Part shown: positions 1 to 64,000 of the stretch, piece by piece
Position numbering within the stretch: position 1 is the first letter of the stretch
Layout of the letters: each line of letters starts with the position of its first letter
From: Marchantia polymorpha subsp. ruderalis
Taxonomy: Eukaryota; Streptophyta; Marchantiopsida; Marchantiales; Marchantiaceae
Reading direction: 5' to 3'
Length of the DNA stretch: 64,000 bases
Assembly: GCA_037833965.1 (NCBI GenBank)
Contig: AP031352.1
Location: 11,078,501-11,142,500, forward strand
Program-made: the position numbers and the translations under genes
The notes under the pieces: model-generated
Seen by the model: only the letters and a program-made list of their open reading frames with translations
Told to the model about the DNA's origin: nothing
Databases searched by the model: none

Positions 1-3000
1 TTAGACTTGATTACCTCCTCCTATTCTGATCGATTCTTGCTTGATTTACCTTGCCCGACAGCCCTTGCTTTTTCAGCTTTGAGGACCTGAGCTCAGAGAA
101 TAGAAGGACATGCATGTGCGCAAACAGTTCTCTGGTTAATTGTTCGTGCTTACTTTGCGAACGGTGCAGTTTATGGCAGTCTGAGTTCCCTCGAAAGACT
201 CAAAATCCAAACCCATTCTGATGAACCCAGCTGAAAATTGCATCTGTGCAAAGATCTCTGGATCCATGTGAGTTCGAGATTGCCCACGAATAACTTAAGT
301 TGGAACCAGATCTGCACTGTTGCATGATGTTGGGTCGTCAGAAGTATTCAATATGAAAAGAGAAACTTTGCCTTAAAGACAACTTCGAGTAATCCAAACC
401 ATCTCCCACCCTACAATCAAAACAACCAAACTCACCATTACACTTTCGATCCGCTCTCTCTCTCACTCTCTCTGTATCCTTCATGCGAATGCCATTTAAT
501 CCTTGGATGGTCCCTTCCTTCCATTATGAATGAACGCATCCTCGTCAGACTCTACTAGTGCATGAGGCCCTTCCCACTGAGCTGCGGATGGGTGCTAGGA
601 CGGACTGTCTCGCCCTGGTGGAGACCACTGTTGTACCAGAGGAGTGGGGCGGAATGGGGATTGGGATTGGAGGTGATGCATCTTATCATCCTCTGGGTAT
701 ACTCGTACATATAATGGATGATGAATGGATGAGTGAATGAATATTACACACAGTAATGTAGAAGAGGTGTCCAGGTTTGGCAATTTCTCTGATAGCACCC
801 AAGAAGGGTAAGTTTGGGGTGTAGTGCTCATCAGGTGTCAAGCAGTAAGGTAGAGGTGGACAGGACAGCGAGAGTAGAAGTGTCCTGGCAGGAGAACTAC
901 CTGATCCTATGTGTTTCATGTGCAGTCAGCCTGTACATGTACATGAGTGTGAAGGGAGTAAATGCAAAAGGAGTGAGGGCTGCAATCTGTAGATTCTTTT
1001 GGCCGCATCTTCTTACGACCTTGTACGTACACGCACAATGAATCTGAACTTCTGAAGGGATGGTGAGTTGAGGAAGATTCTTGTGATCTATGTGTACAAA
1101 CTTACTACGAAGATGGGGAAGGGGAAGGGGAAGGGCAGGGGAGGGTGCATTTCATGTTCCGAGCTGGAGCTGCGAGTTCACAACAATATTTTATTCCAGT
1201 TCGTTCAAGTTTCTCAAGTGGTGGGTGAGGAGGAGTCTTGGGAATCCGAATCATGAAAGTTCGGCCAGTTGTGGATGTTGTTGGGAATCTCATGCTGTTT
1301 CGAATTCATGGACTTCGTCAAAGATTTCGAAGCCTAGACATAAACCTGGAAATTAATGCGTGTGTGTGCGCCATTCAAATATTTTTCGTCGTCAAGGGTC
1401 AGCGAAGTCGAGATTCTCGAGCGAAATAAACCTCACATGAAGTATATGGATTGGTAGTCATGATGCTCACGAAGCTGAAAAGAAGGGCATAATTCCGATT
1501 GATCAGTGTAATATAATCCAACGACTTGACTGTTTCAAGGTGTCCAGAAAAGTCTCAAACATGGCGCAGTGATTACACACGTTACACATTCCGATTTGGA
1601 ACCCATTGAGTCACTTCTTCATCATCATCGTACTGTTCTCACTCAACATCTGGTGACAAAACTCCGTACTGTATTGGAAGATGTTGACTACGCTTTCAGT
1701 GCCACTGTGAGTCTGAGAGACGCAAAGCCAAGATCAGGTATCGCACACACGGATTCTCGTGTGGAGATGGAGATTTGCAGTTGACATTCAATTCATTAAA
1801 AGTCGATATTTCGTGCACTTGAATCTCAATCGAGCCACATCACTTTCACACTCTGATGGTACAATAAGTCTTATCCAATAAAATATGCTTTACGCTGACA
1901 GTTTATTTTTGTATGAATTTTATTGGAAATTTCTTTGAAAACTCAATCATTTTTACAGGAGTATGAATTAACCATACAAAGAACACTGGCAAAGTAACAT
2001 TTTTTAGTATCGTGTGCTTTTAAGCCCAAAAAAACGAATATAAACTCTAAGAATTTTAACATGACAGCTTTTTCATATATTACTGTACAACCTATTATAC
2101 ATTATTATTAATTCGTAAGAAATTTTGAAAACTACGTAGATTTTACCACTTTTTTTTCCTGCGATAGAAGAAGTATCTAATTCATCAACGATGCCACAAG
2201 ATTCAACAAAAAGTTACGCTTTCAAATTATGAAAATTCTTCGAAATTTAGAAACTGCATGTGTTTCAAGTTTATAGTTCAAAATCTTCATTCTCATTTTG
2301 TCCGAAGTGTACATTATTTTTAAAAAAATCTATTAAATCTATTAAATCTATTAAAATATATTCAAGTCTTGGAAATTCGACTTTGCATACATTGTGAACA
2401 TTTTGAAAAAGTAACACGTCTTGATTGACTCTAATTGATTATAGTAAGATCATTTAGACCAGGTTTGTTAATACTTATACAAGGGTTGGCTCAAATTTTG
2501 TACGAGCCAAACTTCTTATAGAAACAACTAAGAGTTTTTTTTTTTGTTTGAGTTTCTTTTTATTTGTACTTGGTATCACTTGGGTGTCTAATAATATGTT
2601 TTCTGTATTGTATTGTTTTCTTGATTGTTTGGCAAAAGTCAAATTTGATTGGCCAAATCTGGTATATCATATGATTGTACCTTCATCTAAATGTAATATA
2701 GTTGCGATGAATTTCAAAAACTAATTAGGGGTTAGATTTCAAAGCATTAGTAAGCTCTGCCATCAATGAATTTATTAATAATTGCATGAAAACCAGATTT
2801 GATCATATATATTACACATATTACAATCTGAGAGGAATGATTATTCATACTAAACAACTAATATTTTGTGATCAAAATCTCCAGGTTTGAAACTCTAAAA
2901 TGATTACTTTTCTGTTGTTCGCTTATAGGTTATGTATACACCCTACTTTATGATATGAGATAAGCTAAAGATATCTTTGAAATAGAAGATGCTTGTGCAA

Positions 3001-4714
3001 GATTGATTCTTTCTTAAATGTTATTGCAGAACAAAAAAATAATTTTATATTCACATGCAATATAATATATAATCAAACAACTTGTGGTCTGTAAAAGATA
3101 AATTTTATTGTACATGTCAATCTTACGGAATAAAAAAACATAAAATTTTTTGAATTTTTTCCCCAAATAAGTAATCAAAGAAAAAAATTTCAAAATTCAA
3201 ATGAACAAGCAAAAGTAACAATAAATTTAAATTTTATCTTTAAAAAAAAATAATCTAAAAGGAATTTTCACTAATTCTATATATAAAGTAGATCCTCAAT
3301 GTAATTTTCATGTCAAAATCTTATGTTGTTTATCGATATATTTTTGATTTATTATGACTTAACATATGACTTGTCATATATAATCACCTGAAATTTGAAA
3401 AAAAAAAAAAACAAAGACATGGAATTATCAAAAAATTCAATCTATAATATATAATACTCAAAAAATAATTATGAGTATTAAATTTTAATATAACAAAGTC
3501 TAATTCTTGTCAAATTATCACTATTGAAAGATTACAAACATGCAAAGTAATATGCATAAGAGATAATTCTAATATTTTTTATTTAGGGCACTTGGTATAC
3601 TTGGAAACCAGCTTTTTTCAAATGTGTTTTCAATATCAGAATATGCGTTGAACATGTGAAATTTTATATGAATGAAACCGTATGCCGTAATTTCCTAATT
3701 GGTCTATTGACTTCTAATCAAAAGAGTCCATTGACATAATTAGAAGCATGGCATTGTAATTTTTATTTTTTCCATTAATAAATATTGGATACAATTTAAA
3801 ATATTGTTGCTTGTCATATGTAAAGTATGCATATGAGCATATGTTTTGTGTACATGTTATGTACACAAAACACACTGGTTACAACTTTATCATGTGAGGT
3901 GTACATGGATTTGTTTGCGGAGATGTTTCATGATATGACCAGCAAGAGTTCCACCAATTTTTCGCTTGGGATGTAGATCAATGATTCAATATTTCAGTTC
4001 CAGTTGTCGATGTACAAGAAACTTGAAACAAACTTTCCGTCTATAAATTGCAGAAATTCGTGACTCTATAGCTAAGAATTAATTTACGACCGGATTAGTT
4101 TAGCATTAGCCAGCGGAATAATTTCTGCAGTTCCAACGGTGCGATTATAGGATACATGGATTTCGAAAATGCGAGTTTCTTGAACGCACGCCAATTGTCC
4201 CACTGAATGCAGATGAGATACACTACTTCAACTTCACCCAATAAAATGTGCCCTCAAATTTCAGAATACACTATCTTGCCCGTAAAAGTCGGTACGAAAC
4301 AAGAAGATATTTCCGGCCGTAAGTAAGAATTCCCATAGGAAGGGCTTTGATCTGCACAACCCAATGCCTTCTACAACACTTGAGCCTTCTCGGCAGTGAC
4401 ATCTTCGTAATGAAAATAGACTGAAAATCCAGCTATTTGAGAACCAGCGGACTCCTTTATGAACATAGTTCTGTAATCAAACTACTTTTAACATCTGCTA
4501 AAGCCATTCTCACTAAAGTGGATAACCACATTGGAAAAGACAAAACAATGAGATATATACATGACTTTACCAGACACAACCGTTCAATAAAGGTGCCCTC
4601 AAGCCCCTTATATGAACGAGTCCATAACCAGATATATTCAATTAGTGACATTTCCTTCTTATCAAACCAGTCTTTACTTCTGTGGAGTGACAAAAGGTTA
4701 CACCCAACTTACGT
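1..4714. other. Region without a recognisable gene
   Basis: I see no conserved protein in any frame. Positions 1-1800 have mixed composition, with a CT-rich run near 455-475 and a few short open frames (the longest about 90 codons) that carry no motif I know. From about 1850 to 4400 the DNA is strongly AT-rich with many stops in all frames. The final 300 bases lie downstream of the TDP1 stop and may include its 3' untranslated region. Confidence 0.5.
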
Positions 4715-7700
4715 TTACATGGGCCCTTGAGCAGCGTAGAACTGAACGTCTCTTGGCCAGACCTCCCCAAAGATATCCGGTTTCGTGTACACACAATCCC
4801 ATGACCAAGGTACATCTGCGATATACATAGTGCTGTGTGAGACACAATTTCAATCTTTGGCAACCGCTGCAGCCATCCGTTGTCAAACTGCGTTCGGTTT
4901 GATAAAAAGAACTAGAACATATAAGGACATCTATAGTGGTCAACATATTCTCCTCAACCAATAAGTCGTTTTTTGGGATTATTAAGTGACCGATTCGAAC
5001 TAATTTCAACTCATTTGTTAATGTCCAAATTCGCTTCAGTATAGACGCACCTCTAGGTCCATACCGCGGAGGAGGCAACGAGTATGGAACAGGCAGACGT
5101 GCGAAAGGTTCAAAAGATGGATCATCTTCCCAATTTGTAGTTACGAGACGACCAGGCCTCCCACGCAATTGTTGATATTCGTTTTCACTGAAAGTCGATG
5201 CCTCCGCTCGTCCAATCTCCTTCTGTTGGAACAGTATGGAAAGAATTAATAGGAAGATGGGCAAAAAATTGTCCAAAACAGAGAGGGCAATAGAACGCAT
5301 CGAAGTATCTTACCGAGTGAGCGTTCCCAGTGCATGAAAACGTACTACCGACGGCCCTTTGAACAGTCGACGGCAGGAACAGAACACCCAGCTGCAATTG
5401 AATATGTTTTGAGTTAACCCGTACGTAAAAGAGTGTCGCTCTCATTCGTAACAATAGCAAATACGCCCCTTCCCAGCTCAAACAATCATAAACAAGAGGG
5501 ACAAGAGAACAACCAAATCAATCAAGTCAAAATATAAACCTCATAAGATCTGATCATCAGCTGACTGTTCTGTTTCTGTAGGGAGCCCCACGCGGCTTTG
5601 CTCAGGTTTGAAGAAGTGAGTAGAAACCATCTGTTTCCAAACAAGATACGTCAGTCTCCACACCCCTGGAGAAATTCAACTACATTATCCAAGAACGGAT
5701 CATTACTTGATAAACATGACAAGGAGTTCAAGGTTGCAATTTTACGGCTTTGAAGATAACAAGATATTCGGAATGAATGCTTACGTCGCAATCTCGGATG
5801 CACACATGGTAACTGTAAAGTCTTGTATTCAAAACTGCGACTACTGGGAAATCTTCATTATTTTATGAAAAGATTAGGAGATTGATTTAAAGGGTACAGC
5901 TTGTGAAGACAGTCCCGGCAAGTTGACAGTGACCTTAACAGAAGAACTATCAAGTTAGACTTGAACCACCCTGATAGTGTAAAGACATCAAGGAGCAGGA
6001 CACTAGCTAGGGGTCAAAGATAAGTTTATGGGAAGTTGAAAAGCTTACGCTAGAGTCTGGCCGTTATATCGGGCATATGTCTTGATGTGAGGCATTGCTC
6101 GACTGCAGACAGAGATCATTGTCACAAGTCACAAGTCAAATTGTAAAGCATTGGCATGATATGTTCTCTCGTAATCACTCCGATGCGAGAAGTGAACCTC
6201 AGCTGTATGTAGACCTTATGGTCTGAGAACATCACTACAAGCATGCTCGCCGACAAAAATAGATGTATGTGAAGTGCGCCTTCATTCCAGAAGCAACGAA
6301 ATTATTTACGAGAATAGCAGGAGAGAGTTCTGCATTCACGAATTTCGATAATTTACAGAGTTGTCTTCGAAAACGCTCGTAAAGTGATAACACACAATCC
6401 GCAAGGAAGCAGCCATATTGGCGTGACAAGGGGTTCCTCACAACTGATGACGACGAAAACAAATGGGTTTTGTTCGCACAGATAGTCTGCTCTGCTTACA
6501 CGTCCTTTGTAGAGTATCTTACCCCCTCCCACAATGATCAGCTCGCCATTTTGCCCAGTAGGACTTTTGCACTGCCTTGACATTTTTTTGTGGACTTGGG
6601 ACGGAGTTGCCAGCGGCATATCCCTAGATGCAGCAGATCGTTAGAACACAATTCGTCGCCATTCGTCGAGCAATTAGAGCAATTCGTCGTCCTTAGCCGC
6701 CTTCGGAAACTTTCATGCACTGTATTCCATGAATGAGCTCGAGTGTGCAAAGGACATACCTCCAATGAACAACGAATGTCCTCTACAGTAGGCCAAACGA
6801 AAGACACTTCACCTATACCCAAGTCATCACCGCTTGTTGTCTTGCCAGCAGACATGGAGCTCCTCATCTCATCTATCCATTGCTCATTTATAGAACCCAG
6901 GGATGAAAACTGCAGCGAACAAAGTAGGTCAGCATATTGAAAAGAAGACCACGTGAAAACACTGCAAGACCGCCCGCCGCCGCAGCACTACAGCCAATCT
7001 GATGTTAGCGCAAGATACCCTGGCATGTCTCGCTCAAGTGAATCTTTCCGACTGCAAGTCGAGAGAAAGGGATTCGAACCCAATCATAGAGAGAATATGG
7101 AACCCCTGCACGAGGGGAACCAATTTCAGCCCTAAGAACCATTCTCTCGTAACGGGAATGAGATGGGGAAACAGCACGTAGGTGTGATCGATTCCCCTGA
7201 AAGAAATGGTACATACCTGAAACACTAGGGGAGAACGGACAAAGTCAGAGTCGAATCGCTCGTCTTTCAGCAGCTGCAGCATCTTCATGTGTCCAAACTT
7301 GGAAATATCACGATCCCGATGATAACCTGGCACTGACGCCACTAGCCTGACCTGCAAGATACCATAATCGTTACATTCATGATAGTCAAAACCGAGTTAT
7401 TTGCTTTCCAAAGAAACAGGCATTGCCTCGAGGCACTGCATAGTCGCGAGCTTTCTATCCAAGTCATGGCAAAATGGAAATCTTACAGTAGCGGAGCTGA
7501 AGTCGAACGTGCGGAAGAATTGCGCGTTCACCTTTATCGGCCCAGTGGAAGGAAGTGATGTGGTATATCCTTCCCACTGAAGAAACAATGAAGAGCTCAT
7601 GAGGGCTAGGTTCTGTTGAGACTTTCTTTCACATCACCCAACGACATTGCTTATCTTTAAAAAACTGAAGATTCGGTTCATATACTTCTTATACCTTCAG

Positions 7701-10700
7701 GTGCGTGAGATATTCGACCAAATCTTCCTCAAAGCCAGACGACACGCGGTGCGTCAAGGATGTCTTCCGCGGAAAGTCTTGCATCCACAGGCCTTGGGTC
7801 TTGTTGTTCCAGTCGGCGTGAATCAAGTTGGCAGTGTGGACAACAACTCGCAGACCGGTCTCATACAAGAGTAACATGGCCTTGGAATGATGCGTTCCAA
7901 ACGATATAGGCAAGGGAGGTTGGTACAAGACCCAATTTTTCGACTTCCGGTTCTGCACAGTCCCGGGTGAAGTTAGCTTGCTTGTGTTTCATGGACTCTA
8001 TTTCCTGCACACTGACACTTAAATCCTGCGGGGACAAAGAGCCTGATGTCGAATTTTCATCATGGTCAGGGATGAATGAGACGATTTACCGTACATTCAA
8101 AAGGTCTAACGAACCACCTCTTTCGCCATGTATCATGATGACTGGAATTCTTCTCAACAGAGGGCACTCTGCATTCAGGATCATTTTTTACAGATCAGAA
8201 ACTCCTCTCCAGCACTCCTAGACGTGACTGACATCCAAAATCACTGTTGATGGATGGAAAGATCCTCACCGGAAAGAATCCAGTCAACATCAACCATGTA
8301 GTTTGATAGTATGGCAACCTGCACATCACCCTGTGCGAGAAACAGGTGAGTAATCTAAACAACTGCATTATCTGGAAAAATTAAAAATCCCACTCTACTC
8401 AGGACCTGACTGCCATCGCACCCAGTAGCAACTCGATTGCACATGTTCCAGGCACGATAGGTGCAAAGGGTAAGCCGGAAGGACAATCCTCAGCACCCAG
8501 AACCAGTATTCGTAAACGGCACTCTCAGGAACCTAGTCTAATATGCGACGATACGACAACGCTTAACACCTAATCGAAAATGTGTCCTGGGCATCCGGGG
8601 ATAGACCCCGAACTAGCGAAGTAGAGTACCTTAATCCCGCCCCGTTATCATGCACTCACCCAATGCAAAGGTTTAAGCTCCTCGCGCTAGCTACTGTCGA
8701 GCCTCTGATTATGCATAGCTCACTTCCCCTCAATATGTGGTGTGGCAATTAAGGTCAGAGGAGGAACTCTCGTTACGTAGCATGAGCCAAATACCTCTAA
8801 ATATGTCATGGATGATGTAGAGGCAATGATGCATTGTATTATTGTGGCTCACCTCAATCACATCCTGCAGACGAACACAACCACTGTTGGCTGACTGGGG
8901 CAAACCCGTGGTGTGCAAGAGGTGAAATGATGAGGGCGGAAAGTTCAGCGAAAACTTAGTTCTCCGTAGCTTTGAAGCTGGAATCTCTACAGGTTTTAGG
9001 CTGCGGCCGGATGCGATCATTGGAACTGTGCCTGCATTTGCGTCATTTCGGTGCCAATTGATCTCCTCCTGGGTTTCGACAATGAAATGGACACTGGTGA
9101 GGAGCAGAAGAAGATGGTAGAACTGTCCATACAGGACAAGGTCGCGTTCAGAGCAGGATTCCCGATGTCCTTGGATACAGAAGATTCTAGAGAAACATCG
9201 CATCAAAATTACGAAGGACGGTGGTCGATTCAATCGGCGATTGCAATGGCACTAACCTTCAGTTGGTTCCATGCGCCCTCGTCATCCGCAAGATGCCTTT
9301 TCTTTACACCACTGTTATTAACGTCCTTTGAGACAGCAGACGGTACAGATGTAGATATTACACGAGTTATAGTGCGGTGCGTGGTTTCGACCACAGTGTT
9401 CGAGACGGTGGAGCACTCTTTTCGATGGCAGACGTTGAGTCGGAAGGGTAAGTCGTTAGGAAGAAAGTATATGACATCCGTATCTCCGATGACACAACAC
9501 TCCTTAGGCTTCACCTTAACCTTGCCGCGCCCAGAGAAGACTTCGACGGGATTAGGCCCCAGCTGAATCACCACAATTGGAGTCAGATTTCAGGAACATC
9601 ACCTGTTGGGAGAGTGACCATAAACATGATAAGTTTCTTGGCGCTGGAACGTCTGTGACACGTCTCTTTCGAGGCCATGTGTGCAGACATTGACGGAGAG
9701 CGGCATCAATCCGTCATTAGGTAAACACAAGCAGGGAGTCACTTGTAGTGCGCAACTAGAACGCTCAGTACTTGTGGCGTCAAGCGCTGTCTGGCAGCTA
9801 GAATCTGGGGATCAACCACCATTCAGTCGCGTCTCATCCACGGCGTGTATCTGTTCCGCAACTCAAATGGGGAAGAACTAGAAAGAATTCGAGCTATGCT
9901 GCGAAAATTCAGCACACAGGAGAGCTGACAGACCAGCAGAAGTAGATAAAGTTGGCCGCCTGATTAGTGTCTCTCTTACCGCTCAATCAGATTGAGTACC
10001 TAAGACTCCTCTTCCACGTGAGGACTAGTCACGTGGAATTCGAGTGGCGAGAAGATGGCGTTCAGAGACGCTCGGAGTACTACTTTAGTACTACGAAGAT
10101 GTAAAGTGTCGTCCCCAATAGTCAAACAAAGTAGATGTATAGCAGACAAAACCTCGTGCCATTGGAGAGCTTTCCTGTCGCGTCCATGTAAGGCACGTAG
10201 CATTGCTAAAGCCGCAAAATGCCCTCTAAAGAACGCTAGCGGTTAACTATCGGAAAGATCAAAGTCCGAACCGGAACAAGACATGTCTTGGGTACTTCAT
10301 AAGTGTACGATGGAAACGAGCAGAAATACTTTCCAACCTCAATTCCGAAGTAAGATTGCAACTGAAGGGACAGGGAAGGCGTCGTCGGATCAGTGTGCAG
10401 CCAATTACCGCCCATGGGAAGTTGCATTTCAGGCATCGAGCCATGTGAACAATAAATGAGCTCAGAAGCCTGGTCGTAGACCTCTACTATATAATTTGAT
10501 TTCCGAACGAGGATACCCAGAAATGCAGTCTACAACTACGAGGAAGTTTCCCCTCCAAAAGACAAAGAAGCACATTAATTTGTACACCCTCGTGCCAAGG
10601 AGGCATTTCATGTGGCACCCGCGTATAAGCACTCTGCATGGTTTTAGTAGCAGGTCGCCTTGTTAGGGCGCTCACTTCAGCATCTGAAATGCCTAGAGCT

Positions 10701-10993
10701 GGTAGACTCCGACATTGTTCACGACAACTATCACACACCAAAGGTCCCAGTTACCAATACAATTGAAAGGGCAGCATACATACCACGTACACATCAAAGT
10801 GGTCCTCCCTTTCGTCCGACCAGGCTGTCAATCTCAAGTGCTTCCTGCTAATCTTCTTTCCGAAAACGTGACAGTCATCTCTACCGAAAATATTCTCACC
10901 CGTGTACACGGCCAGAGGGGGTACTGAACCGTCCACACTCCCGTCCGTGGACAGCGCAGTGAGAAATGCGACGCTATCTTGTGCGGACGCCAT
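4715..10993 (-). CDS. TDP1: Tyrosyl-DNA phosphodiesterase 1 with N-terminal FHA domain, 15 exons
   Basis: TDP1 hydrolyses the 3'-phosphotyrosyl bond left by stalled topoisomerase I and acts in nuclear DNA repair. I read the exons as 10993-10784, 9562-9257, 9068-8853, 8330-8270, 8168-8095, 7952-7695, 7576-7487, 7351-7217, 6909-6760, 6623-6523, 6102-6049, 5630-5540, 5391-5314, 5222-5051 and 4815-4715. Together they make 2,097 nt (698 aa) with phases that match at every junction. Residues 1-120 form an FHA domain ([23 protein letters not shown]). The first catalytic motif is GTHHSKAM (His311, Lys313) followed by [13 protein letters not shown]. The second is [11 protein letters not shown] (His539, Lys541) followed by [13 protein letters not shown]. 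Late motifs [17 protein letters not shown] and VWPR close the protein. Length fits plant TDP1 plus a longer linker. The exon 2 acceptor and the exon 5 donor (GTACGG) are the least certain borders. Intron 1 is about 1.2 kb. Confidence 0.93.
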
Positions 10994-12129
10994 AAGCTCT
11001 CGTGGGAAACACGAACTCAGGTGACAGTGCTACGGAAAGGCAGCACTCTCTTCACAAGCAAGGCCATGGATTCACACACACAAAAGAGTGTTCCTCCACG
11101 TCTTCGACGCTGCCTACATTACAACTTCTGCAGCCGTCGGGCCAACTATATATTGGCGCCTCACAGTCACTCTCGTCATCGAGATGACCTAACTCGCTGT
11201 GCGAAAGGTTACCAACGCTGACGCTGTGGAGATTGCTCTACGAGCACGACCGATGCTTGAGAGTCGATTGGAAAGCCGATCTACTAAAACCTTCAACCTT
11301 CCTTCAACCCTAAATCGTTGGGATGGAAAGGAAAGGAAAGGTCGATTTGCACTGGCCAGGTAGACTGGACTTCATTATCGACACCCCACGGGAGCTAAAA
11401 CGGGGCCCGGCAATTAGCCTTTCGAATGGATTTTTAGGCAGAAAAAATTGAAAGTAGCGGGATGACAGAAGTGTTTCATGGTTTGCAACAGATGATTTCT
11501 TGTTGATTAAAAAATATATTCGTAGCGCTTGATAATGGGGATAGATTGATCTCGCTACTTTTATGGAAAGTTCCACAATTTGCATTTATATGGACATTTT
11601 ACGGATTGTGAAACCATTCATGCATGCTACAAGTTTGGAATTATCATCAAAGTTTTTGTTACTCCATTCAGCTACTGTATATTCAATCTTTTGCTCCAAT
11701 ATGTACACTTCCAGAATTTATACCAATGACATTTATTGGAGTTCATATCCACTTTGACGCATTGTTACTTATCTCTTGTACTCTATTTGGTTTGTTTTTA
11801 TTCTCCATAGTGCGAAAACTCAATGCTCATCATACTAATCTGGTTTGTATTCTGAATTGTTGGGGTATGGAAGTGTTAGAAATCAAATTGAGTTGATCCA
11901 ACACCACGCAACATCAACCTGAACATCACGCTGATCCACACCACCATCCTCAACCTCAGGATCTGAAGATCTACTATCTACTCTCTGACTAGAGTAAGAT
12001 GTCAGATGATACTCTTTGCTTGAGTTTCCACGTAACCAACACATGAAGGCAGATGCATGCCAACCAGTCACCATCGCCTCGTCAACCTCACCATGCCATC
12101 TAGCTCCACTGTCATCCTCCTGGCTAGTG
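10994..12129. other. Upstream flank of TDP1, no gene seen
   Basis: This stretch lies upstream of the TDP1 start codon and should hold its promoter and 5' untranslated region, although I cannot point to a TATA box. From about 11300 onward it becomes AT-rich with short frames only. No protein motif is recognisable on either strand. Confidence 0.4.
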
Positions 12130-13690
12130 CATGGGTTCCGACTCAAATCATCGGCATCGAGGTTCGCAACTATGCACTACCTGAAAGTCGTACTCCTGTA
12201 AGATGAGAGCCCATCGTGCAAACTTCCATGTGAGCTTGTCGGACTCTATCAACCACTTGAGTGGCTAATGATCAGTAACAAGGGTGAATTGCGTATCAAA
12301 CAAATAACACCTGAAGTGTGCCACAGTCCACATCACTGCCAAGCACTCTCCCTCGTACGAACTATACCGCGAGTCTGCTGCATTGTTTTGAACGACTAGC
12401 GTACGGAACCACAAAGTCCTTGCCCTCATCATCACGTTGCGTCAACACCGCTCCAAGTCCCAACAAACTCTAATCAATGTGCAACTGGTATAGACGACCT
12501 CTCATAAGTCTCCTCAAGATGGAAGCGGCCACCAACCTTGCCTTGAGCTCAACAAAAGCTCTCTCCTGCTCATCTCCCCATTGCCACTCCTGATCTGACT
12601 TCAACAACTTGTTCAAAGACTTGGCTATGGCAGTGAACCCCTTCACATACCTCCGGTAGTAGTTCGCCAAACCCATGAATGCACAAACTCTTCTCACATC
12701 CGTGGGACGAGGGATGCGTGCAATAGCCTCCACCTTTGCTTGCTGAACTCCTAAACCACCTGGGTATATCACATGACCCAAGTATTCAACCTTCTCCTGG
12801 AAGAACTTACACTTCCCAGGATGTAACCTCAAACCATGAGCCCTCCACCGCTCAAACACAATCTGTAAATGTATCTGGTGTTGCTGCACAGTGTCACTAA
12901 ACACCAAGATATCATCAATGTAACATCAGACAAAATCCAGCCCCGCCGGGATTCTGTTCATAACCCTATGAAACTCGGCAAATGCATTCTTCAACCCAAA
13001 GTGTAAGAATTGCCACTGATATAAACAATCCTTGCCGTGGAAGTTGACGCCCCAAAACGTTGTCTTGGTCTTGTACTCCTCCCGAATTGGCAACTGATGG
13101 TATCCTGCCCGAAGATTTAAAGTGTTAAAAATCCTCGCATGTCCCATCACATCAAAGATTTCCTCAGGTGTAGGCATGGCATACTTATCAGACTTTGTGT
13201 GTCGATTGATAGGACGGTAGTTTCCACACATGCACCTATCCGTGTAGTTGCCATGTACATCCTTTTTCACCAGCATGATAGTGGCTGAAGCATACTCACC
13301 ATGCGATAACTTCACTAATTCAGTATCTAATAGGTCCAAAGTCCTACTCCGAATCAAATTTCTCTCCATCTCACTGTATCGGTACAGACGATAGAAGATT
13401 GGCGTATCACTAGCCAATTCTATCCGTATACAGGGTCCAATCAAAACACCCAACTACTTCATAAAGAAAGCAAAACAATTCCTATGATCTCGTAGAAATT
13501 GTGTCAACTGTCGCCTCTCTCCTCCTGTGATCTGGTAACCAATCAATGGTGCCCATTCCTCCATAGTCACACTAGAGGAAGGCGATACTCTCACTGATTG
13601 CTACGCCACATCCTCCAAAGAAGGGGTCTCTGTACACTCCTTCGTAGCAACTTCCGCATGAGAAACCTCTCCAACTGCATGGGTTGCAAC
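12130..13690 (-). pseudogene. Decayed Ty3/gypsy pol: reverse transcriptase and RNase H
   Basis: Read on the minus strand, about 13690-12926 holds the start of a Ty3/gypsy reverse transcriptase (PYRYSE-like, CGNYRPIN, TLNLRAGYHQ, FGLKNAFAEFHRVMNRI). The catalytic box is CYIDDILVFSD at about 12925-12890, and the thumb and RNase H follow (GHVIYPGG, FMGLANYYRRYVKGF, LGAVLTQRDD, DADDLS). A TGA at 12926-12928 sits immediately before the YIDD box and a TAG at 12265-12267 interrupts RNase H. Both are one C-to-T step from the expected Arg and Gln codons. No gag, integrase or LTR is attached. The copia-type LTR at 13730 abuts it on the right in the opposite orientation. It is a dead fragment. Confidence 0.88.
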
Positions 13691-13729
13691 TCTGCCGAGT
13701 CCTCTCGTCACGTTCCATGAACTCCAAGG

Positions 13730-13982
13730 TGTTGAGTTAACTTCGGTTAAGGAGTAATCTCAGGCTCTAGCTATTTATAGCTATGTGTGTCGCTGGCTTT
13801 GGGTATAAATATACCCCCAAAGCTAAGTCTTTTCAGTGGAGCTGAAGTATTGTGTATTCACTTGTCAGTAAACGTGCTCAGTGTTCCAGCCGTGAACGTA
13901 GCCCTCGAGGATGAACCACATTATATCTAAGTGTCTTGTGTCTTCATACTTGGCTTGAATGGTTCTTGATTTTACGTTAACA
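13730..13982 (+). repeat. Copia-type 5' LTR (253 bp)
   Basis: The block begins TGTTGAGTTAAC and ends GTTAACA, so it has TG...CA ends with short inverted repeats. It contains a TATA-like TATAAATA near 13804 and is followed two bases later by the primer-binding site. That order is what a 5' LTR of a plant Ty1/copia element shows. I found no second copy of this LTR in the window, so the element is truncated or its 3' half has been lost. Confidence 0.8.
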
Positions 13983-13984
13983 AA

Positions 13985-13996
13985 TGGTATCAGAGC
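13985..13996 (+). other. Primer-binding site for initiator methionine tRNA
   Basis: The sequence TGGTATCAGAGC is the classic plant Ty1/copia primer-binding site, complementary to the 3' end of initiator tRNA-Met. Its position just past the LTR end at 13982 supports both calls. Confidence 0.88.
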
Positions 13997-14410
13997 CGGT
14001 TTTAGCTTCGGATATATAGTGAGTTTGTGTGCTGAAGGTTTTCTTAGTGACAGTTTTCAGTTGACGGTTTTCTCACGAACAATTTTGATGACAATTTCCT
14101 TAGTGATAGGTTACACTTTAGTGATGGTTTTTTGAGACGATTTTGAGTTTCTAACTTAAGATTTTGTGATGATTGTGAAGTTTCTTCGAGTTTGAAAAAA
14201 ATTACTGTCGTATGGCTTGTATGTTTGGGAGACTACCATGGTTGTTTTCTGTGACAATTTGTAGATGGTTTTCTGAACGTTTCAAAAGAGTTTCTCACAA
14301 GTGATATTTTTTCTATTTTATTTTTTTACGATGTTTTTGGGACTGACAATGAGCCCTGGTAATTGAAGTTGAGAGTCTCATTTTGCTACTTCGGTTTTAG
14401 TTTTTATGAT
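13997..14410 (+). other. Untranslated leader of the copia-type element
   Basis: T-rich leader-like DNA with repeated GACAGTTTT/GATGGTTTT-type phrases follows the primer-binding site. No gag or pol reading frame is visible here or in the next 2 kb, which suggests a non-autonomous or truncated element. Confidence 0.4.
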
Positions 14411-14606
14411 CCCACGAAGTTTTCTGACAGTTTTCTCGTCAGATTCAGAATCTACGTTGAAGTCGGTTTTAGGTTTCGGATCCCACAAAGTTTTCTGACA
14501 GTTTTCTCGTCAGATTCAGAATCTGCGTTGAAGTCGGTTTTAGGTTTCGGATCCCACAAAGTTTTCTGACAGTTTTCTCGTCAGATTCAGAATCTGCGTT
14601 GAAGCT
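14411..14606 (+). repeat. 71-bp tandem repeat, about 2.8 copies
   Basis: Copies start at 14411, 14482 and 14553, each beginning CCCAC(A/G)AAGTTTTCTGACAG, and differ at only one or two positions. The array lies inside the leader of the copia-type element and keeps one frame open (14363-14569). I regard that frame as a by-product of the repeat and not a gene. Confidence 0.85.
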
Positions 14607-14649
14607 AAACGTTCATACTAATCAGTTTTTTCTGTAGTCGGAGGGCCGA

Positions 14650-15180
14650 GTTATTAAAGCTTCAAGATTGAAGGAGGCCGAGCCGCGCGGGCAACCCCCT
14701 GCGCGAACGGGGAACTTCGCAAGCGGTGCGGGTAGTCCCTGCGCGAGGACACTTCACGGGTGGGAGGCGAGCGGCGGCTTCGTGGGTGGGAGGCGAGCGG
14801 CCCAGGCACCGCCCTGCGCGGTCACACCAGGTGGAGCAGCGCGTGTAAACCCTTGTGCGAACAGGGCACTTTGCGAGCGGCGCGAGGCCCCTACGCGAGT
14901 ACACTTCGCGGGGTGGAGAGGCGATTGGCGCGAGCACCGCCATGCGCAATCACACAAGGCCGAGCGTCGAGGGTAAACCCTTGCGCGAACGGGTCACTTC
15001 GCAAGCGTCGGGCGAAGACACTTCGCGGGTGGAAGCCGAGAGGCGCAGGTTACCACTAGAGCGAGAACGGGGCACTTCGTGAGCAACGCGTAAGGACACT
15101 TCGCGAGAACGGGGCACTTTGTGAGCGGCGCGCGAGGACACTTCGCGGGTGGTAGCCGAGCGGCGCGGATCATCACATGC
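14650..15180. repeat. GC-rich degenerate minisatellite
   Basis: A degenerate unit recurs about five times. Its recognisable phrases are GCGCGAACGGG, GCACTTCGCGAGCGGCGCG and GGACACTTCGCGGGTGG, separated by variable spacers. Base composition is far richer in GC than the flanks. Long open frames occur on both strands with low-complexity Arg/Ala/Gly-rich translation, which is expected for such DNA and does not indicate a protein. Confidence 0.7.
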
Positions 15181-15184
15181 GTGA

Positions 15185-15266
15185 GGACACGTTTCGGGAG
15201 GGACTTGAACCCACGACCTCCAGCTTGCTTGCGCGAAGTAATATCCACTGAGCTACTGCTGTGGAC
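15185..15266 (-). repeat. tRNA-like block, possible SINE head
   Basis: On the minus strand this reads with an A-box-like TAGCTCAGTGGAT, a spacer and a B-box-like GGTTCAAGTCCC, the spacing expected for an internal RNA polymerase III promoter. The acceptor stem does not pair and the T-stem has a mismatch, so I do not call a functional tRNA gene. A tRNA-derived SINE or a decayed tRNA gene fits better. I could not define a tail or target duplication. Confidence 0.45.
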
Positions 15267-15270
15267 ATGG

Positions 15271-15675
15271 TTAAAAGTACTTCCTAATGTATAAGACTCG
15301 CGAGGCAGAAGGAATAGACTGTGAAGAGTTCCCTACATAGTTGTAGTTGGACGTGGTCAGCATCTTGTTGAACATGGTAGACGGCCACACAGTTAGGGTT
15401 CTATACCTTCGTAGTTGGACGTGGTCTGGGTCAGTGTTAGGTTGGACGTGGTTGAAATCGAAGGAGGTCACTGTGAACGTGGTCAGTTGTGGACGTAGTT
15501 AGCGGGAAAAAAAAAAGAAAAAAAGAAGAAGAAGTAAAAAAATTTTAGGGTTTAGTTTGGAGTTTAGGGTACGCGCTCACGTGGTTGACGCATACAAGGT
15601 TAAAGCGCCAGCACTCGTCAGCAACAACATTGTCAACGGTGGTACTAACGTTGGCAGTCATAACAGCGACGGTGG
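15271..15675. other. Gap with phrase repeats and a purine tract, no gene
   Basis: The phrase TTGGACGTGGT recurs three times between 15350 and 15450. A purine-rich A/G tract lies at 15508-15542 and is followed by AGGGTTTAG-type telomere-box-like sequence. No coding region is recognised. Confidence 0.4.
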
Positions 15676-16467
15676 TCACGGGCGACGGTAGTCGCGGGTG
15701 ACGGATTTCTCCGGCTCTGACCATTTCTCTCTCCGATACTCTTTGTCCTTGTCTTCTGGACCCTAACAAGTGCTCCACTTACTGTCTCTCCGAGCCTCAA
15801 AGCTAGTCTCCCTGTTAGCTGTGTCGGTCCACCTATCGGACGGAAGGCGACGGAGTTCTGTGGCGTCTCTACCTGCATTATTTTCAGCCCATCTCTCCCC
15901 TCGACAAGTTTCTGCTGTCTCCCTCTCTCCCTCTTTCCATCGATCCCTACGCGCGGCAGTGCTGTTTTCTCTTTCCTCTTCCCGCCAGCGATCACGACGA
16001 CTGTTGTCAGCATTGCGTTCCAATGATATGGATCTCCACTAATCCCGCTTCCTCTCTGCGTCTCTAGTCACATCCCGCCCTCCGTCACGACCGCCATCTC
16101 TACCGACATCTCGTCCTCCATCCCCACGGGCAACACCATCACCCCGCCATCGCTCCTTTATAAGAGCTTCACTAGTGAGCCCACCATGACTTGGGGTCCC
16201 CGGTGTCTGCGGGGGTTCCATGGTGGCAATGGGTGGTTTGCTTTCTGTAGGCTTGGAAAAAAGCCACTGCGGCGACAGGGGTATGATATTTTCAGAAGCG
16301 GCAATATCTGCACCCACTTTGAAATCAGAATCAGCTCCAAGTAACACCTTTGATGACTCCAGTATTCCGCTACCTTCGTCGCGTAGCTTCCAAGACTCGA
16401 GCCAAAGAGGCGTACCGCCACCACTCTCCCTCATTGCTTCACCTTTACTTTCCGTCATTGTGCTCAA
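15676..16467 (-). pseudogene. Broken N-terminal fragment of a GYF-domain (EXA1-like) protein gene
   Basis: The minus frame starting with ATG at 16467 matches the conserved N-terminal region of plant GYF-domain translational repressors of the EXA1 type. The key phrases in order are PLSPQWLFSKPTESKPP, RRDRWREEERE, RRDRWKEGERE, a ...DRW segment, RRDSKWS, GPEDKDKE and TRDYRRP. Family members bind eIF4E and related partners in the cytoplasm. Here one frame carries the whole match but is cut by TAG at 16039-16041 and again by TAG at 15763-15765. Both sit where Trp codons are expected, and the frame ends at TGA 15676-15678. The GYF domain and the rest of the protein are absent. The fragment lies between retroelement pieces, so it may be a captured or duplicated copy of an intact gene elsewhere. 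Confidence 0.72.
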
Positions 16468-17300
16468 AGCGCTTTAACCCTAAAAAACCAAATAAAAAAT
16501 ATAAGCCTCTGCACTCTCGTATCCTCGCGCTCTTCCGCCCAGGTTCCTCTTGGCCTCTGCGCCTGCGCCTGCACACGAAGAGGAAATTGCAGAACCGGGA
16601 ACTGCGGACGACGAGCCAGCCCAAAGAGCCAGCAGCCACAAGACCAGGACTAGAGTCTTCTATACACTCCCCACCCGTCCTCTGCCCTCCTCCTTCGTCT
16701 ACCCGTTTTTCCCCGCGGCCAGAGCCTTTGTTTTCTCCATACCTGCAATTACCATCGCCTAACCTCTTAAACCCTCAGCCTACTCTCAAAGCAAAAACAA
16801 AGCCTTCTCTTCTCGCTCGTTCGAGCCCTCCTCCTCCCCTATAACGCACCAGTCATTCCTTCTTCGCCGCACCTTTCTTCCCCGACAGATCTACCCGCGT
16901 ACTGAACCTAGTGCACTGCTACCCATTCAAGAACCACTCCATCTCCTCCACCCTCCACCGATCTGGCAACATTGTATAGTCTTCAAGATCGTGCTCGTCT
17001 TCCAACACCAAATTCAAATCCACTCCTTATGAGATCACCGAACAGCCCTAATGCAATCCTTAGATCGTTGTGCAAAAGGTCGTGTACATCCCTCTGTGGG
17101 AACTTGTGCTGCTTCCTGCTCCTCAATCCGTGCCTCCCCTAATTCATTTCTTTGTTTCGACTTTCCGACCTTCTTATCCCGTAGTTATTACTTTCTAACC
17201 TACAAACTTACTGTAGCTATAAAAGAAAACTTCATTTTTTTAAAATTTTTTTTGCCAGAAATACTTGTTTGGCCGGTTACCAGTGGAATTCACTTTCCAC
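16468..17300. other. Gap, possibly the 5' leader of the GYF fragment
   Basis: No conserved protein is visible. If the GYF fragment was copied with its upstream DNA, its 5' untranslated region would lie here on the minus strand. Open frames on the plus strand (16350-16844) are Ser/Pro-rich and have no recognisable motif. Confidence 0.35.
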
Positions 17301-18712
17301 AACTCCCAACTTCGGCTTTTACAACCCTTCCACTAGTTTCTGCTAGCGCAGGGCACCCGGTTTGGACTTCCTACTTCGGATGCGGTATCTTCGTCAAACT
17401 GAAGTCACTCACACGCGGTGAACAACACACTCAACTCACAAAACGCGCAGAGAATACATGTCTGAACTAAGAAACTCAACTGAGAAAAGATCCTGTGGCA
17501 CACCATAATAGTCTATTGACGAGATTGAATTCTCAGGCACTAGTCATTCCCAAAAATACTACACAGGTTTGCCCCGAGGGCGCCTTCTGCATCGTACCTG
17601 AATTACAACCAAGGCTTACTTGAAGTAACAAAACTTCACTTTGGCATTCAGGGAAAACATCCCGAAGGAGTACAATCAAGAACAATCACCCGAAGGTGTA
17701 GGGATGAACTGTTCAAGTATCTAACCAGGTACTAGCTCTGAGCATTCAACAATCAACCGCAAGTGTAGATCCAAACTGCTTAAGAATCTAACAAATACAC
17801 TGGCTCTGAACATTCGGCCGAAGGCCTTCAACTACAAATTGCGGTATCTTCGTCAAGCTGTAGCTCCTCTTGTGCGGTGACATAACTAAGGACACAAACA
17901 CGCAGAGAAAATGAGTTCCTGATCTGCACTTCCAAAACTTGAAGAATCGCAAGGCAAGACGCCTTGAACTAATTTATACCCTCTAAGTCCTAACTAACAC
18001 TACACTACCTGCTATGGTGCGAGCCGCAACAGATCCTACACCTGAGGAGTCGGCGACTACCTTCTCCTCTATCTTACAACCTAAATCTAACCCTAATCTG
18101 AATCCTAAGCCTACTGTACAGAGCCGCCAACGTCTTTAACCGCTTTACATCCAAGATCTGAGGCTGAAAATTTGCAAGCATGCGTGGCCGGCTCAGACCA
18201 ACGGCCCCACCAAATTTCAGATTCATCCGACCGTCCATCGCAAAGATATGGGCCCCGCAAGATCTCTGAACCCAGGCCGAAATTACTTCATCAAAATCCA
18301 AGGTCCGGGGGACCCACATGCCGCTTGAATGCCGTTCCCGCGATTATGGGTAAGGGCTTGCTCCTCACGTGCGACTTCACGCCCCGCCGTTCTGCCTCCC
18401 ACGCGCGACTTCACGCCCCGCAGTTCCGCTTCCCACACTTGACATAATCCCGCCAATTTCTGCCATCGGGAATCTTCTGCCACGTGACGCCGAAGGCGTA
18501 CCGCCGAAGGTGTCTACCGCCAAAGGCCCTTGCCCCGAAGGCGCTTGACCCGAAGGCCTCCCTATCAGTAACTTCCGACACTCATAACTCATTGATCTAT
18601 TATTCATTCTAAGCATTTCTGGGCTCGTTAGAACGATAGTATTAAGCTCTTTTCAACGAAACCCTAACCAAGTGAAGTGGATTTGAATTGAGAAAGTTAT
18701 GAGGGATTCACT
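17301..18712 (-). repeat. Ty3/gypsy LTR derivative lacking the internal ORF
   Basis: Read on the minus strand, this matches the same LTR family as the units at 18713-24791 and 27326-32186. The shared parts are the AATCCCTCATAA segment, CCTTCGGCG repeats, a GGTATAAATTAG box (revcomp of 17971-17980 and beyond), and the downstream region ending GTTGTAAAAGCCGAAGTTGGGAGT. The long ORF is missing and both LTR termini are absent. It meets the plus-strand copy head to head at 18712/18713. Confidence 0.7.
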
Positions 18713-19128
18713 TGTGGTAACCCACTTTTGGTATTTTTGCGGAATTTAGAACATTTTTTGAAAAACTGTACCGCGGCAATAGTGTAAATAGCCATAGGTA
18801 CATTTAAAATAGAGTGAAACTGGATGATCTCGGAGAATCTCGTAGAATCCAGGAGTTGGGCGCAATGTCTGGAACAGGCGCCGCCCTGAACGACGGGCTC
18901 TGAAAGAGTTCCCCTTCGGCGCAAGGCGCATAATCCGCCTTCGGCGATACGATTTTGGCGCTAGAGGAATCCCTCAAAATCTATGCAATTCCCAAACGTC
19001 TTGACTTGATTAGGATCTCATTGGTAAGAGCTTGACGCGCTAATTCTAACGAGCCCAAGAACGCCAGGAACGGATCAGGACTCAGGGAGTTGTGACGGTC
19101 GAAAGATACGAAGACTTTCGCCTACGCA

Positions 19129-22100
19129 TAGGCGAATTGGGTTTGACGTCGGCGGGGAGTCCGCCGAGAATGCCGCCTACGCATAGGCGAGGAGGACTTG
19201 CACCTACGCATAGGCGGACGGAGATTGCCTACGCATAGGCGCTTCGGCGTTGGCGGGAAGTCCGCCTTCGGCCCTAGAAATCTGCCTTCGGGGTTGGAAC
19301 TTGTACGGCGCCTTCGGCGCCAACGCATCACGGTTAGGTGAGGACCCAACGGAGTAGCGAAATCGGTACGGACTGTACGGACGAGTGCGCCTTCGGCCGG
19401 TCGGGATTTCGGAGACAAGAGCGACGACGGAGAGGCGAGAGAGATGGACAGACTGGACGGAGTCCGTTGACCGCGGTCAACGCCTTCGGCACAACCGCCT
19501 TCGGCACTGCGACTACGGCGAGGGACCTGCGCGGACGAGCGTCTTGTGTGCGGACGGGTTCCGCCTACGCATAGGCGAGCGCATATGCACAGGCGGATGA
19601 AGTTCGACGCCGGCGGAAACTCCGCCGGGGATTCCGCCTACGCAGAAGGGAGTTCGGTTTTTGTCCTATGCGCGGACGAACGCCTTCGGCGGAGCGGGAC
19701 TAGCCAAGTCGAAGTACGGATGAATGTAGCGCGTTGGCGAGAAATCCGCCTTCGGCGCTGCTCGACCATGGCCGCGGCGTAGTGCGTTGGCAGAGTTCAA
19801 ATCGCCAATTTGAGCGTGTGAGTGAAGGCGCGTCGGCGGAGCGTGAAGCCGCGCGTGAGAGAGAAGGCCGTTATACCTCGGAGCCGGCGCAGCCATCAAG
19901 TGATTCGGCTTTCACGACTGAGAGCCGACCATGACCCCCTACGAGCAGACAGAGGACACCCCATTCTTGAATTTGCAATTTCAATTCCTTGTGCGAGCTG
20001 CGCGCGTCCACCTTCTAGCTGAGAGACGTTCTAGACACCACCGCGCGGAGAGTTACCCGGTGGCAGGGAGAGAATTGAGTGCGCGACATTTGAAATTGAG
20101 AGAGATTAGAGTTTGCAAAGGAAACAGAACCGCGAGCAAGAGGCTCGGGCATAGCAGAGAGAGAGGTGCGCAAACCAATTTCAAGAACGCGATGTCGACA
20201 TCGGTGAAGCTGCGGATGGTGCCACTCAAGCTCCCGCAGAATGGGTTGCGTGCTTTTGAGAACCGGCTGATTACGAGGAAACTTGAATTTTTACTGTGGG
20301 GATGGAATTACGTGTGCGCATACATGGTGCGCGAATGGCTGGACGAGGAACGGCAACCTACGTGCGGATTCCGTCCGCACGTAGATCGATGGACTGTCCG
20401 CGATTGGGGACAGGCATTGGGAAGGTGTGCAGGTGAGGACGGGTACCTCCTGTTCGACAGTGAGAGCGTCAAGGTATCGAAGGCGGACGAAGCCTCCTTT
20501 GTGGAATTGTTCAAGCGGGAGAGATCCTCCAAGAACGGGTACTGCAACCTCCGGGCTGACTCTCACTCAGGTTTACCTCAGATGGCTTTTCGGTAGCTCA
20601 TCATGATTCTAGAAGACTAGGATTCCGCATCATACTCATAACCTAAACACCCTCTCACACAATCTCTCAAGGTATCACTCCAACTCATACACTCATCGAC
20701 ACTCCAAGGTACTGAAAATTCGTCACTCTTTCATATATGAAACAAGTCTCTACATATGAACTCTCCAAACTTGCTTGAGAGTTGATACTCTACCTCTCTA
20801 TTTATACTACTTGAGAAGTTACCATAGTAAGATGTGGTAATTTTTCCTAACTTACTTTTACCTAGGTAAGTTTGACTAACCTTCTCTACGTGGCAACATG
20901 CCATTGGCCTACCTAAACCTTCTAGAAGCTTCCGGAATCCAAGGTTGAGGTGGCGACATGCCATTTGAAGCTTTTAAACTTCTACAAGCTTCCTAGCCAC
21001 TAAGTCAACCTTAGACTTAGTCTAGCCAATCATCTTTCATACATTTAGTCAAACCAATCAAATCCAAGCTTCTAGTCAAATATCTAATCACTTGGAATCT
21101 AGAACTTTTGTATAAGACAAAATAGAAGTGCTCACTCCTTGTAAAAGACAAAATAGAAGTGCTCACTCCATTCTTCTAGAATTTTTCTAATTATTCCGCC
21201 AACTATAGACATTGTAGCTAAACTTAGTCATGACTAGATAAACTTAGTTATAACTAACTAGTTTAGTCATAACTAGCTAGTCTTAGCTATGCTTTGGCTC
21301 ATCATCCTTAATCACTTGACCACTTCTAAGACTTAGTACATATGTGCAACACCCGGTCTTACAGTACAGGACCCGGGACTACAAAGATCGTTTCCGCAGG
21401 ACCGTAGCGATGGTGCTGCTGCAACTGTTGCAGCCGCACCGCACTACGTACATCACGTTGTGGCAGGTTTCCTTCGTGGAACTCACATTGGCTGGAGCTC
21501 CAGTTCACTGGTCGCGTATCTTGCATAGGGTGATGCGACAGCATGCGTTTGAGGAGCGGGGAGGAACGCTCAATCACCTCTCCCCCTTCTTGATAAACTT
21601 TTATCGGTCGATGAATTGTTTAACCGCGGCCGAGCGTGCTCAATTTCCACCATTGTCAGTCGACCATCCCGGGAGGTATGTGCGGGATAACGAAGTAGAC
21701 ACCGACGCGGAGGACTCACCGACTTCCACTCCACCGGATCAACAGGATGCGGGGAGAGATACATCCGCAGCGCGAGTGCCGCGGAAGCGGAGATGGAGAG
21801 AGGAACCGGAGAAAGAGCAACATCAAGTATCAGCTGCTCTCACCCGGAAGCAGCCACTGCACGAGATCTGCAGCCGGCCGAAGCAGAAGGCGCGCAGGCT
21901 TTTGTTACCTGCCAGCAGCGCGGAAACGGCGACGATCGCCATAGAGAAGGAAAGTCCATCCCCGGAGAAGGATGGGACTGCGCGGACGGCCGAGGGGTCA
22001 GTAGACCACCCTACGCCTTCGGCGGAGGAGAGATGACCTTCGGGTCAGGAGCTACAACGTGCGGCGCGGATGAGTGTGCCGCCTACGCATAGGCGACTCT

Positions 22101-22470
22101 CTGTGGATAGGCGACCCCTTGCGGACGTAGACTTGTGCCTACGCGTAGGCAGAGAAAGTTTGCCTACGCATAGGCAGGACTCACCCCCAGTGCAACGCAG
22201 GAAGGGGAAGGAGCCGGCGGAAGATCCGCCTTCGGTTCAAGGGCCTTCGGGGCAAGGCCCTCCGGCGGCGAGATCGCAGGGATATGCGCCTTCGGGCCAC
22301 CGAGCTACAAACAAAGAGCCGGCGGGAGCCGCGCCTTCGGCGGAAAATCCGCCGGAAGGTGCGCCTTCGGCGGAAGGGCCTTCGGGCCAAGGGACAACGG
22401 GCGGGCCACCTTCGGCGCTGCGCCCTCGGCGGAAGAAGCGCCGGGAATTGCGCCTACGCATAGGCCGGAC
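19129..22470. repeat. Cluster of short hairpin palindromes (CGCCTACGCATAGGCG and CGCCTTCGGCG)
   Basis: The 16-mer CGCCTACGCATAGGCG or a close variant occurs near 19129, 19171, 19201, 19226, 19561, 22080, 22136, 22161 and 22450. The shorter CGCCTTCGGCG or GCCTTCGGC occurs dozens of times. Both are self-complementary and would fold as small hairpins. They crowd the stretch upstream of the LTR ORF and the low-complexity middle of the ORF itself, where they encode Pro-Ser-Ala-Glu-Gly-like repeats. Confidence 0.8.
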
Positions 22471-23775
22471 GCATCCCTGTCGCAGGACCGATCGGCGGAG
22501 CAGGACCTAACGGAGGAGCGGGTTGACTGTCCGCAGGGTGAAATTAGTGCGCGCGATGCACAATTACACTCCGCGCAGGTACATTCCGCACGATCGCCTT
22601 CGGCGGTAGACGCCGGCGGCGAGGAGGTTACAGTCGCGGCGGGACAGAGACAGGCGGACGATGCGAATTTGGCACGGCCGCATTCACCCACCGCCTTGGA
22701 CATTTTAGCAAGGAGCAGCGAGGCTGCAGGAGCGCCAGCGGCGGCAGAGCACGCAGACATCTCGCAGCCCCGCACAGGCCAGTCGCCGACGAATTCAATG
22801 GCGATCAAAATCCTCAATTCGGAGGATGACGAAGAAGGAGGATCCACGGAATCAGTGTCGGGATCGGGATCCACCGAGGAGAAGGAGAAGGAAATGGTAG
22901 GCGCGCCGACGGCGGCGCTCTGTGAGCAGGTAGTACCTCTGCTGAGGTACCTGGATCGCAAGATGGAGAAGTACGCGGACCCTCGCCAGCCTGGGTCCTA
23001 CGTCGAGTTAGTGCGTAGGCGAACTCGCACTAAAGTCCACACCAGCAAGTTGCTGGCCCGTGTGGACCAGGAACTTAAGGATCTGCAAGAGAAGCATGAG
23101 TGCTTGTGGGGTCAGTACAACCTCAATAGGAAGTTGTACAAACACTTCGACAAGACGAAGGACGAGAAGCTGGAAGAGTTCGCCAAGGAGAAGGCGAAGC
23201 TCACAGAGGCGCTGGATTCTGAGCAGGCTCAGAATCAAATTTTTTCAGAGGAGCTCGTGCGACAAACACGGTTGTTAGAGCAGTGTCAGCTCGCACGACA
23301 GGCGGATGAGGAATTAATCCGCAGACTGCAGTCCGAGTGCGGGGAATTGAGAGCACAACGTGCGGAGGCCGAATTGCAGTTGGTTGTAGTTGAAGAAGAT
23401 CGCCGGCGGGCGGCAGATCGCACGAAGGAAGAGATGGCGAGACGAATCACCCACTGTCTCAGGGGCTACGGCCACAGGGAAGTGGCGGCGCAGGAGAAAC
23501 TCACACTGCGCGAGTTAGAGCTTCGTGCAGCCGGGTTGTTGACAGGTGACAGTCGGAGTCGGCGGCGAGTGGCGAAGAAGCTAGACTCTTTTCTGTCGAG
23601 ATCACGGGACACCATGGCCACCCTTGAGACGGAGGTTTCCGCGGTGTTGCGGCGGTTGGGACTGCGCAGTCGAGCTGAGGAGGGTAGGGAATTAGTGCAC
23701 GTCAGTCCGTCGCGCAGGAGGCGAAGCACAGGTTCTGCGGAGTGTAGTGTAGCGTGGTTCCGTGCAGGCGTGTAG
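20192..23775 (+). pseudogene. LTR-internal ORF, broken copy A
   Basis: The frame opens at ATG 20192 with MSTSVKLRMVPLKLPQNGL, closely matching the start of the intact copy at 30826. It is interrupted after 117 codons by the 821-bp insertion (20543-21363), resumes in frame at 21368 (RDYKDRFRR, GAPVHWSRIL, GGTLNHLSPFLINFYRSMNCL), and stops at TGA 22034-22036. The C-terminal coiled-coil half continues in another frame, visible from about 22669 to 23775 (LLRYLDRK, ELRAQRAEAELQL, RRRVAKKLDSF). A frameshift therefore lies in the repeat-rich middle between about 22030 and 22670. I do not recognise the protein family with certainty. Confidence 0.75.
20543..21363 (+). mobile_element. 821-bp insertion with TG...CA ends, solo-LTR-like
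   Basis: The insert begins TGCAACCTCCGGG and ends CCCGGTCTTACA, giving imperfect inverted ends, and is flanked by GTAC at 20539-20542 and 21364-21367. Removing it with one GTAC joins the host ORF in frame. It has a TATTTATAC box near 20810 and codes for nothing. A solo LTR fits best; a non-autonomous DNA element is possible. The 4-bp duplication is a little short for most plant LTR elements. Confidence 0.68.
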
Positions 23776-23811
23776 CATAGTGCAGTGTAGTGCTAGTTAG
23801 GACTTAGAAGG

Positions 23812-23817
23812 TATAAA
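23812..23817 (+). promoter_or_regulatory. TATA box of LTR copy A, downstream of the ORF
   Basis: The box sits in GGTATAAAGTAG about 40 bases after the ORF stop. The same context occurs in the other units (28233-28238 on minus and near 17975 on minus), so it is conserved across copies. It is the best candidate for the retroelement promoter. Confidence 0.55.
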
Positions 23818-24791
23818 GTAGTTCAAGGCGTCTTGCCTTGGGATTTTTCCCAGTTTCGGATGTGCAGATAAGGAAGTCATTTTCTCTGCGTGTTTGTGTC
23901 CTTAGTTCTGTCACCACGCAAGAGGAGCTACACCTTGGCGATCCGCATTGTGTAGCTGAAGGTCTTCGGCTGAATGTTCAGAGCTAGTTCATTGGTTAGA
24001 GACTTGAGTAGTTCGGACCTACACCTGCAGGTGATTGCCGATGCTCAGAGCCAATGACGAGTTAGATACTTGAACAGTTTTCCCCTTACACTTTCGAGTG
24101 ACTGTTCCTGATTGTACTCCTTCGGGATTTTTCCCCTGAATGCCAAAGTGAAATTTTGCTACTTCGTGTAAGCCTTGGTTGTAAATTCAGGTTACGCTGC
24201 AGCAGGTGCCTTCAGGGTAACCCCTGTAGTATTTCTGGGAATGACAAGTGCCTAAGAATTCAAACTCTTCAATAGACTGTTATGGTGTGTTACTGGAACG
24301 TTTCTCAGTGAGTCCTTCCGTGCGAACCTGTGTTCTCTGCGCGTTTTGTGAGTTGAGAGTGTTGTTCACCGCGTATGAGTGACTTCGATCCGAAGTAGGA
24401 AGTCCAACCCGGGTTCCCTACGCTAGCAGAAAGCTAGCGGAAGGGTTGTAAAAGCCGGAGTTGGGAGTCACTACCCGTAGCTTCGCTGAGTGCTCGTGAG
24501 AGACTTTCCCCTTGAAATCTTGAGTAGAGGTCCTAACCGACCTCTGGGTTGTGATTCTGTAGTTTCAAGTGTGTGTGTGTGTGTGTGTGTGTTGTACGCT
24601 GCACTGTGCGACCTCCGAGTGAGCTCCGAGTGAACACTTGCAGTATTTCAAGGAGTGACAGTCGCCTGAGAATTCAAACTCCTCAATAGTTTGTTAAATG
24701 TGACACTTTGTACCCTGTGTGTTCCTCTGTCTCTGTGGGTTTGACCTTTCTACCACTATATTGCAGTTTTAGCCTTTAGTGGGTTATTACA

Positions 24792-26150
24792 TAAGAAGCC
24801 GACAACTTCTTTTTGTAATGATCGGATGACTTCGGGTAACTCTCTGCGCGGTGGTGTCTAGACCGTCTCTTAGCTAGAAGGTGGACGCGCGCAGCTCGCA
24901 CAAGAAATTGAAATCGCAAATTCAAGAATGGGGTGTCCTCCTCATGGTCGGCTCTCGGTCGTGAAAGACGAATCACTTGATGGCTGCGCCAACTCCGAGG
25001 TATAACGGCCTTCTCTCTCACGCGCGGTTTCACGCTCCGCCGACGCGCCTTCACTCACACGCTCGAATTGGCAATTTGAACTCCGCCAGCGTACTACGCC
25101 GCGGCCATGGTCGCGCAGCGCCGAAGGCGGATTTCTCGCCGACGCGCTACATTCATCCGTACTTCGACTTGGCTAGTCCCGCTCCGCCGAAGGCGTTCGT
25201 CTGCACATAGGACAAAAACCGAACTCCCTTCTGCGTAGGCAGAATCCCCGGCGGAGTTTCCGCCAGCGTCGAACTCCATCCGCCTGTGCGTAGGCGCTCG
25301 CCTATGTGTAGGCGAAATTCGTCCGCACGCAAGACGCTCGTCCGCGCAGTCTCTCGCCGTAGGCGCAGCGCCGAAGGCGGCTGTGCCGAAGGCGTTGACC
25401 GCGGTCAACGGACTCCGTCCAGTCTGTCCATCTCTCTCGCCTCTCCGTCGGCGCTCTTGTCTCCGAAATCCCGACCGGCCGAAGGCGCACTCGTCCGTAC
25501 GGATTTCGCTACTCCGTTGGGTCCTGACCTAACCGTGATGCGCTGGCGCCGAAGGCGCCGTACAAGTTCCAACCCCGAAGGCGGATTCTAGGGCCGAAGG
25601 CGGATTTCCCGCCGAGGACGAAGCGCCTATGCGTAGGTGCAAGTCCTCCCCGCCTATGCGTAGGCGGCATTCTCGGCGGACTCCCCGCCGACGTCAAACC
25701 CATTTCGCCTATGCGTAGGCGAACTTCTCTCGCCTATGCGTAAGCGAAAGTCTTCGTATCTTTCTACCGTCACAACTTCATGAGTCCTGATCCAATCCGG
25801 GCGTTCTTGGGCTCGTTAGAACCAGCTCGTCAAGCTCTTTCCCACGAGACCCTAACCAAGTCAAGGCGTTTGGGAATTGCATAGATTATGAGGGATTCCT
25901 CTAGCACCGAAGGCGTACTGCCGAAGGCGGATTATGCGCCTTGCGCCGAAGGGAAACTCCTTCAGAGCCCATCGTTCAGGGCGGCGCCGTTTCTGGACAT
26001 TTTGCCCAACTCCTGGATTCTACGAGATTCTCCGAGATCATCGAGTTTTACTCTATTTAAATGTACCGATGGCTATTTACATTGCTGCCGCGGTACAGAA
26101 TTCCAAAAATGTTTTAAATTCCGCAAAAATACCAAAAGTGGGTTACCACA
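24792..26150 (-). repeat. 3' LTR of the Ty3/gypsy element, first 1.36 kb only
   Basis: On the minus strand the LTR starts at 26150 with TGTGGTAACCCACTTTTGG, directly after the purine tract that follows the integrase gene. It parallels copy A almost base for base for about 1.36 kb, including the short palindromes around 25270-25750, and stops at 24792. That is just before the point where the ORF would begin. There it meets the 3' end of copy A in the opposite orientation. Confidence 0.8.
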
Positions 26151-26163
26151 TGCTCCCCTCCTC
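26151..26163 (-). other. Polypurine tract before the 3' LTR
   Basis: On the minus strand GAGGAGGGGAGCA lies between the integrase stop (26188-26190) and the LTR start at 26150. A purine tract in this position primes plus-strand DNA synthesis in LTR retrotransposons, and here it fixes the LTR boundary. Confidence 0.75.
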
Positions 26164-26187
26164 AATTGTGAGCGCCCACGCGAACAC

Positions 26188-27325
26188 TCATACGTGGTAT
26201 TTCTTCAAACGCCAACCGTTCACTCGGATGTCTAGTAACTCTCCCGTCAAGTCCGCAAGTTTGATGGATCCGTTCGGAAACATTTCGATGACTCTGTAGG
26301 GTCCCATCCATCTCAGATGCAGCTTGCCTGGGAATCGAGCATGCCTACTGTCGTAGAGCAACGCCAAATCGCCTTTCTGGAGGAGCACTTGTTTGATCCT
26401 CTGATCATACCTCTCCTTTCTGCGAAGCTGAATTCGCCTGGTGCGTTCTTCGGCTTCTCGTCGTCTCTCCTCTAGTACCATGACTTCTTGCAACCTGTAG
26501 AGTTGACTTTCTTCCGCATTCACCCGTCTTAAGTCCAATGTTCGTTGGGTGGGTACTTCGAATTCGATTAGCAGGATCGGGTGTTGACCGTACACCAAAA
26601 AATATGGTGTTTGTTTGGTGGTAATCTTCTCGGCTGTCCGGTATGCCCACAATGCGGCTGCTAACTTCGTGTCCCAGTCGTGTGCGTGGTTTACCGTGAT
26701 CTTGAGCAGGATTTTGAACAACAGACCATTGGACTTCTCCGTCAACCCATTTGCCTTGGGGTTGTATGGTGTAGTCTTCCGGTGCTTGATGTGAAAATGC
26801 CGCGTCAGATCTTCGATTATCTGGTTCAAAAAGTGGGTGCCTCTGTCACTGACTAGTTCTAAAGGACATCCGTAGCGCGTGATGATCGATTCGAACAAGA
26901 AGGTCGCCACTGTGGCCGCATCATCCCTTTGAGTGTCTTTGGCCTCCACCATCTTGGTTGCGTAGTCCGTCGCTACCAGGATGTAGCGCCTTCGTGTGTT
27001 CTTAGTTACTGGTTGTATTGGCCCTACGAAGTCGATTCCCCATTTCTCGAAAGGTGCTAAGGGCATGATGGGAGTCAGGGGCCACCGCGTAGTAGGCGTT
27101 GGTCTCCCTTTCCTTTGGCAACTGTCGCACTTTCGAATGTAGTCGAGAACATCTTTAAACATGGTCGGCCACCAATATCCTGCATTCACGATCTTCGTAA
27201 CCGTATTCCGGGTGGCATAGTGACCACTAGCATCTTCGGTGTGCATCGCACTTACTACCCGTGGAACCTCCGATTCCTCCAGGCATCTGCACAATCGTTC
27301 GTCCGGCATCTTCTTGAACAAAACT
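26188..27325 (-). pseudogene. Ty3/gypsy integrase, separated from its pol by an insertion
   Basis: Integrase inserts the element DNA into the genome. From 27325 downward the minus frame shows the HHCC zinc finger (HTEDASGH ... CDSCQRKG). The catalytic core follows with WGIDFVGP, LVATDYATK, DRGTHF and the Glu region TPYNPKANGLTEKSN, then the C-terminal part (RWMGPYRVIEMFPNGSI) and TGA at 26188-26190. The integrase part itself is uninterrupted. Its upstream pol partner lies at 32192-32541, on the far side of the 4,861-bp insertion. An open frame continues artificially into the insertion to 27528. The integrase is an orphan piece of a dead element. Confidence 0.88.
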
Positions 27326-28232
27326 TGTAATAACCCACCAAAGGCTAAAACTGCAGTATGGTGGTAAAAAGATCGAACCCACAGGGACAGAGGCAACACA
27401 CAGAGTAAAAGTGTCACGTTTAACAGACTTTTATAGAGTTTGAATTCTAGGCGACTGTCACTCCCAGAAATACTGCAGTGCTCGACTCGGAGGAGGATCT
27501 CGACTCGGAGGATGCTCGGAGGATGCACAGTACAGCGTAGTCACTCAACACACACACACACACACACCTGAAACTGGCAAAAGCACAACTCGGAGGTCGG
27601 TCAGGACCTCCGCTTCGGATTTCAGGAGGAAAGTGTCTCAAAAGTTCACTCAGAGGTTCTGCAGGTAGTGACTCCCACTCCGGCTTTTACTGCCCTTCCG
27701 CCAGGAACTAGCGTAGGGTACCCGGACTGGACTTCCCACTTCGGAACGAAGCCTCTTCATACGCCGTGGACGTCACCCTCGACTCTCACACCAAACGCAG
27801 GGAGTGCAGACCCGACTGAGAACTTAACTGAGACACGATCCAGTAACACACACACAACCTGAATTGCAAACCAAGGCTTACACGAAGTAATAAAACTTCA
27901 CTTTGGCATTCAGGGGAAACTTCCCGTAGGAGTACAATCAGGATATGTCACTCGAAGGAGTAAGGGGGAACTGTTCAAGTCTCTAACTCGCAGCCGGCTC
28001 TGAGCATCAGAAATCACCCGCAGGTGCAGATCCGCACTACTCAAGTCTCTAACCGGGTACTAGCTCTGAACATTCAGCCGAAAGCCTTCAACTACAACAT
28101 ACGGTAACTTCGCTATGCTGCAGCTTCTCTACGTGGTGCCAGGACCAAAATGCACAAACACGCCAAGAAAGTGAGTTCCTGATCTGCACTTCCGAAACTG
28201 GAAGAGTCCCCAGGCAAAACGCCTTGATCTAC

Positions 28233-28238
28233 TTTATA
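28233..28238 (-). promoter_or_regulatory. TATA box of LTR copy C
   Basis: The minus strand reads GGTATAAAGTAG just downstream of the ORF stop, the same context as in copy A. If this is the promoter, the ORF lies in the U3 part of the LTR. Confidence 0.55.
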
Positions 28239-28270
28239 CCCTCAAAGGTCCTAACTAGCACTACGCTATC

Positions 28271-30826
28271 CTATCTACTACTCGCAACATCTGCGCGAAA
28301 CCAAACTATACTACTGCACTCGGCGGATCCGGTGCTGCGCCTCCTGCGCGCCGGACTGCTCCGCTCGCTGTCTCTACCTTGCCAGTCTTCCGACCGGCTG
28401 CGCAACCCCAGGCGTCGGAGGGCTGCAGTGACTTCCGACTCTAAGTGCGCCATAGTGTCGCGCGCACCCGACAAGAAGGTTTCTAATTTCCTCGCCACTC
28501 GCCGCCGACTCCGACTGTCACCCTCCGTCAATGCCGTCGCCCGAAGCTCGAACTCCCTGAGTGTGATCCTCTCTTGAGCTGCCACCTCCCAATGGGCGTA
28601 TCCTTTTAGGCAGTGAGTCACCCGCGTCGCCAACTCTTCTCGCGCCCTGCAGTTGCCTTCCACCTCTGCTAGCTGCATTTCCGCTTCCGCACGCTGCGCC
28701 CTCAAATCCGAGCACTCGGATTGCAAGTTGCGCAACAACTCCTCATCCTCCTTGCGGGCTCTTTGACTTTCTTCTAAGGCGCGCGTCTGGCGCGCAAGCT
28801 CGGCTGCTAGGATGCGGTTTTGTCTCCGCTCTTCCTGCAATTCAGACTCGATCTTTGCTCGCATTAGCTCGGCATCCGCCTGACTTTTCGTCGCCGCATC
28901 CTCCCTCTGCTGCTGCAAGGCTTGGTATAGCTTCTGTGTGACCGCCAGGTGTTGTCGGAGGGCGGTGTTCCTATCCACATATACTTGGCACCTAGAGGCC
29001 CAAATGGCCACCTTGCTCCTCGTCCTTCGCTTGATAGTCTCCACATAAGACTGCGGTTTTCCAGTACCCGAGTACTTGGATGTCTTGCGATCCAGATATC
29101 GCAGGAGTGGGACTATCTGCTCGCACAACACCCCTGTTGGCGTTTTCTGCACAGAATCCGCTTCCTGCTCTTCCGAGCTCGTCTCATCCTCAGTCTCGAG
29201 GATTTCAGTCGCCACCGAATCCCTTGGCGACTCCCTGGAACTGTGGCGCGCAGCAGCTTCCGCTGCGACTGCTGCTCCACTGCCTGCTAAAATATCCAGG
29301 GCAGTGGGGGATCCCACTGCTTGAGCCCCTGTTCCGGCTCGATCTTCGGTCTCCGAAGGGGTCGACGCCGCAGTGACTCTTGTCACCTTTGCACCGCCCG
29401 CTTCTGCTGCCTGCCCTTCCGGCGCAATCTGCGCGGAAGGTGTCTTCGCTGAAGGTGCGTCCGCCGAAGGCGTCCGCACACTGGTCGCCGGCCCTGTCCG
29501 TTTCACAGTCGGCGAATCCGGCCGTCTCTTTGTTGACCGACTCGCAGTCGGCCGACCAGCAGTTGTCCGACTGGGAGTCGGATATACCCTGCGTGTCTTC
29601 ACTCCACTTGGCCTGCTTGCTGGTGGCGTTTTCCCAGAAGTGCCTTCCGCCGAAGACGACCTTCTGAGGGTTGTTGGCTCGTCAGCCAAACTCTCTTCTG
29701 CTTCCGGCCTGCTGTCCGGTTCAACGCGCCGTTCAATTGGCCTTCCTTCCGCTTGTCGACCTTCAGTCGCCCGACTCGTAGTCGGCCGACTGTCAGTCCG
29801 TCCATCTCCTTCCGAAGGCATTGGTGCCTTCTGCGCAGAGGTATTTGTCGACTTCCCTAGAATCTGCGCGATTATCTCCTCCTGCATGGGATTCCGCCTG
29901 AGCGGAGTACGCCCGGTCTCCTCAGTACTAGTTGGCATTTTGCGTGCCCTCTGTTTTGGTCGACTGTGAGGCTCGTGGGTGGGCCGACCACGAGTCGGCG
30001 CAGCTGGCACTTCCGGCTGCCTGTCCTCAGGTCTCTCATCCCACTTCCGCTTTCGCGGAATGCGCTCACTTCGACGTTCTTCTGCTGCTCTTGCTAGGGC
30101 CGGAGCCGGAGACGGACTGGCAGGTTCCACGTCCGGATCCGTGTCTACTTCGGCCTCCCGTGAGTATCTACCTGGATAGCTCTGGGTCAGCAGCGGAAAC
30201 CGTGTCCGCTCTGAATTTGTCAAACATCCCATCGCCCGATAAAACACAATCAAGTAAGGCGAAAGATGATTGAGGGTTCCTCCTCTCTCTTCTTGCGCAT
30301 GTTGGCGCGTCACCTTCCACAGGAGCCGTGCCCAATGCACTGGAGCTCCTGACAACACTAGCTCCACAAATTCTACCTGCCAACCATGCATGTAAGCGGT
30401 CTTGGTCGGCTGCAATATCTGCAGCAATGCAGTCGCGACATTTCTCCGCAATCGATCTTTGTAATCCCGTGTCCGGAAACCGTTCTTGGGATGCCTGGCA
30501 ACTTTGAAGAGCTCATTGTAGGAGATTTCTTCCTCCTGGGACACCTTCACGCTATCGGCCTCGAAGAGGAGATCCCCTTCCTCGCCGGCACACCTGCCCA
30601 ACACCTGCGCCCAGTTACAAATGTCCCATCTTTCTGGATGTGGACGGAATCCGCGTGAGGGCTTGTGTCTCTCCTGCAGATACTCGCGCACCATCTCCGG
30701 ACATGTCCAGTTCCACCCCCATAGAAGGAAATCGAGCTTCAGCCCCAGCAGCACATCTTGAAATGCGCGTAGACCGATCTGCGGCACCCTGAGTGGAGAC
30801 ACTCGCAGCTGGGGAACCTTCGACAT
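28271..30826 (-). CDS. LTR-internal ORF protein, intact copy (about 851 aa)
   Basis: The open frame extends up to 31114, but similarity to the copy at 20192 begins exactly at the Met at 30826 (MSKVPQLRVSPLRVPQIGL), so I choose that start. Residues 1 to about 215 are a conserved globular block (LLWGWNW, WAQVLGRCAGEEGDLLF, RDYKDRLRR, GAPVHWARLL, GGTLNHLSPYLIVFYRAMGCL). The middle is Pro/Ser/Thr/Arg-rich and low in complexity. From about 570 to 760 lies a long coiled coil (ELARQTRALEESQR, LRAQRAEAEMQLAEVE), and the tail is Arg/Ser-rich. There is no zinc knuckle, protease, polymerase or transposase motif. The coiled coil and basic tail suggest a structural or nucleic-acid-binding role, but this is a guess. 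The frame is complete, unlike most retroelement ORFs here. Confidence 0.7.
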   Translation of the reverse strand: MSKVPQLRVSPLRVPQIGLRAFQDVLLGLKLDFLLWGWNWTCPEMVREYLQERHKPSRGFRPHPERWDICNWAQVLGRCAGEEGDLLFEADSVKVSQEEEISYNELFKVARHPKNGFRTRDYKDRLRRNVATALLQILQPTKTAYMHGWQVEFVELVLSGAPVHWARLLWKVTRQHAQEERGGTLNHLSPYLIVFYRAMGCLTNSERTRFPLLTQSYPGRYSREAEVDTDPDVEPASPSPAPALARAAEERRSERIPRKRKWDERPEDRQPEVPAAPTRGRPTHEPHSRPKQRARKMPTSTEETGRTPLRRNPMQEEIIAQILGKSTNTSAQKAPMPSEGDGRTDSRPTTSRATEGRQAEGRPIERRVEPDSRPEAEESLADEPTTLRRSSSAEGTSGKTPPASRPSGVKTRRVYPTPSRTTAGRPTASRSTKRRPDSPTVKRTGPATSVRTPSADAPSAKTPSAQIAPEGQAAEAGGAKVTRVTAASTPSETEDRAGTGAQAVGSPTALDILAGSGAAVAAEAAARHSSRESPRDSVATEILETEDETSSEEQEADSVQKTPTGVLCEQIVPLLRYLDRKTSKYSGTGKPQSYVETIKRRTRSKVAIWASRCQVYVDRNTALRQHLAVTQKLYQALQQQREDAATKSQADAELMRAKIESELQEERRQNRILAAELARQTRALEESQRARKEDEELLRNLQSECSDLRAQRAEAEMQLAEVEGNCRAREELATRVTHCLKGYAHWEVAAQERITLREFELRATALTEGDSRSRRRVARKLETFLSGARDTMAHLESEVTAALRRLGLRSRSEDWQGRDSERSSPARRRRSTGSAECSSIVWFRADVASSR

Positions 30827-32191
30827 TGCGTTTCCTGCACACACAAATGTTCTCCCTTTCGCTCGCTCTCTCACAATCGCCACTGCGCATCGGCCGCTCA
30901 AGCACTGACTGCTCACTCTCTCTTCGCTCACGCTCAAGTTCGCTACTCGCAATTCTCTCCAAGGTCTGTCAAGATCCTCGCGCAACTCGTCTCCGCACTC
31001 TCTCCTCTCACTGCAGGTCTCTCCGCCCTTGCGCGTAATCTTGGAAGCTGGAAATCGCAAAATCAAGAATGAGAGAATGAGACTGGAGCGCAGTCTTTTC
31101 TTCTCCGAATTCAAGAACGTCCAACGTTCTTACTGGTTACAACGTACGCAGCCGGCTATACGGCCTAACGGTTCGCCCTTTGCATGCGCGAATTCACGTC
31201 TCCGCACTGCGCGCATTCGCATGCGTGAATGTTGAATTCTCCCACCGCCGCCGCCTTCCGGACTCGAGTCCGCCGCAGGGTATACGTCGGCTATGTTGTC
31301 TTTCCCTAACCCGTCCATCACCGGAGGCGTGTCGCCGCTGGCGCGTTCCTTATCCGTCGGCGCCTTGCTGGAGGCGCACATCCAGTCGGAGCGAATTACG
31401 CCGGCGCGCATTTGTACCGCTTATTTTGTCCTTTATGCCTCGTCCATTGCTGACGGCGCATATCCGCCAGCGCAAATCATGCCAACGCATCCGGCCATCA
31501 GCGCCACGTCGGAGGCGTACATCCGACCGGCGCTTTCCTTCCATGAGCAGTCGCCAAAGGTGCTTCCGACTCTGAGTTGGTTTCCTTCCATGAGCGCGCG
31601 ATTCCGCCGAAGGCGCATCGCCGAGGGCGTACGGGAGTCCTTTCCGGCTGTGAACCCTAGCGCGAACGGCGCATGTCCGGCTACGAGTTTTCCGACGCTC
31701 ATAACTTCTCCGTCCCTGATCCATCTCCGACGCTCTTGGGCTCGTTAGAACGAGCGTCCCGAGCTCTTTCTAATGCGACTTCAATCAACTGGATCTACCG
31801 TGTATTCCGATCGTTATGAAGGTTTTCCCTTTCCGCGCTAGCGGCGCATCGCCGAAGGCGCACTCATGGTCGGACGCCTTCAAAGGTCCGGGCCCTTCTT
31901 CTGACGTCTTTAGCAAAACCTTCTCCTGAGGTGTCTGCGCCGGAAGCGTAGCTTCTTTATACGCTGGAAGCGCGTGAGTAGGGACACCTGAGAAAAGGAG
32001 CTTTTGCCGAAGGCGCCGAAGACATTGGCGTTGGTACATCCGACTACGCGATTCTTCGTGACCTCGTGACGATCTCATCAATCCACTCTATTTAACGTAC
32101 CCTTTTCTAACTACAAACACTGCTTCGGTACTAGTTTTCTAAAATTGTTTAAATTCTGCAAAAAAAACAAAAAGTGTGTTACCACAAAACT

Positions 32192-32541
32192 CCCTGTTGG
32201 AGTTGATACGGGCCAGCCTTATGTATAAAGACCGTCCGTTGCTCAACGTCCATGCCCTCGGGACATTGAAGCGTTAGCAGGTACCTGTACAACTCCGCAT
32301 ATCGGGACTCATTGCCAGCGGACAACTGAAAAAGTTGTTCGTCCGGGAAGTCATCCACTAGTTCCTCCTCTGTAGGCTGGGTCCACAATATGGATAAGTA
32401 ATCTGCGTTTTCGTGGTGCAGCCCCTTCCTGGTCTGTACCGTGTAGGTAAACTCCTGCAGCAACAGCACCCATCTGGCTATCCGGCCAGACAGATATGCT
32501 TTCTTTACTAGATGCTGCAAAGCGTAGTGATCATCCGCACT
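32192..32541 (-). pseudogene. Ty3/gypsy RNase H end and linker, upstream half of the split pol
   Basis: The minus frame shows the end of the RNase H domain (DHYALQHLVKKAYLSGRIARW, KGLHHENADYLS) and the linker toward the integrase. It ends at the AAACT duplication at 32187-32191, where copy C was inserted. Upstream, at about 32541-32551, similarity ends and a plus-strand LTR end begins, so reverse transcriptase and gag are gone. Confidence 0.82.
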
Positions 32542-32551
32542 TCGTCTCCGT

Positions 32552-32943
32552 ACTCCCAACTCCGGCTTTTACAACCCCTACGCTAGCAGAAAGCTAGCGG
32601 AAGAGTTGTAAAAGCCGGGGTTGGGAGTCACTACCCGCAGCTTCGCTGAGTGCTCGTGAGAGACTTTCCCCCTGAAATCTTGAGTAGAGGCCCTAACCGA
32701 CCTCTGGGTTGTGTTTCTGTAGTTTCAAGTGTGTGTGTGTGTGTTGTACGCTGCACTGTGCGACCTCCGAGTGAGCTCCGAGTGAACACTTGCAGTATTT
32801 CAGGGAGTGACAGTCGCCTGAGAATTCAAACTCCTCAATAGTCTGTTAAATGTGACACTTTGTACCCTGTGTGTTCCTCTGTCTCTGTGGGTTCGACCTT
32901 TCTACCACTATATTGCAGTTTTAGCCTTTAGTGGGTTATTACA
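32552..32943 (+). repeat. Plus-strand LTR 3' end with a palindromic junction
   Basis: From 32576 to 32943 the sequence is close to the last 0.4 kb of copy A (24400-24791), including the (GT)n run and the GTGGGTTATTACA end. At its left edge 32552-32575 is the reverse complement of 32605-32628 (one mismatch), making a 24-bp inverted repeat around CTAGCAGAAAGCTAG. This is a rearrangement scar. Confidence 0.75.
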
Positions 32944-33310
32944 TCACTCTTCCGCCAAAGGCGTACCGCCGAAGTCACTCTTCCGCCGAAGGCCCTTGCC
33001 CCCAAGGCATCTACGGCCGAAGGCGTTGACCCGAAGGCCCTCCCTATCAGTAACCTTCGAATTGAGCGTTACGAATTGAGAAAGTTATGAGTGATCTACC
33101 GCCGAAGGTGCTCGAAGCGGGTCCTGCAGCATGAACCGCCCGTTCCAATCCAAGCGTTCGACTGTGGCCTAAGCCCAAAACCCCTTGACTGTCCTCGATC
33201 TTCTTTTTACTTTGGTTTTGCGTACCGATTACTATTTACAGATGTTACCGCGGTACTTACTATTCAAAAATGTTTTAGTTCCGACAAAAAACAAAAAGTG
33301 GGTTACCACA
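32944..33310 (-). repeat. Minus-strand LTR 5' end
   Basis: On the minus strand this starts TGTGGTAACCCACTTTTTG at 33310 and follows the first 0.37 kb of the same LTR family, including GTACCGCGG and GCCTTCGGC repeats. It may be what remains of the 5' LTR of the element whose pol lies at 26188-32541. No primer-binding site remains because the rest of the LTR is lost. Confidence 0.6.
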
Positions 33311-34129
33311 TGCATCAACGCCATCGCGATGTTTCGCCTCATTCAGTCACGATACCACACTGTGCGGTAACCATTCTCCTAGTGCGAGGATGCTTGGCCT
33401 TCCAAGCAAACGTCGATCACTCAATCCCTCACTAACTCAATCACACTCTTTCTCTCGCTCTTGTGCTGCTTAGCACTTCCAAAGACGAAACTGCACGTGA
33501 AGCCGGCTGATAGTCCAACCGACCGTCCAATTCTTGATTCTTGATGCAGATTCAAGAAGTCGCGTAACATTGTTATCCTACATAATATTACTAACCTTTT
33601 ACTTTTACTATTCTATGAAATATTTTTATTTTTTCTTTCTTTGAGTGTTGTAATACGTTAACAACTCTACCTAACTAATGCTAAAGAAATAAATGAGCCC
33701 ATAATTGAGCTGACACAAACCGTGACGGATGGTTAGCAATTTAAATCTACAAAACATTCAATATATATATTGTATATGGTACAATTCCAAGTCTTTTTAT
33801 AATTAACTATTGCAGAATCAGTGGCACTCTTAACTTCATCACTCTAGTCATAAAATGTTCACTCCAACAAACCACAAGGTACATTTGAAAATAAGTTTTC
33901 TCCATGCAACAAAGTTAAATTTTGAAAAGGTTAGGAATAGGCCAATGCGATATTGGATTCCAGTCAAGCTTGTCCATATCTGCAAAATCACAATACTTTC
34001 CTTTCCTAGTCTCTCTACATGCAGGCCAATGAACTCTGCCAGCCTCTATAGACTTTCAAAACTACACTTTATTATCACTCACTTGCTATTTTATGAGGAA
34101 TTATCCACAGTCAAGTAAAGAGCAAATTT
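33311..34129. other. Gap without a recognisable gene
   Basis: This stretch flanks the minus-strand LTR start on one side and a copia primer-binding site on the other. No protein motif is seen. Part of it may be leader DNA of the minus-strand copia element whose LTR lies at 34143-34435. Confidence 0.35.
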
Positions 34130-34141
34130 GCTCTGATACCA
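34130..34141 (-). other. Primer-binding site for initiator methionine tRNA (minus strand)
   Basis: The plus strand reads GCTCTGATACCA, the exact reverse complement of TGGTATCAGAGC. It lies one base from the LTR end at 34143. Confidence 0.8.
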
Positions 34142-34142
34142 T

Positions 34143-34435
34143 TGTAACACCAAAATTTAGAGATAAGTTTACTCGAAGATGGAATCATAAATTCTAAAGA
34201 CGAGAGATCCCAACAATGATCTTTATATCCTTTATATAGCTCTCACCAACAAATACAAGGAGATAAAATCTTATCTCCACTATCCATCCCACTCCTAGTG
34301 GATGAATGATGTGACAAATAACCTAACAAACGCACGGATCCTGACGTGGCAGTTATGACTAGTGCACGCTAAAGTATCTAAATCAACATTTAGAGTAACC
34401 TCTACTTTAGTTCTAACTAACAAAATATGGTTACA
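34143..34435 (-). repeat. Copia-type LTR (293 bp, minus strand)
   Basis: The plus strand starts TGTAAC and ends GTTACA, giving TG...CA termini with 6-bp inverted ends. Read on minus it contains CTATATAAAGG (TATA box near 34235-34245) and is followed by the primer-binding site. Part of this LTR is repeated in the duplication at 34710-34810. Confidence 0.65.
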
Positions 34436-34976
34436 TGAAGTCACTAATTGACAACAAGAATTAGGAGTTGGTTAAGAACCTAAAGATCAGACAATGATTG
34501 ACTCCAAGTGGGTGTATAAGTTGAAATACAATCTAGCAAAAGATGAGGCAAGAATCTTTAAAGCTAGGTTGGTGGCTAGAAGTTTCATACAAAAGAAGTA
34601 TCCTGACGTGGCGCTCTTAACTAACACACTCAATCCTTAGCTAACAAGCACACAAATCGTTGATGTGGCGCTGTCAACTAAGACACCTACTCTCTACCTA
34701 TCAAGCGCGCGGATCCTGACGTGGCAGTTATGACTAGTGCACGCTAAAGTATCTAAATCAACATTTAGAGTAACCTCTACTTTAGTTCTAACTAACAAAA
34801 TATGGTTACATGAAGTCACTAATTGACAACAAGAATTAGGAGTTGGTTAAGAACCTAAAGATCAGACAATGATTGACTCCAAGTGGGTGTATAAGTTGAA
34901 ATACAATCTAGCAAAAGATGAGGCAAGAATCTTTAAAGCTAGGTTGGTGGCTAGAAGTTTCATACAAAAGAAGTAT
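34335..34976 (+). repeat. Exact 267-bp direct duplication (34335-34601 and 34710-34976)
   Basis: I compared the two copies line by line and saw no difference. The offset is 375 bp, leaving a 108-bp spacer at 34602-34709. The unit contains the edge of the minus-strand LTR and the start of the copia RT match. The phrase ATCCTGACGTGGC occurs at the start of each copy and just after copy one, so unequal recombination at this short repeat is a likely origin. Confidence 0.9.
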
Positions 34977-36270
34977 GTGAATTACAACAAAGTTTTTTTG
35001 CTTGAAGCAAAGTATGCTACAATTTGTTTCATATGTAAACTGGTCACAATGTTCACTCTTATTATGAACTAGATTCATGTGGTTATAGACTTTCTTTATG
35101 AATATTTACAAGAGAATATTTACCTGAGACAACCAGTTGGCTTTGAGTTCAAAGTCAAGTAAATGTTGATTTGTAAATTTAGAAATCACTGTATGGAATG
35201 AAACAAACAACTAGACATTGGAATACACAATGTGATGAGTTTATGAAGACACAAAGTTTTATTTGAATCGTGTATGATACTTGTATGTACATGAAGACGA
35301 TCAATGATGAGACATTCAATCTCATCTTTTTAAAACTCTAGGTTGACGACATGCTCATCTTGGCAAAGAACCAATCCGATGTCGATGAATGCAAGAATCA
35401 ACTGAAGTTTGCATTTAAGATGAAGGATATGGGGAGTCAAAGAGTATATTAGACAAGGATATTTATAGAGATTTTGAATAGAAGAAGTTATGGTTGAGTT
35501 TAGGCAAGTATGTTTGCCGTATACTTGACAAGTTCAATATGGTGGATTCAAAAGGAGTATCGATTTTTCTGCCATCATATTTTAAACTCTCCGCATTTCA
35601 ATGATCTATAGATTTTGCGGAGAAAGGAAGAATATCATGTGTTCCCTATGAAACAAATTGTAGTCAGCCTCATGTATGTAATGATCTGCACTAAGCCTTA
35701 TATTGCTCTGGCAATGAGGAAGGTGAGCAGGTACATGTCGAATCTAAACAAAGTTTACTTAAAAGGAATGAAATGAATTTTGATATATCTATAGATTACT
35801 ATGGATTATGACTTATTGTTTGATGTATTATTAGACAATGCCAAGTACTTGTTTGGCTATGTTGATGTTGATTACGGACAAAATTTAAACAAAAGGAGAT
35901 TTACAACTTAATATGTGTTTACACTTGGTAGTGGAAGTATTAGTTGGAGATCTACTTTGGAGAATTGCGTAGCTTAGTCAACAACGGAAGCTGAATATGT
36001 GGAAGCGGCAAAGAAAGCTATTTGGTTAGATAGGTTTTATTTGGTATTTGGTTTTACACAATGTGTGATCAATATTCATTGTGATAGCCAAAGTGTCTTA
36101 CATTTGATTGCAAACCAAGTCATGAATAAAAGCGCGAAGCACATGAACATCAAGTATCACTTTACTAGACAAGGAATGTTTGATAAAGTGATACCAAATC
36201 TACTATAAACTCAATCCAACTGATATGTTGACCAAAATTATTATTTTGGAGAGTTTTAGCCAACATTGGG
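34869..36270 (+). pseudogene. Decayed copia pol: reverse transcriptase and RNase H
   Basis: The match begins SKWVYKLKYNLAKDEARIFKARLVA, typical of the copia reverse transcriptase start. It passes through degenerate stretches such as the region of VDDMLILAK (about 35340) and ends in RNase H (TEAEYVEAAKKAIWL, INIHCDSQSVLHL, AKHMNIKYHF). Many stops and frame changes interrupt it. The gag, protease and integrase parts are missing. The neighbouring minus-strand LTR points the other way and belongs to a different copy. Confidence 0.82.
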
Positions 36271-36935
36271 CTTCTATGCGAGTTGTGTATAGAGAACATG
36301 ATAGATATGATTTTTAGTTAACTGTATATAGTATTACTCTATCATGTAATTAACTCTAATATAGACAACCGATTCTCAGGGATCCATGTGTATGATACTC
36401 ATATTCACAACAAGGTTTTGATCTTGTGTAAGCACCCATAACATACTTTACTCTTCAAGAAATCAGCTTTATATTCCACAACACCCAGCTAGGTGAAATA
36501 CTCTTCATTTTGAGATCAAATGCGCCTAAACCGAACAAGAGTCTAAAATTCTTGAGCTGGACAAAGTGGGTCACATGAACCTCAAGTACCCGTTTCAAAC
36601 TCATAATAGTTTCGAGGTGATTATTACCCAAGAATCATATTTGAAAGTTGCAAGTATAGTTAAAATCATATCAGATCTGACATGAAATCACGAGGTTGTC
36701 AATTGTGTTTTCGGGAACTGAAGATTATATGTGGAGTCAGAACATTTTTTCATTCCCTCCCATTGTTTTTGGATCAATGACAAATTAAAGACTAACGAAC
36801 ATTGTTAACTGAACAGGGATATATGGAAGACCCTCAATAAAGTTGGAGTTTCTGTTAGCGAATAGAACGGGCATATAGCATCATTCAGTGACATAGTGAT
36901 CACACCTGTTGAAGATCATAAATTAAGATAGTAAT
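36271..36935. other. Gap, possibly the 3' end of the copia remnant
   Basis: No gene is visible. The first part may be decayed LTR of the copia element that ends near 36270. Confidence 0.3.
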
Positions 36936-38325
36936 TTTTGCGTATGAAATTGAATGCTAGTCCAGTTTTTGTGTATCGCTTCTACAAGTGTCGTCAAGAG
37001 TATTTTATCCTTTAAACTGGCAGGCTAGAACACTCATTGAAACTGTGTAGTACTGATTGTAGCTTGTAGAGAATGAAGGGAATTAAATAGTTCCATAGAG
37101 GGCAAGTTCAAGACGAATGTTGTAACAGTTCAGATTCCAAACATACAGAATTACATATTAACTAACCGAAACTAGGAATCTAAGCTATTGGTTTGATTCC
37201 TCACTTTCCGCATCAATAAGCATAAGCTTATTGAGAGAGTTAGGGACACTCTAAGAGAAAACTCACCGCTAAGTACCTCAAATGCACATCAAAGAATACT
37301 GATAATGTTTCTCGGAATTTCTTCCTAAATATACATGTTAGGTTCTAGTTATTGCACCTAAGTTGAGATCATACTGGACATCACCTCGACTGATAAGTCA
37401 GCATTCTTGCACCTCTTACTTCTCAAATATAAACCACGGACCAGCTTCCTTACAGTTCAGAAGTCATATTCTGGTTTGCCATTAGATTGTCCAGAACTGT
37501 CGCATGACAATGGGATCTTACGCGAACTGTGTATTTCAGCTACAACCTGTAATTTCAACTTCTGGTTCAAACTTTCATTCACTGATTTGAGATTAATCAT
37601 AGCTGTTTTCTGTATCAAAATGCAAGATTTAAATCTGACTTCATACGGCTGTAACCACGAGAACTAGATTGTAAAGATGAAGCAGTAAGATAGCAACAAT
37701 TGTCTTGGTATTCACAGCTTTACATGACCAGAATTTTATGTTTCAGAGAAAATTTCACTATCACTTCTTATTAAGTACTGGTTTCCTGCCCGATTGGTTG
37801 ACAACAATTCTATTCTATTTTGCCGGTCTTACCCACCAATATTTGAAAGAAGAAAAGTTCTCTTTGGACGTTTGAGCCTGGAAATTACAAATCTGCAAAT
37901 CGCATCTTTCTTGTCAAATCGATATCCAAGTCCTCTCCTGGAATACCTATTGATAATGTGAAGACCTATTGATAATGTGAAGAGTATTAAAATGAGAGAA
38001 ATGTTACTGATCAAGAATGATCGTAACTTCAGATGTAAATAATTGACATAATTTCATACGACATAATTCATGAATAAATTTGATGCTGGTTGTCCTCCTC
38101 GTCATCGGATGCTCATAAATGTTTATGTGCGACAGCAACTAAAATACTGGACTGTTTTTGATTTGCTAGATAGCAGGATTGATCTCGATCGCGCAGTTAT
38201 CTGATCGTTTCAGGGATTCATTAAAGAAAGAAGAGATCTGGAAGTGAATGCTGCCGGCGTGAGTTGGAAAATTCGAAATCGTGAGGTGCAAATCAAATTC
38301 CAGATTCTTATAGCATCTCATTGAA
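36936..38325 (+). repeat. 1.39-kb diverged direct repeat, copy 1
   Basis: This segment is colinear with 46674-47990, with scattered substitutions and small indels. Shared phrases include ATAGAGGGCAAGTTCAAGACG, GTCCGATTGGTTGACAACA-like sequence and CTGGAAGTGAATGC. Its last part could encode the exon-like phrase ERRDLEVNAAGVSWKIRNRE before a stop, but I cannot assign a family. The two copies bracket the LRR locus and point to a segmental duplication. Confidence 0.75.
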
Positions 38326-38667
38326 GGATTTTTCGAAAGCCCAAGTTTAGTACAGTCCGGGGTCAGTATATGCAAAGGAATGGACCCAGTTCACTCTTTG
38401 CCATACATCCAATCTGATCATTGATGCAGTTCTGGAGTTCAGCCAGACAGCTCCTTTACAGGAGTTCCATGAAACTTGAAAATTCACGTCCTCAGATGAA
38501 TTTCGATTCTCTAAACTGATTCCCGAAGATCCCAAGTTACTACAAGGTAGACGTAGTGAATGTTTCTGAAGCAAGTGAGCTGGCGGGTATATGGGGATAT
38601 CCTGACTGTATAACTGCCCGATAGGCTATTCCTCCCACAGTCCTAACTGTATAATATCAATACATCC

Positions 38668-38855
38668 TCAACCTAAGGTTCGAGTACAAGCTACACTGTG
38701 GGTTCCTTGACATCGGAGCTAGCAGCACACTGCAAGAGCTTGTATTGACTCCCAGTTTTGTCTGCCCTCAACATATTGTATAATACCAAACACAATTCCA
38801 ATTTTTGATGCTCTAGCCTTGTCACGTATGACTTCCCCTTCCTCTCAAAACCCCT
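38668..38855 (-). pseudogene. Fragment of the LRR gene
   Basis: This block is a diverged copy of 40015-40210 inside the LRR ORF. It shares phrases such as TGTGGGTTCCTTGACATCGG and CTTGTCACGTATGACTTC. It lies downstream of the LRR gene in the same orientation and has indels that break the frame. Confidence 0.7.
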
Positions 38856-39019
38856 CTAAAATTGTAGGTTGGCAACTCTGGGCTCAGCCTACATTACTTC
38901 TTCAACTGCTTTTAAGTTCTCCGCCGGTAAAGAAAATTTCTTGGCTTGTGTTAAAGATTTACGATCCTGTTTCTTTCGCTGCCTGACTACACCTCTATCA
39001 AGGGTGGGACTACTCTCTT

Positions 39020-39300
39020 AATTCTAGACTCACGTATTTCACCTGATACAACTTGAAGATTCCCAAATAGATATCTTGAATCTGAGGCGCAGGAGTTTGC
39101 TAAATACTCAACCATGCTTCTCTCAGCTCCTTGCTGTCCCCACCTTTTAGAACTTCCCTACGATCACTAGTACCATCTAGTTTAACTTTATCAGACTTTA
39201 TCAGATCTTCCCATTCTGGAATCGCTTGGCCTAACCTGAGGGTAACATGAAGTCTATCCTTTGCAGCATAATACATGAATTTGATTGATTCTCAATCCAC
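39020..39300 (-). pseudogene. Broken C-terminal segment of the LRR gene family
   Basis: On the minus strand this codes for a diverged version of the segment at 49949-50290 (LHVTLRLGQAIPEW, YLGIFKLYQVKYVSLEL). It has an in-frame stop before QTPAPQ and ends early, without the GHAWVCKEC tail. It lies just downstream of the LRR ORF and may be the decayed 3' end of that gene. Confidence 0.65.
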
Positions 39301-39521
39301 CTGCAATTCTCCCGATCCAAGAGTATCTTGAAACTCTCTTGATCTTGAACCCTATGAAACAAAACCAGTCACCGAATCACATCAAGTGTAATCTAACGAT
39401 TTTCTCCACATCCAGAAGTGCACTCATACCATAGAGTATAGAGAATGCCAACTTCTCCCGTAATGTAATGTAGCTTGGGAACTCTCACCTGCTGAAACCA
39501 TTGAGATTGATGTTGTACACT

Positions 39522-41243
39522 TCAAACATGAAGTCCCTCAAAGTTGACTACAGATTTCGTTGCATAAATAGTTTCGGCTCGCTTCTGGTTATTCTTGAGA
39601 ACCTCTTGAATCAGCGCCGCCTTCCCGTCCGTCACCCATGAGGTTCCTGAGACATCTATTTCCTGTAGAGTCAAGTTTACTTCCAGTAGCCCCATCAGGT
39701 CTCTGAACGCCTTTTCGTCGAGTGTGTTGTCAGACAAATCCAAGTGAGTGAGACTTGTGTTCCCTCGCAGGACCCAGAGCAGTTCCTTCCATCCTCCCTT
39801 CCAAAAAACATTGCTTTCAACATATAACTTGAGTCCTTTCAGGACTGAAGTTTCTCCAGATTTTCCATTCATCGGGAGGATACAATCCGGTATACCAGAA
39901 AACATATCCGGTAAAACATATCTCGACGATATGCAGAAATATTTCAGAGAATTGATTTCCCCTTGCAGTACCCTACCTAATAGTTTTAATGATAATATCA
40001 ATTCATCATCATATGAAGGTTCGAGTACAAGCTCCACTGTGGGTTCCTTGACATCGGAGCTAGAAGCACACGCAAGAGCTTCTATTGAATCCCAGTTTTG
40101 TCTTCCCTTTCCCTCTCGTCTACTATTACACAATAGAACCATACCAAACACAACTCTAATTTTTGTTGCTCTAGCATTGTCACGTATGACTTCGCCGAGC
40201 TGGTTCCATTCCTCAAGACTCATCCGCAAGGAACTCAACGTCACCTCCTTCAATGATGGGTTGGAAGTAAGAAGTTCCCTTAAACAGCCTCCGAGTCCAT
40301 CCATACGCTCCAGCCCAAGACGTTCAATGGATCGGTTGCCATCATCTCCGGCCAAAGCTTTTAGCAACAAGGTCGCTCCCCAGCCCACCTTCCCTAAGTC
40401 CAGTTGTTTCAACGACGAACTCTGCATCAAAGCCTGGGACAGGATTCCAACGGTCTCCTCATCAATGACCTCTCCGCGGATCTGATTGCCGTTGATACTC
40501 AACGTTTCCAATCGAGTAGCACTGCTGATCATGTCAGCCACATGCTTCACCGCACTCGAGTCCTTCCACGCGCGATACAAATTTAAGGATTTGAGTGTAG
40601 ATTCAGAATTTCCTCGCAGTCCTGAGGCGAGATTCGAGAAACATCTGCCACTCAATCTGCAATCGTCGATTGTCAAATGTTCTACGCTAGAAGAATTCAG
40701 AATTCTCCCTATCTGTAAACACAAGCTCTCCACTTCCGCTTCTGAACTCCAATGCAAATAACTAAGGGCTATCACTCGTAGAACTGTGCTAGACATGAAT
40801 CCTCTCAAAGCTACTTCCCACTCACTTTCCTTCAAGCTCGATATTCTTCCACCACAAATATCTCGTACGTCCAGAGATTCAAGGGTATTGCAGTTGCCAA
40901 TTGCCTCCAGCATTCGAACGCGCACTTGGCTTCGCAGTGTGGGGTAGCCAAGTGCGTTGGTCATGAGCGATGCACTCTCCCGATACAAATCACGAAATTC
41001 CGCCCCTCTTAATCTGGGAAGCTTCTTTATAGGCTCGCCTTTTCCTTCCAGACGCAGTAAAAGGTCCCGGACAGGAAGGGGACGGACTTGTCTGGTGGGC
41101 GGGGGCGAGGGGGGGCTTGGGGGGGCATGCTCCCCTTGTAGCTCCTCCACTGCAGCGGAGGGAAGCTCCGATTCCTTGTCTGCGGAGTCCATTCCGCGTG
41201 TTTCAGCAGCGTGACTGACATTGGACGCACCTGCACCTTCCAT
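39522..41243 (-). CDS. Leucine-rich-repeat protein, RNI-like, 573-aa ORF
   Basis: The frame runs from ATG 41243 to TGA 39522-39524 without an intron. Residues 1-60 are Ser/Pro/Glu-rich. From about 100 to 560 there are irregular leucine-rich repeats of ribonuclease-inhibitor style (LESLDVRDI, LKSLNLYRAW, LETLSINGNQI, LKQLDLGKVG, LTHLDLSDNTLDEKAFRDLM, LQEIDVSGTSW). Such folds bind proteins; no kinase, NB-ARC, F-box or membrane segment is visible. Related fragments at 39.0, 49.9 and 50.4 kb imply that the family has a longer C-terminus (FKLYQVKYVSLELGGHAWVCKEC). Here the frame ends where the paralogous fragment at 50.5 kb continues in another frame, so this copy may be truncated. It could be functional as it stands or be an early pseudogene. 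Confidence 0.7.
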   Translation of the reverse strand: MEGAGASNVSHAAETRGMDSADKESELPSAAVEELQGEHAPPSPPSPPPTRQVRPLPVRDLLLRLEGKGEPIKKLPRLRGAEFRDLYRESASLMTNALGYPTLRSQVRVRMLEAIGNCNTLESLDVRDICGGRISSLKESEWEVALRGFMSSTVLRVIALSYLHWSSEAEVESLCLQIGRILNSSSVEHLTIDDCRLSGRCFSNLASGLRGNSESTLKSLNLYRAWKDSSAVKHVADMISSATRLETLSINGNQIRGEVIDEETVGILSQALMQSSSLKQLDLGKVGWGATLLLKALAGDDGNRSIERLGLERMDGLGGCLRELLTSNPSLKEVTLSSLRMSLEEWNQLGEVIRDNARATKIRVVFGMVLLCNSRREGKGRQNWDSIEALACASSSDVKEPTVELVLEPSYDDELILSLKLLGRVLQGEINSLKYFCISSRYVLPDMFSGIPDCILPMNGKSGETSVLKGLKLYVESNVFWKGGWKELLWVLRGNTSLTHLDLSDNTLDEKAFRDLMGLLEVNLTLQEIDVSGTSWVTDGKAALIQEVLKNNQKRAETIYATKSVVNFEGLHV

Positions 41244-42890
41244 TCTCCCCTACACTCTCACAGAAGAAGAAACGTTTGCTGCTTGGGATACGCGGGTGAA
41301 ATGTAAATCGGGCATACAAGACTCCCTCTCCTCGATCCACAAGCCTGGCTCTTTTGAAGAAAACTTAACTTCACGTCGCAATATCACAGATTGTGTGCAT
41401 GTGCGTGGGCATGAGACTTCTTGTACTCTGCATGAGTAGCCACACAAAGGTTACTCCAAGCGCTCCACAGAATCCGATCAAGAGAAATCACCACGAATGA
41501 AAAATCACCACAAAACAAAGGAAGATTCTGTAAAGTGGAAACAGGAGGCTGGTTGAACTCAGTGCAGGTCACTAAAAACGATGTGAATCGAAATGAAAGC
41601 AGATAACCAGAATTATGCGTACAAAGAAAATCCTAGAGCGGGTCTAAAGGGACTTCATACCTATTGTGGTAGTCTACCGGAGTGAGGTTTGATGCACTAG
41701 TTATTGAATTGACAAGCTGAAAGTTACCGAACTGAGTGGATAAGATGAAAGTTACCGAACTGAGTGGACAAGCTGAAAGCTGAAAGTTCTGCAGGGACTC
41801 AGAAGTCCAAAAGATTGGTTCTTAGCAAAGATGTTGCGACGTGGATGCAGAATATCATGGAAAGTATGGAAGTGCAGATATCTCAGATATTAAGTACTCT
41901 GCGTTGCGTAAATTTCCATGTACAATTGGTCAGGGAGAATGCGAATGTAGCTGGTTCATGACCCACGGGAAGACAGACCCTACGAAGGGTAATGCGTAGA
42001 AATATGCAGCTTAATCATCAGATCTTCTTACTGAATGGTGTGGGTGATCGAAGTAACGGCACTATAGGAACACAACAAGCGTGTTCCTCCATATATACCT
42101 TGATTGGAAAATGTTCTTGGGAGTTCACAGTAGATCTTGACTTTTTTGTGCAAGCAAACAGGATAATCGAGTCAATGTATCAGCACACTGATACACTCGA
42201 TGTTGTCACAGTTACAACATAGATTTCAAATATCGCCTCCATTGAATACTTTTTCCTGGAATCTTTGAACTATTCAAGCAAGTGGATGTAATCTGACAAC
42301 TGAGAGACACATGAGTAGTCATCTCGGTGTACAAAGCCTGTTGTGATTTTTCCTTGCTTTGAAGACCGGTAGAGTAGTCTCCAGTACTCTGGATAACTCG
42401 TAAGTTCAGAACAAACTGATCATCTTTTTCGAAGTTTACCAAACATAATGTCGAAAATTGTGTACAAGGTATACGAAGCTCAATGTTTTCAACTGCTGCT
42501 ATGATTTTTCTTCTACCTCAACTGTCAAGTATGTCAGCGGATGCACAGTTATAATACCAGAGTTTGGAGGTCTTTCCACCCCAAACATTAGAATGAAATC
42601 AGATTTAATCCGAGCTAAGAGCACTCCTGCTTCTTTATCCCGTTGTATAGAACAAGATAGAACCAGCATGATACTTGCTAGGGTCAATGTCAATCCTCTG
42701 AAGATTTTACATTTTTGAACTTGCTTGCAAGAGAAGAAACATGAGATGGAAAACACTTCATATGCTAAATTGTAGAAAACAATGAAGATCTCGCTTTACA
42801 TCTCAAGGAGGAGACAAAGTACATGAAAATTCAAATATTTAATACATATCATCTGAAATGAAACAAGTGATTTTGTCTGGAAGATGGAAT
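41244..42890. other. Upstream flank of the LRR ORF, no other gene seen
   Basis: The first part should contain the LRR promoter. Phrases such as AAAGTTACCGAACTGAGTGGA are repeated near 41725-41775. Short frames have no known motif. Confidence 0.35.
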
Positions 42891-43210
42891 TTGTTCCTCC
42901 TTGTCTGACCTGTCTTGGGCAGACAGCTTGGCATCCTATCATAATGTACTGGGAATATCCCTGTTGTAGCCAAATTGTCCATAAGACCGGGTTACTTACA
43001 CAATCGGATTTTTCCCCTCTGTGTATATCATTTCCAATGCTTTTGTCTGATTATGGTAGTTTAGATTCGCCCTTACTTGAAAACGAAAGGTAAAATGGAC
43101 ATTGGGCAGACAGCTAGGAATCCGAGACAGCTAGGAAGCCGATCACAATGTACTGGGACTATCCATGTTGTGGCCAGATAGTCCATAAGACCCGGTCATT
43201 TACACGATGG
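42890..43210 (+). repeat. Repeat block with GGCAGACAGCT, related to 48130-48300
   Basis: The phrase GGGCAGACAGCT and the phrase GTCCATAAGACC(C/G)GG(G/T) occur twice, about 190 bp apart. Both recur at 48130-48300 in the same orientation. Together with the 1.3-kb repeats this supports a larger duplicated segment. Confidence 0.6.
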
Positions 43211-46200
43211 TCAACCATGTCTTAAAAAATATCTGATATTCATCACAAATGGATTCAGCATTTTTAACTTAAGATCGATAAAGTTACTCAATCAACAAAT
43301 CAGTATGACAGATATCTCTTAATTCTTCTGCATATCGAACACGATTCAATATACCGTAGATCTTGAAGTCAAATCATCGCACTCACCCTATAGAATTGAC
43401 ACACTCATTTGCTCTTAATAACTTTAAGCTATGATTGTCATACAAGCATTAAAATGATAAGTTACGTAATTTATTCATGTAATGAATTAAATTATTCGGT
43501 AGCTATTGAATAGAGAGAGAAAGTGAGGTACTCTTGGAGGGATGACCCTCAGATCGAAAGGCAGACAGCGTACTTCTGTCGTAGCAATGTCGCGGCTCGA
43601 AAGCAAATGACATTTGCCGTGCTCGACATTTGGAGTCTCGACCGCTTGCACCAAATCATCGTCACATCATCTTCTCGTTCCTCTTTTAGCAATTTCGGAC
43701 GCCGTTTACTGGTGCGCGGTGGGCTAGAAACGCTGGTCCTGGTTTTTGATCGTTTGGGTGGCTCTGATTCCATGTGTTGCGCTAGTTTCGTTTCTAGCCC
43801 TCATGTTTTTCCACCCATCCCAAAGGATCAAACTGGAAACGAGGTCTTCTTCTATTGGTTCTTCTCTCACGACGATCGTCTCGACCACCAAGCCATCTTT
43901 GCCGTGAGCACTGTCCTCCTCTTCTTCGTACTCAGATACCTTGATGAGTGCGTCACGAAGAAGGATCCATGATCAAATGTTTTCGTCTGGTGTTTTTTGA
44001 CGTCGCGAAGCGGTTTCCTCCTGTTCGGAATTACTCTGCCTCTGTTGCACTTCATCTCCTCTTTTCCGCAATCGCTGCCGTCTGCCGCTTTCTTCACTGC
44101 AATTTTCATTGCCTTTGTCCTCGTCATCACCGCTCCAATTTGGATACTGATCTCCTTGTTGGATATGTCGTCCTACATCTCCTGGTACATCTTGCTGCAA
44201 TCGGTTTTGTTTTCACATCTCTTGCTTCCTTCTTTGTCTTGTCGTATGATGCACTTTTATCTGGCCAAACGAAGATCGGGATCTAAAAGTATGGGCCGAA
44301 ATGTCCGTGACGCGTGATCAACCGTTTCTTGAGGCGGCTCATGAGCATTATAATGTTTAGGCTGACGCTACTCCAGCCCAGTAATTGAGCACTTTCACTT
44401 CCTTCCATTGGGAATGAAGATTAGAAATCGCGCAGTTTTATGTCTTGGCTCGAAACCCCAATTTCTCATGATTTACAATGATGTGCGAACGCAGAGCAGA
44501 GATTCCGCTTATGAATTCTGCGTGGCAAGCATCATTCTGGCGTGTCTGTCGAGATGTTCATTTCGAGTCGACTACTTGTAGCCATGCATGCGCTCACTTG
44601 CTAGATGATTCTGTACAGCACTATCCAGCAAAGGCGCAAACTTGGTTGAGAATTTTCCAACATTTCCAAGTATTCTACTGCCTTTTGGGCTCTATGTGAA
44701 AGTTCCACGCAAAATGTCAGACGAAACTAAAAATCCATCCCATAAAGACTCGATTAAAACTCGTACAGCTGAGCAGCCTTGCCTAAATCAAAACCAAAGA
44801 TCGGATAGAAGGGCAATGATCGTACAAGTCCAACACACCTCCCTGCTTCAGACAAAGTAATTTGTAAATTGATCTTACGGTCACGAATGCCATTTGTTAA
44901 TGTGTACTGGATAGGTCCATGGTGCTGACCAAAATCTAAATTGTACGACCAGGCAGACCAGCGATTCTGGATTTGTAAATTTGGCTCTCGTCTTCCAGCA
45001 CCAGGCTTGGAATGAATTTGAAATGTGAATCACTAAAAGATCCGAGCCCAACAATCTACAAACCTCAAAGAATACGAAGAATCCTTTTATTGCGTGATTG
45101 TCGTTACCTCATCCGTTCCTTTATCCATGAATCTATAAGTAACTATGCTTCGAGATGTTGGCTCTTGCCCGACCACTCGCCTGGAATTCATGTAAATGTG
45201 TAATGTTAACCTAAAGCATGTTTGCGAGAGTCGTGGTTACCGGTCTATTTCTCGCTAACCAAGGCTAGCTATGTTGCAAGTGTAGTTGATGTCGACTCAT
45301 GTGAGTTATCAAAGTTACATGCAATGGTAAACACAACATCCATTAGGGATGGATGATTATTTGTACTCTATAATCCAAAATATCGTCTAGTCATTTGAAC
45401 AAATCCTACATCCTCAAAATCTGGTTGGCTAATGCAAATGAACATTTGTAGAGAAGGTTGCATATGAGTGAGAATTGATAAGATTCACAATCATCAAGGC
45501 ATGAGAGAGCTACACGCACCATCTTTCTTTATCTAGCCATGGTAATACGAAGAATGATTGGATTAACTAATAGTAATATACAAACGTATTGAAATCTTTT
45601 GTTGAATGACATGCACAATAGACTTCTAAATCTCTAGTCCAATTATCGAGGAATGAGGAGAAAAATTTGAATGCATGGTGTAACTCTTGAACTAAAGCAT
45701 CTCTAAGATGTTCAATATTACATGCAAACAAGTCTGATTGTATGCATATATTCTTCATGCATTGAAAATATGTTATCATTTTAATTCATAATATTTGATA
45801 ATATTCAACTGATAAGAATATAGACAGATTTATTATCTGTAAAGTCAAGTTTCACTGAAGCTCTTACTGTTCAATATTTCACACATTGTTTTTGTAATAT
45901 AATGTTTATGGACTGAGACTTTCTGAAATGTAGATGATTATGTTAAGTGCATAGATACCAAAAATTCACTTCTACGTTTTGAATTGTATTGTATGTAAAA
46001 TTAGATGTACATAATTAGATAAATATCACTATTTTTATTATATGATTACACCTAATATCCCTCATAGGCTTTATCAGCTGTTTTATGTTTTTTGTTAACA
46101 AGCAATGATCTAATAATTAAGATTTGCAAACTCATCATACTTAATACTTATACTATCATTAAACTAAACTATATATACAGATGTTAAACTATATTAACTA

Positions 46201-46673
46201 AAGAATTCACTTATCAGTCAAAAATATTGCATATAGTCAAAAATAATTTCAATAAATTAGATATCAAAAATATCTAATTATAAAAATTAAAAAATCATTA
46301 AGCAGCATCTAGAAAATTTCAAAAAAATAAATTTTTTTGAAATTTTAAATATAGTCAAAAATATTGCACCTATCAAATTTTATTAGTTTCGTCAACATAA
46401 TGACGAAACTAACAATGTATAAATTTTTTTTCTAACTTGTTGTTGATCAACGTATTGTAAAGCAATTACATGCTAACGTTCACATCCGAAGAAGTTTTAT
46501 TTCAAACCTTTTCAAAAGACAATTGGAAAAAAATAGTTTGATATTTAAATTTCATCAGTTTCTAGATGACATAATTTTAAAATTGATATACAAGTCATTA
46601 AAAATATATCATTTTGATAAATATATCAATTGTTGATAACGTACTTCTAATAGATACATATGAATCCTGGTTT
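43211..46673. other. Long gap; one unrecognised 149-codon frame
   Basis: A plus-strand frame at 43523-43972 (149 aa, two hydrophobic stretches near the end) lies opposite purine-rich, Lys/Arg/Glu-rich minus-strand frames between 43549 and 44200. I recognise none of them and the base bias suggests chance. From about 44,800 to 46,670 the DNA is AT-rich with stops everywhere. Confidence 0.35.
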
Positions 46674-47990
46674 TCTTTGCGTAGGATATTGAATACTAGT
46701 CGAATTTTTGTGTAACGCTTCTAAAAAAACCCTTGACGATTCAAGGGTTCTTTTTATCCTTTTAGATGTAAGGCTAGGACACTCACTGAAACTGTGGTAT
46801 GTACTGATTGTATCATTTACAAAAAGAAGGGATTTATAGAATTCTATAGAGGGCAAGTTCAAGACGAATGCTGTAACAATTCTGTATTCGAAGCATACAT
46901 AATTACATATGAGCTAATCGAATCTAGTAACCTAAGCTATTGATTTTATTCATCACTTTTCGCATGAGTAACCATAAGTTTATTAGAGAGAGTTAGTGAT
47001 AGTCTAAGGAAAAAATCACCGTTAACTATCTCAAATGCACATCTAAGAATACTCTTATCAGAAGTTTTCCTAAATATACAAGTCGGGTTATAGTTATTGT
47101 ACCTAACTTGAAATCATATTGGATTATATCTCAACTGATAAATCAGCATTCGGGCACGTCTAACTTCTCATATATAATCCACGGACCAGGTTGATTACAG
47201 TTCAGAAATCATATTCTGGTCTGCTATTAGATTGTCCAGAAGTGTGGCAGAACAATGCAATCTTACTCAAACCTCGTACTTCAGCTCAAACCCTTGATTT
47301 CAACTTCTGTTTCAAATTTTCATTCTCTAGTTTCAGATAATTTGAGCTGTTAGTTAAAAAAAATGCAAGTTTTAGATCTGACATAATCCGGATGGAAGTA
47401 TGAGAGCTAGATTGTAAAGATGTAGCAGTAAGATAGCAGCAATTGTCTTGGTCATAATAGCTCTAAATGACCATAATTTTCTGTTTCACCACCAGAAAAT
47501 TTCACGACCACTTCTATTTGAATACAGTCTTACTGGTTTCTTGTCCGATTGGTTGACAACATTTCTGATCTATTCTGAAAATGGCATATATCTTGTCAAG
47601 TGGGTGTCAAGTCTTCCCTATACATACATATTGGTAATTTGAAGAGGATTAAAATGAGATGAATGTTACTGATAAGGAATGATCGTAAATTCAGATTCAA
47701 ATTAATTATAATCGTAAATTCTTACGAGATAATTCGTGAATATATTCGTTGCTCATTATCCTCCTAGTCATCGGATGCTCACAAATATATATGTGCGACA
47801 GAAACCGAAATATTGGAATGTTTGTGATTTGCTCAATTACAAAATTGGATCTCGATCGCGCAGTTATCCATCGTTTCAGGATGTCTTAACAGAAAGAAGA
47901 GATCTGGAAGTGAATGCCGCCAGCTTGAGTTGGAAAATTCGAAATCGTGAGGTAAAAGTCAAATTCCAGATTCTTAAAGCATCTTAGTGA
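46674..47990 (+). repeat. 1.3-kb diverged direct repeat, copy 2
   Basis: This is colinear with 36936-38325. It includes a short self-complementary run near 46730-46750 (AACCCTTGA ... TCAAGGGTT) that copy 1 lacks. The last part has an open frame ending ERRDLEVNAASLSWKIRNRE...ILKAS with a stop at 47985-47987. I cannot name a family. Confidence 0.75.
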
Positions 47991-49948
47991 GGGAATGTTC
48001 AAAGTTGACAGTGTTCAACTTATTTTGACGGCATTCTCAAATCCGAACTTCATAAAACATGTGAAGATGATAGTCACAGTTTTGAATTGTCGCCCAACCT
48101 TATCGTTTCTAAGGTTGTGGACGATGACCGGTGTTAGTTCGTTCCATGGATTGTCCATGTAGTAGCCACAGAGTCCATAAGGCCCAGTCATTAAAACGGT
48201 GGATTTGCTCCTTTTGTCTGAACTGTTGTCTAGATTTACTGGTTCCTGAAAACGAGAGGCAAAATGGACACTAGGCAGACAGCTTGGCATCCGATCATAT
48301 CTCACTAGAGCATGCCATCGACTATAACAATTTAGCTACATATTTTTGAACAAAAACGGGATGCACGAGATTCTGTTGTACATTTTTCCCTACTCCATAA
48401 CGCTGAGGGTGCAATTGCTAGCACAAAGTTCACGAAATAAGCTTCAATTTAAGAATAGCACTTTTACCTGCAGTGCCTCTTGGGATCGTCTAGTGGGAAA
48501 TTTTCCAGGAAAGCAAAATAGACCCGACCCTGTCGTTTATGTTTTCCAATATCCACTTTCTCAGCCTTGGGCTCTTGTTTACAAACAACTCAGTGTGGAT
48601 GAACTGTAACAGCAAGTGGTGAACAATAATAAGTGGTGATGGTGACTTCCTGCAATGTTCTGAAGTGGGCAGTCTTGGAAAAGAGATTTCCACGTTTGAG
48701 TATAGGTGAGAGGCTTTGGACCTATATGCTTAAAGCCTCGAAGTGCTATAGTGGAAACTACAAAACTTTCTCGAATTTTCACCACATTTTTGTGTACTGA
48801 CTGTCTAGGAGCCCGCGATTCTGTTCGATTCTCAAAGCCGAAATTAATGAACGTGAAGACACAAAAATCATGCTGACTTCGTGGTGCTTAAATGACAGAC
48901 TATTCACCAGCTCAAATCTCACCACATCATCAATCTTGCCACCAGAAATAAGGGATGCTGCCGTTTCTGCAAATCTGCACCACCATGCTAGGGAAGCCGA
49001 TTCCAAGGGATTTCCGAGGATCAGAGAGGCCGATTCCAAGGAATTTCCCGAGGATCAGAGAGCAGAATGTCTCAAAATGTGTTGTATGGAAGACTTTCCC
49101 GTAGCTGATATTAGCGTCAACTTCTACTCCTGCAGCCTCCAAATAAATCTCTTCGGAATGAACTCCCTTGCTCATAGAATTTACAGCAGACAATCAAGCT
49201 GCCATAAAGTTACTCCTGACAGCAGTTGAAGGAAGAGCAAATAATATTTTTTTATTGTCTCATGAATTGTTCTGACCACCCAGTTTAGAGTAAATTCAAC
49301 GTAGATCACAGACGTAGCATGCCGAAAAAAGGCTAGCCGTAGTCACGTATCTAAGAGGTGATTCGAAGTATTACTTTTAGACCCTCTTTCTCACAAAATC
49401 CGCACCATCCATCCTCAACACAACACAAGCGGGTCTCTCCATCACAGGCAAATCATTTGACCCACGAGGTTTGCACGGCCGTATTCGTGTTCAAGAGCCT
49501 GCCGCTCGAAGAGTGCACAACTAGTGTTACGAAGGCCAGGTGAGGAAAGCCGGGGCCAGCACATCTTGAACACTCAGTGAATAATCTTATCTCATAATCT
49601 TTATTCCTGACCATTCTACAGTTGTTGGACCCTCATTATTCAGAAGAATAACAGAGCAATCATTCTGGGAGATGTATCGAAATTCAAGGCTGACCACCCA
49701 AAGTGTAAGTGAAGGAATTTCATCACGGTGAGACTTGCTAAAAGCCACACTTGAAACGTTGTCCTCAAAGTGTAATTATGTTAGTTCACCCAAATAATGA
49801 TCTTCTTCAGACCTGATGTTAGTTCACCAGAAATAACAGACATGTAAATATGAAAACTCCAAGAAAGATTTTGCAGAGGTTCATATTGCATGAGTATGTG
49901 AACATATGCTTGTCATTTGCATAATGAAATTCTAACCTTTTCAAAATC
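47991..49948. other. Gap with repeat fragments
   Basis: Positions 48130-48300 repeat the 42.9-43.2 kb block. At about 48985-49055 a 34-bp unit (GCCGATTCCAAGG...GATCAGAGAG) occurs twice in tandem. Minus-strand frames near 48015-48305 and 48930-49193 may be exon remains of the duplicated LRR region but show no named domain. Confidence 0.4.
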
Positions 49949-50290
49949 CTAATATGTCAAAATGCCAGGAAGACTAACTTTATTCATGCACTCTTTGCAC
50001 ACCCATGCATGCCCGCCTAATTCTAGACTCACGTATTTCACCTGATACAACTTGAAGATTCCCGAATAGCTATCTTGAAGATGAGGCGCAAGAGTTTGCT
50101 GAAGCCTCAACCATGCTTCACTCAACTCCTTGCTTACCCCACCTCTTAGAACTGCCCTACGATCAGGATCGGTAATGCCATCTAGTTTAACAATATCAGA
50201 TTTCAAATCTATCCTGTCTGGAATCGCTTGGCCTAAGCCGAGTGTCACATGCAGTCCAGCCTTTGCAGCAGAATATATGAATTTGAATGA
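49949..50290 (-). pseudogene. C-terminal exon fragment of the LRR gene family
   Basis: The minus frame reads LHVTLGLGQAIPDRIDLK, then LRGGVSKELSEAWLRLQQ, FKLYQVKYVSLELGGHAWVC and KECMNK before the stop. It is the better-preserved relative of the fragment at 39020-39300. No leucine-rich repeats adjoin it, so it is an isolated exon or fragment. The Cys pair in WVCKEC may be part of a small metal site, which is only a suggestion. Confidence 0.6.
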
Positions 50291-50394
50291 GGTTTTAGTA
50301 ATTTTCCAAATCCATCAGCAGTTGTCCTGATTCAAGCATATCTTGAAGCTTTCTTGATCTTTAACCCTATGTAACCCAGTCGCCAATTCACACA

Positions 50395-50577
50395 TCAAGT
50401 GTAATCCACATCATGCATCCTATAGAAAATGGCAACATCATCCGTAATGTAAGGTCGCTTCGGAGTTCTCCACTTATGTATAAAATGAGAATAATGAATG
50501 AAAGTGTCCACTTTAGACATGAAAGTATTCAATGTTGACTGCAGTTTTTTGTCGTGCGAATACATATCACCATACAC
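50395..50577 (-). pseudogene. Second LRR-family fragment
   Basis: At the DNA level this aligns with the 3' end of the LRR ORF and the bases after it (about 39440-39570). Shared phrases are CAGTCAAC, CATTACGG and a TTCTATA/CTCTATA motif. Its frame reads KLQSTLNTFM then TPKRPYITDDVAIFY. The comparison shows that the reading frame at the end of the 39.5-kb ORF differs from this copy. Confidence 0.5.
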
Positions 50578-50794
50578 TCTACATCACTGACATGCTACAC
50601 ATACATACACACACACATAGGACACGAGAGCGTACACACTCAAATGTATCACAACTCAAAATACTTGTTTTTCCCCACTGGAAAACACGTTGGTATTAAT
50701 TACCCCACTGGCAACAAAACCGACACAAGTTGCTTGTGACCCTTGTGGTTGGGCGGATCATCCTCCAGGTTGATGTTTTGACCTTCATCCAGAG

Positions 50795-51121
50795 TTGAGA
50801 TCTGGGGGTAGAGGTCGTGGGAGAGGTGCTCCACGAGGCCGAGGGGGTCGAGGTGTTAGAGGTGCTGGTGCTGGTGCCACCGGACGGTCCGTAGTGGGTG
50901 CTACTCTTATCATAGAGTCCGCTATGGCTGCTCAGATTGAGAAGTTGGATCAGAGGCTTGCTGCTATGGCTAGATTTAGAGCTGGAGCTTCCATTTCTCA
51001 TCAAGAAGAGTATCTCTCTTATTTGGCGAGTGCAGCCCAGGTTGAGGCATCAGTTGGAGTGACGAGAGGTACTGCTCGTGCTTCAGAGCCACGTGATGCG
51101 ACCGTAGAGTTGGATACTTAG
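50795..51121 (+). pseudogene. RG-rich segment of a retroelement polyprotein
   Basis: The frame starts with an Arg-Gly-rich stretch (GGRGRGRGAPRGRGGRG) followed by a probable helix (AAQIEKLDQRLAAMARF). It ends at a TAG at 51119-51121, although related sequence seems to go on. RG-rich stretches often bind nucleic acid. It lies directly upstream of the protease and in the same orientation, so I take it as the gag-side part of one element. Confidence 0.55.
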
Positions 51122-51333
51122 AGGGGTGAGGGTGGAAGACAAGTTAGACTTTTCCAGTCATTCCAGTTATCAAAGGTGGACATGACTTCATCCATGATTC
51201 TTACACCACCTAGTGATCCAGTAGTGCGGACTCAGGCATCTACATCACATGTTGTGAGCGCGGAGACATCATCTAGTGCAACAATGCAGATGGCTAATTC
51301 GGTGATGAGATCTCACTGTTTTCAACCACAGAG

Positions 51334-51801
51334 GTGATGGACTCCGGGGTTGATGTGGCTCGTGTATTTCTTGTAGCAGCCATGTTGTGTGAACGTGGGA
51401 GTGTCACTATTACAAGTGCCGAGAAACGCGAGGATCCAGTTGGAAAGCAACTCTCAACACCTACACTCAAGGATGAAAAGACTTGGCAGGCGGCAGCGGC
51501 AAAGATGGAGTTATTACCAGCCCGGCCAGCCATTAATCGCGAGAGAATTGTCTCTGATGTGTGTATGGTGGACAACCGGAGTGGTTTGTTTTGCCTGGTG
51601 AGTTCTACAAGACATGTGTATATCCCAGCAAGAGTTTTGCTTGACTCTAGTGCTCAGCCCTTGATGTTAGGCAAGGCAGCTTGCATCAATTTGGGAGTTC
51701 AGAGATCCGAGTTGAAGCCTTTTCCATTCAAGATCCAGACATCACTTGGCGGTACCAATGATAGGTCATACTTCATGACCAAGGAAAGCGTATCAGTGTA
51801 G
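51334..51801 (+). pseudogene. Retroelement aspartic protease, altered active site
   Basis: Near residues 105-150 the frame shows the pattern of a retroelement aspartic protease: ARVLLDSSAQPLMLGKAACINLG, split here as ARVLLDSSAQ and PLMLGKAAC, then LKPFPFKIQTSLGG. The usual active-site triplet Asp-Ser/Thr-Gly reads Asp-Ser-Ser, so the catalytic Gly is missing. The frame stops at 51799-51801. It belongs with the RG-rich segment upstream and the methyltransferase downstream. Confidence 0.7.
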
Positions 51802-51882
51802 TAAGGCATGATGACGCACGTGATAGCTCACAGCTTGGAGTTTAATTCAACCTACAAATTAACCTAATTAATTTCAGCAATT

Positions 51883-52323
51883 GTGGTCACATCATCAGAA
51901 TCGTATGATGTGCTTGTTGGAGGAGCAGTCTTGTATCCGATGGATTTTCAGATGGACTATTGGACCGAAAAAGCAGCCTATCGCCCTAGCTGGCAATCTG
52001 GTGATGGACGTATGAGCGAGCTACCTGTGAGATTCATTTCTGGAGCTCGACTGCTTGGATCTTCTCCTACGGTGTTGGCATCCGTTGCAGGGCTTAGCGG
52101 AGTGCTTGCGTGGCCCGACGACTTGCTGGAGGGCAACATGTCAGCCAACGACACTTCGGTCTATGAGGATGTGGAGGAGATTGTGAGACTTGCGGCGAAA
52201 GTGTCTTCTTCCTTAGACGTTCCACTTTGGCGTTCTTGCCATGAGTTGCAGCAAAAGGCTGATAGGTTGGTGAAGAAGGCTTGGAGTGAGGCTTCTTTAC
52301 CTGAGGAGATAAAGACATCTTAA
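51883..52323 (+). pseudogene. Linker domain between protease and methyltransferase
   Basis: The 146-aa frame begins VTSSESYDVLVGGAVLYPMD, which resembles the end of a protease or start of a reverse-transcriptase linker in retroelements. It then enters a region without known motifs (PVRFISGARLLGS, LAAKVSSSLDVPLW). It ends at TAA 52321-52323. I infer that it was continuous with the flanking parts before decay. Confidence 0.5.
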
Positions 52324-52389
52324 GGTGATTAGCCTTGTTGTGGTACTTGCGTGCTATCGCCATTGGTCACTACACCTATTGTATGGGAG

Positions 52390-52850
52390 TATTTTCCAGA
52401 GCATGTGTGTGTGTTGGATCTTTTTGATGGGATCCGCATGCAGTTTGGCTGCATTGTTGCAGTCAGGTATTCCCGTACGCAAATACTTATATGTGGAGAA
52501 GTATGAAACTGCACGTCAAGTTTTTACACAACATGTTACACAGTGAGTGCAGCGTTATACTTCCTTGTTGCCACAATTTACTGTCGGAGGATACCAGAAG
52601 GCGTTGGCTTCAAATATTTTATTGTTGGGGGCGCCAGACCTTGATCGGGTTGGCCACATTGATTTGGTGACAGTAGGATGGCCATGTCAGGATCACACTC
52701 ACGCTGGTCATGGAGCAGGGTTGTAAGACCCTAGATCTCGTATGTTTTGAGAGATATTACGTGTGTTACGTTATCTCCAGGTGTATCAGGCACGTCCCAC
52801 AGCGTACATTCTAGAGAACGTGCCATTATTGGGTGACACTTGGCCATAGT
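52390..52850 (+). pseudogene. C5 cytosine DNA methyltransferase domain within a retroelement
   Basis: Three hallmark motifs of C5 cytosine methyltransferases appear in order. Motif I is VLDLFDGI (about 52411-52434), followed after a frame change by LAALLQSG and YLYVEKYETARQVF. Motif IV is IDLVTVGWPCQDHTHAG at about 52659-52710 and contains the Pro-Cys catalytic pair. Motif VI is AYILENVPLLGD at about 52804-52840. The later target-recognition and C-terminal motifs are absent. Stops at 52543-52545, 52723-52725 and 52747-52749, and a frameshift near 52435, make it inactive. It follows the protease and linker in the same orientation, and no host-type regulatory domains are present. Confidence 0.85.
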
Positions 52851-53321
52851 CTGTTTGAGGGATTCGGAAGAAGAAAAACAAGAAGTCACTTGCTTACAAG
52901 ATGGTCACACTCTGATATGATCAGGTTCAGGCTCCTACTATATGATACTATTGCTCTTATTCAAAGCCCTTTCTTATTGTAAATCCTTTCCTATTCAATC
53001 TAAGTGTTTTGATTTGTATCTTATAACTTCATCTCGACTCATCCATCATTTCAGTTTCAGATTTACTCCAAAAATGGAACCTTGCCAATGACTCAAATGC
53101 CACAAAATCTAAATCAACTACACAACTTATATGAACCGTGTGACTACTCCAACAACTTTTCACCATGTTGACCCGCAAGTCAAAACCTCTCTAGGAAGAT
53201 TTCCTCGGTAGACACTTTAGTCAAGTTCTCGGAGGAATTTTGCCTGACGGCTTCTCCAAACTTCTTCAGGCTACGTCTCTGAATAACATCACGATTCAAC
53301 CTCTTGACTTGCTTTTCACCT
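52851..53321. other. Gap after the methyltransferase
   Basis: No clear coding region. A minus frame near 53180-53320 (RRSLKKFGEAVRQNSSENLTK) has no recognised family. It ends where the LTR-like end at 53322 begins. Confidence 0.3.
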
Positions 53322-53950
53322 TGTAATAATAGATAAATACCAAAATGGAGCATAATGGAAAAGATTTGATCCCACGAGGATAAAAACAAAATAAGGAGTA
53401 TCAATTGTCATGTATTTAACAATCTATTGAGGAGTTTGAATTCTCAGGCTACTGTCACTCCAAGAAGTACCACACGTGTTTGACTCAAAGTTCACTAAGA
53501 GTACACACAATGCAGCGTAAGTCACACACACCTGAAATAGTCAATTGCAACAACTCAGAGGTCGATCGCGACCTCGTCTTATGATTCAGGGGGAGAAATT
53601 TTCCAAGTAGTACACTCAGATGGTCTGCATGCAGCTACCAATTGCAAATTTGCTTAAATTCTTTCACTAGCCAATTGCTATTTCAGAATATTTGAAATGA
53701 AGCTCCTACTTAGGATGCGGTATCTTTGACAAACCGAAGTACCTCTCTTGCGATGATCAACACACTCAACTCACAAACGCGCAGAGAATACAGAGATTGA
53801 ATTTGAGAAAACTAATTGAGAAAAAACCCCCAAGGCCAATGCCTTGGACTACTTTATTCTAAACTACCAAAACTATCACTTGCTCCGATGCGAGCAGCGA
53901 ACAAGTCCTACACATGTTCGCTACTCGCATCGCATGGTTTGCATCGCGCA
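53322..53950 (-). repeat. Old LTR 3' end of the giant-LTR family
   Basis: Starting at TGTAATAAT (53322) the order of phrases matches the left end of copy C (27326-28280). These are a GATC(G/C)AACCCAC-like phrase, GAGTTTGAATTCT, GGC(G/T)ACTGTCACTCC, AACACACTCAACTCAC and the degenerate GCCTTG...ACTTTAT region. Divergence is much greater than among the other copies, so this is an older insertion. The ORF-bearing part is missing. Confidence 0.65.
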
Positions 53951-54740
53951 GATCGTAGATTGTGTTTGCTAAAGTAAGTCCCATGACAGTTTTGAAGCGG
54001 AGATTTGGCTGCGGACAGACTTTGCATCCCGTATGTCTTTTGGCAATTGTAAATTAAAGGTGGATCTTGATGAGAACAATCAAAAAGACATGTCGGATTA
54101 CCTATGAGGAGACGGAGGTATATTGTAAATATAGGAAAATAATACAGTAGGTCAAGGGAAGAGCCCAACGGAATTGACGGAAAACCAATGGACAAACAAT
54201 AGGTAGGACAACCAATGGACTTAGAAAAGAACTTATCCACCTGAACTTTCTTACCCCCAACCTAGTTTAGAACATAATACTTGATTGAAAGAAAGTAGTA
54301 AGCTCTACATACCTGGTCATAGAACATGTCTAAGTGAATAGTATTGTGCCACTCCTTATCCTGTGAAGACACTCCTTCTGCTGTGAGATGGCATTATCAA
54401 TCTCTTGATACTGATCGGTGAAAAATTGTAGTTATATATGATCACAATCATCATGTACCCAATGCTAACTTGCAGGCGCTGTCTGGAAGAAAAGAACGGT
54501 TCAAGAAGGCGTCGAGTCTATGGCTACTAGCAACAAAAATCCTTCACACTAGAATGGCAATTTCATAAAGTGAAAACACTCAAAAGGTCTCCCAAAAAAA
54601 CATTCTTAACATGAAGAAAACTGCGAATAAGGAAATTCAAAAATTTTATATCTATACAAGATTTTGTACCTTGTGAACTTCAAAACAACATAAGTTTTTT
54701 CTCTATACATAATCTCTCAGTGAAATTTGGAGAGGAGAAC
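53951..54740. other. Gap without a recognisable gene
   Basis: Possibly host DNA between two retroelement remnants. No motif is seen on either strand. Confidence 0.3.
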
Positions 54741-54809
54741 CATTGTTGTTATCTCTCATCTTCAGAGTTTACGTTTCTATCTTCGAGTGAACTTCTCTCT
54801 AAACCCGAG

Positions 54810-56107
54810 TGTTACAAGTGGCAAAGATGAAAACGGTCAGGGTGCTCATGTCCTTGGCAGCTGGCAAGTCATGGCAACTTTAGCAAATGGATGTCAAAAA
54901 TGCCTATCTTTATGGAGACTTAGATTGAGAAATATACATGGAGCAGCCTGCAGGATTTGTAAGTCAAAAGAATCCAAAGTTCGTGTGCAAGTTAAAGAAG
55001 GCACTATGCGGCTTAAAACAAGCACCAAGGGCCTAGTATGGAAAAATTGCTGAAATTATAGTATTTTGTGGCTATCAAGTATATGTTGGCGATTCTAGTC
55101 TTTTCGTGAAGGTGTTGAAGCGCAAGGTTGCAATCATTCTACTCTATGTGGATGATCTCATCATCACTGGAGATGCCTTGGAAGAAATCCAAGAAACGCG
55201 TAGGAATCTGCTCAAAAGATTTGAGATGAAAGATCTTGGAGATCTGAAGCATTTCCTAGGCTTAGAAATTGAAAAAAAGTTTGAGAGGGTTGTTCTTATA
55301 CCAGAGGAGATATACAGAGGATCTTTTGAAGAAATATGGGATGTCGAACTACAAGGCAATTGCAACACCGATGGAAGTGAACCAGAAGTTAAGAATGGAA
55401 GTTGGCGATGAGTTGGAGTATGCACGCCTATATCAAAAGTTGGTTGGGTGCATTATCTATCTCACCATTACTCATCCAAACATCTCTTATGCAGTGGAAG
55501 TTGTAAGTCAATTCATGCAAAGTCCGAGGAAACCACACTTGGAAGCAGCTCGGCGCATTCTATGGTATGTTCGAAGTACTAAAGACTTTGGTATTCTATA
55601 TGAAGCCAAAGTTAAACAAGAGTTGGTTGGATTCACATATGCAGATTGGGTTGGAGATCCATCGAGAAGAAGGTCTACTATGGGTTATACCTTCAACTTA
55701 GGTTCAGGTGCGGTCTCATGGTGCAGTAAGAAACAACCAACAGTTGCTTTATCATCTACAGAAGCGGAGTATCGAGCAGCAACAATGGCAGCTCAAGAAT
55801 GTTCGTGGCTCTTAAGAGTACTAAGAGACATTGGCATAGATGTTAATTACTCGGTGGAACTTTACTGCGACAATCAAAGTGCTCTATGACTCGCTTCAAA
55901 TCCGGTGTTCTGTGCTGGGACAAAACATATTGAAGTTCATCATCACTATATCTGCGAGAAGGTGCTAAGTGGAGAAATTTACTTGAGTCCAGTAAACACT
56001 AAAGACCAAGTTGCAGATATTTTTTCCAAGAACTTACCAGTCTTGAAGCAAAACAAGTTCCGCAATCTACTTGAAGTATATAGCTGGTCGTCGGCATTGA
56101 GAGGGGA
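54810..56107 (+). pseudogene. Copia pol: reverse transcriptase and RNase H, decayed
   Basis: The match runs from MDVKNAYLYGDLD and YMEQPAGFV through [45 protein letters not shown] and [11 protein letters not shown] to RNase H (SRRRSTMGYTF, ALSSTEAEYRAATMAAQE, LYCDNQSAL, HIEVHHHYICEKV, DQVADIFSK). In-frame stops at 54881-54883, 54926-54928, 55034-55036 and 55887-55889, plus a frame change near 55300, disable it. The YVDD box is intact. The upstream gag, protease and integrase are absent. The 3' LTR follows directly. Confidence 0.9.
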
Positions 56108-56390
56108 TGTTGAAAAATATTCAACGCCGACTTTGCAACATAGAAGATTTCAGAAATTTCCGGATTCATCAAGAAATAGAAGCTTACAAAAATTTCCAGG
56201 TTTATCAAGAAGACACTCCAATTAGATTTACTAGGTTGCTATAGAATAATCTAGATTACTTATAGTTGAGAAAGATCTAAAAGATCTTTCTAGAATGTTG
56301 TCATGAGTCTATAAATAGATAGGTTGTTGGTTCTTTTAGATATCAAGTGATCATCAAGTGTTTGAGTCTTCTTTTAAGTCCTGCCGACTT
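56095..56390 (+). repeat. Purine tract and 3' LTR start of the copia element
   Basis: TTGAGAGGGGA ends at 56107 and is followed by TGTTGAAAAATATTCAAC, a typical LTR start with a small palindrome. A TATA box (CTATAAATAG) lies near 56310. I estimate the right limit at about 56390, where a minus-strand gag remnant begins; a CA end is not clear. Confidence 0.65.
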
Positions 56391-57670
56391 AGAACCAAGT
56401 TCAACGTTGTATGTCCTTCTCTTTTGCAGATTGCACAAACCGCTAGTGGAATCCCATATCCTTGCTTTTTAGGCTCTAGACAACTGCTAGCATAATGTTT
56501 CAACTTACTACAGTTATAACACAGTACCAAACTCAATGTAGAAGCTGCTCCGGCACGTGAATTTGATTTCCAGGTCGAGCTAAGGATATTGTTGGTCGTT
56601 GAGGCAGGTTGTGAGGCCCGGCAGAAATCTAATACACCAGATTTGATGCTTCTTCATGAAAAAACTCCACAGGTTCACCTAACGACAAACCATATTGATT
56701 AACCAGTTCTTCATCCACCATCTGAACTTGTGGATGTCAAGTAGAACATTCAATAGATGCATGGCCTAGCTATTTACAGTGTACACATCAAACATGCGTC
56801 CAATTGATTGATATTTTCCTACGATTGAAAGTCAATCCAGCAAAGTGAAATGAGAGAGCTTTGAGTTGGTTAGCAAGGTTGTCCATCTTGCCATTTAGAC
56901 CCTTCTTCTTTTTGTTAATCAACTCACCACCTGGTGGAAACCTTTTTGGAGCTTTTGTCTTCCTTGCTGAATGCAGATTTGCTCTTCTTCGTGGAGTGCT
57001 TCTTCTTCTTTCACTTGTCAAACCTTTATCTGAGCTTGAAAAAGCTTGTCTAGTTCTAAAGCTCATTCTAAAAGCTAGAGCTTGATTTTGAGCTAGAGCT
57101 AGGATCATTGTACTCTGAGCTAGACTCATATCAATTTTACTTTGAGCTTGATTGATACTTCTTCTTCTTTCTACGGCTCTTAGAATTAGAAACATCGACA
57201 CTTCTATAGGACATGGTAGATTCCACATCCTCCTTCAAGGTGGTAGAGTTAGCTTGTCGGACAAAAATATCCATCTTTTGAGGCAAGGAAGAAACAAACC
57301 ATGACATGGACATGGAATTTACTGGTGGAATATCAATCTTCTTTGCCACCCGCTAGAACTTCGGCAAAAATCTGCGAACACTTTCTTCTCTCTTCATTTC
57401 CATTTGGCCATTCTTAGTAAGTGTCTCCGTCTTCTCTCACCGACCTAAATTTGAGCAAGAAAGCAGCTTTAAACAATTCTCAATCAGCTTTGATGTTAGC
57501 TGCCAACGCATTGTACCAAGGTCTCGCTTCTCCTCTTAACACTCCAGCCAATGTATAAAGCTTGATAGCATCTTCTCCATTAGCCTGAGCAATATCAATA
57601 AAATATTCTATCCACTCATCAAGGACTTGCTTCCTCTTACCCAAGAAAGGATGATACTGAAATCCCGCTC
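56354..57670 (-). pseudogene. Retrotransposon gag with zinc knuckles, decayed
   Basis: From about 57670 downward the minus strand codes for a gag capsid region (VLDEWIEYFIDIAQ, EDAIKLYTLAGVLRGEA, PWYNALAANIKAD then a stop, ELFKAAFLLKF). Basic and Ser-rich stretches follow, then two CCHC-type knuckles: CYNCSKLKHYASSC complete and CAICKREGH partial. Several frame changes and stops break it. This layout is usual for Ty3/gypsy gag. It lies in opposite orientation to the copia pol at its left edge, so the two belong to different elements. Confidence 0.75.
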
Positions 57671-60600
57671 TTTACATGATCACCATGTCTTCTCTTGGCT
57701 GCAATGTCTTCGTCTCACTAAGTTCTTCTTTCGCTCAAAGAGATTCTTCTCTCGAGCCTTGCAAACAACTATCTTAAATATGTTGGTTGCTAAAATCTTG
57801 AATCACCTCCCTATTTTCTTGTAGCTCCCTTTCCACGTGAAGGTACACAAATAAATGTCGTTAACTCACAGTTGGAGGCATGTCCCTATAGTACCATGAA
57901 GTACTATCTTCTCCTCAGGCTAGAAATTTCAATCAATCGAAGATGTAACTTGCATAACTTTGATAAGATTGTTCCACGGCAGTGGCGACAGAAAAAAACA
58001 GGTCCACATTATGTCAAGAACTTGTTTCGAAGTATCAACACCAATAACACTCTATCTAATGGTAGTTACTGTGTCATATAGCCGGATTCACTAGAACGAT
58101 GCTATGAGGTAATAAAACACTTGAAATGAATACATACTTTTATCATACAGACATTTGATTGGTATATTCTTTAATTCAAAATATAATACGTGATAATAAT
58201 GTTTACCTTGTAAAGATAAACTATACATTCAATAGACTTCATTCATTTTGTAAACTTTAGAGTTTACAAATGTATATGATATCTTGCGGTATTGAAGAGT
58301 ATTTAGGGTATATTGATTAGTTTATATATTACATTTCATTTTTTCCAAATATATTTAATATTCATAATTTTTATTATTTTAGAAATATTATTATTTATTA
58401 TTATTAAATTATGAAAATCATATAATGATATAATACTTCACAAATGAAAAATCTTTGACGATTATTTTATCATATATTTATACTTAGAATGAATATGATA
58501 ATATGAATTTTTATGAAATATAAAATTAAAAAAGAAAATGAGTAACTTAACTTCAACGTTCTAATATTTCAAAATTCACTATCATCTTAAATTTACTAAA
58601 TCAACTATAATATATTTTTGTCAAAATTATCATTGTATATTATGGACATAACATGTATTTTTTGCATTTGAAAAGAAGATATTTTTACTTCTAAATCAGG
58701 CAAGGGTATTCAAATATGTACAAAGTAGTTTTTGATACGTATTTTATTTCAAGAAAAGTCATTTTTATTTGTTTGAAAAAAATATTTCTAACCCAATACA
58801 AAATTATCTTTGTATGCCAAAAGAATTATTTTTCATTTTTATTTTTTAAAACATCAAAAATTAAAAATTCTTTCCATGTGAGAATTAGTAACATCTTAAT
58901 GTAAAGTGCTCATTTATACATTTATAAAGTATTTTAACATTTTTAAATGTGATTAACAACATATTATATTGATTAAACATTTGAAGGTATGTTTGATATA
59001 TTTATTTCATGTGATAATATGTTTATTCCATTATGTTTATCTCATTTAATAAACCTTGCACTAATAAGATAATTTTAATTAAATTTCTTTTGTTTTTTTG
59101 AAATAACTTTTTCTTTATTTTGATATATTTTTGTATTAGATGCCTCTATACCATCTTATGAACAAGGTATTTAAGATTTTTGAAATTATGATTATTAAAA
59201 TTTGTGACGATGATGCAAATCCATGAGATTTGAACATGTATAGATAAAAGCTTATTAAAATATATATGGCTAATATGATGAGTGTTATACATATATTCAA
59301 TACTGTTTCAATCAAAAATTTTATTTAGCCATTAGTTGGACCAACAAATAAAGTTCAATTTGAAAACTAGATTACAGAATCTCATATTGGTATTTTGATT
59401 ATTTCATATTATTTTTTATTTGTTAAAAAGAATATACTGAAAATTTGCTTCCAAAAATGATTTATTAAATTACTAAAGATGAACTTTTGAAAATGAGATT
59501 TATGTATATCTTTGAAAATTGCACACTAGATGATGGAAATTGATAATTTAATGTATACTTCTTACAATCTCAGACATTGTTCTTTCAACTTTAAAAACAA
59601 ATTTCTAGTTATAAAGCATCACTGCATCTATTCATGCAAATTATCAATTAATTATTCACTTCAAGTTGATTAGTTTTGCTTTATTTTCATCATGAAAATA
59701 CTCTAGATTAGTTTCAACTAACTTAAATTTTTACATCATATTTTTTATTTATGCTATTGACAGCAATAAAAATGCATGATTCAATATTTTTATGATGTCA
59801 TTATTGAAATTTATATCTGATAATTTAGTATGTTTTTCCAATGCATGTATTTTTTTTAAGTATGGTAAAATTTTGTAAATTCATTCATCTTTGAACACAA
59901 CATATAACATATTGTGGATGAAATTTGATTTATAGCTATTTATGATATTGTTAATTACATGATATTTGAAATAAATTTTCTATAATGGAGGTAATATTGA
60001 TTGCAATTAACTAGATTTGATAGTGCATGAAAGAATATGTTATAGGGATATTAAAAGAAATGTTATGACTACACATCACTACGAGTAAAAGTTTAGAAAA
60101 TTGATAAAAGAGAATTGATTTTAAAGTTTTAAAGCTAGGTATTCTACTATTTGGTACATTAACTGGTAAGCTTTGTGTAACAATAAACATCACAGTCAGC
60201 ATATAATTTGAAAGCTTCAAAAAGATACCAGGTTAGATAGACTGATCATTCATTTTAATATGTCAGGTGTACATGTTTACATTGTTTAATTAAAATAAAT
60301 ATTTGTTACAAATCAAGATACTTACAATGTATGATGGATTGTACATATTGCAATGATTGTCAGAAACTACTTGACGTAGATATTTATCTAAGATGTATCA
60401 TTCGTAAAACAATCTAATCAACACGGTGATGTTTTGCATTGAATCCATTTCACTACTTTCATTTAATTCAAGTCTGACTTGATGTTATCTTTCCTTTTGT
60501 TTTGTCATTGCATGACTATTTTCTTAGTTTTCAATTCATTAACCATCGTGTCTATGTACAACATTTTTAGAAAATTGTAACTTCAATTTGATTCAATTTA

Positions 60601-61059
60601 GTTCATTGTGGTGGTAATTGTACAATTTGTACACATTATCTAAAGCTTAAAGTAGATACCGATACAACTATAAGGTATATACAGTTCAATTTTCATATGC
60701 TCCTAGGAGCAAAAGATCAAATCTAAAAGTCCAAGTTGCACGACATGTAACTCTGTGGAACCTGCGAATGATTACTGCATTAGACTATTCGATATATATC
60801 TGACTGACTAGCCTAATTTGTAGTTTACCGTAAAGCATTGAAGTATTTTCATTTTTCTAGAGAGATCACTAGCAAGCTCAGAAGGTGTAAATTCTACCAT
60901 AAATTTATGTTCTCAATGGTTTCAATGAAATGTTTCATTAAGGCTTGACATATATTCCCATAGTTTCGTAAGTCATGTGGCCGCCGAGGACATTTAGTAT
61001 AGGCGAGACATGAAAGAAAGTGCGTGCTGCCGGTAGCTCCTGTGATTCGCCTTCTCTAA
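57671..61059. other. AT-rich region without genes
   Basis: Between about 58,090 and 60,960 the DNA is very AT-rich with stops in all frames. Runs such as TTTAATAAAC and ATATTT dominate. I find no RNA gene, repeat array or coding motif. It separates the retroelement cluster from the gene at the right end. Confidence 0.5.
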
Positions 61060-61165
61060 TAAATATATTTCAAATATTTTTTTAAAAAAGAAGGAAACAA
61101 AAGAAAAAAGAAGGAAAAAAAAAGAAAAAAAAGGAAAAAAAAAAAAGAAAAAAGAAAAGAAAGTG
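61060..61165 (+). repeat. Purine-only A/G tract
   Basis: About 90 bases (61082-61165) consist almost entirely of A with interspersed G, a low-complexity polypurine run in the upstream region of the next gene. Such tracts disfavour nucleosomes and can lie near plant promoters. No specific site is called. Confidence 0.7.
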
Positions 61166-61975
61166 CTGAAAAGTGCAAGTCGAGTTTAGTAACCGGTTAC
61201 CGGACGCGCTTCTGAAAGCGGCGGAGGTGGAGGTGGAGGGGAGCGCGGTCAGCGGCGGTGCAGCGCCGGGCAGGACAGCGAGAGGATGGATGGTTGGGAA
61301 GAGCTCTGTAGAGACGAGAAACTGCTTCTGTAACGAAACCTGAGGCCGGGCTCGAAGTCATGACAAGCGATGGCGCCGAGAAACGACAGAGACGACGAAG
61401 AAGCGCAAGAGCCCGCGGCCGGGGCAGCACAAGGGTCCACGGAATCTCGCGAGAAACTTCACCACGAGCTGTCAGCTGTGGCATCACACTCCCGTGTAAC
61501 AGCTGCCGTCAAGATTCGGTTGAACCGAGGAGTCACGCTCGCAGGGAATTGTTGTCGAGCAGGCGGAGCTCGAAATTGGGGCCTCTGGACTCGATTCGAT
61601 GATGGTGGTGGTGGCAGTGGTGCGTCGGAATCTTGTGGGCAAGTGGGGACTCGCTCTGCACTGTGCTTCATCATGCCCGTCTCCCCGAAGTGATTGAAAG
61701 GGGTGGGTGCATTCGCCGCAGAAGCTTCTGGTCCGTGGGTGGTGTCGGTGTTGTTCCGCCTCCTGGAAGTTGAGGAGGCCAGGCATCGCAAGGCGGGGCA
61801 AGGGCGAGGGCGAGGATAAGCTTTGCTTTGCAGGGCGTGCATGTGATGCGGGTCTCACTCGCGTCTGACGATTGATGCCTGTTTGAAGCTCTCGAAGCTG
61901 AATCTGTCCTTCTCCTCCACATTTCGTTTTGGGCGAGCAGTCAACAAAAAAATTTGAGCATTGGGTCTCACAAGA
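61166..61975 (+). promoter_or_regulatory. Upstream and 5' leader region of the phosphoribosyltransferase-like gene
   Basis: Composition rises sharply in GC compared with the preceding desert, as expected for a promoter and leader. Several overlapping open frames exist on both strands but show no known motif. One 83-codon minus frame and a 124-codon minus frame are Pro/Ser/Arg-rich and are likely chance. Confidence 0.4.
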
Positions 61976-64000
61976 ATGGCGTCGACTCGTTTTGGTCTCG
62001 AGGCCTGCTTCTCGCCGCTGTCGCTGTCGGGGAGGAAACGGATTGGTGTAGACAGAGTGGACTGCCAGGGGAAGGTTGCCATCAAATGTTCGTCATTCCG
62101 GATAGCGAAGCGCAATTCGTGGAATTTGGAAGCAAGCAAATTGGGATCAGTGCATTCTGCAAATTGGCTAGCTGGTAAAAAAGTGAGCCTCTGGAGCAGA
62201 AAGGATGATTGGTCTCGAGCAGCTGGCGGGGCTTCCTCGCAAGTGACGAGTGTGGAGCTAGGAGAATCTCGCAGATCCAGCTCTGGTGTGAAAAAAATCA
62301 TCCCCAAGATATTGCCGGAGCCGAATAAGGTTGTGTTGGAAGCTTTGGGACGGGTGTGTACAGGGCCGCTTCAAACCAGACCTTTGGAGGAAGATCAAGC
62401 ATTCCTTACGCTTCATACCATTCTGCAGTCAGGTAATCTGTGACGGTTTTCTCATACCGACGACTACCAAAATTGTTTGAGAATGGGGAGAATTGCATCT
62501 ACGTAGGGCTCCGAGGATGATGTCTACACTCGTAGAGTTGTTCAAAAGGAAGTTAGCAGTGCAAGTATTCGTCGATAAGAGCCGGGGATGCAGGGTTTGG
62601 AACAATAATTCGCTCTTGGGTCATGGTGAATCACACATCGTTAACATGCTAATCAGTTCTCCTTTCCTTATGCAGTAAAGGGTGAATTGCCAGAAGAGGA
62701 ACGTCCAGTTTCCGCAGCACAAATGGGTGCGTTTTTTGGTGCCATGACGCTGCGCGCAAATTCTTTTCCGGCACCCACGCAATGGAGTGAGGGCGAAAGA
62801 AAGGCCTTGAACGAGTTATGGCCGTCATTAGTACAACATCTTCCTGAAGATGTTCTATTTCTAGCCGACCCCGAGGGCACGATATTTGGAGAGGTTAGTT
62901 CTAAGGGGCCGAGATTTCAAGGTCGAGGGCCTGCTGAAACGAGATTGGTGGGCGCTTTGAGAGAAGTGCTAATGGGCGGGCATTTGGGTTTTGAAGAGGT
63001 ACTTGGTCTTCTCAGAGATATTCTTCCTCTCAAGAGGTATGATGCGGGAGCGGACGGAGTATCTCATGCGTTGGTTGGAGCATTTTTGATCGTTCAGAGG
63101 ATGAACAAAGAGACTGATCGAGAGCTGAAGGCTTATTGCATGGCCTTCGACGAAGAGTTGGGTGGGCAACAAACTGCTTACTCGCATTTACCATGTTCCC
63201 ATTGCTCCTTTCCAGTTGATTGCGGTTGTATATTTTCTTTTACAGTTTTCGTTGCTCTTCAGTTAAAATGTATGAGATGAGAGGTAGTCCTTTTCTCTGT
63301 GTATAGTCCTCCTACGGTTTTTCTTTCAAATTGCCTGGTTAACTCCTCTTTGGCGTCTTCTCAAGTTTCAGTCTCTTACACGACGTGTGATGTTACAGTC
63401 TGTGTTATCAGACCTCGATATTATATTTAGAAACCTCTGTAGAGAACTTGACATCGCGTCAAGCTGCAAGTTGTAAAAGTATTGTTTTCGCATGAGATCT
63501 TTACGGCTGAGCGAGTGAAGACGAATGTGTTAGAGACGAATGAAGTCTTAAAACTTTCTCTTCTTGTGCATATATTTTGCAGGTCCTGCACCCGTAGCTA
63601 ATGTGAAGTCCTTGACACATTACGGTGAGCCATATGATGGTAACACTAGATTTTTCCGGAGCACTCTTTTCGTAGCAGCAGTGCGTGCAAGTTATGGAGA
63701 GTCCTGCCTTCTTCATGGCATCGATTACATGCCTCCAAAGGTGAGCTTAGATGTGTAGAAGACTTCCAGTAAAGGTCATCAGAGTTGTATAGGTAGGTTT
63801 CATCGCAGTCAAAGGACAACTCTCATCGCCAAATTTCGATTTACAACGCCAGTTGAAGGTCTAGTTCATTTTCAAAAGAGAGGACTTGAAACTGCTGAAC
63901 GTGAAGCTTGTGAATTTCTTACAATCCGTGATCCTGACTTCAGGGTGGCGTAACAGAAGAGCAGATGCTCAAGCATTTAGGTGGAGCCACTAATCTGATG
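61976..64000 (+). CDS. Anthranilate phosphoribosyltransferase-like protein, plastid-targeted, 5' part
   Basis: Exons are 61976-62432, 62676-63161, 63583-63740 and 63944-64000 (continuing past the window), with matching phases and GT/AG borders. The first ATG starts MASTRFGLEACFSPLSLSG, rich in Ser/Arg and poor in acidic residues, which fits a plastid transit peptide. Later segments match the plant family of glycosyltransferase-3-like proteins related to TrpD (PVSAAQMGAFFGAMTLRAN, ALVGAFLIVQRMNKETDREL, KSLTHYGEPYDGNTRFFRS, HGIDYMPPKGGVTEEQM). About 385 residues are visible. The canonical TrpD motif GTGGD is not in this part, so the protein may be closer to the TrpD2/YbiB-like branch than to the tryptophan enzyme. 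Its exact reaction is not shown by the sequence. Confidence 0.9.

Follow-up and report, generated by a model that had tools for sequence, protein, structure and literature searches.

The window, a stretch of 64,000 nucleotides from Marchantia polymorpha subsp. ruderalis, contains two dead fragments of a live, multi-copy family of Ty3/gypsy-type retrotransposons that carries a DNMT3-type DNA methyltransferase. We give this identification a probability of about 0.97. In intact copies, a first open reading frame (ORF1) for gag, protease, and methyltransferase is followed by an in-frame UAG and a second frame (ORF2) for reverse transcriptase (RT), RNase H, integrase, and a PHD finger. A sequence-only reading of the window had proposed, for a liverwort-like plant, present or past retroelements with their own DNA methyltransferase; this is supported, and open copies were found in the same genome.

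The larger fragment, at 50717-52840 on the forward strand, is a dead remnant of a Ty3/gypsy-type element, truncated twice. By tblastn it corresponds to residues 405-1105 of ORF1 of an open copy, in three overlapping pieces with shifted frames (62-67% identity), and by blastn it is 78-79% identical to the copy L013. It comprises a zinc knuckle and RG-rich segment, a linker, the aspartic protease, a post-protease segment, and the first half of the methyltransferase. The sequence-only reading had drawn the element at 50795-52850; the fragment itself stood, but its true span starts slightly earlier. The RG-rich segment, the protease, and methyltransferase motifs I, IV, and VI, which that reading had placed in one orientation, are all present. 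The gag part, aligned to ORF1 of open copies, occupies 50774-50848 and consists of the end of a zinc knuckle (CFDLHPEL) and the RG-rich segment (50810-50848). The protease active-site motif at 51637-51657 is LLDSSAQ. The unusual DSS, already noticed, is a change in this copy: the open copies read have LLDSGAQ. The truncated C5-methyltransferase domain (52394-52840, from PF00145 and motif positions) has only motif I (LDLFDGI, 52414-52434), motif IV (GWPCQ, 52676-52690), and motif VI (LENVPLL, 52811-52831); it stops after motif VI and lacks motifs VIII-X. Motif I is in a different frame from motifs IV and VI, owing to a frameshift between I and IV, and stops occur in each of the three frames across 52392-52849. 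The window copy is therefore broken, as had been stated. Despite two internal stops, the DNA_methylase profile (PF00145), which had been proposed as a check, matches 52655-52831 with 36.5 bits (cut-off 22, E 3.9e-7).

A terminal-repeat fragment of another copy of the family (50549-50726, reverse strand, blastn) abuts the ORF1 fragment. It contains the end of repeat A and repeat B, and matches the 3' end of the copy L011 with 78% identity over 193 columns, the B part with 90.5% over 74 columns. The second fragment of the family lies at 11912-13729 on the reverse strand (blastn and tblastn). It encodes the last 42 residues of ORF1 (1317-1358 by tblastn), followed by RT and RNase H of ORF2 (residues 15-564), and is 91% identical to L013 over 1829 columns by blastn. 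Its ORF1/ORF2 boundary, GCG TAG CAA TCA GTG, is found at 13592-13606 (reverse strand). Other parts of the window also deserve mention. Two related large open frames of 952 and 533 residues, at 28271-31129 (reverse) and 22174-23775 (forward), have no Pfam match. An integrase from another gypsy element lies at 26188-27540 (reverse). Probable copia-type RT-RNase H pieces, judged by eye, lie at 55037-55889 (forward), where 55266-55886 has no Pfam match. A host-gene-like open frame of 575 residues at 39522-41249 (reverse) shows weak leucine-rich repeat matches.

The genome (241 Mb in nine contigs) contains more than 100 methyltransferase-bearing copies. With PF00145, 123 of 290 candidate places were scored, so that the counts are lower bounds; 24 of the 123 lie in open frames of 1351-1365 residues. 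For four of the 123, the match covers an early section of the profile left unmatched in the rest. These four are regarded as host genes; the two of them that were read are DNMT3-like (L001) and DRM-like (L002). With a 622-residue query from one copy, covering the post-protease and methyltransferase stretch, 71 of 901 first-look candidates were scored, and all 71 were 88-100% identical, again a lower bound. The closest named proteins among the matches listed are hypothetical proteins of M. polymorpha, up to 94% identical. The case that would have spoken against the identification, a fragment of some unrelated host gene that happens to adjoin the protease, was rejected and has a negligible probability: protease, methyltransferase, and RT follow one another in the same order and frame in all ten copies fetched with flanks, the 71 scored matches are 88-100% identical, and relatives fuse the methyltransferase with RT or integrase in one protein.

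The anatomy of the family is based on these ten copies. ORF1 (1355-1365 residues) is open in all ten and ORF2 (1042-1045 residues) in seven, in which both frames are thus intact. Two subfamilies, about 12% apart in DNA, are distinguished. In ORF1, the zinc knuckles lie at residues 379 (CWTCGG) and 411 (CDHC), the protease DSGAQ at 718, and the methyltransferase motifs from 965 to 1262. The gag and protease profiles are weak (Retrotrans_gag 15.2 and RVP_2 11.7 bits, both under cut-off), the zinc knuckles and DSG having been recognized by eye; in the relative P0032, Asp_protease_2 reaches 26.3 bits against a cut-off of 24.3. In ORF2, RVT_1 (116.6 bits), RT_RNaseH (124.7), Integrase_H2C2 (57.7), and rve (50.5) are all above cut-off, in the order RT, RNase H, integrase. 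ORF2 ends with a PHD finger, which scores 44.3 and 43.6 bits in two Marchantia copies (cut-off 24). Pfam matches include no chromodomain in residues 1-850 and the last 162 residues of the L013 ORF2 or in the whole ORF2 of the relative L082; a phage-integrase match was likewise missing. A chromovirus was rejected, the PHD finger standing where the chromodomain would be expected. A DIRS-type element with a tyrosine recombinase was rejected because of the rve integrase, the missing phage-integrase match, and the target duplications described below.

The methyltransferase is of the DNMT3 type as judged by profile and predicted fold, and its catalytic motifs are kept. The DNMT3 profile scores 88.5 bits, against 38.5 bits for the RNA enzyme DNMT2. 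The fold, predicted with an alignment of 43 sequences (a single-sequence prediction gave a pLDDT of 33), matches DNMT3 best. This likeness to DNMT3A/B and to bryophyte DNMT3 is confined to the catalytic domain: no ADD or PWWP domain was found in ORF1 with Pfam, and the identity to DNMT3A in the structural alignment is about 20%. Neither the catalytic Cys nor the Glu-Asn of motif VI varies across 13 diverse domains (alignment A2) or across eight Marchantia domains (A1). Between subfamilies (21 pairs for ORF1 and 10 for ORF2, from copies chosen for open frames), the dN/dS of the methyltransferase is 0.130, compared with 0.106 for the gag part, 0.161 for the protease, 0.057 for RT, 0.054 for RNase H, 0.080 for integrase, and 0.113 for the PHD finger; it is looser in the linker (0.30) and the tail (0.68). 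Within subfamily A, the methyltransferase value is 0.23. Judged by these ratios, the methyltransferase is under purifying selection and the domain is kept. Its low dS suggests exchange between the subfamilies.

Related elements occur beyond Marchantia polymorpha. Among the matches listed, the named relatives are from M. paleacea, Riccia sorocarpa, Calypogeia fissa, Sphagnum fallax (a gene model without the motif IV stretch), and S. troendelagicum, together with the chlorophytes Monoraphidium neglectum, Volvox reticuliferus, and a protein labelled Chrzof1, taken as Chromochloris. They therefore span two further liverwort genera, Sphagnum, and three chlorophytes; most other relatives are metagenome proteins. 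No vascular plant is among the named matches listed from these capped candidate sets, which speaks only weakly for an absence there; nor is a protein named for Klebsormidium, in which case the absence carries no weight. The methyltransferase of the relatives lies either before RT or between RNase H and integrase, the latter in 14 of 60 relatives from the first protein search and in 21 of 119 new ones from a later search; among these 119, the methyltransferase is part of the same protein in 47, and the other 72 may have it in another ORF. It should be mentioned that five relatives (P0034, P0038, P0041, P0047, and P0050) have an extra domain of about 200 residues C-terminal to the PHD finger, with DP(F/W)AG...ND...(S/A)P motifs. 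Two stretches of it match MethyltransfD12 weakly (15.6 and 11.4 bits, cut-off 22); the domain may give algal elements a second methyltransferase, one of the N6-adenine type. An ORF2 relative in EukProt (P0184) has a Trinity-style transcript name, a hint at transcription of elements of this kind in some eukaryote.

The methyltransferase tree comprised 50 of the sequences collected: 40 element domains, three host-type sequences, six prokaryotic loci, and one IMG/VR locus. The element domains split from the rest with a support of 100 in the Newick file (a label of 48 seen after re-rooting is a label shift). The group with the RNase H-integrase placement has a support of 74, and the pre-RT group is unsupported (46). 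In the Pol tree (43 sequences; P0031 and P0011, too short, were left out), the two arrangements are separate, with a support of 94 for most pre-RT members and of 44 when P0055, P0056, and P0058 are included. The simplest reading would be one capture of the methyltransferase and one move within the polyprotein. In the methyltransferase tree, which has no algal host DNMT3, a second capture from an unsampled host gene may have gone unnoticed. A viral origin was rejected: 49 of 83 pattern-matched IMG/VR stretches encode C5-methyltransferases, the best with an E of 6e-10 and 34% identity, none near the element lineage, and viral structure matches have lower TM-scores than DNMT3. A prokaryotic origin was likewise rejected, since all of the 36 C5-methyltransferases encoded in 109 stretches are distant except that of L082 (48% identity), and L082 is a retroelement contig in its own right (RT-RNase H-integrase-PHD), assigned to a cyanobacterial (Synechococcales) MAG. 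Another element piece, P0062, is a protein labelled Candidatus Obscuribacterales. Both pieces most likely reached these bacterial MAGs as contaminants from eukaryotes. The self-overlap of the L082 contig may reflect a circle or an assembly effect.

The stop codon between the two frames is conserved. In ten of ten copies, ORF2 is in the same frame as ORF1 after a single TAG, and in nine of them the six bases that follow conform to CARYYA. In plant RNA viruses, this is the context of type I readthrough, according to the part of PMC5382211 available. A genome pattern with this codon left free gave 143 matches; among the 100 listed, 98 have TAG, one CAG, and one TAT. The equivalent site of L082 has TAG CAA TCA. 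P0032 has the whole domain order in one open frame without a stop. The conservation of TAG and its context across the copies, L082, and the second fragment of the window points to readthrough, so that UAG probably yields an ORF1-ORF2 fusion. Re-initiation at ORF2 may occur instead. The tobamovirus readthrough described in the available part of PMC5382211 is similar in that UAG-CARYYA stands between a major product and the polymerase; in the present case it stands in a retrotransposon, between gag-protease-methyltransferase and Pol, and the readthrough is predicted from sequence.

The terminal repeats of the family do not follow the plain LTR-body-LTR layout, but are split. Tcn1 and Tf1-Sushi chromoviruses have ordinary LTRs. 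Six of the ten fetched copies read A-body-B-A-B, with A of about 255-298 bp and B of about 85-119 bp; a seventh reads B-A-B, its 5' end lying outside the fetched stretch, and three end after B1. L015 has an additional B-A at its 3' end (B-A'-B-A-B, 10751-11546), and the repeats of L028 lie outside 2000-6000. In the six complete copies, the identity between A1 and A2 is 100, 100, 99.7, 99.7, 99.0, and 93.8%. Several insertions are therefore young. The family is large, multi-copy, and recently active. A starts with TGTCA and B ends with GACA. All seven copies with both ends, one of them ending at B1, are flanked by a 4-bp target duplication; Ty3/gypsy elements with DDE integrases produce duplications of 4-6 bp. 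The B1|A2 junction is the palindrome GACAGCTGTC, and a 26-base pattern across the B|A junction has 155 matches in the genome, against none for the reversed control.

Directly 3' of A1, where a tRNA primer-binding site would be expected, seven of seven copies have a stretch whose reverse complement of 11-13 nt lies within A; the controls gave none in 2000 shuffles and none in 174 leader windows, each. A G-run precedes B1. L082 has this layout too: a G-run, the identical palindrome, and a complement of 13 nt whose sequence is quite different. Retention of the complement with a different sequence is what co-variation under function predicts. Reverse transcription is probably self-primed. By the usual rules the LTR would be B-A, and the inserted copy would be the reverse-transcription product permuted at the B|A joint. 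Cutting a two-LTR circle at this joint would yield exactly A-body-B-A-B. Circular cDNA as the integration substrate is nevertheless put forward only tentatively.

These features can be combined into an overall scheme, which we consider somewhat favored. Transcription of the element RNA would start inside repeat A. Pairing between the sequence immediately 3' of A and a segment within A would let this RNA serve as primer for its own reverse transcription. ORF1 would be produced in quantity, and the leaky UAG would add RT-RNase H-integrase-PHD as a minor fusion. The methyltransferase, as part of the major product, would then reach the dose of the capsid and be packaged together with the replication complex. 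There it might methylate the new cDNA before integration. For this self-methylation, we put the odds slightly below even. The palindromic B|A junction would be the site at which integrase opens the cDNA, to insert it with a 4-bp target duplication.

Other roles of the methyltransferase are conceivable. The sequence-only reading had suggested that the elements might mark themselves or rivals. DNMT3-type domains are de novo enzymes, and the PHD finger, real in the two Marchantia copies, has its best solved relatives among PHD fingers from chromatin regulators (PHF12 and CHD4, for example). Both points would fit an enzyme that, guided by the integrase-linked PHD finger, acts on the host genome or on rivals after insertion, methylating the surroundings of new insertions or silencing competitors. 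The PHD finger, however, is in ORF2 and the methyltransferase in ORF1, the two being joined only in the fusion, and this role seems unlikely. The domain might instead be catalytically weak or dead and persist as a structural component of the particle that binds DNA or SAM. Replacement of the motif IV Pro by Glu (WEC instead of WPC) in 14 of 54 readable relatives is in line with this, but the invariance of the catalytic residues in alignments A2 and A1 and the low dN/dS make such a role quite unlikely. Methylation of RNA, either the genomic RNA or the priming stem, is very unlikely with a profile and fold nearer to DNMT3 than to DNMT2. It was raised for the Symbiodinium LINE enzymes by de Mendoza et al. 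(PMC5890265, as far as available), who saw no DNA methylation by the KnitGypsy-Dnmt3 enzyme in a yeast assay that they called inconclusive. Returning to self-methylation of the cDNA, this step can be joined with the others into a wider reading. An old, Viridiplantae-wide gypsy-type clade (chlorophytes, mosses, and liverworts) would have captured a DNMT3-type domain once and subsequently shifted it from one polyprotein site to another; its members would be self-primed, use a leaky UAG, and open a circular cDNA, methylated before integration by the packaged enzyme, at a palindromic joint inside the LTR. The inserted A-body-B-A-B would then be a circular permutation of the reverse transcript, and cuts after CA on both strands of GACAGCTGTC would leave the recessed ends usual for integrases, with an overhang of 2 nt. 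That all of this holds jointly is doubtful.

Gypsy elements with a Dnmt3 domain are already known from Klebsormidium nitens, and retroelements with DNMT genes from dinoflagellates (de Mendoza et al. 2018, PMC5890265, in the part available). KnitGypsy-Dnmt3, compared here by its published description, shares the gypsy-type domains, the Dnmt3-type methyltransferase, many copies, a low Ka/Ks (below 0.2), and a DIRS-type repeat arrangement (PMC5890265). Its host is an alga and its methyltransferase is in the Pol ORF, whereas that of Marchantia is at the end of ORF1, before the UAG; the available part of that paper does not mention a PHD finger, self-priming, a palindromic junction, or target duplications. 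The same source describes SymbioDIRS-Dnmt3, whose enzymes methylate CG de novo in yeast, and SymbioLINE-Dnmt from Symbiodinium. These are also retrotransposons with C5-methyltransferases, but of the DIRS (tyrosine recombinase) and LINE classes, while the Marchantia family has a DDE-type integrase (rve). The Tcn1 and Tf1-Sushi chromoviruses, according to the part of PMC6317226 available, are Ty3/gypsy elements with predicted self-priming; they have chromodomains, where the Marchantia family has a PHD finger and split repeats. The literature covered, subscription papers and supplements being outside its scope, included the available parts of PMC5890265, PMC6338049, PMC12344493, PMC6317226, and PMC5382211. 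Within it we found neither methyltransferase-carrying retrotransposons in bryophytes nor the placement in ORF1 before a leaky UAG, the PHD finger, the self-priming, and the palindromic joint. A 2019 paper stated, in the part available, that such transposons are absent from land plants, such as tracheophytes; the Marchantia family contradicts the wider form of this statement. As far as the literature covered shows, the occurrence in land plants, the plan of the reading frames, the PHD finger, and the proposed mode of replication are new.

DNA methylation is a weapon of the host against transposons, and here it is the transposon that carries the enzyme. If confirmed, the layout of repeats and priming site would represent a distinct replication and integration scheme for a retroelement with a DDE integrase. 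Why a retroelement should retain a methyltransferase, a question of long standing, could be tested directly in Marchantia, a genetically tractable land plant with open copies of the family.
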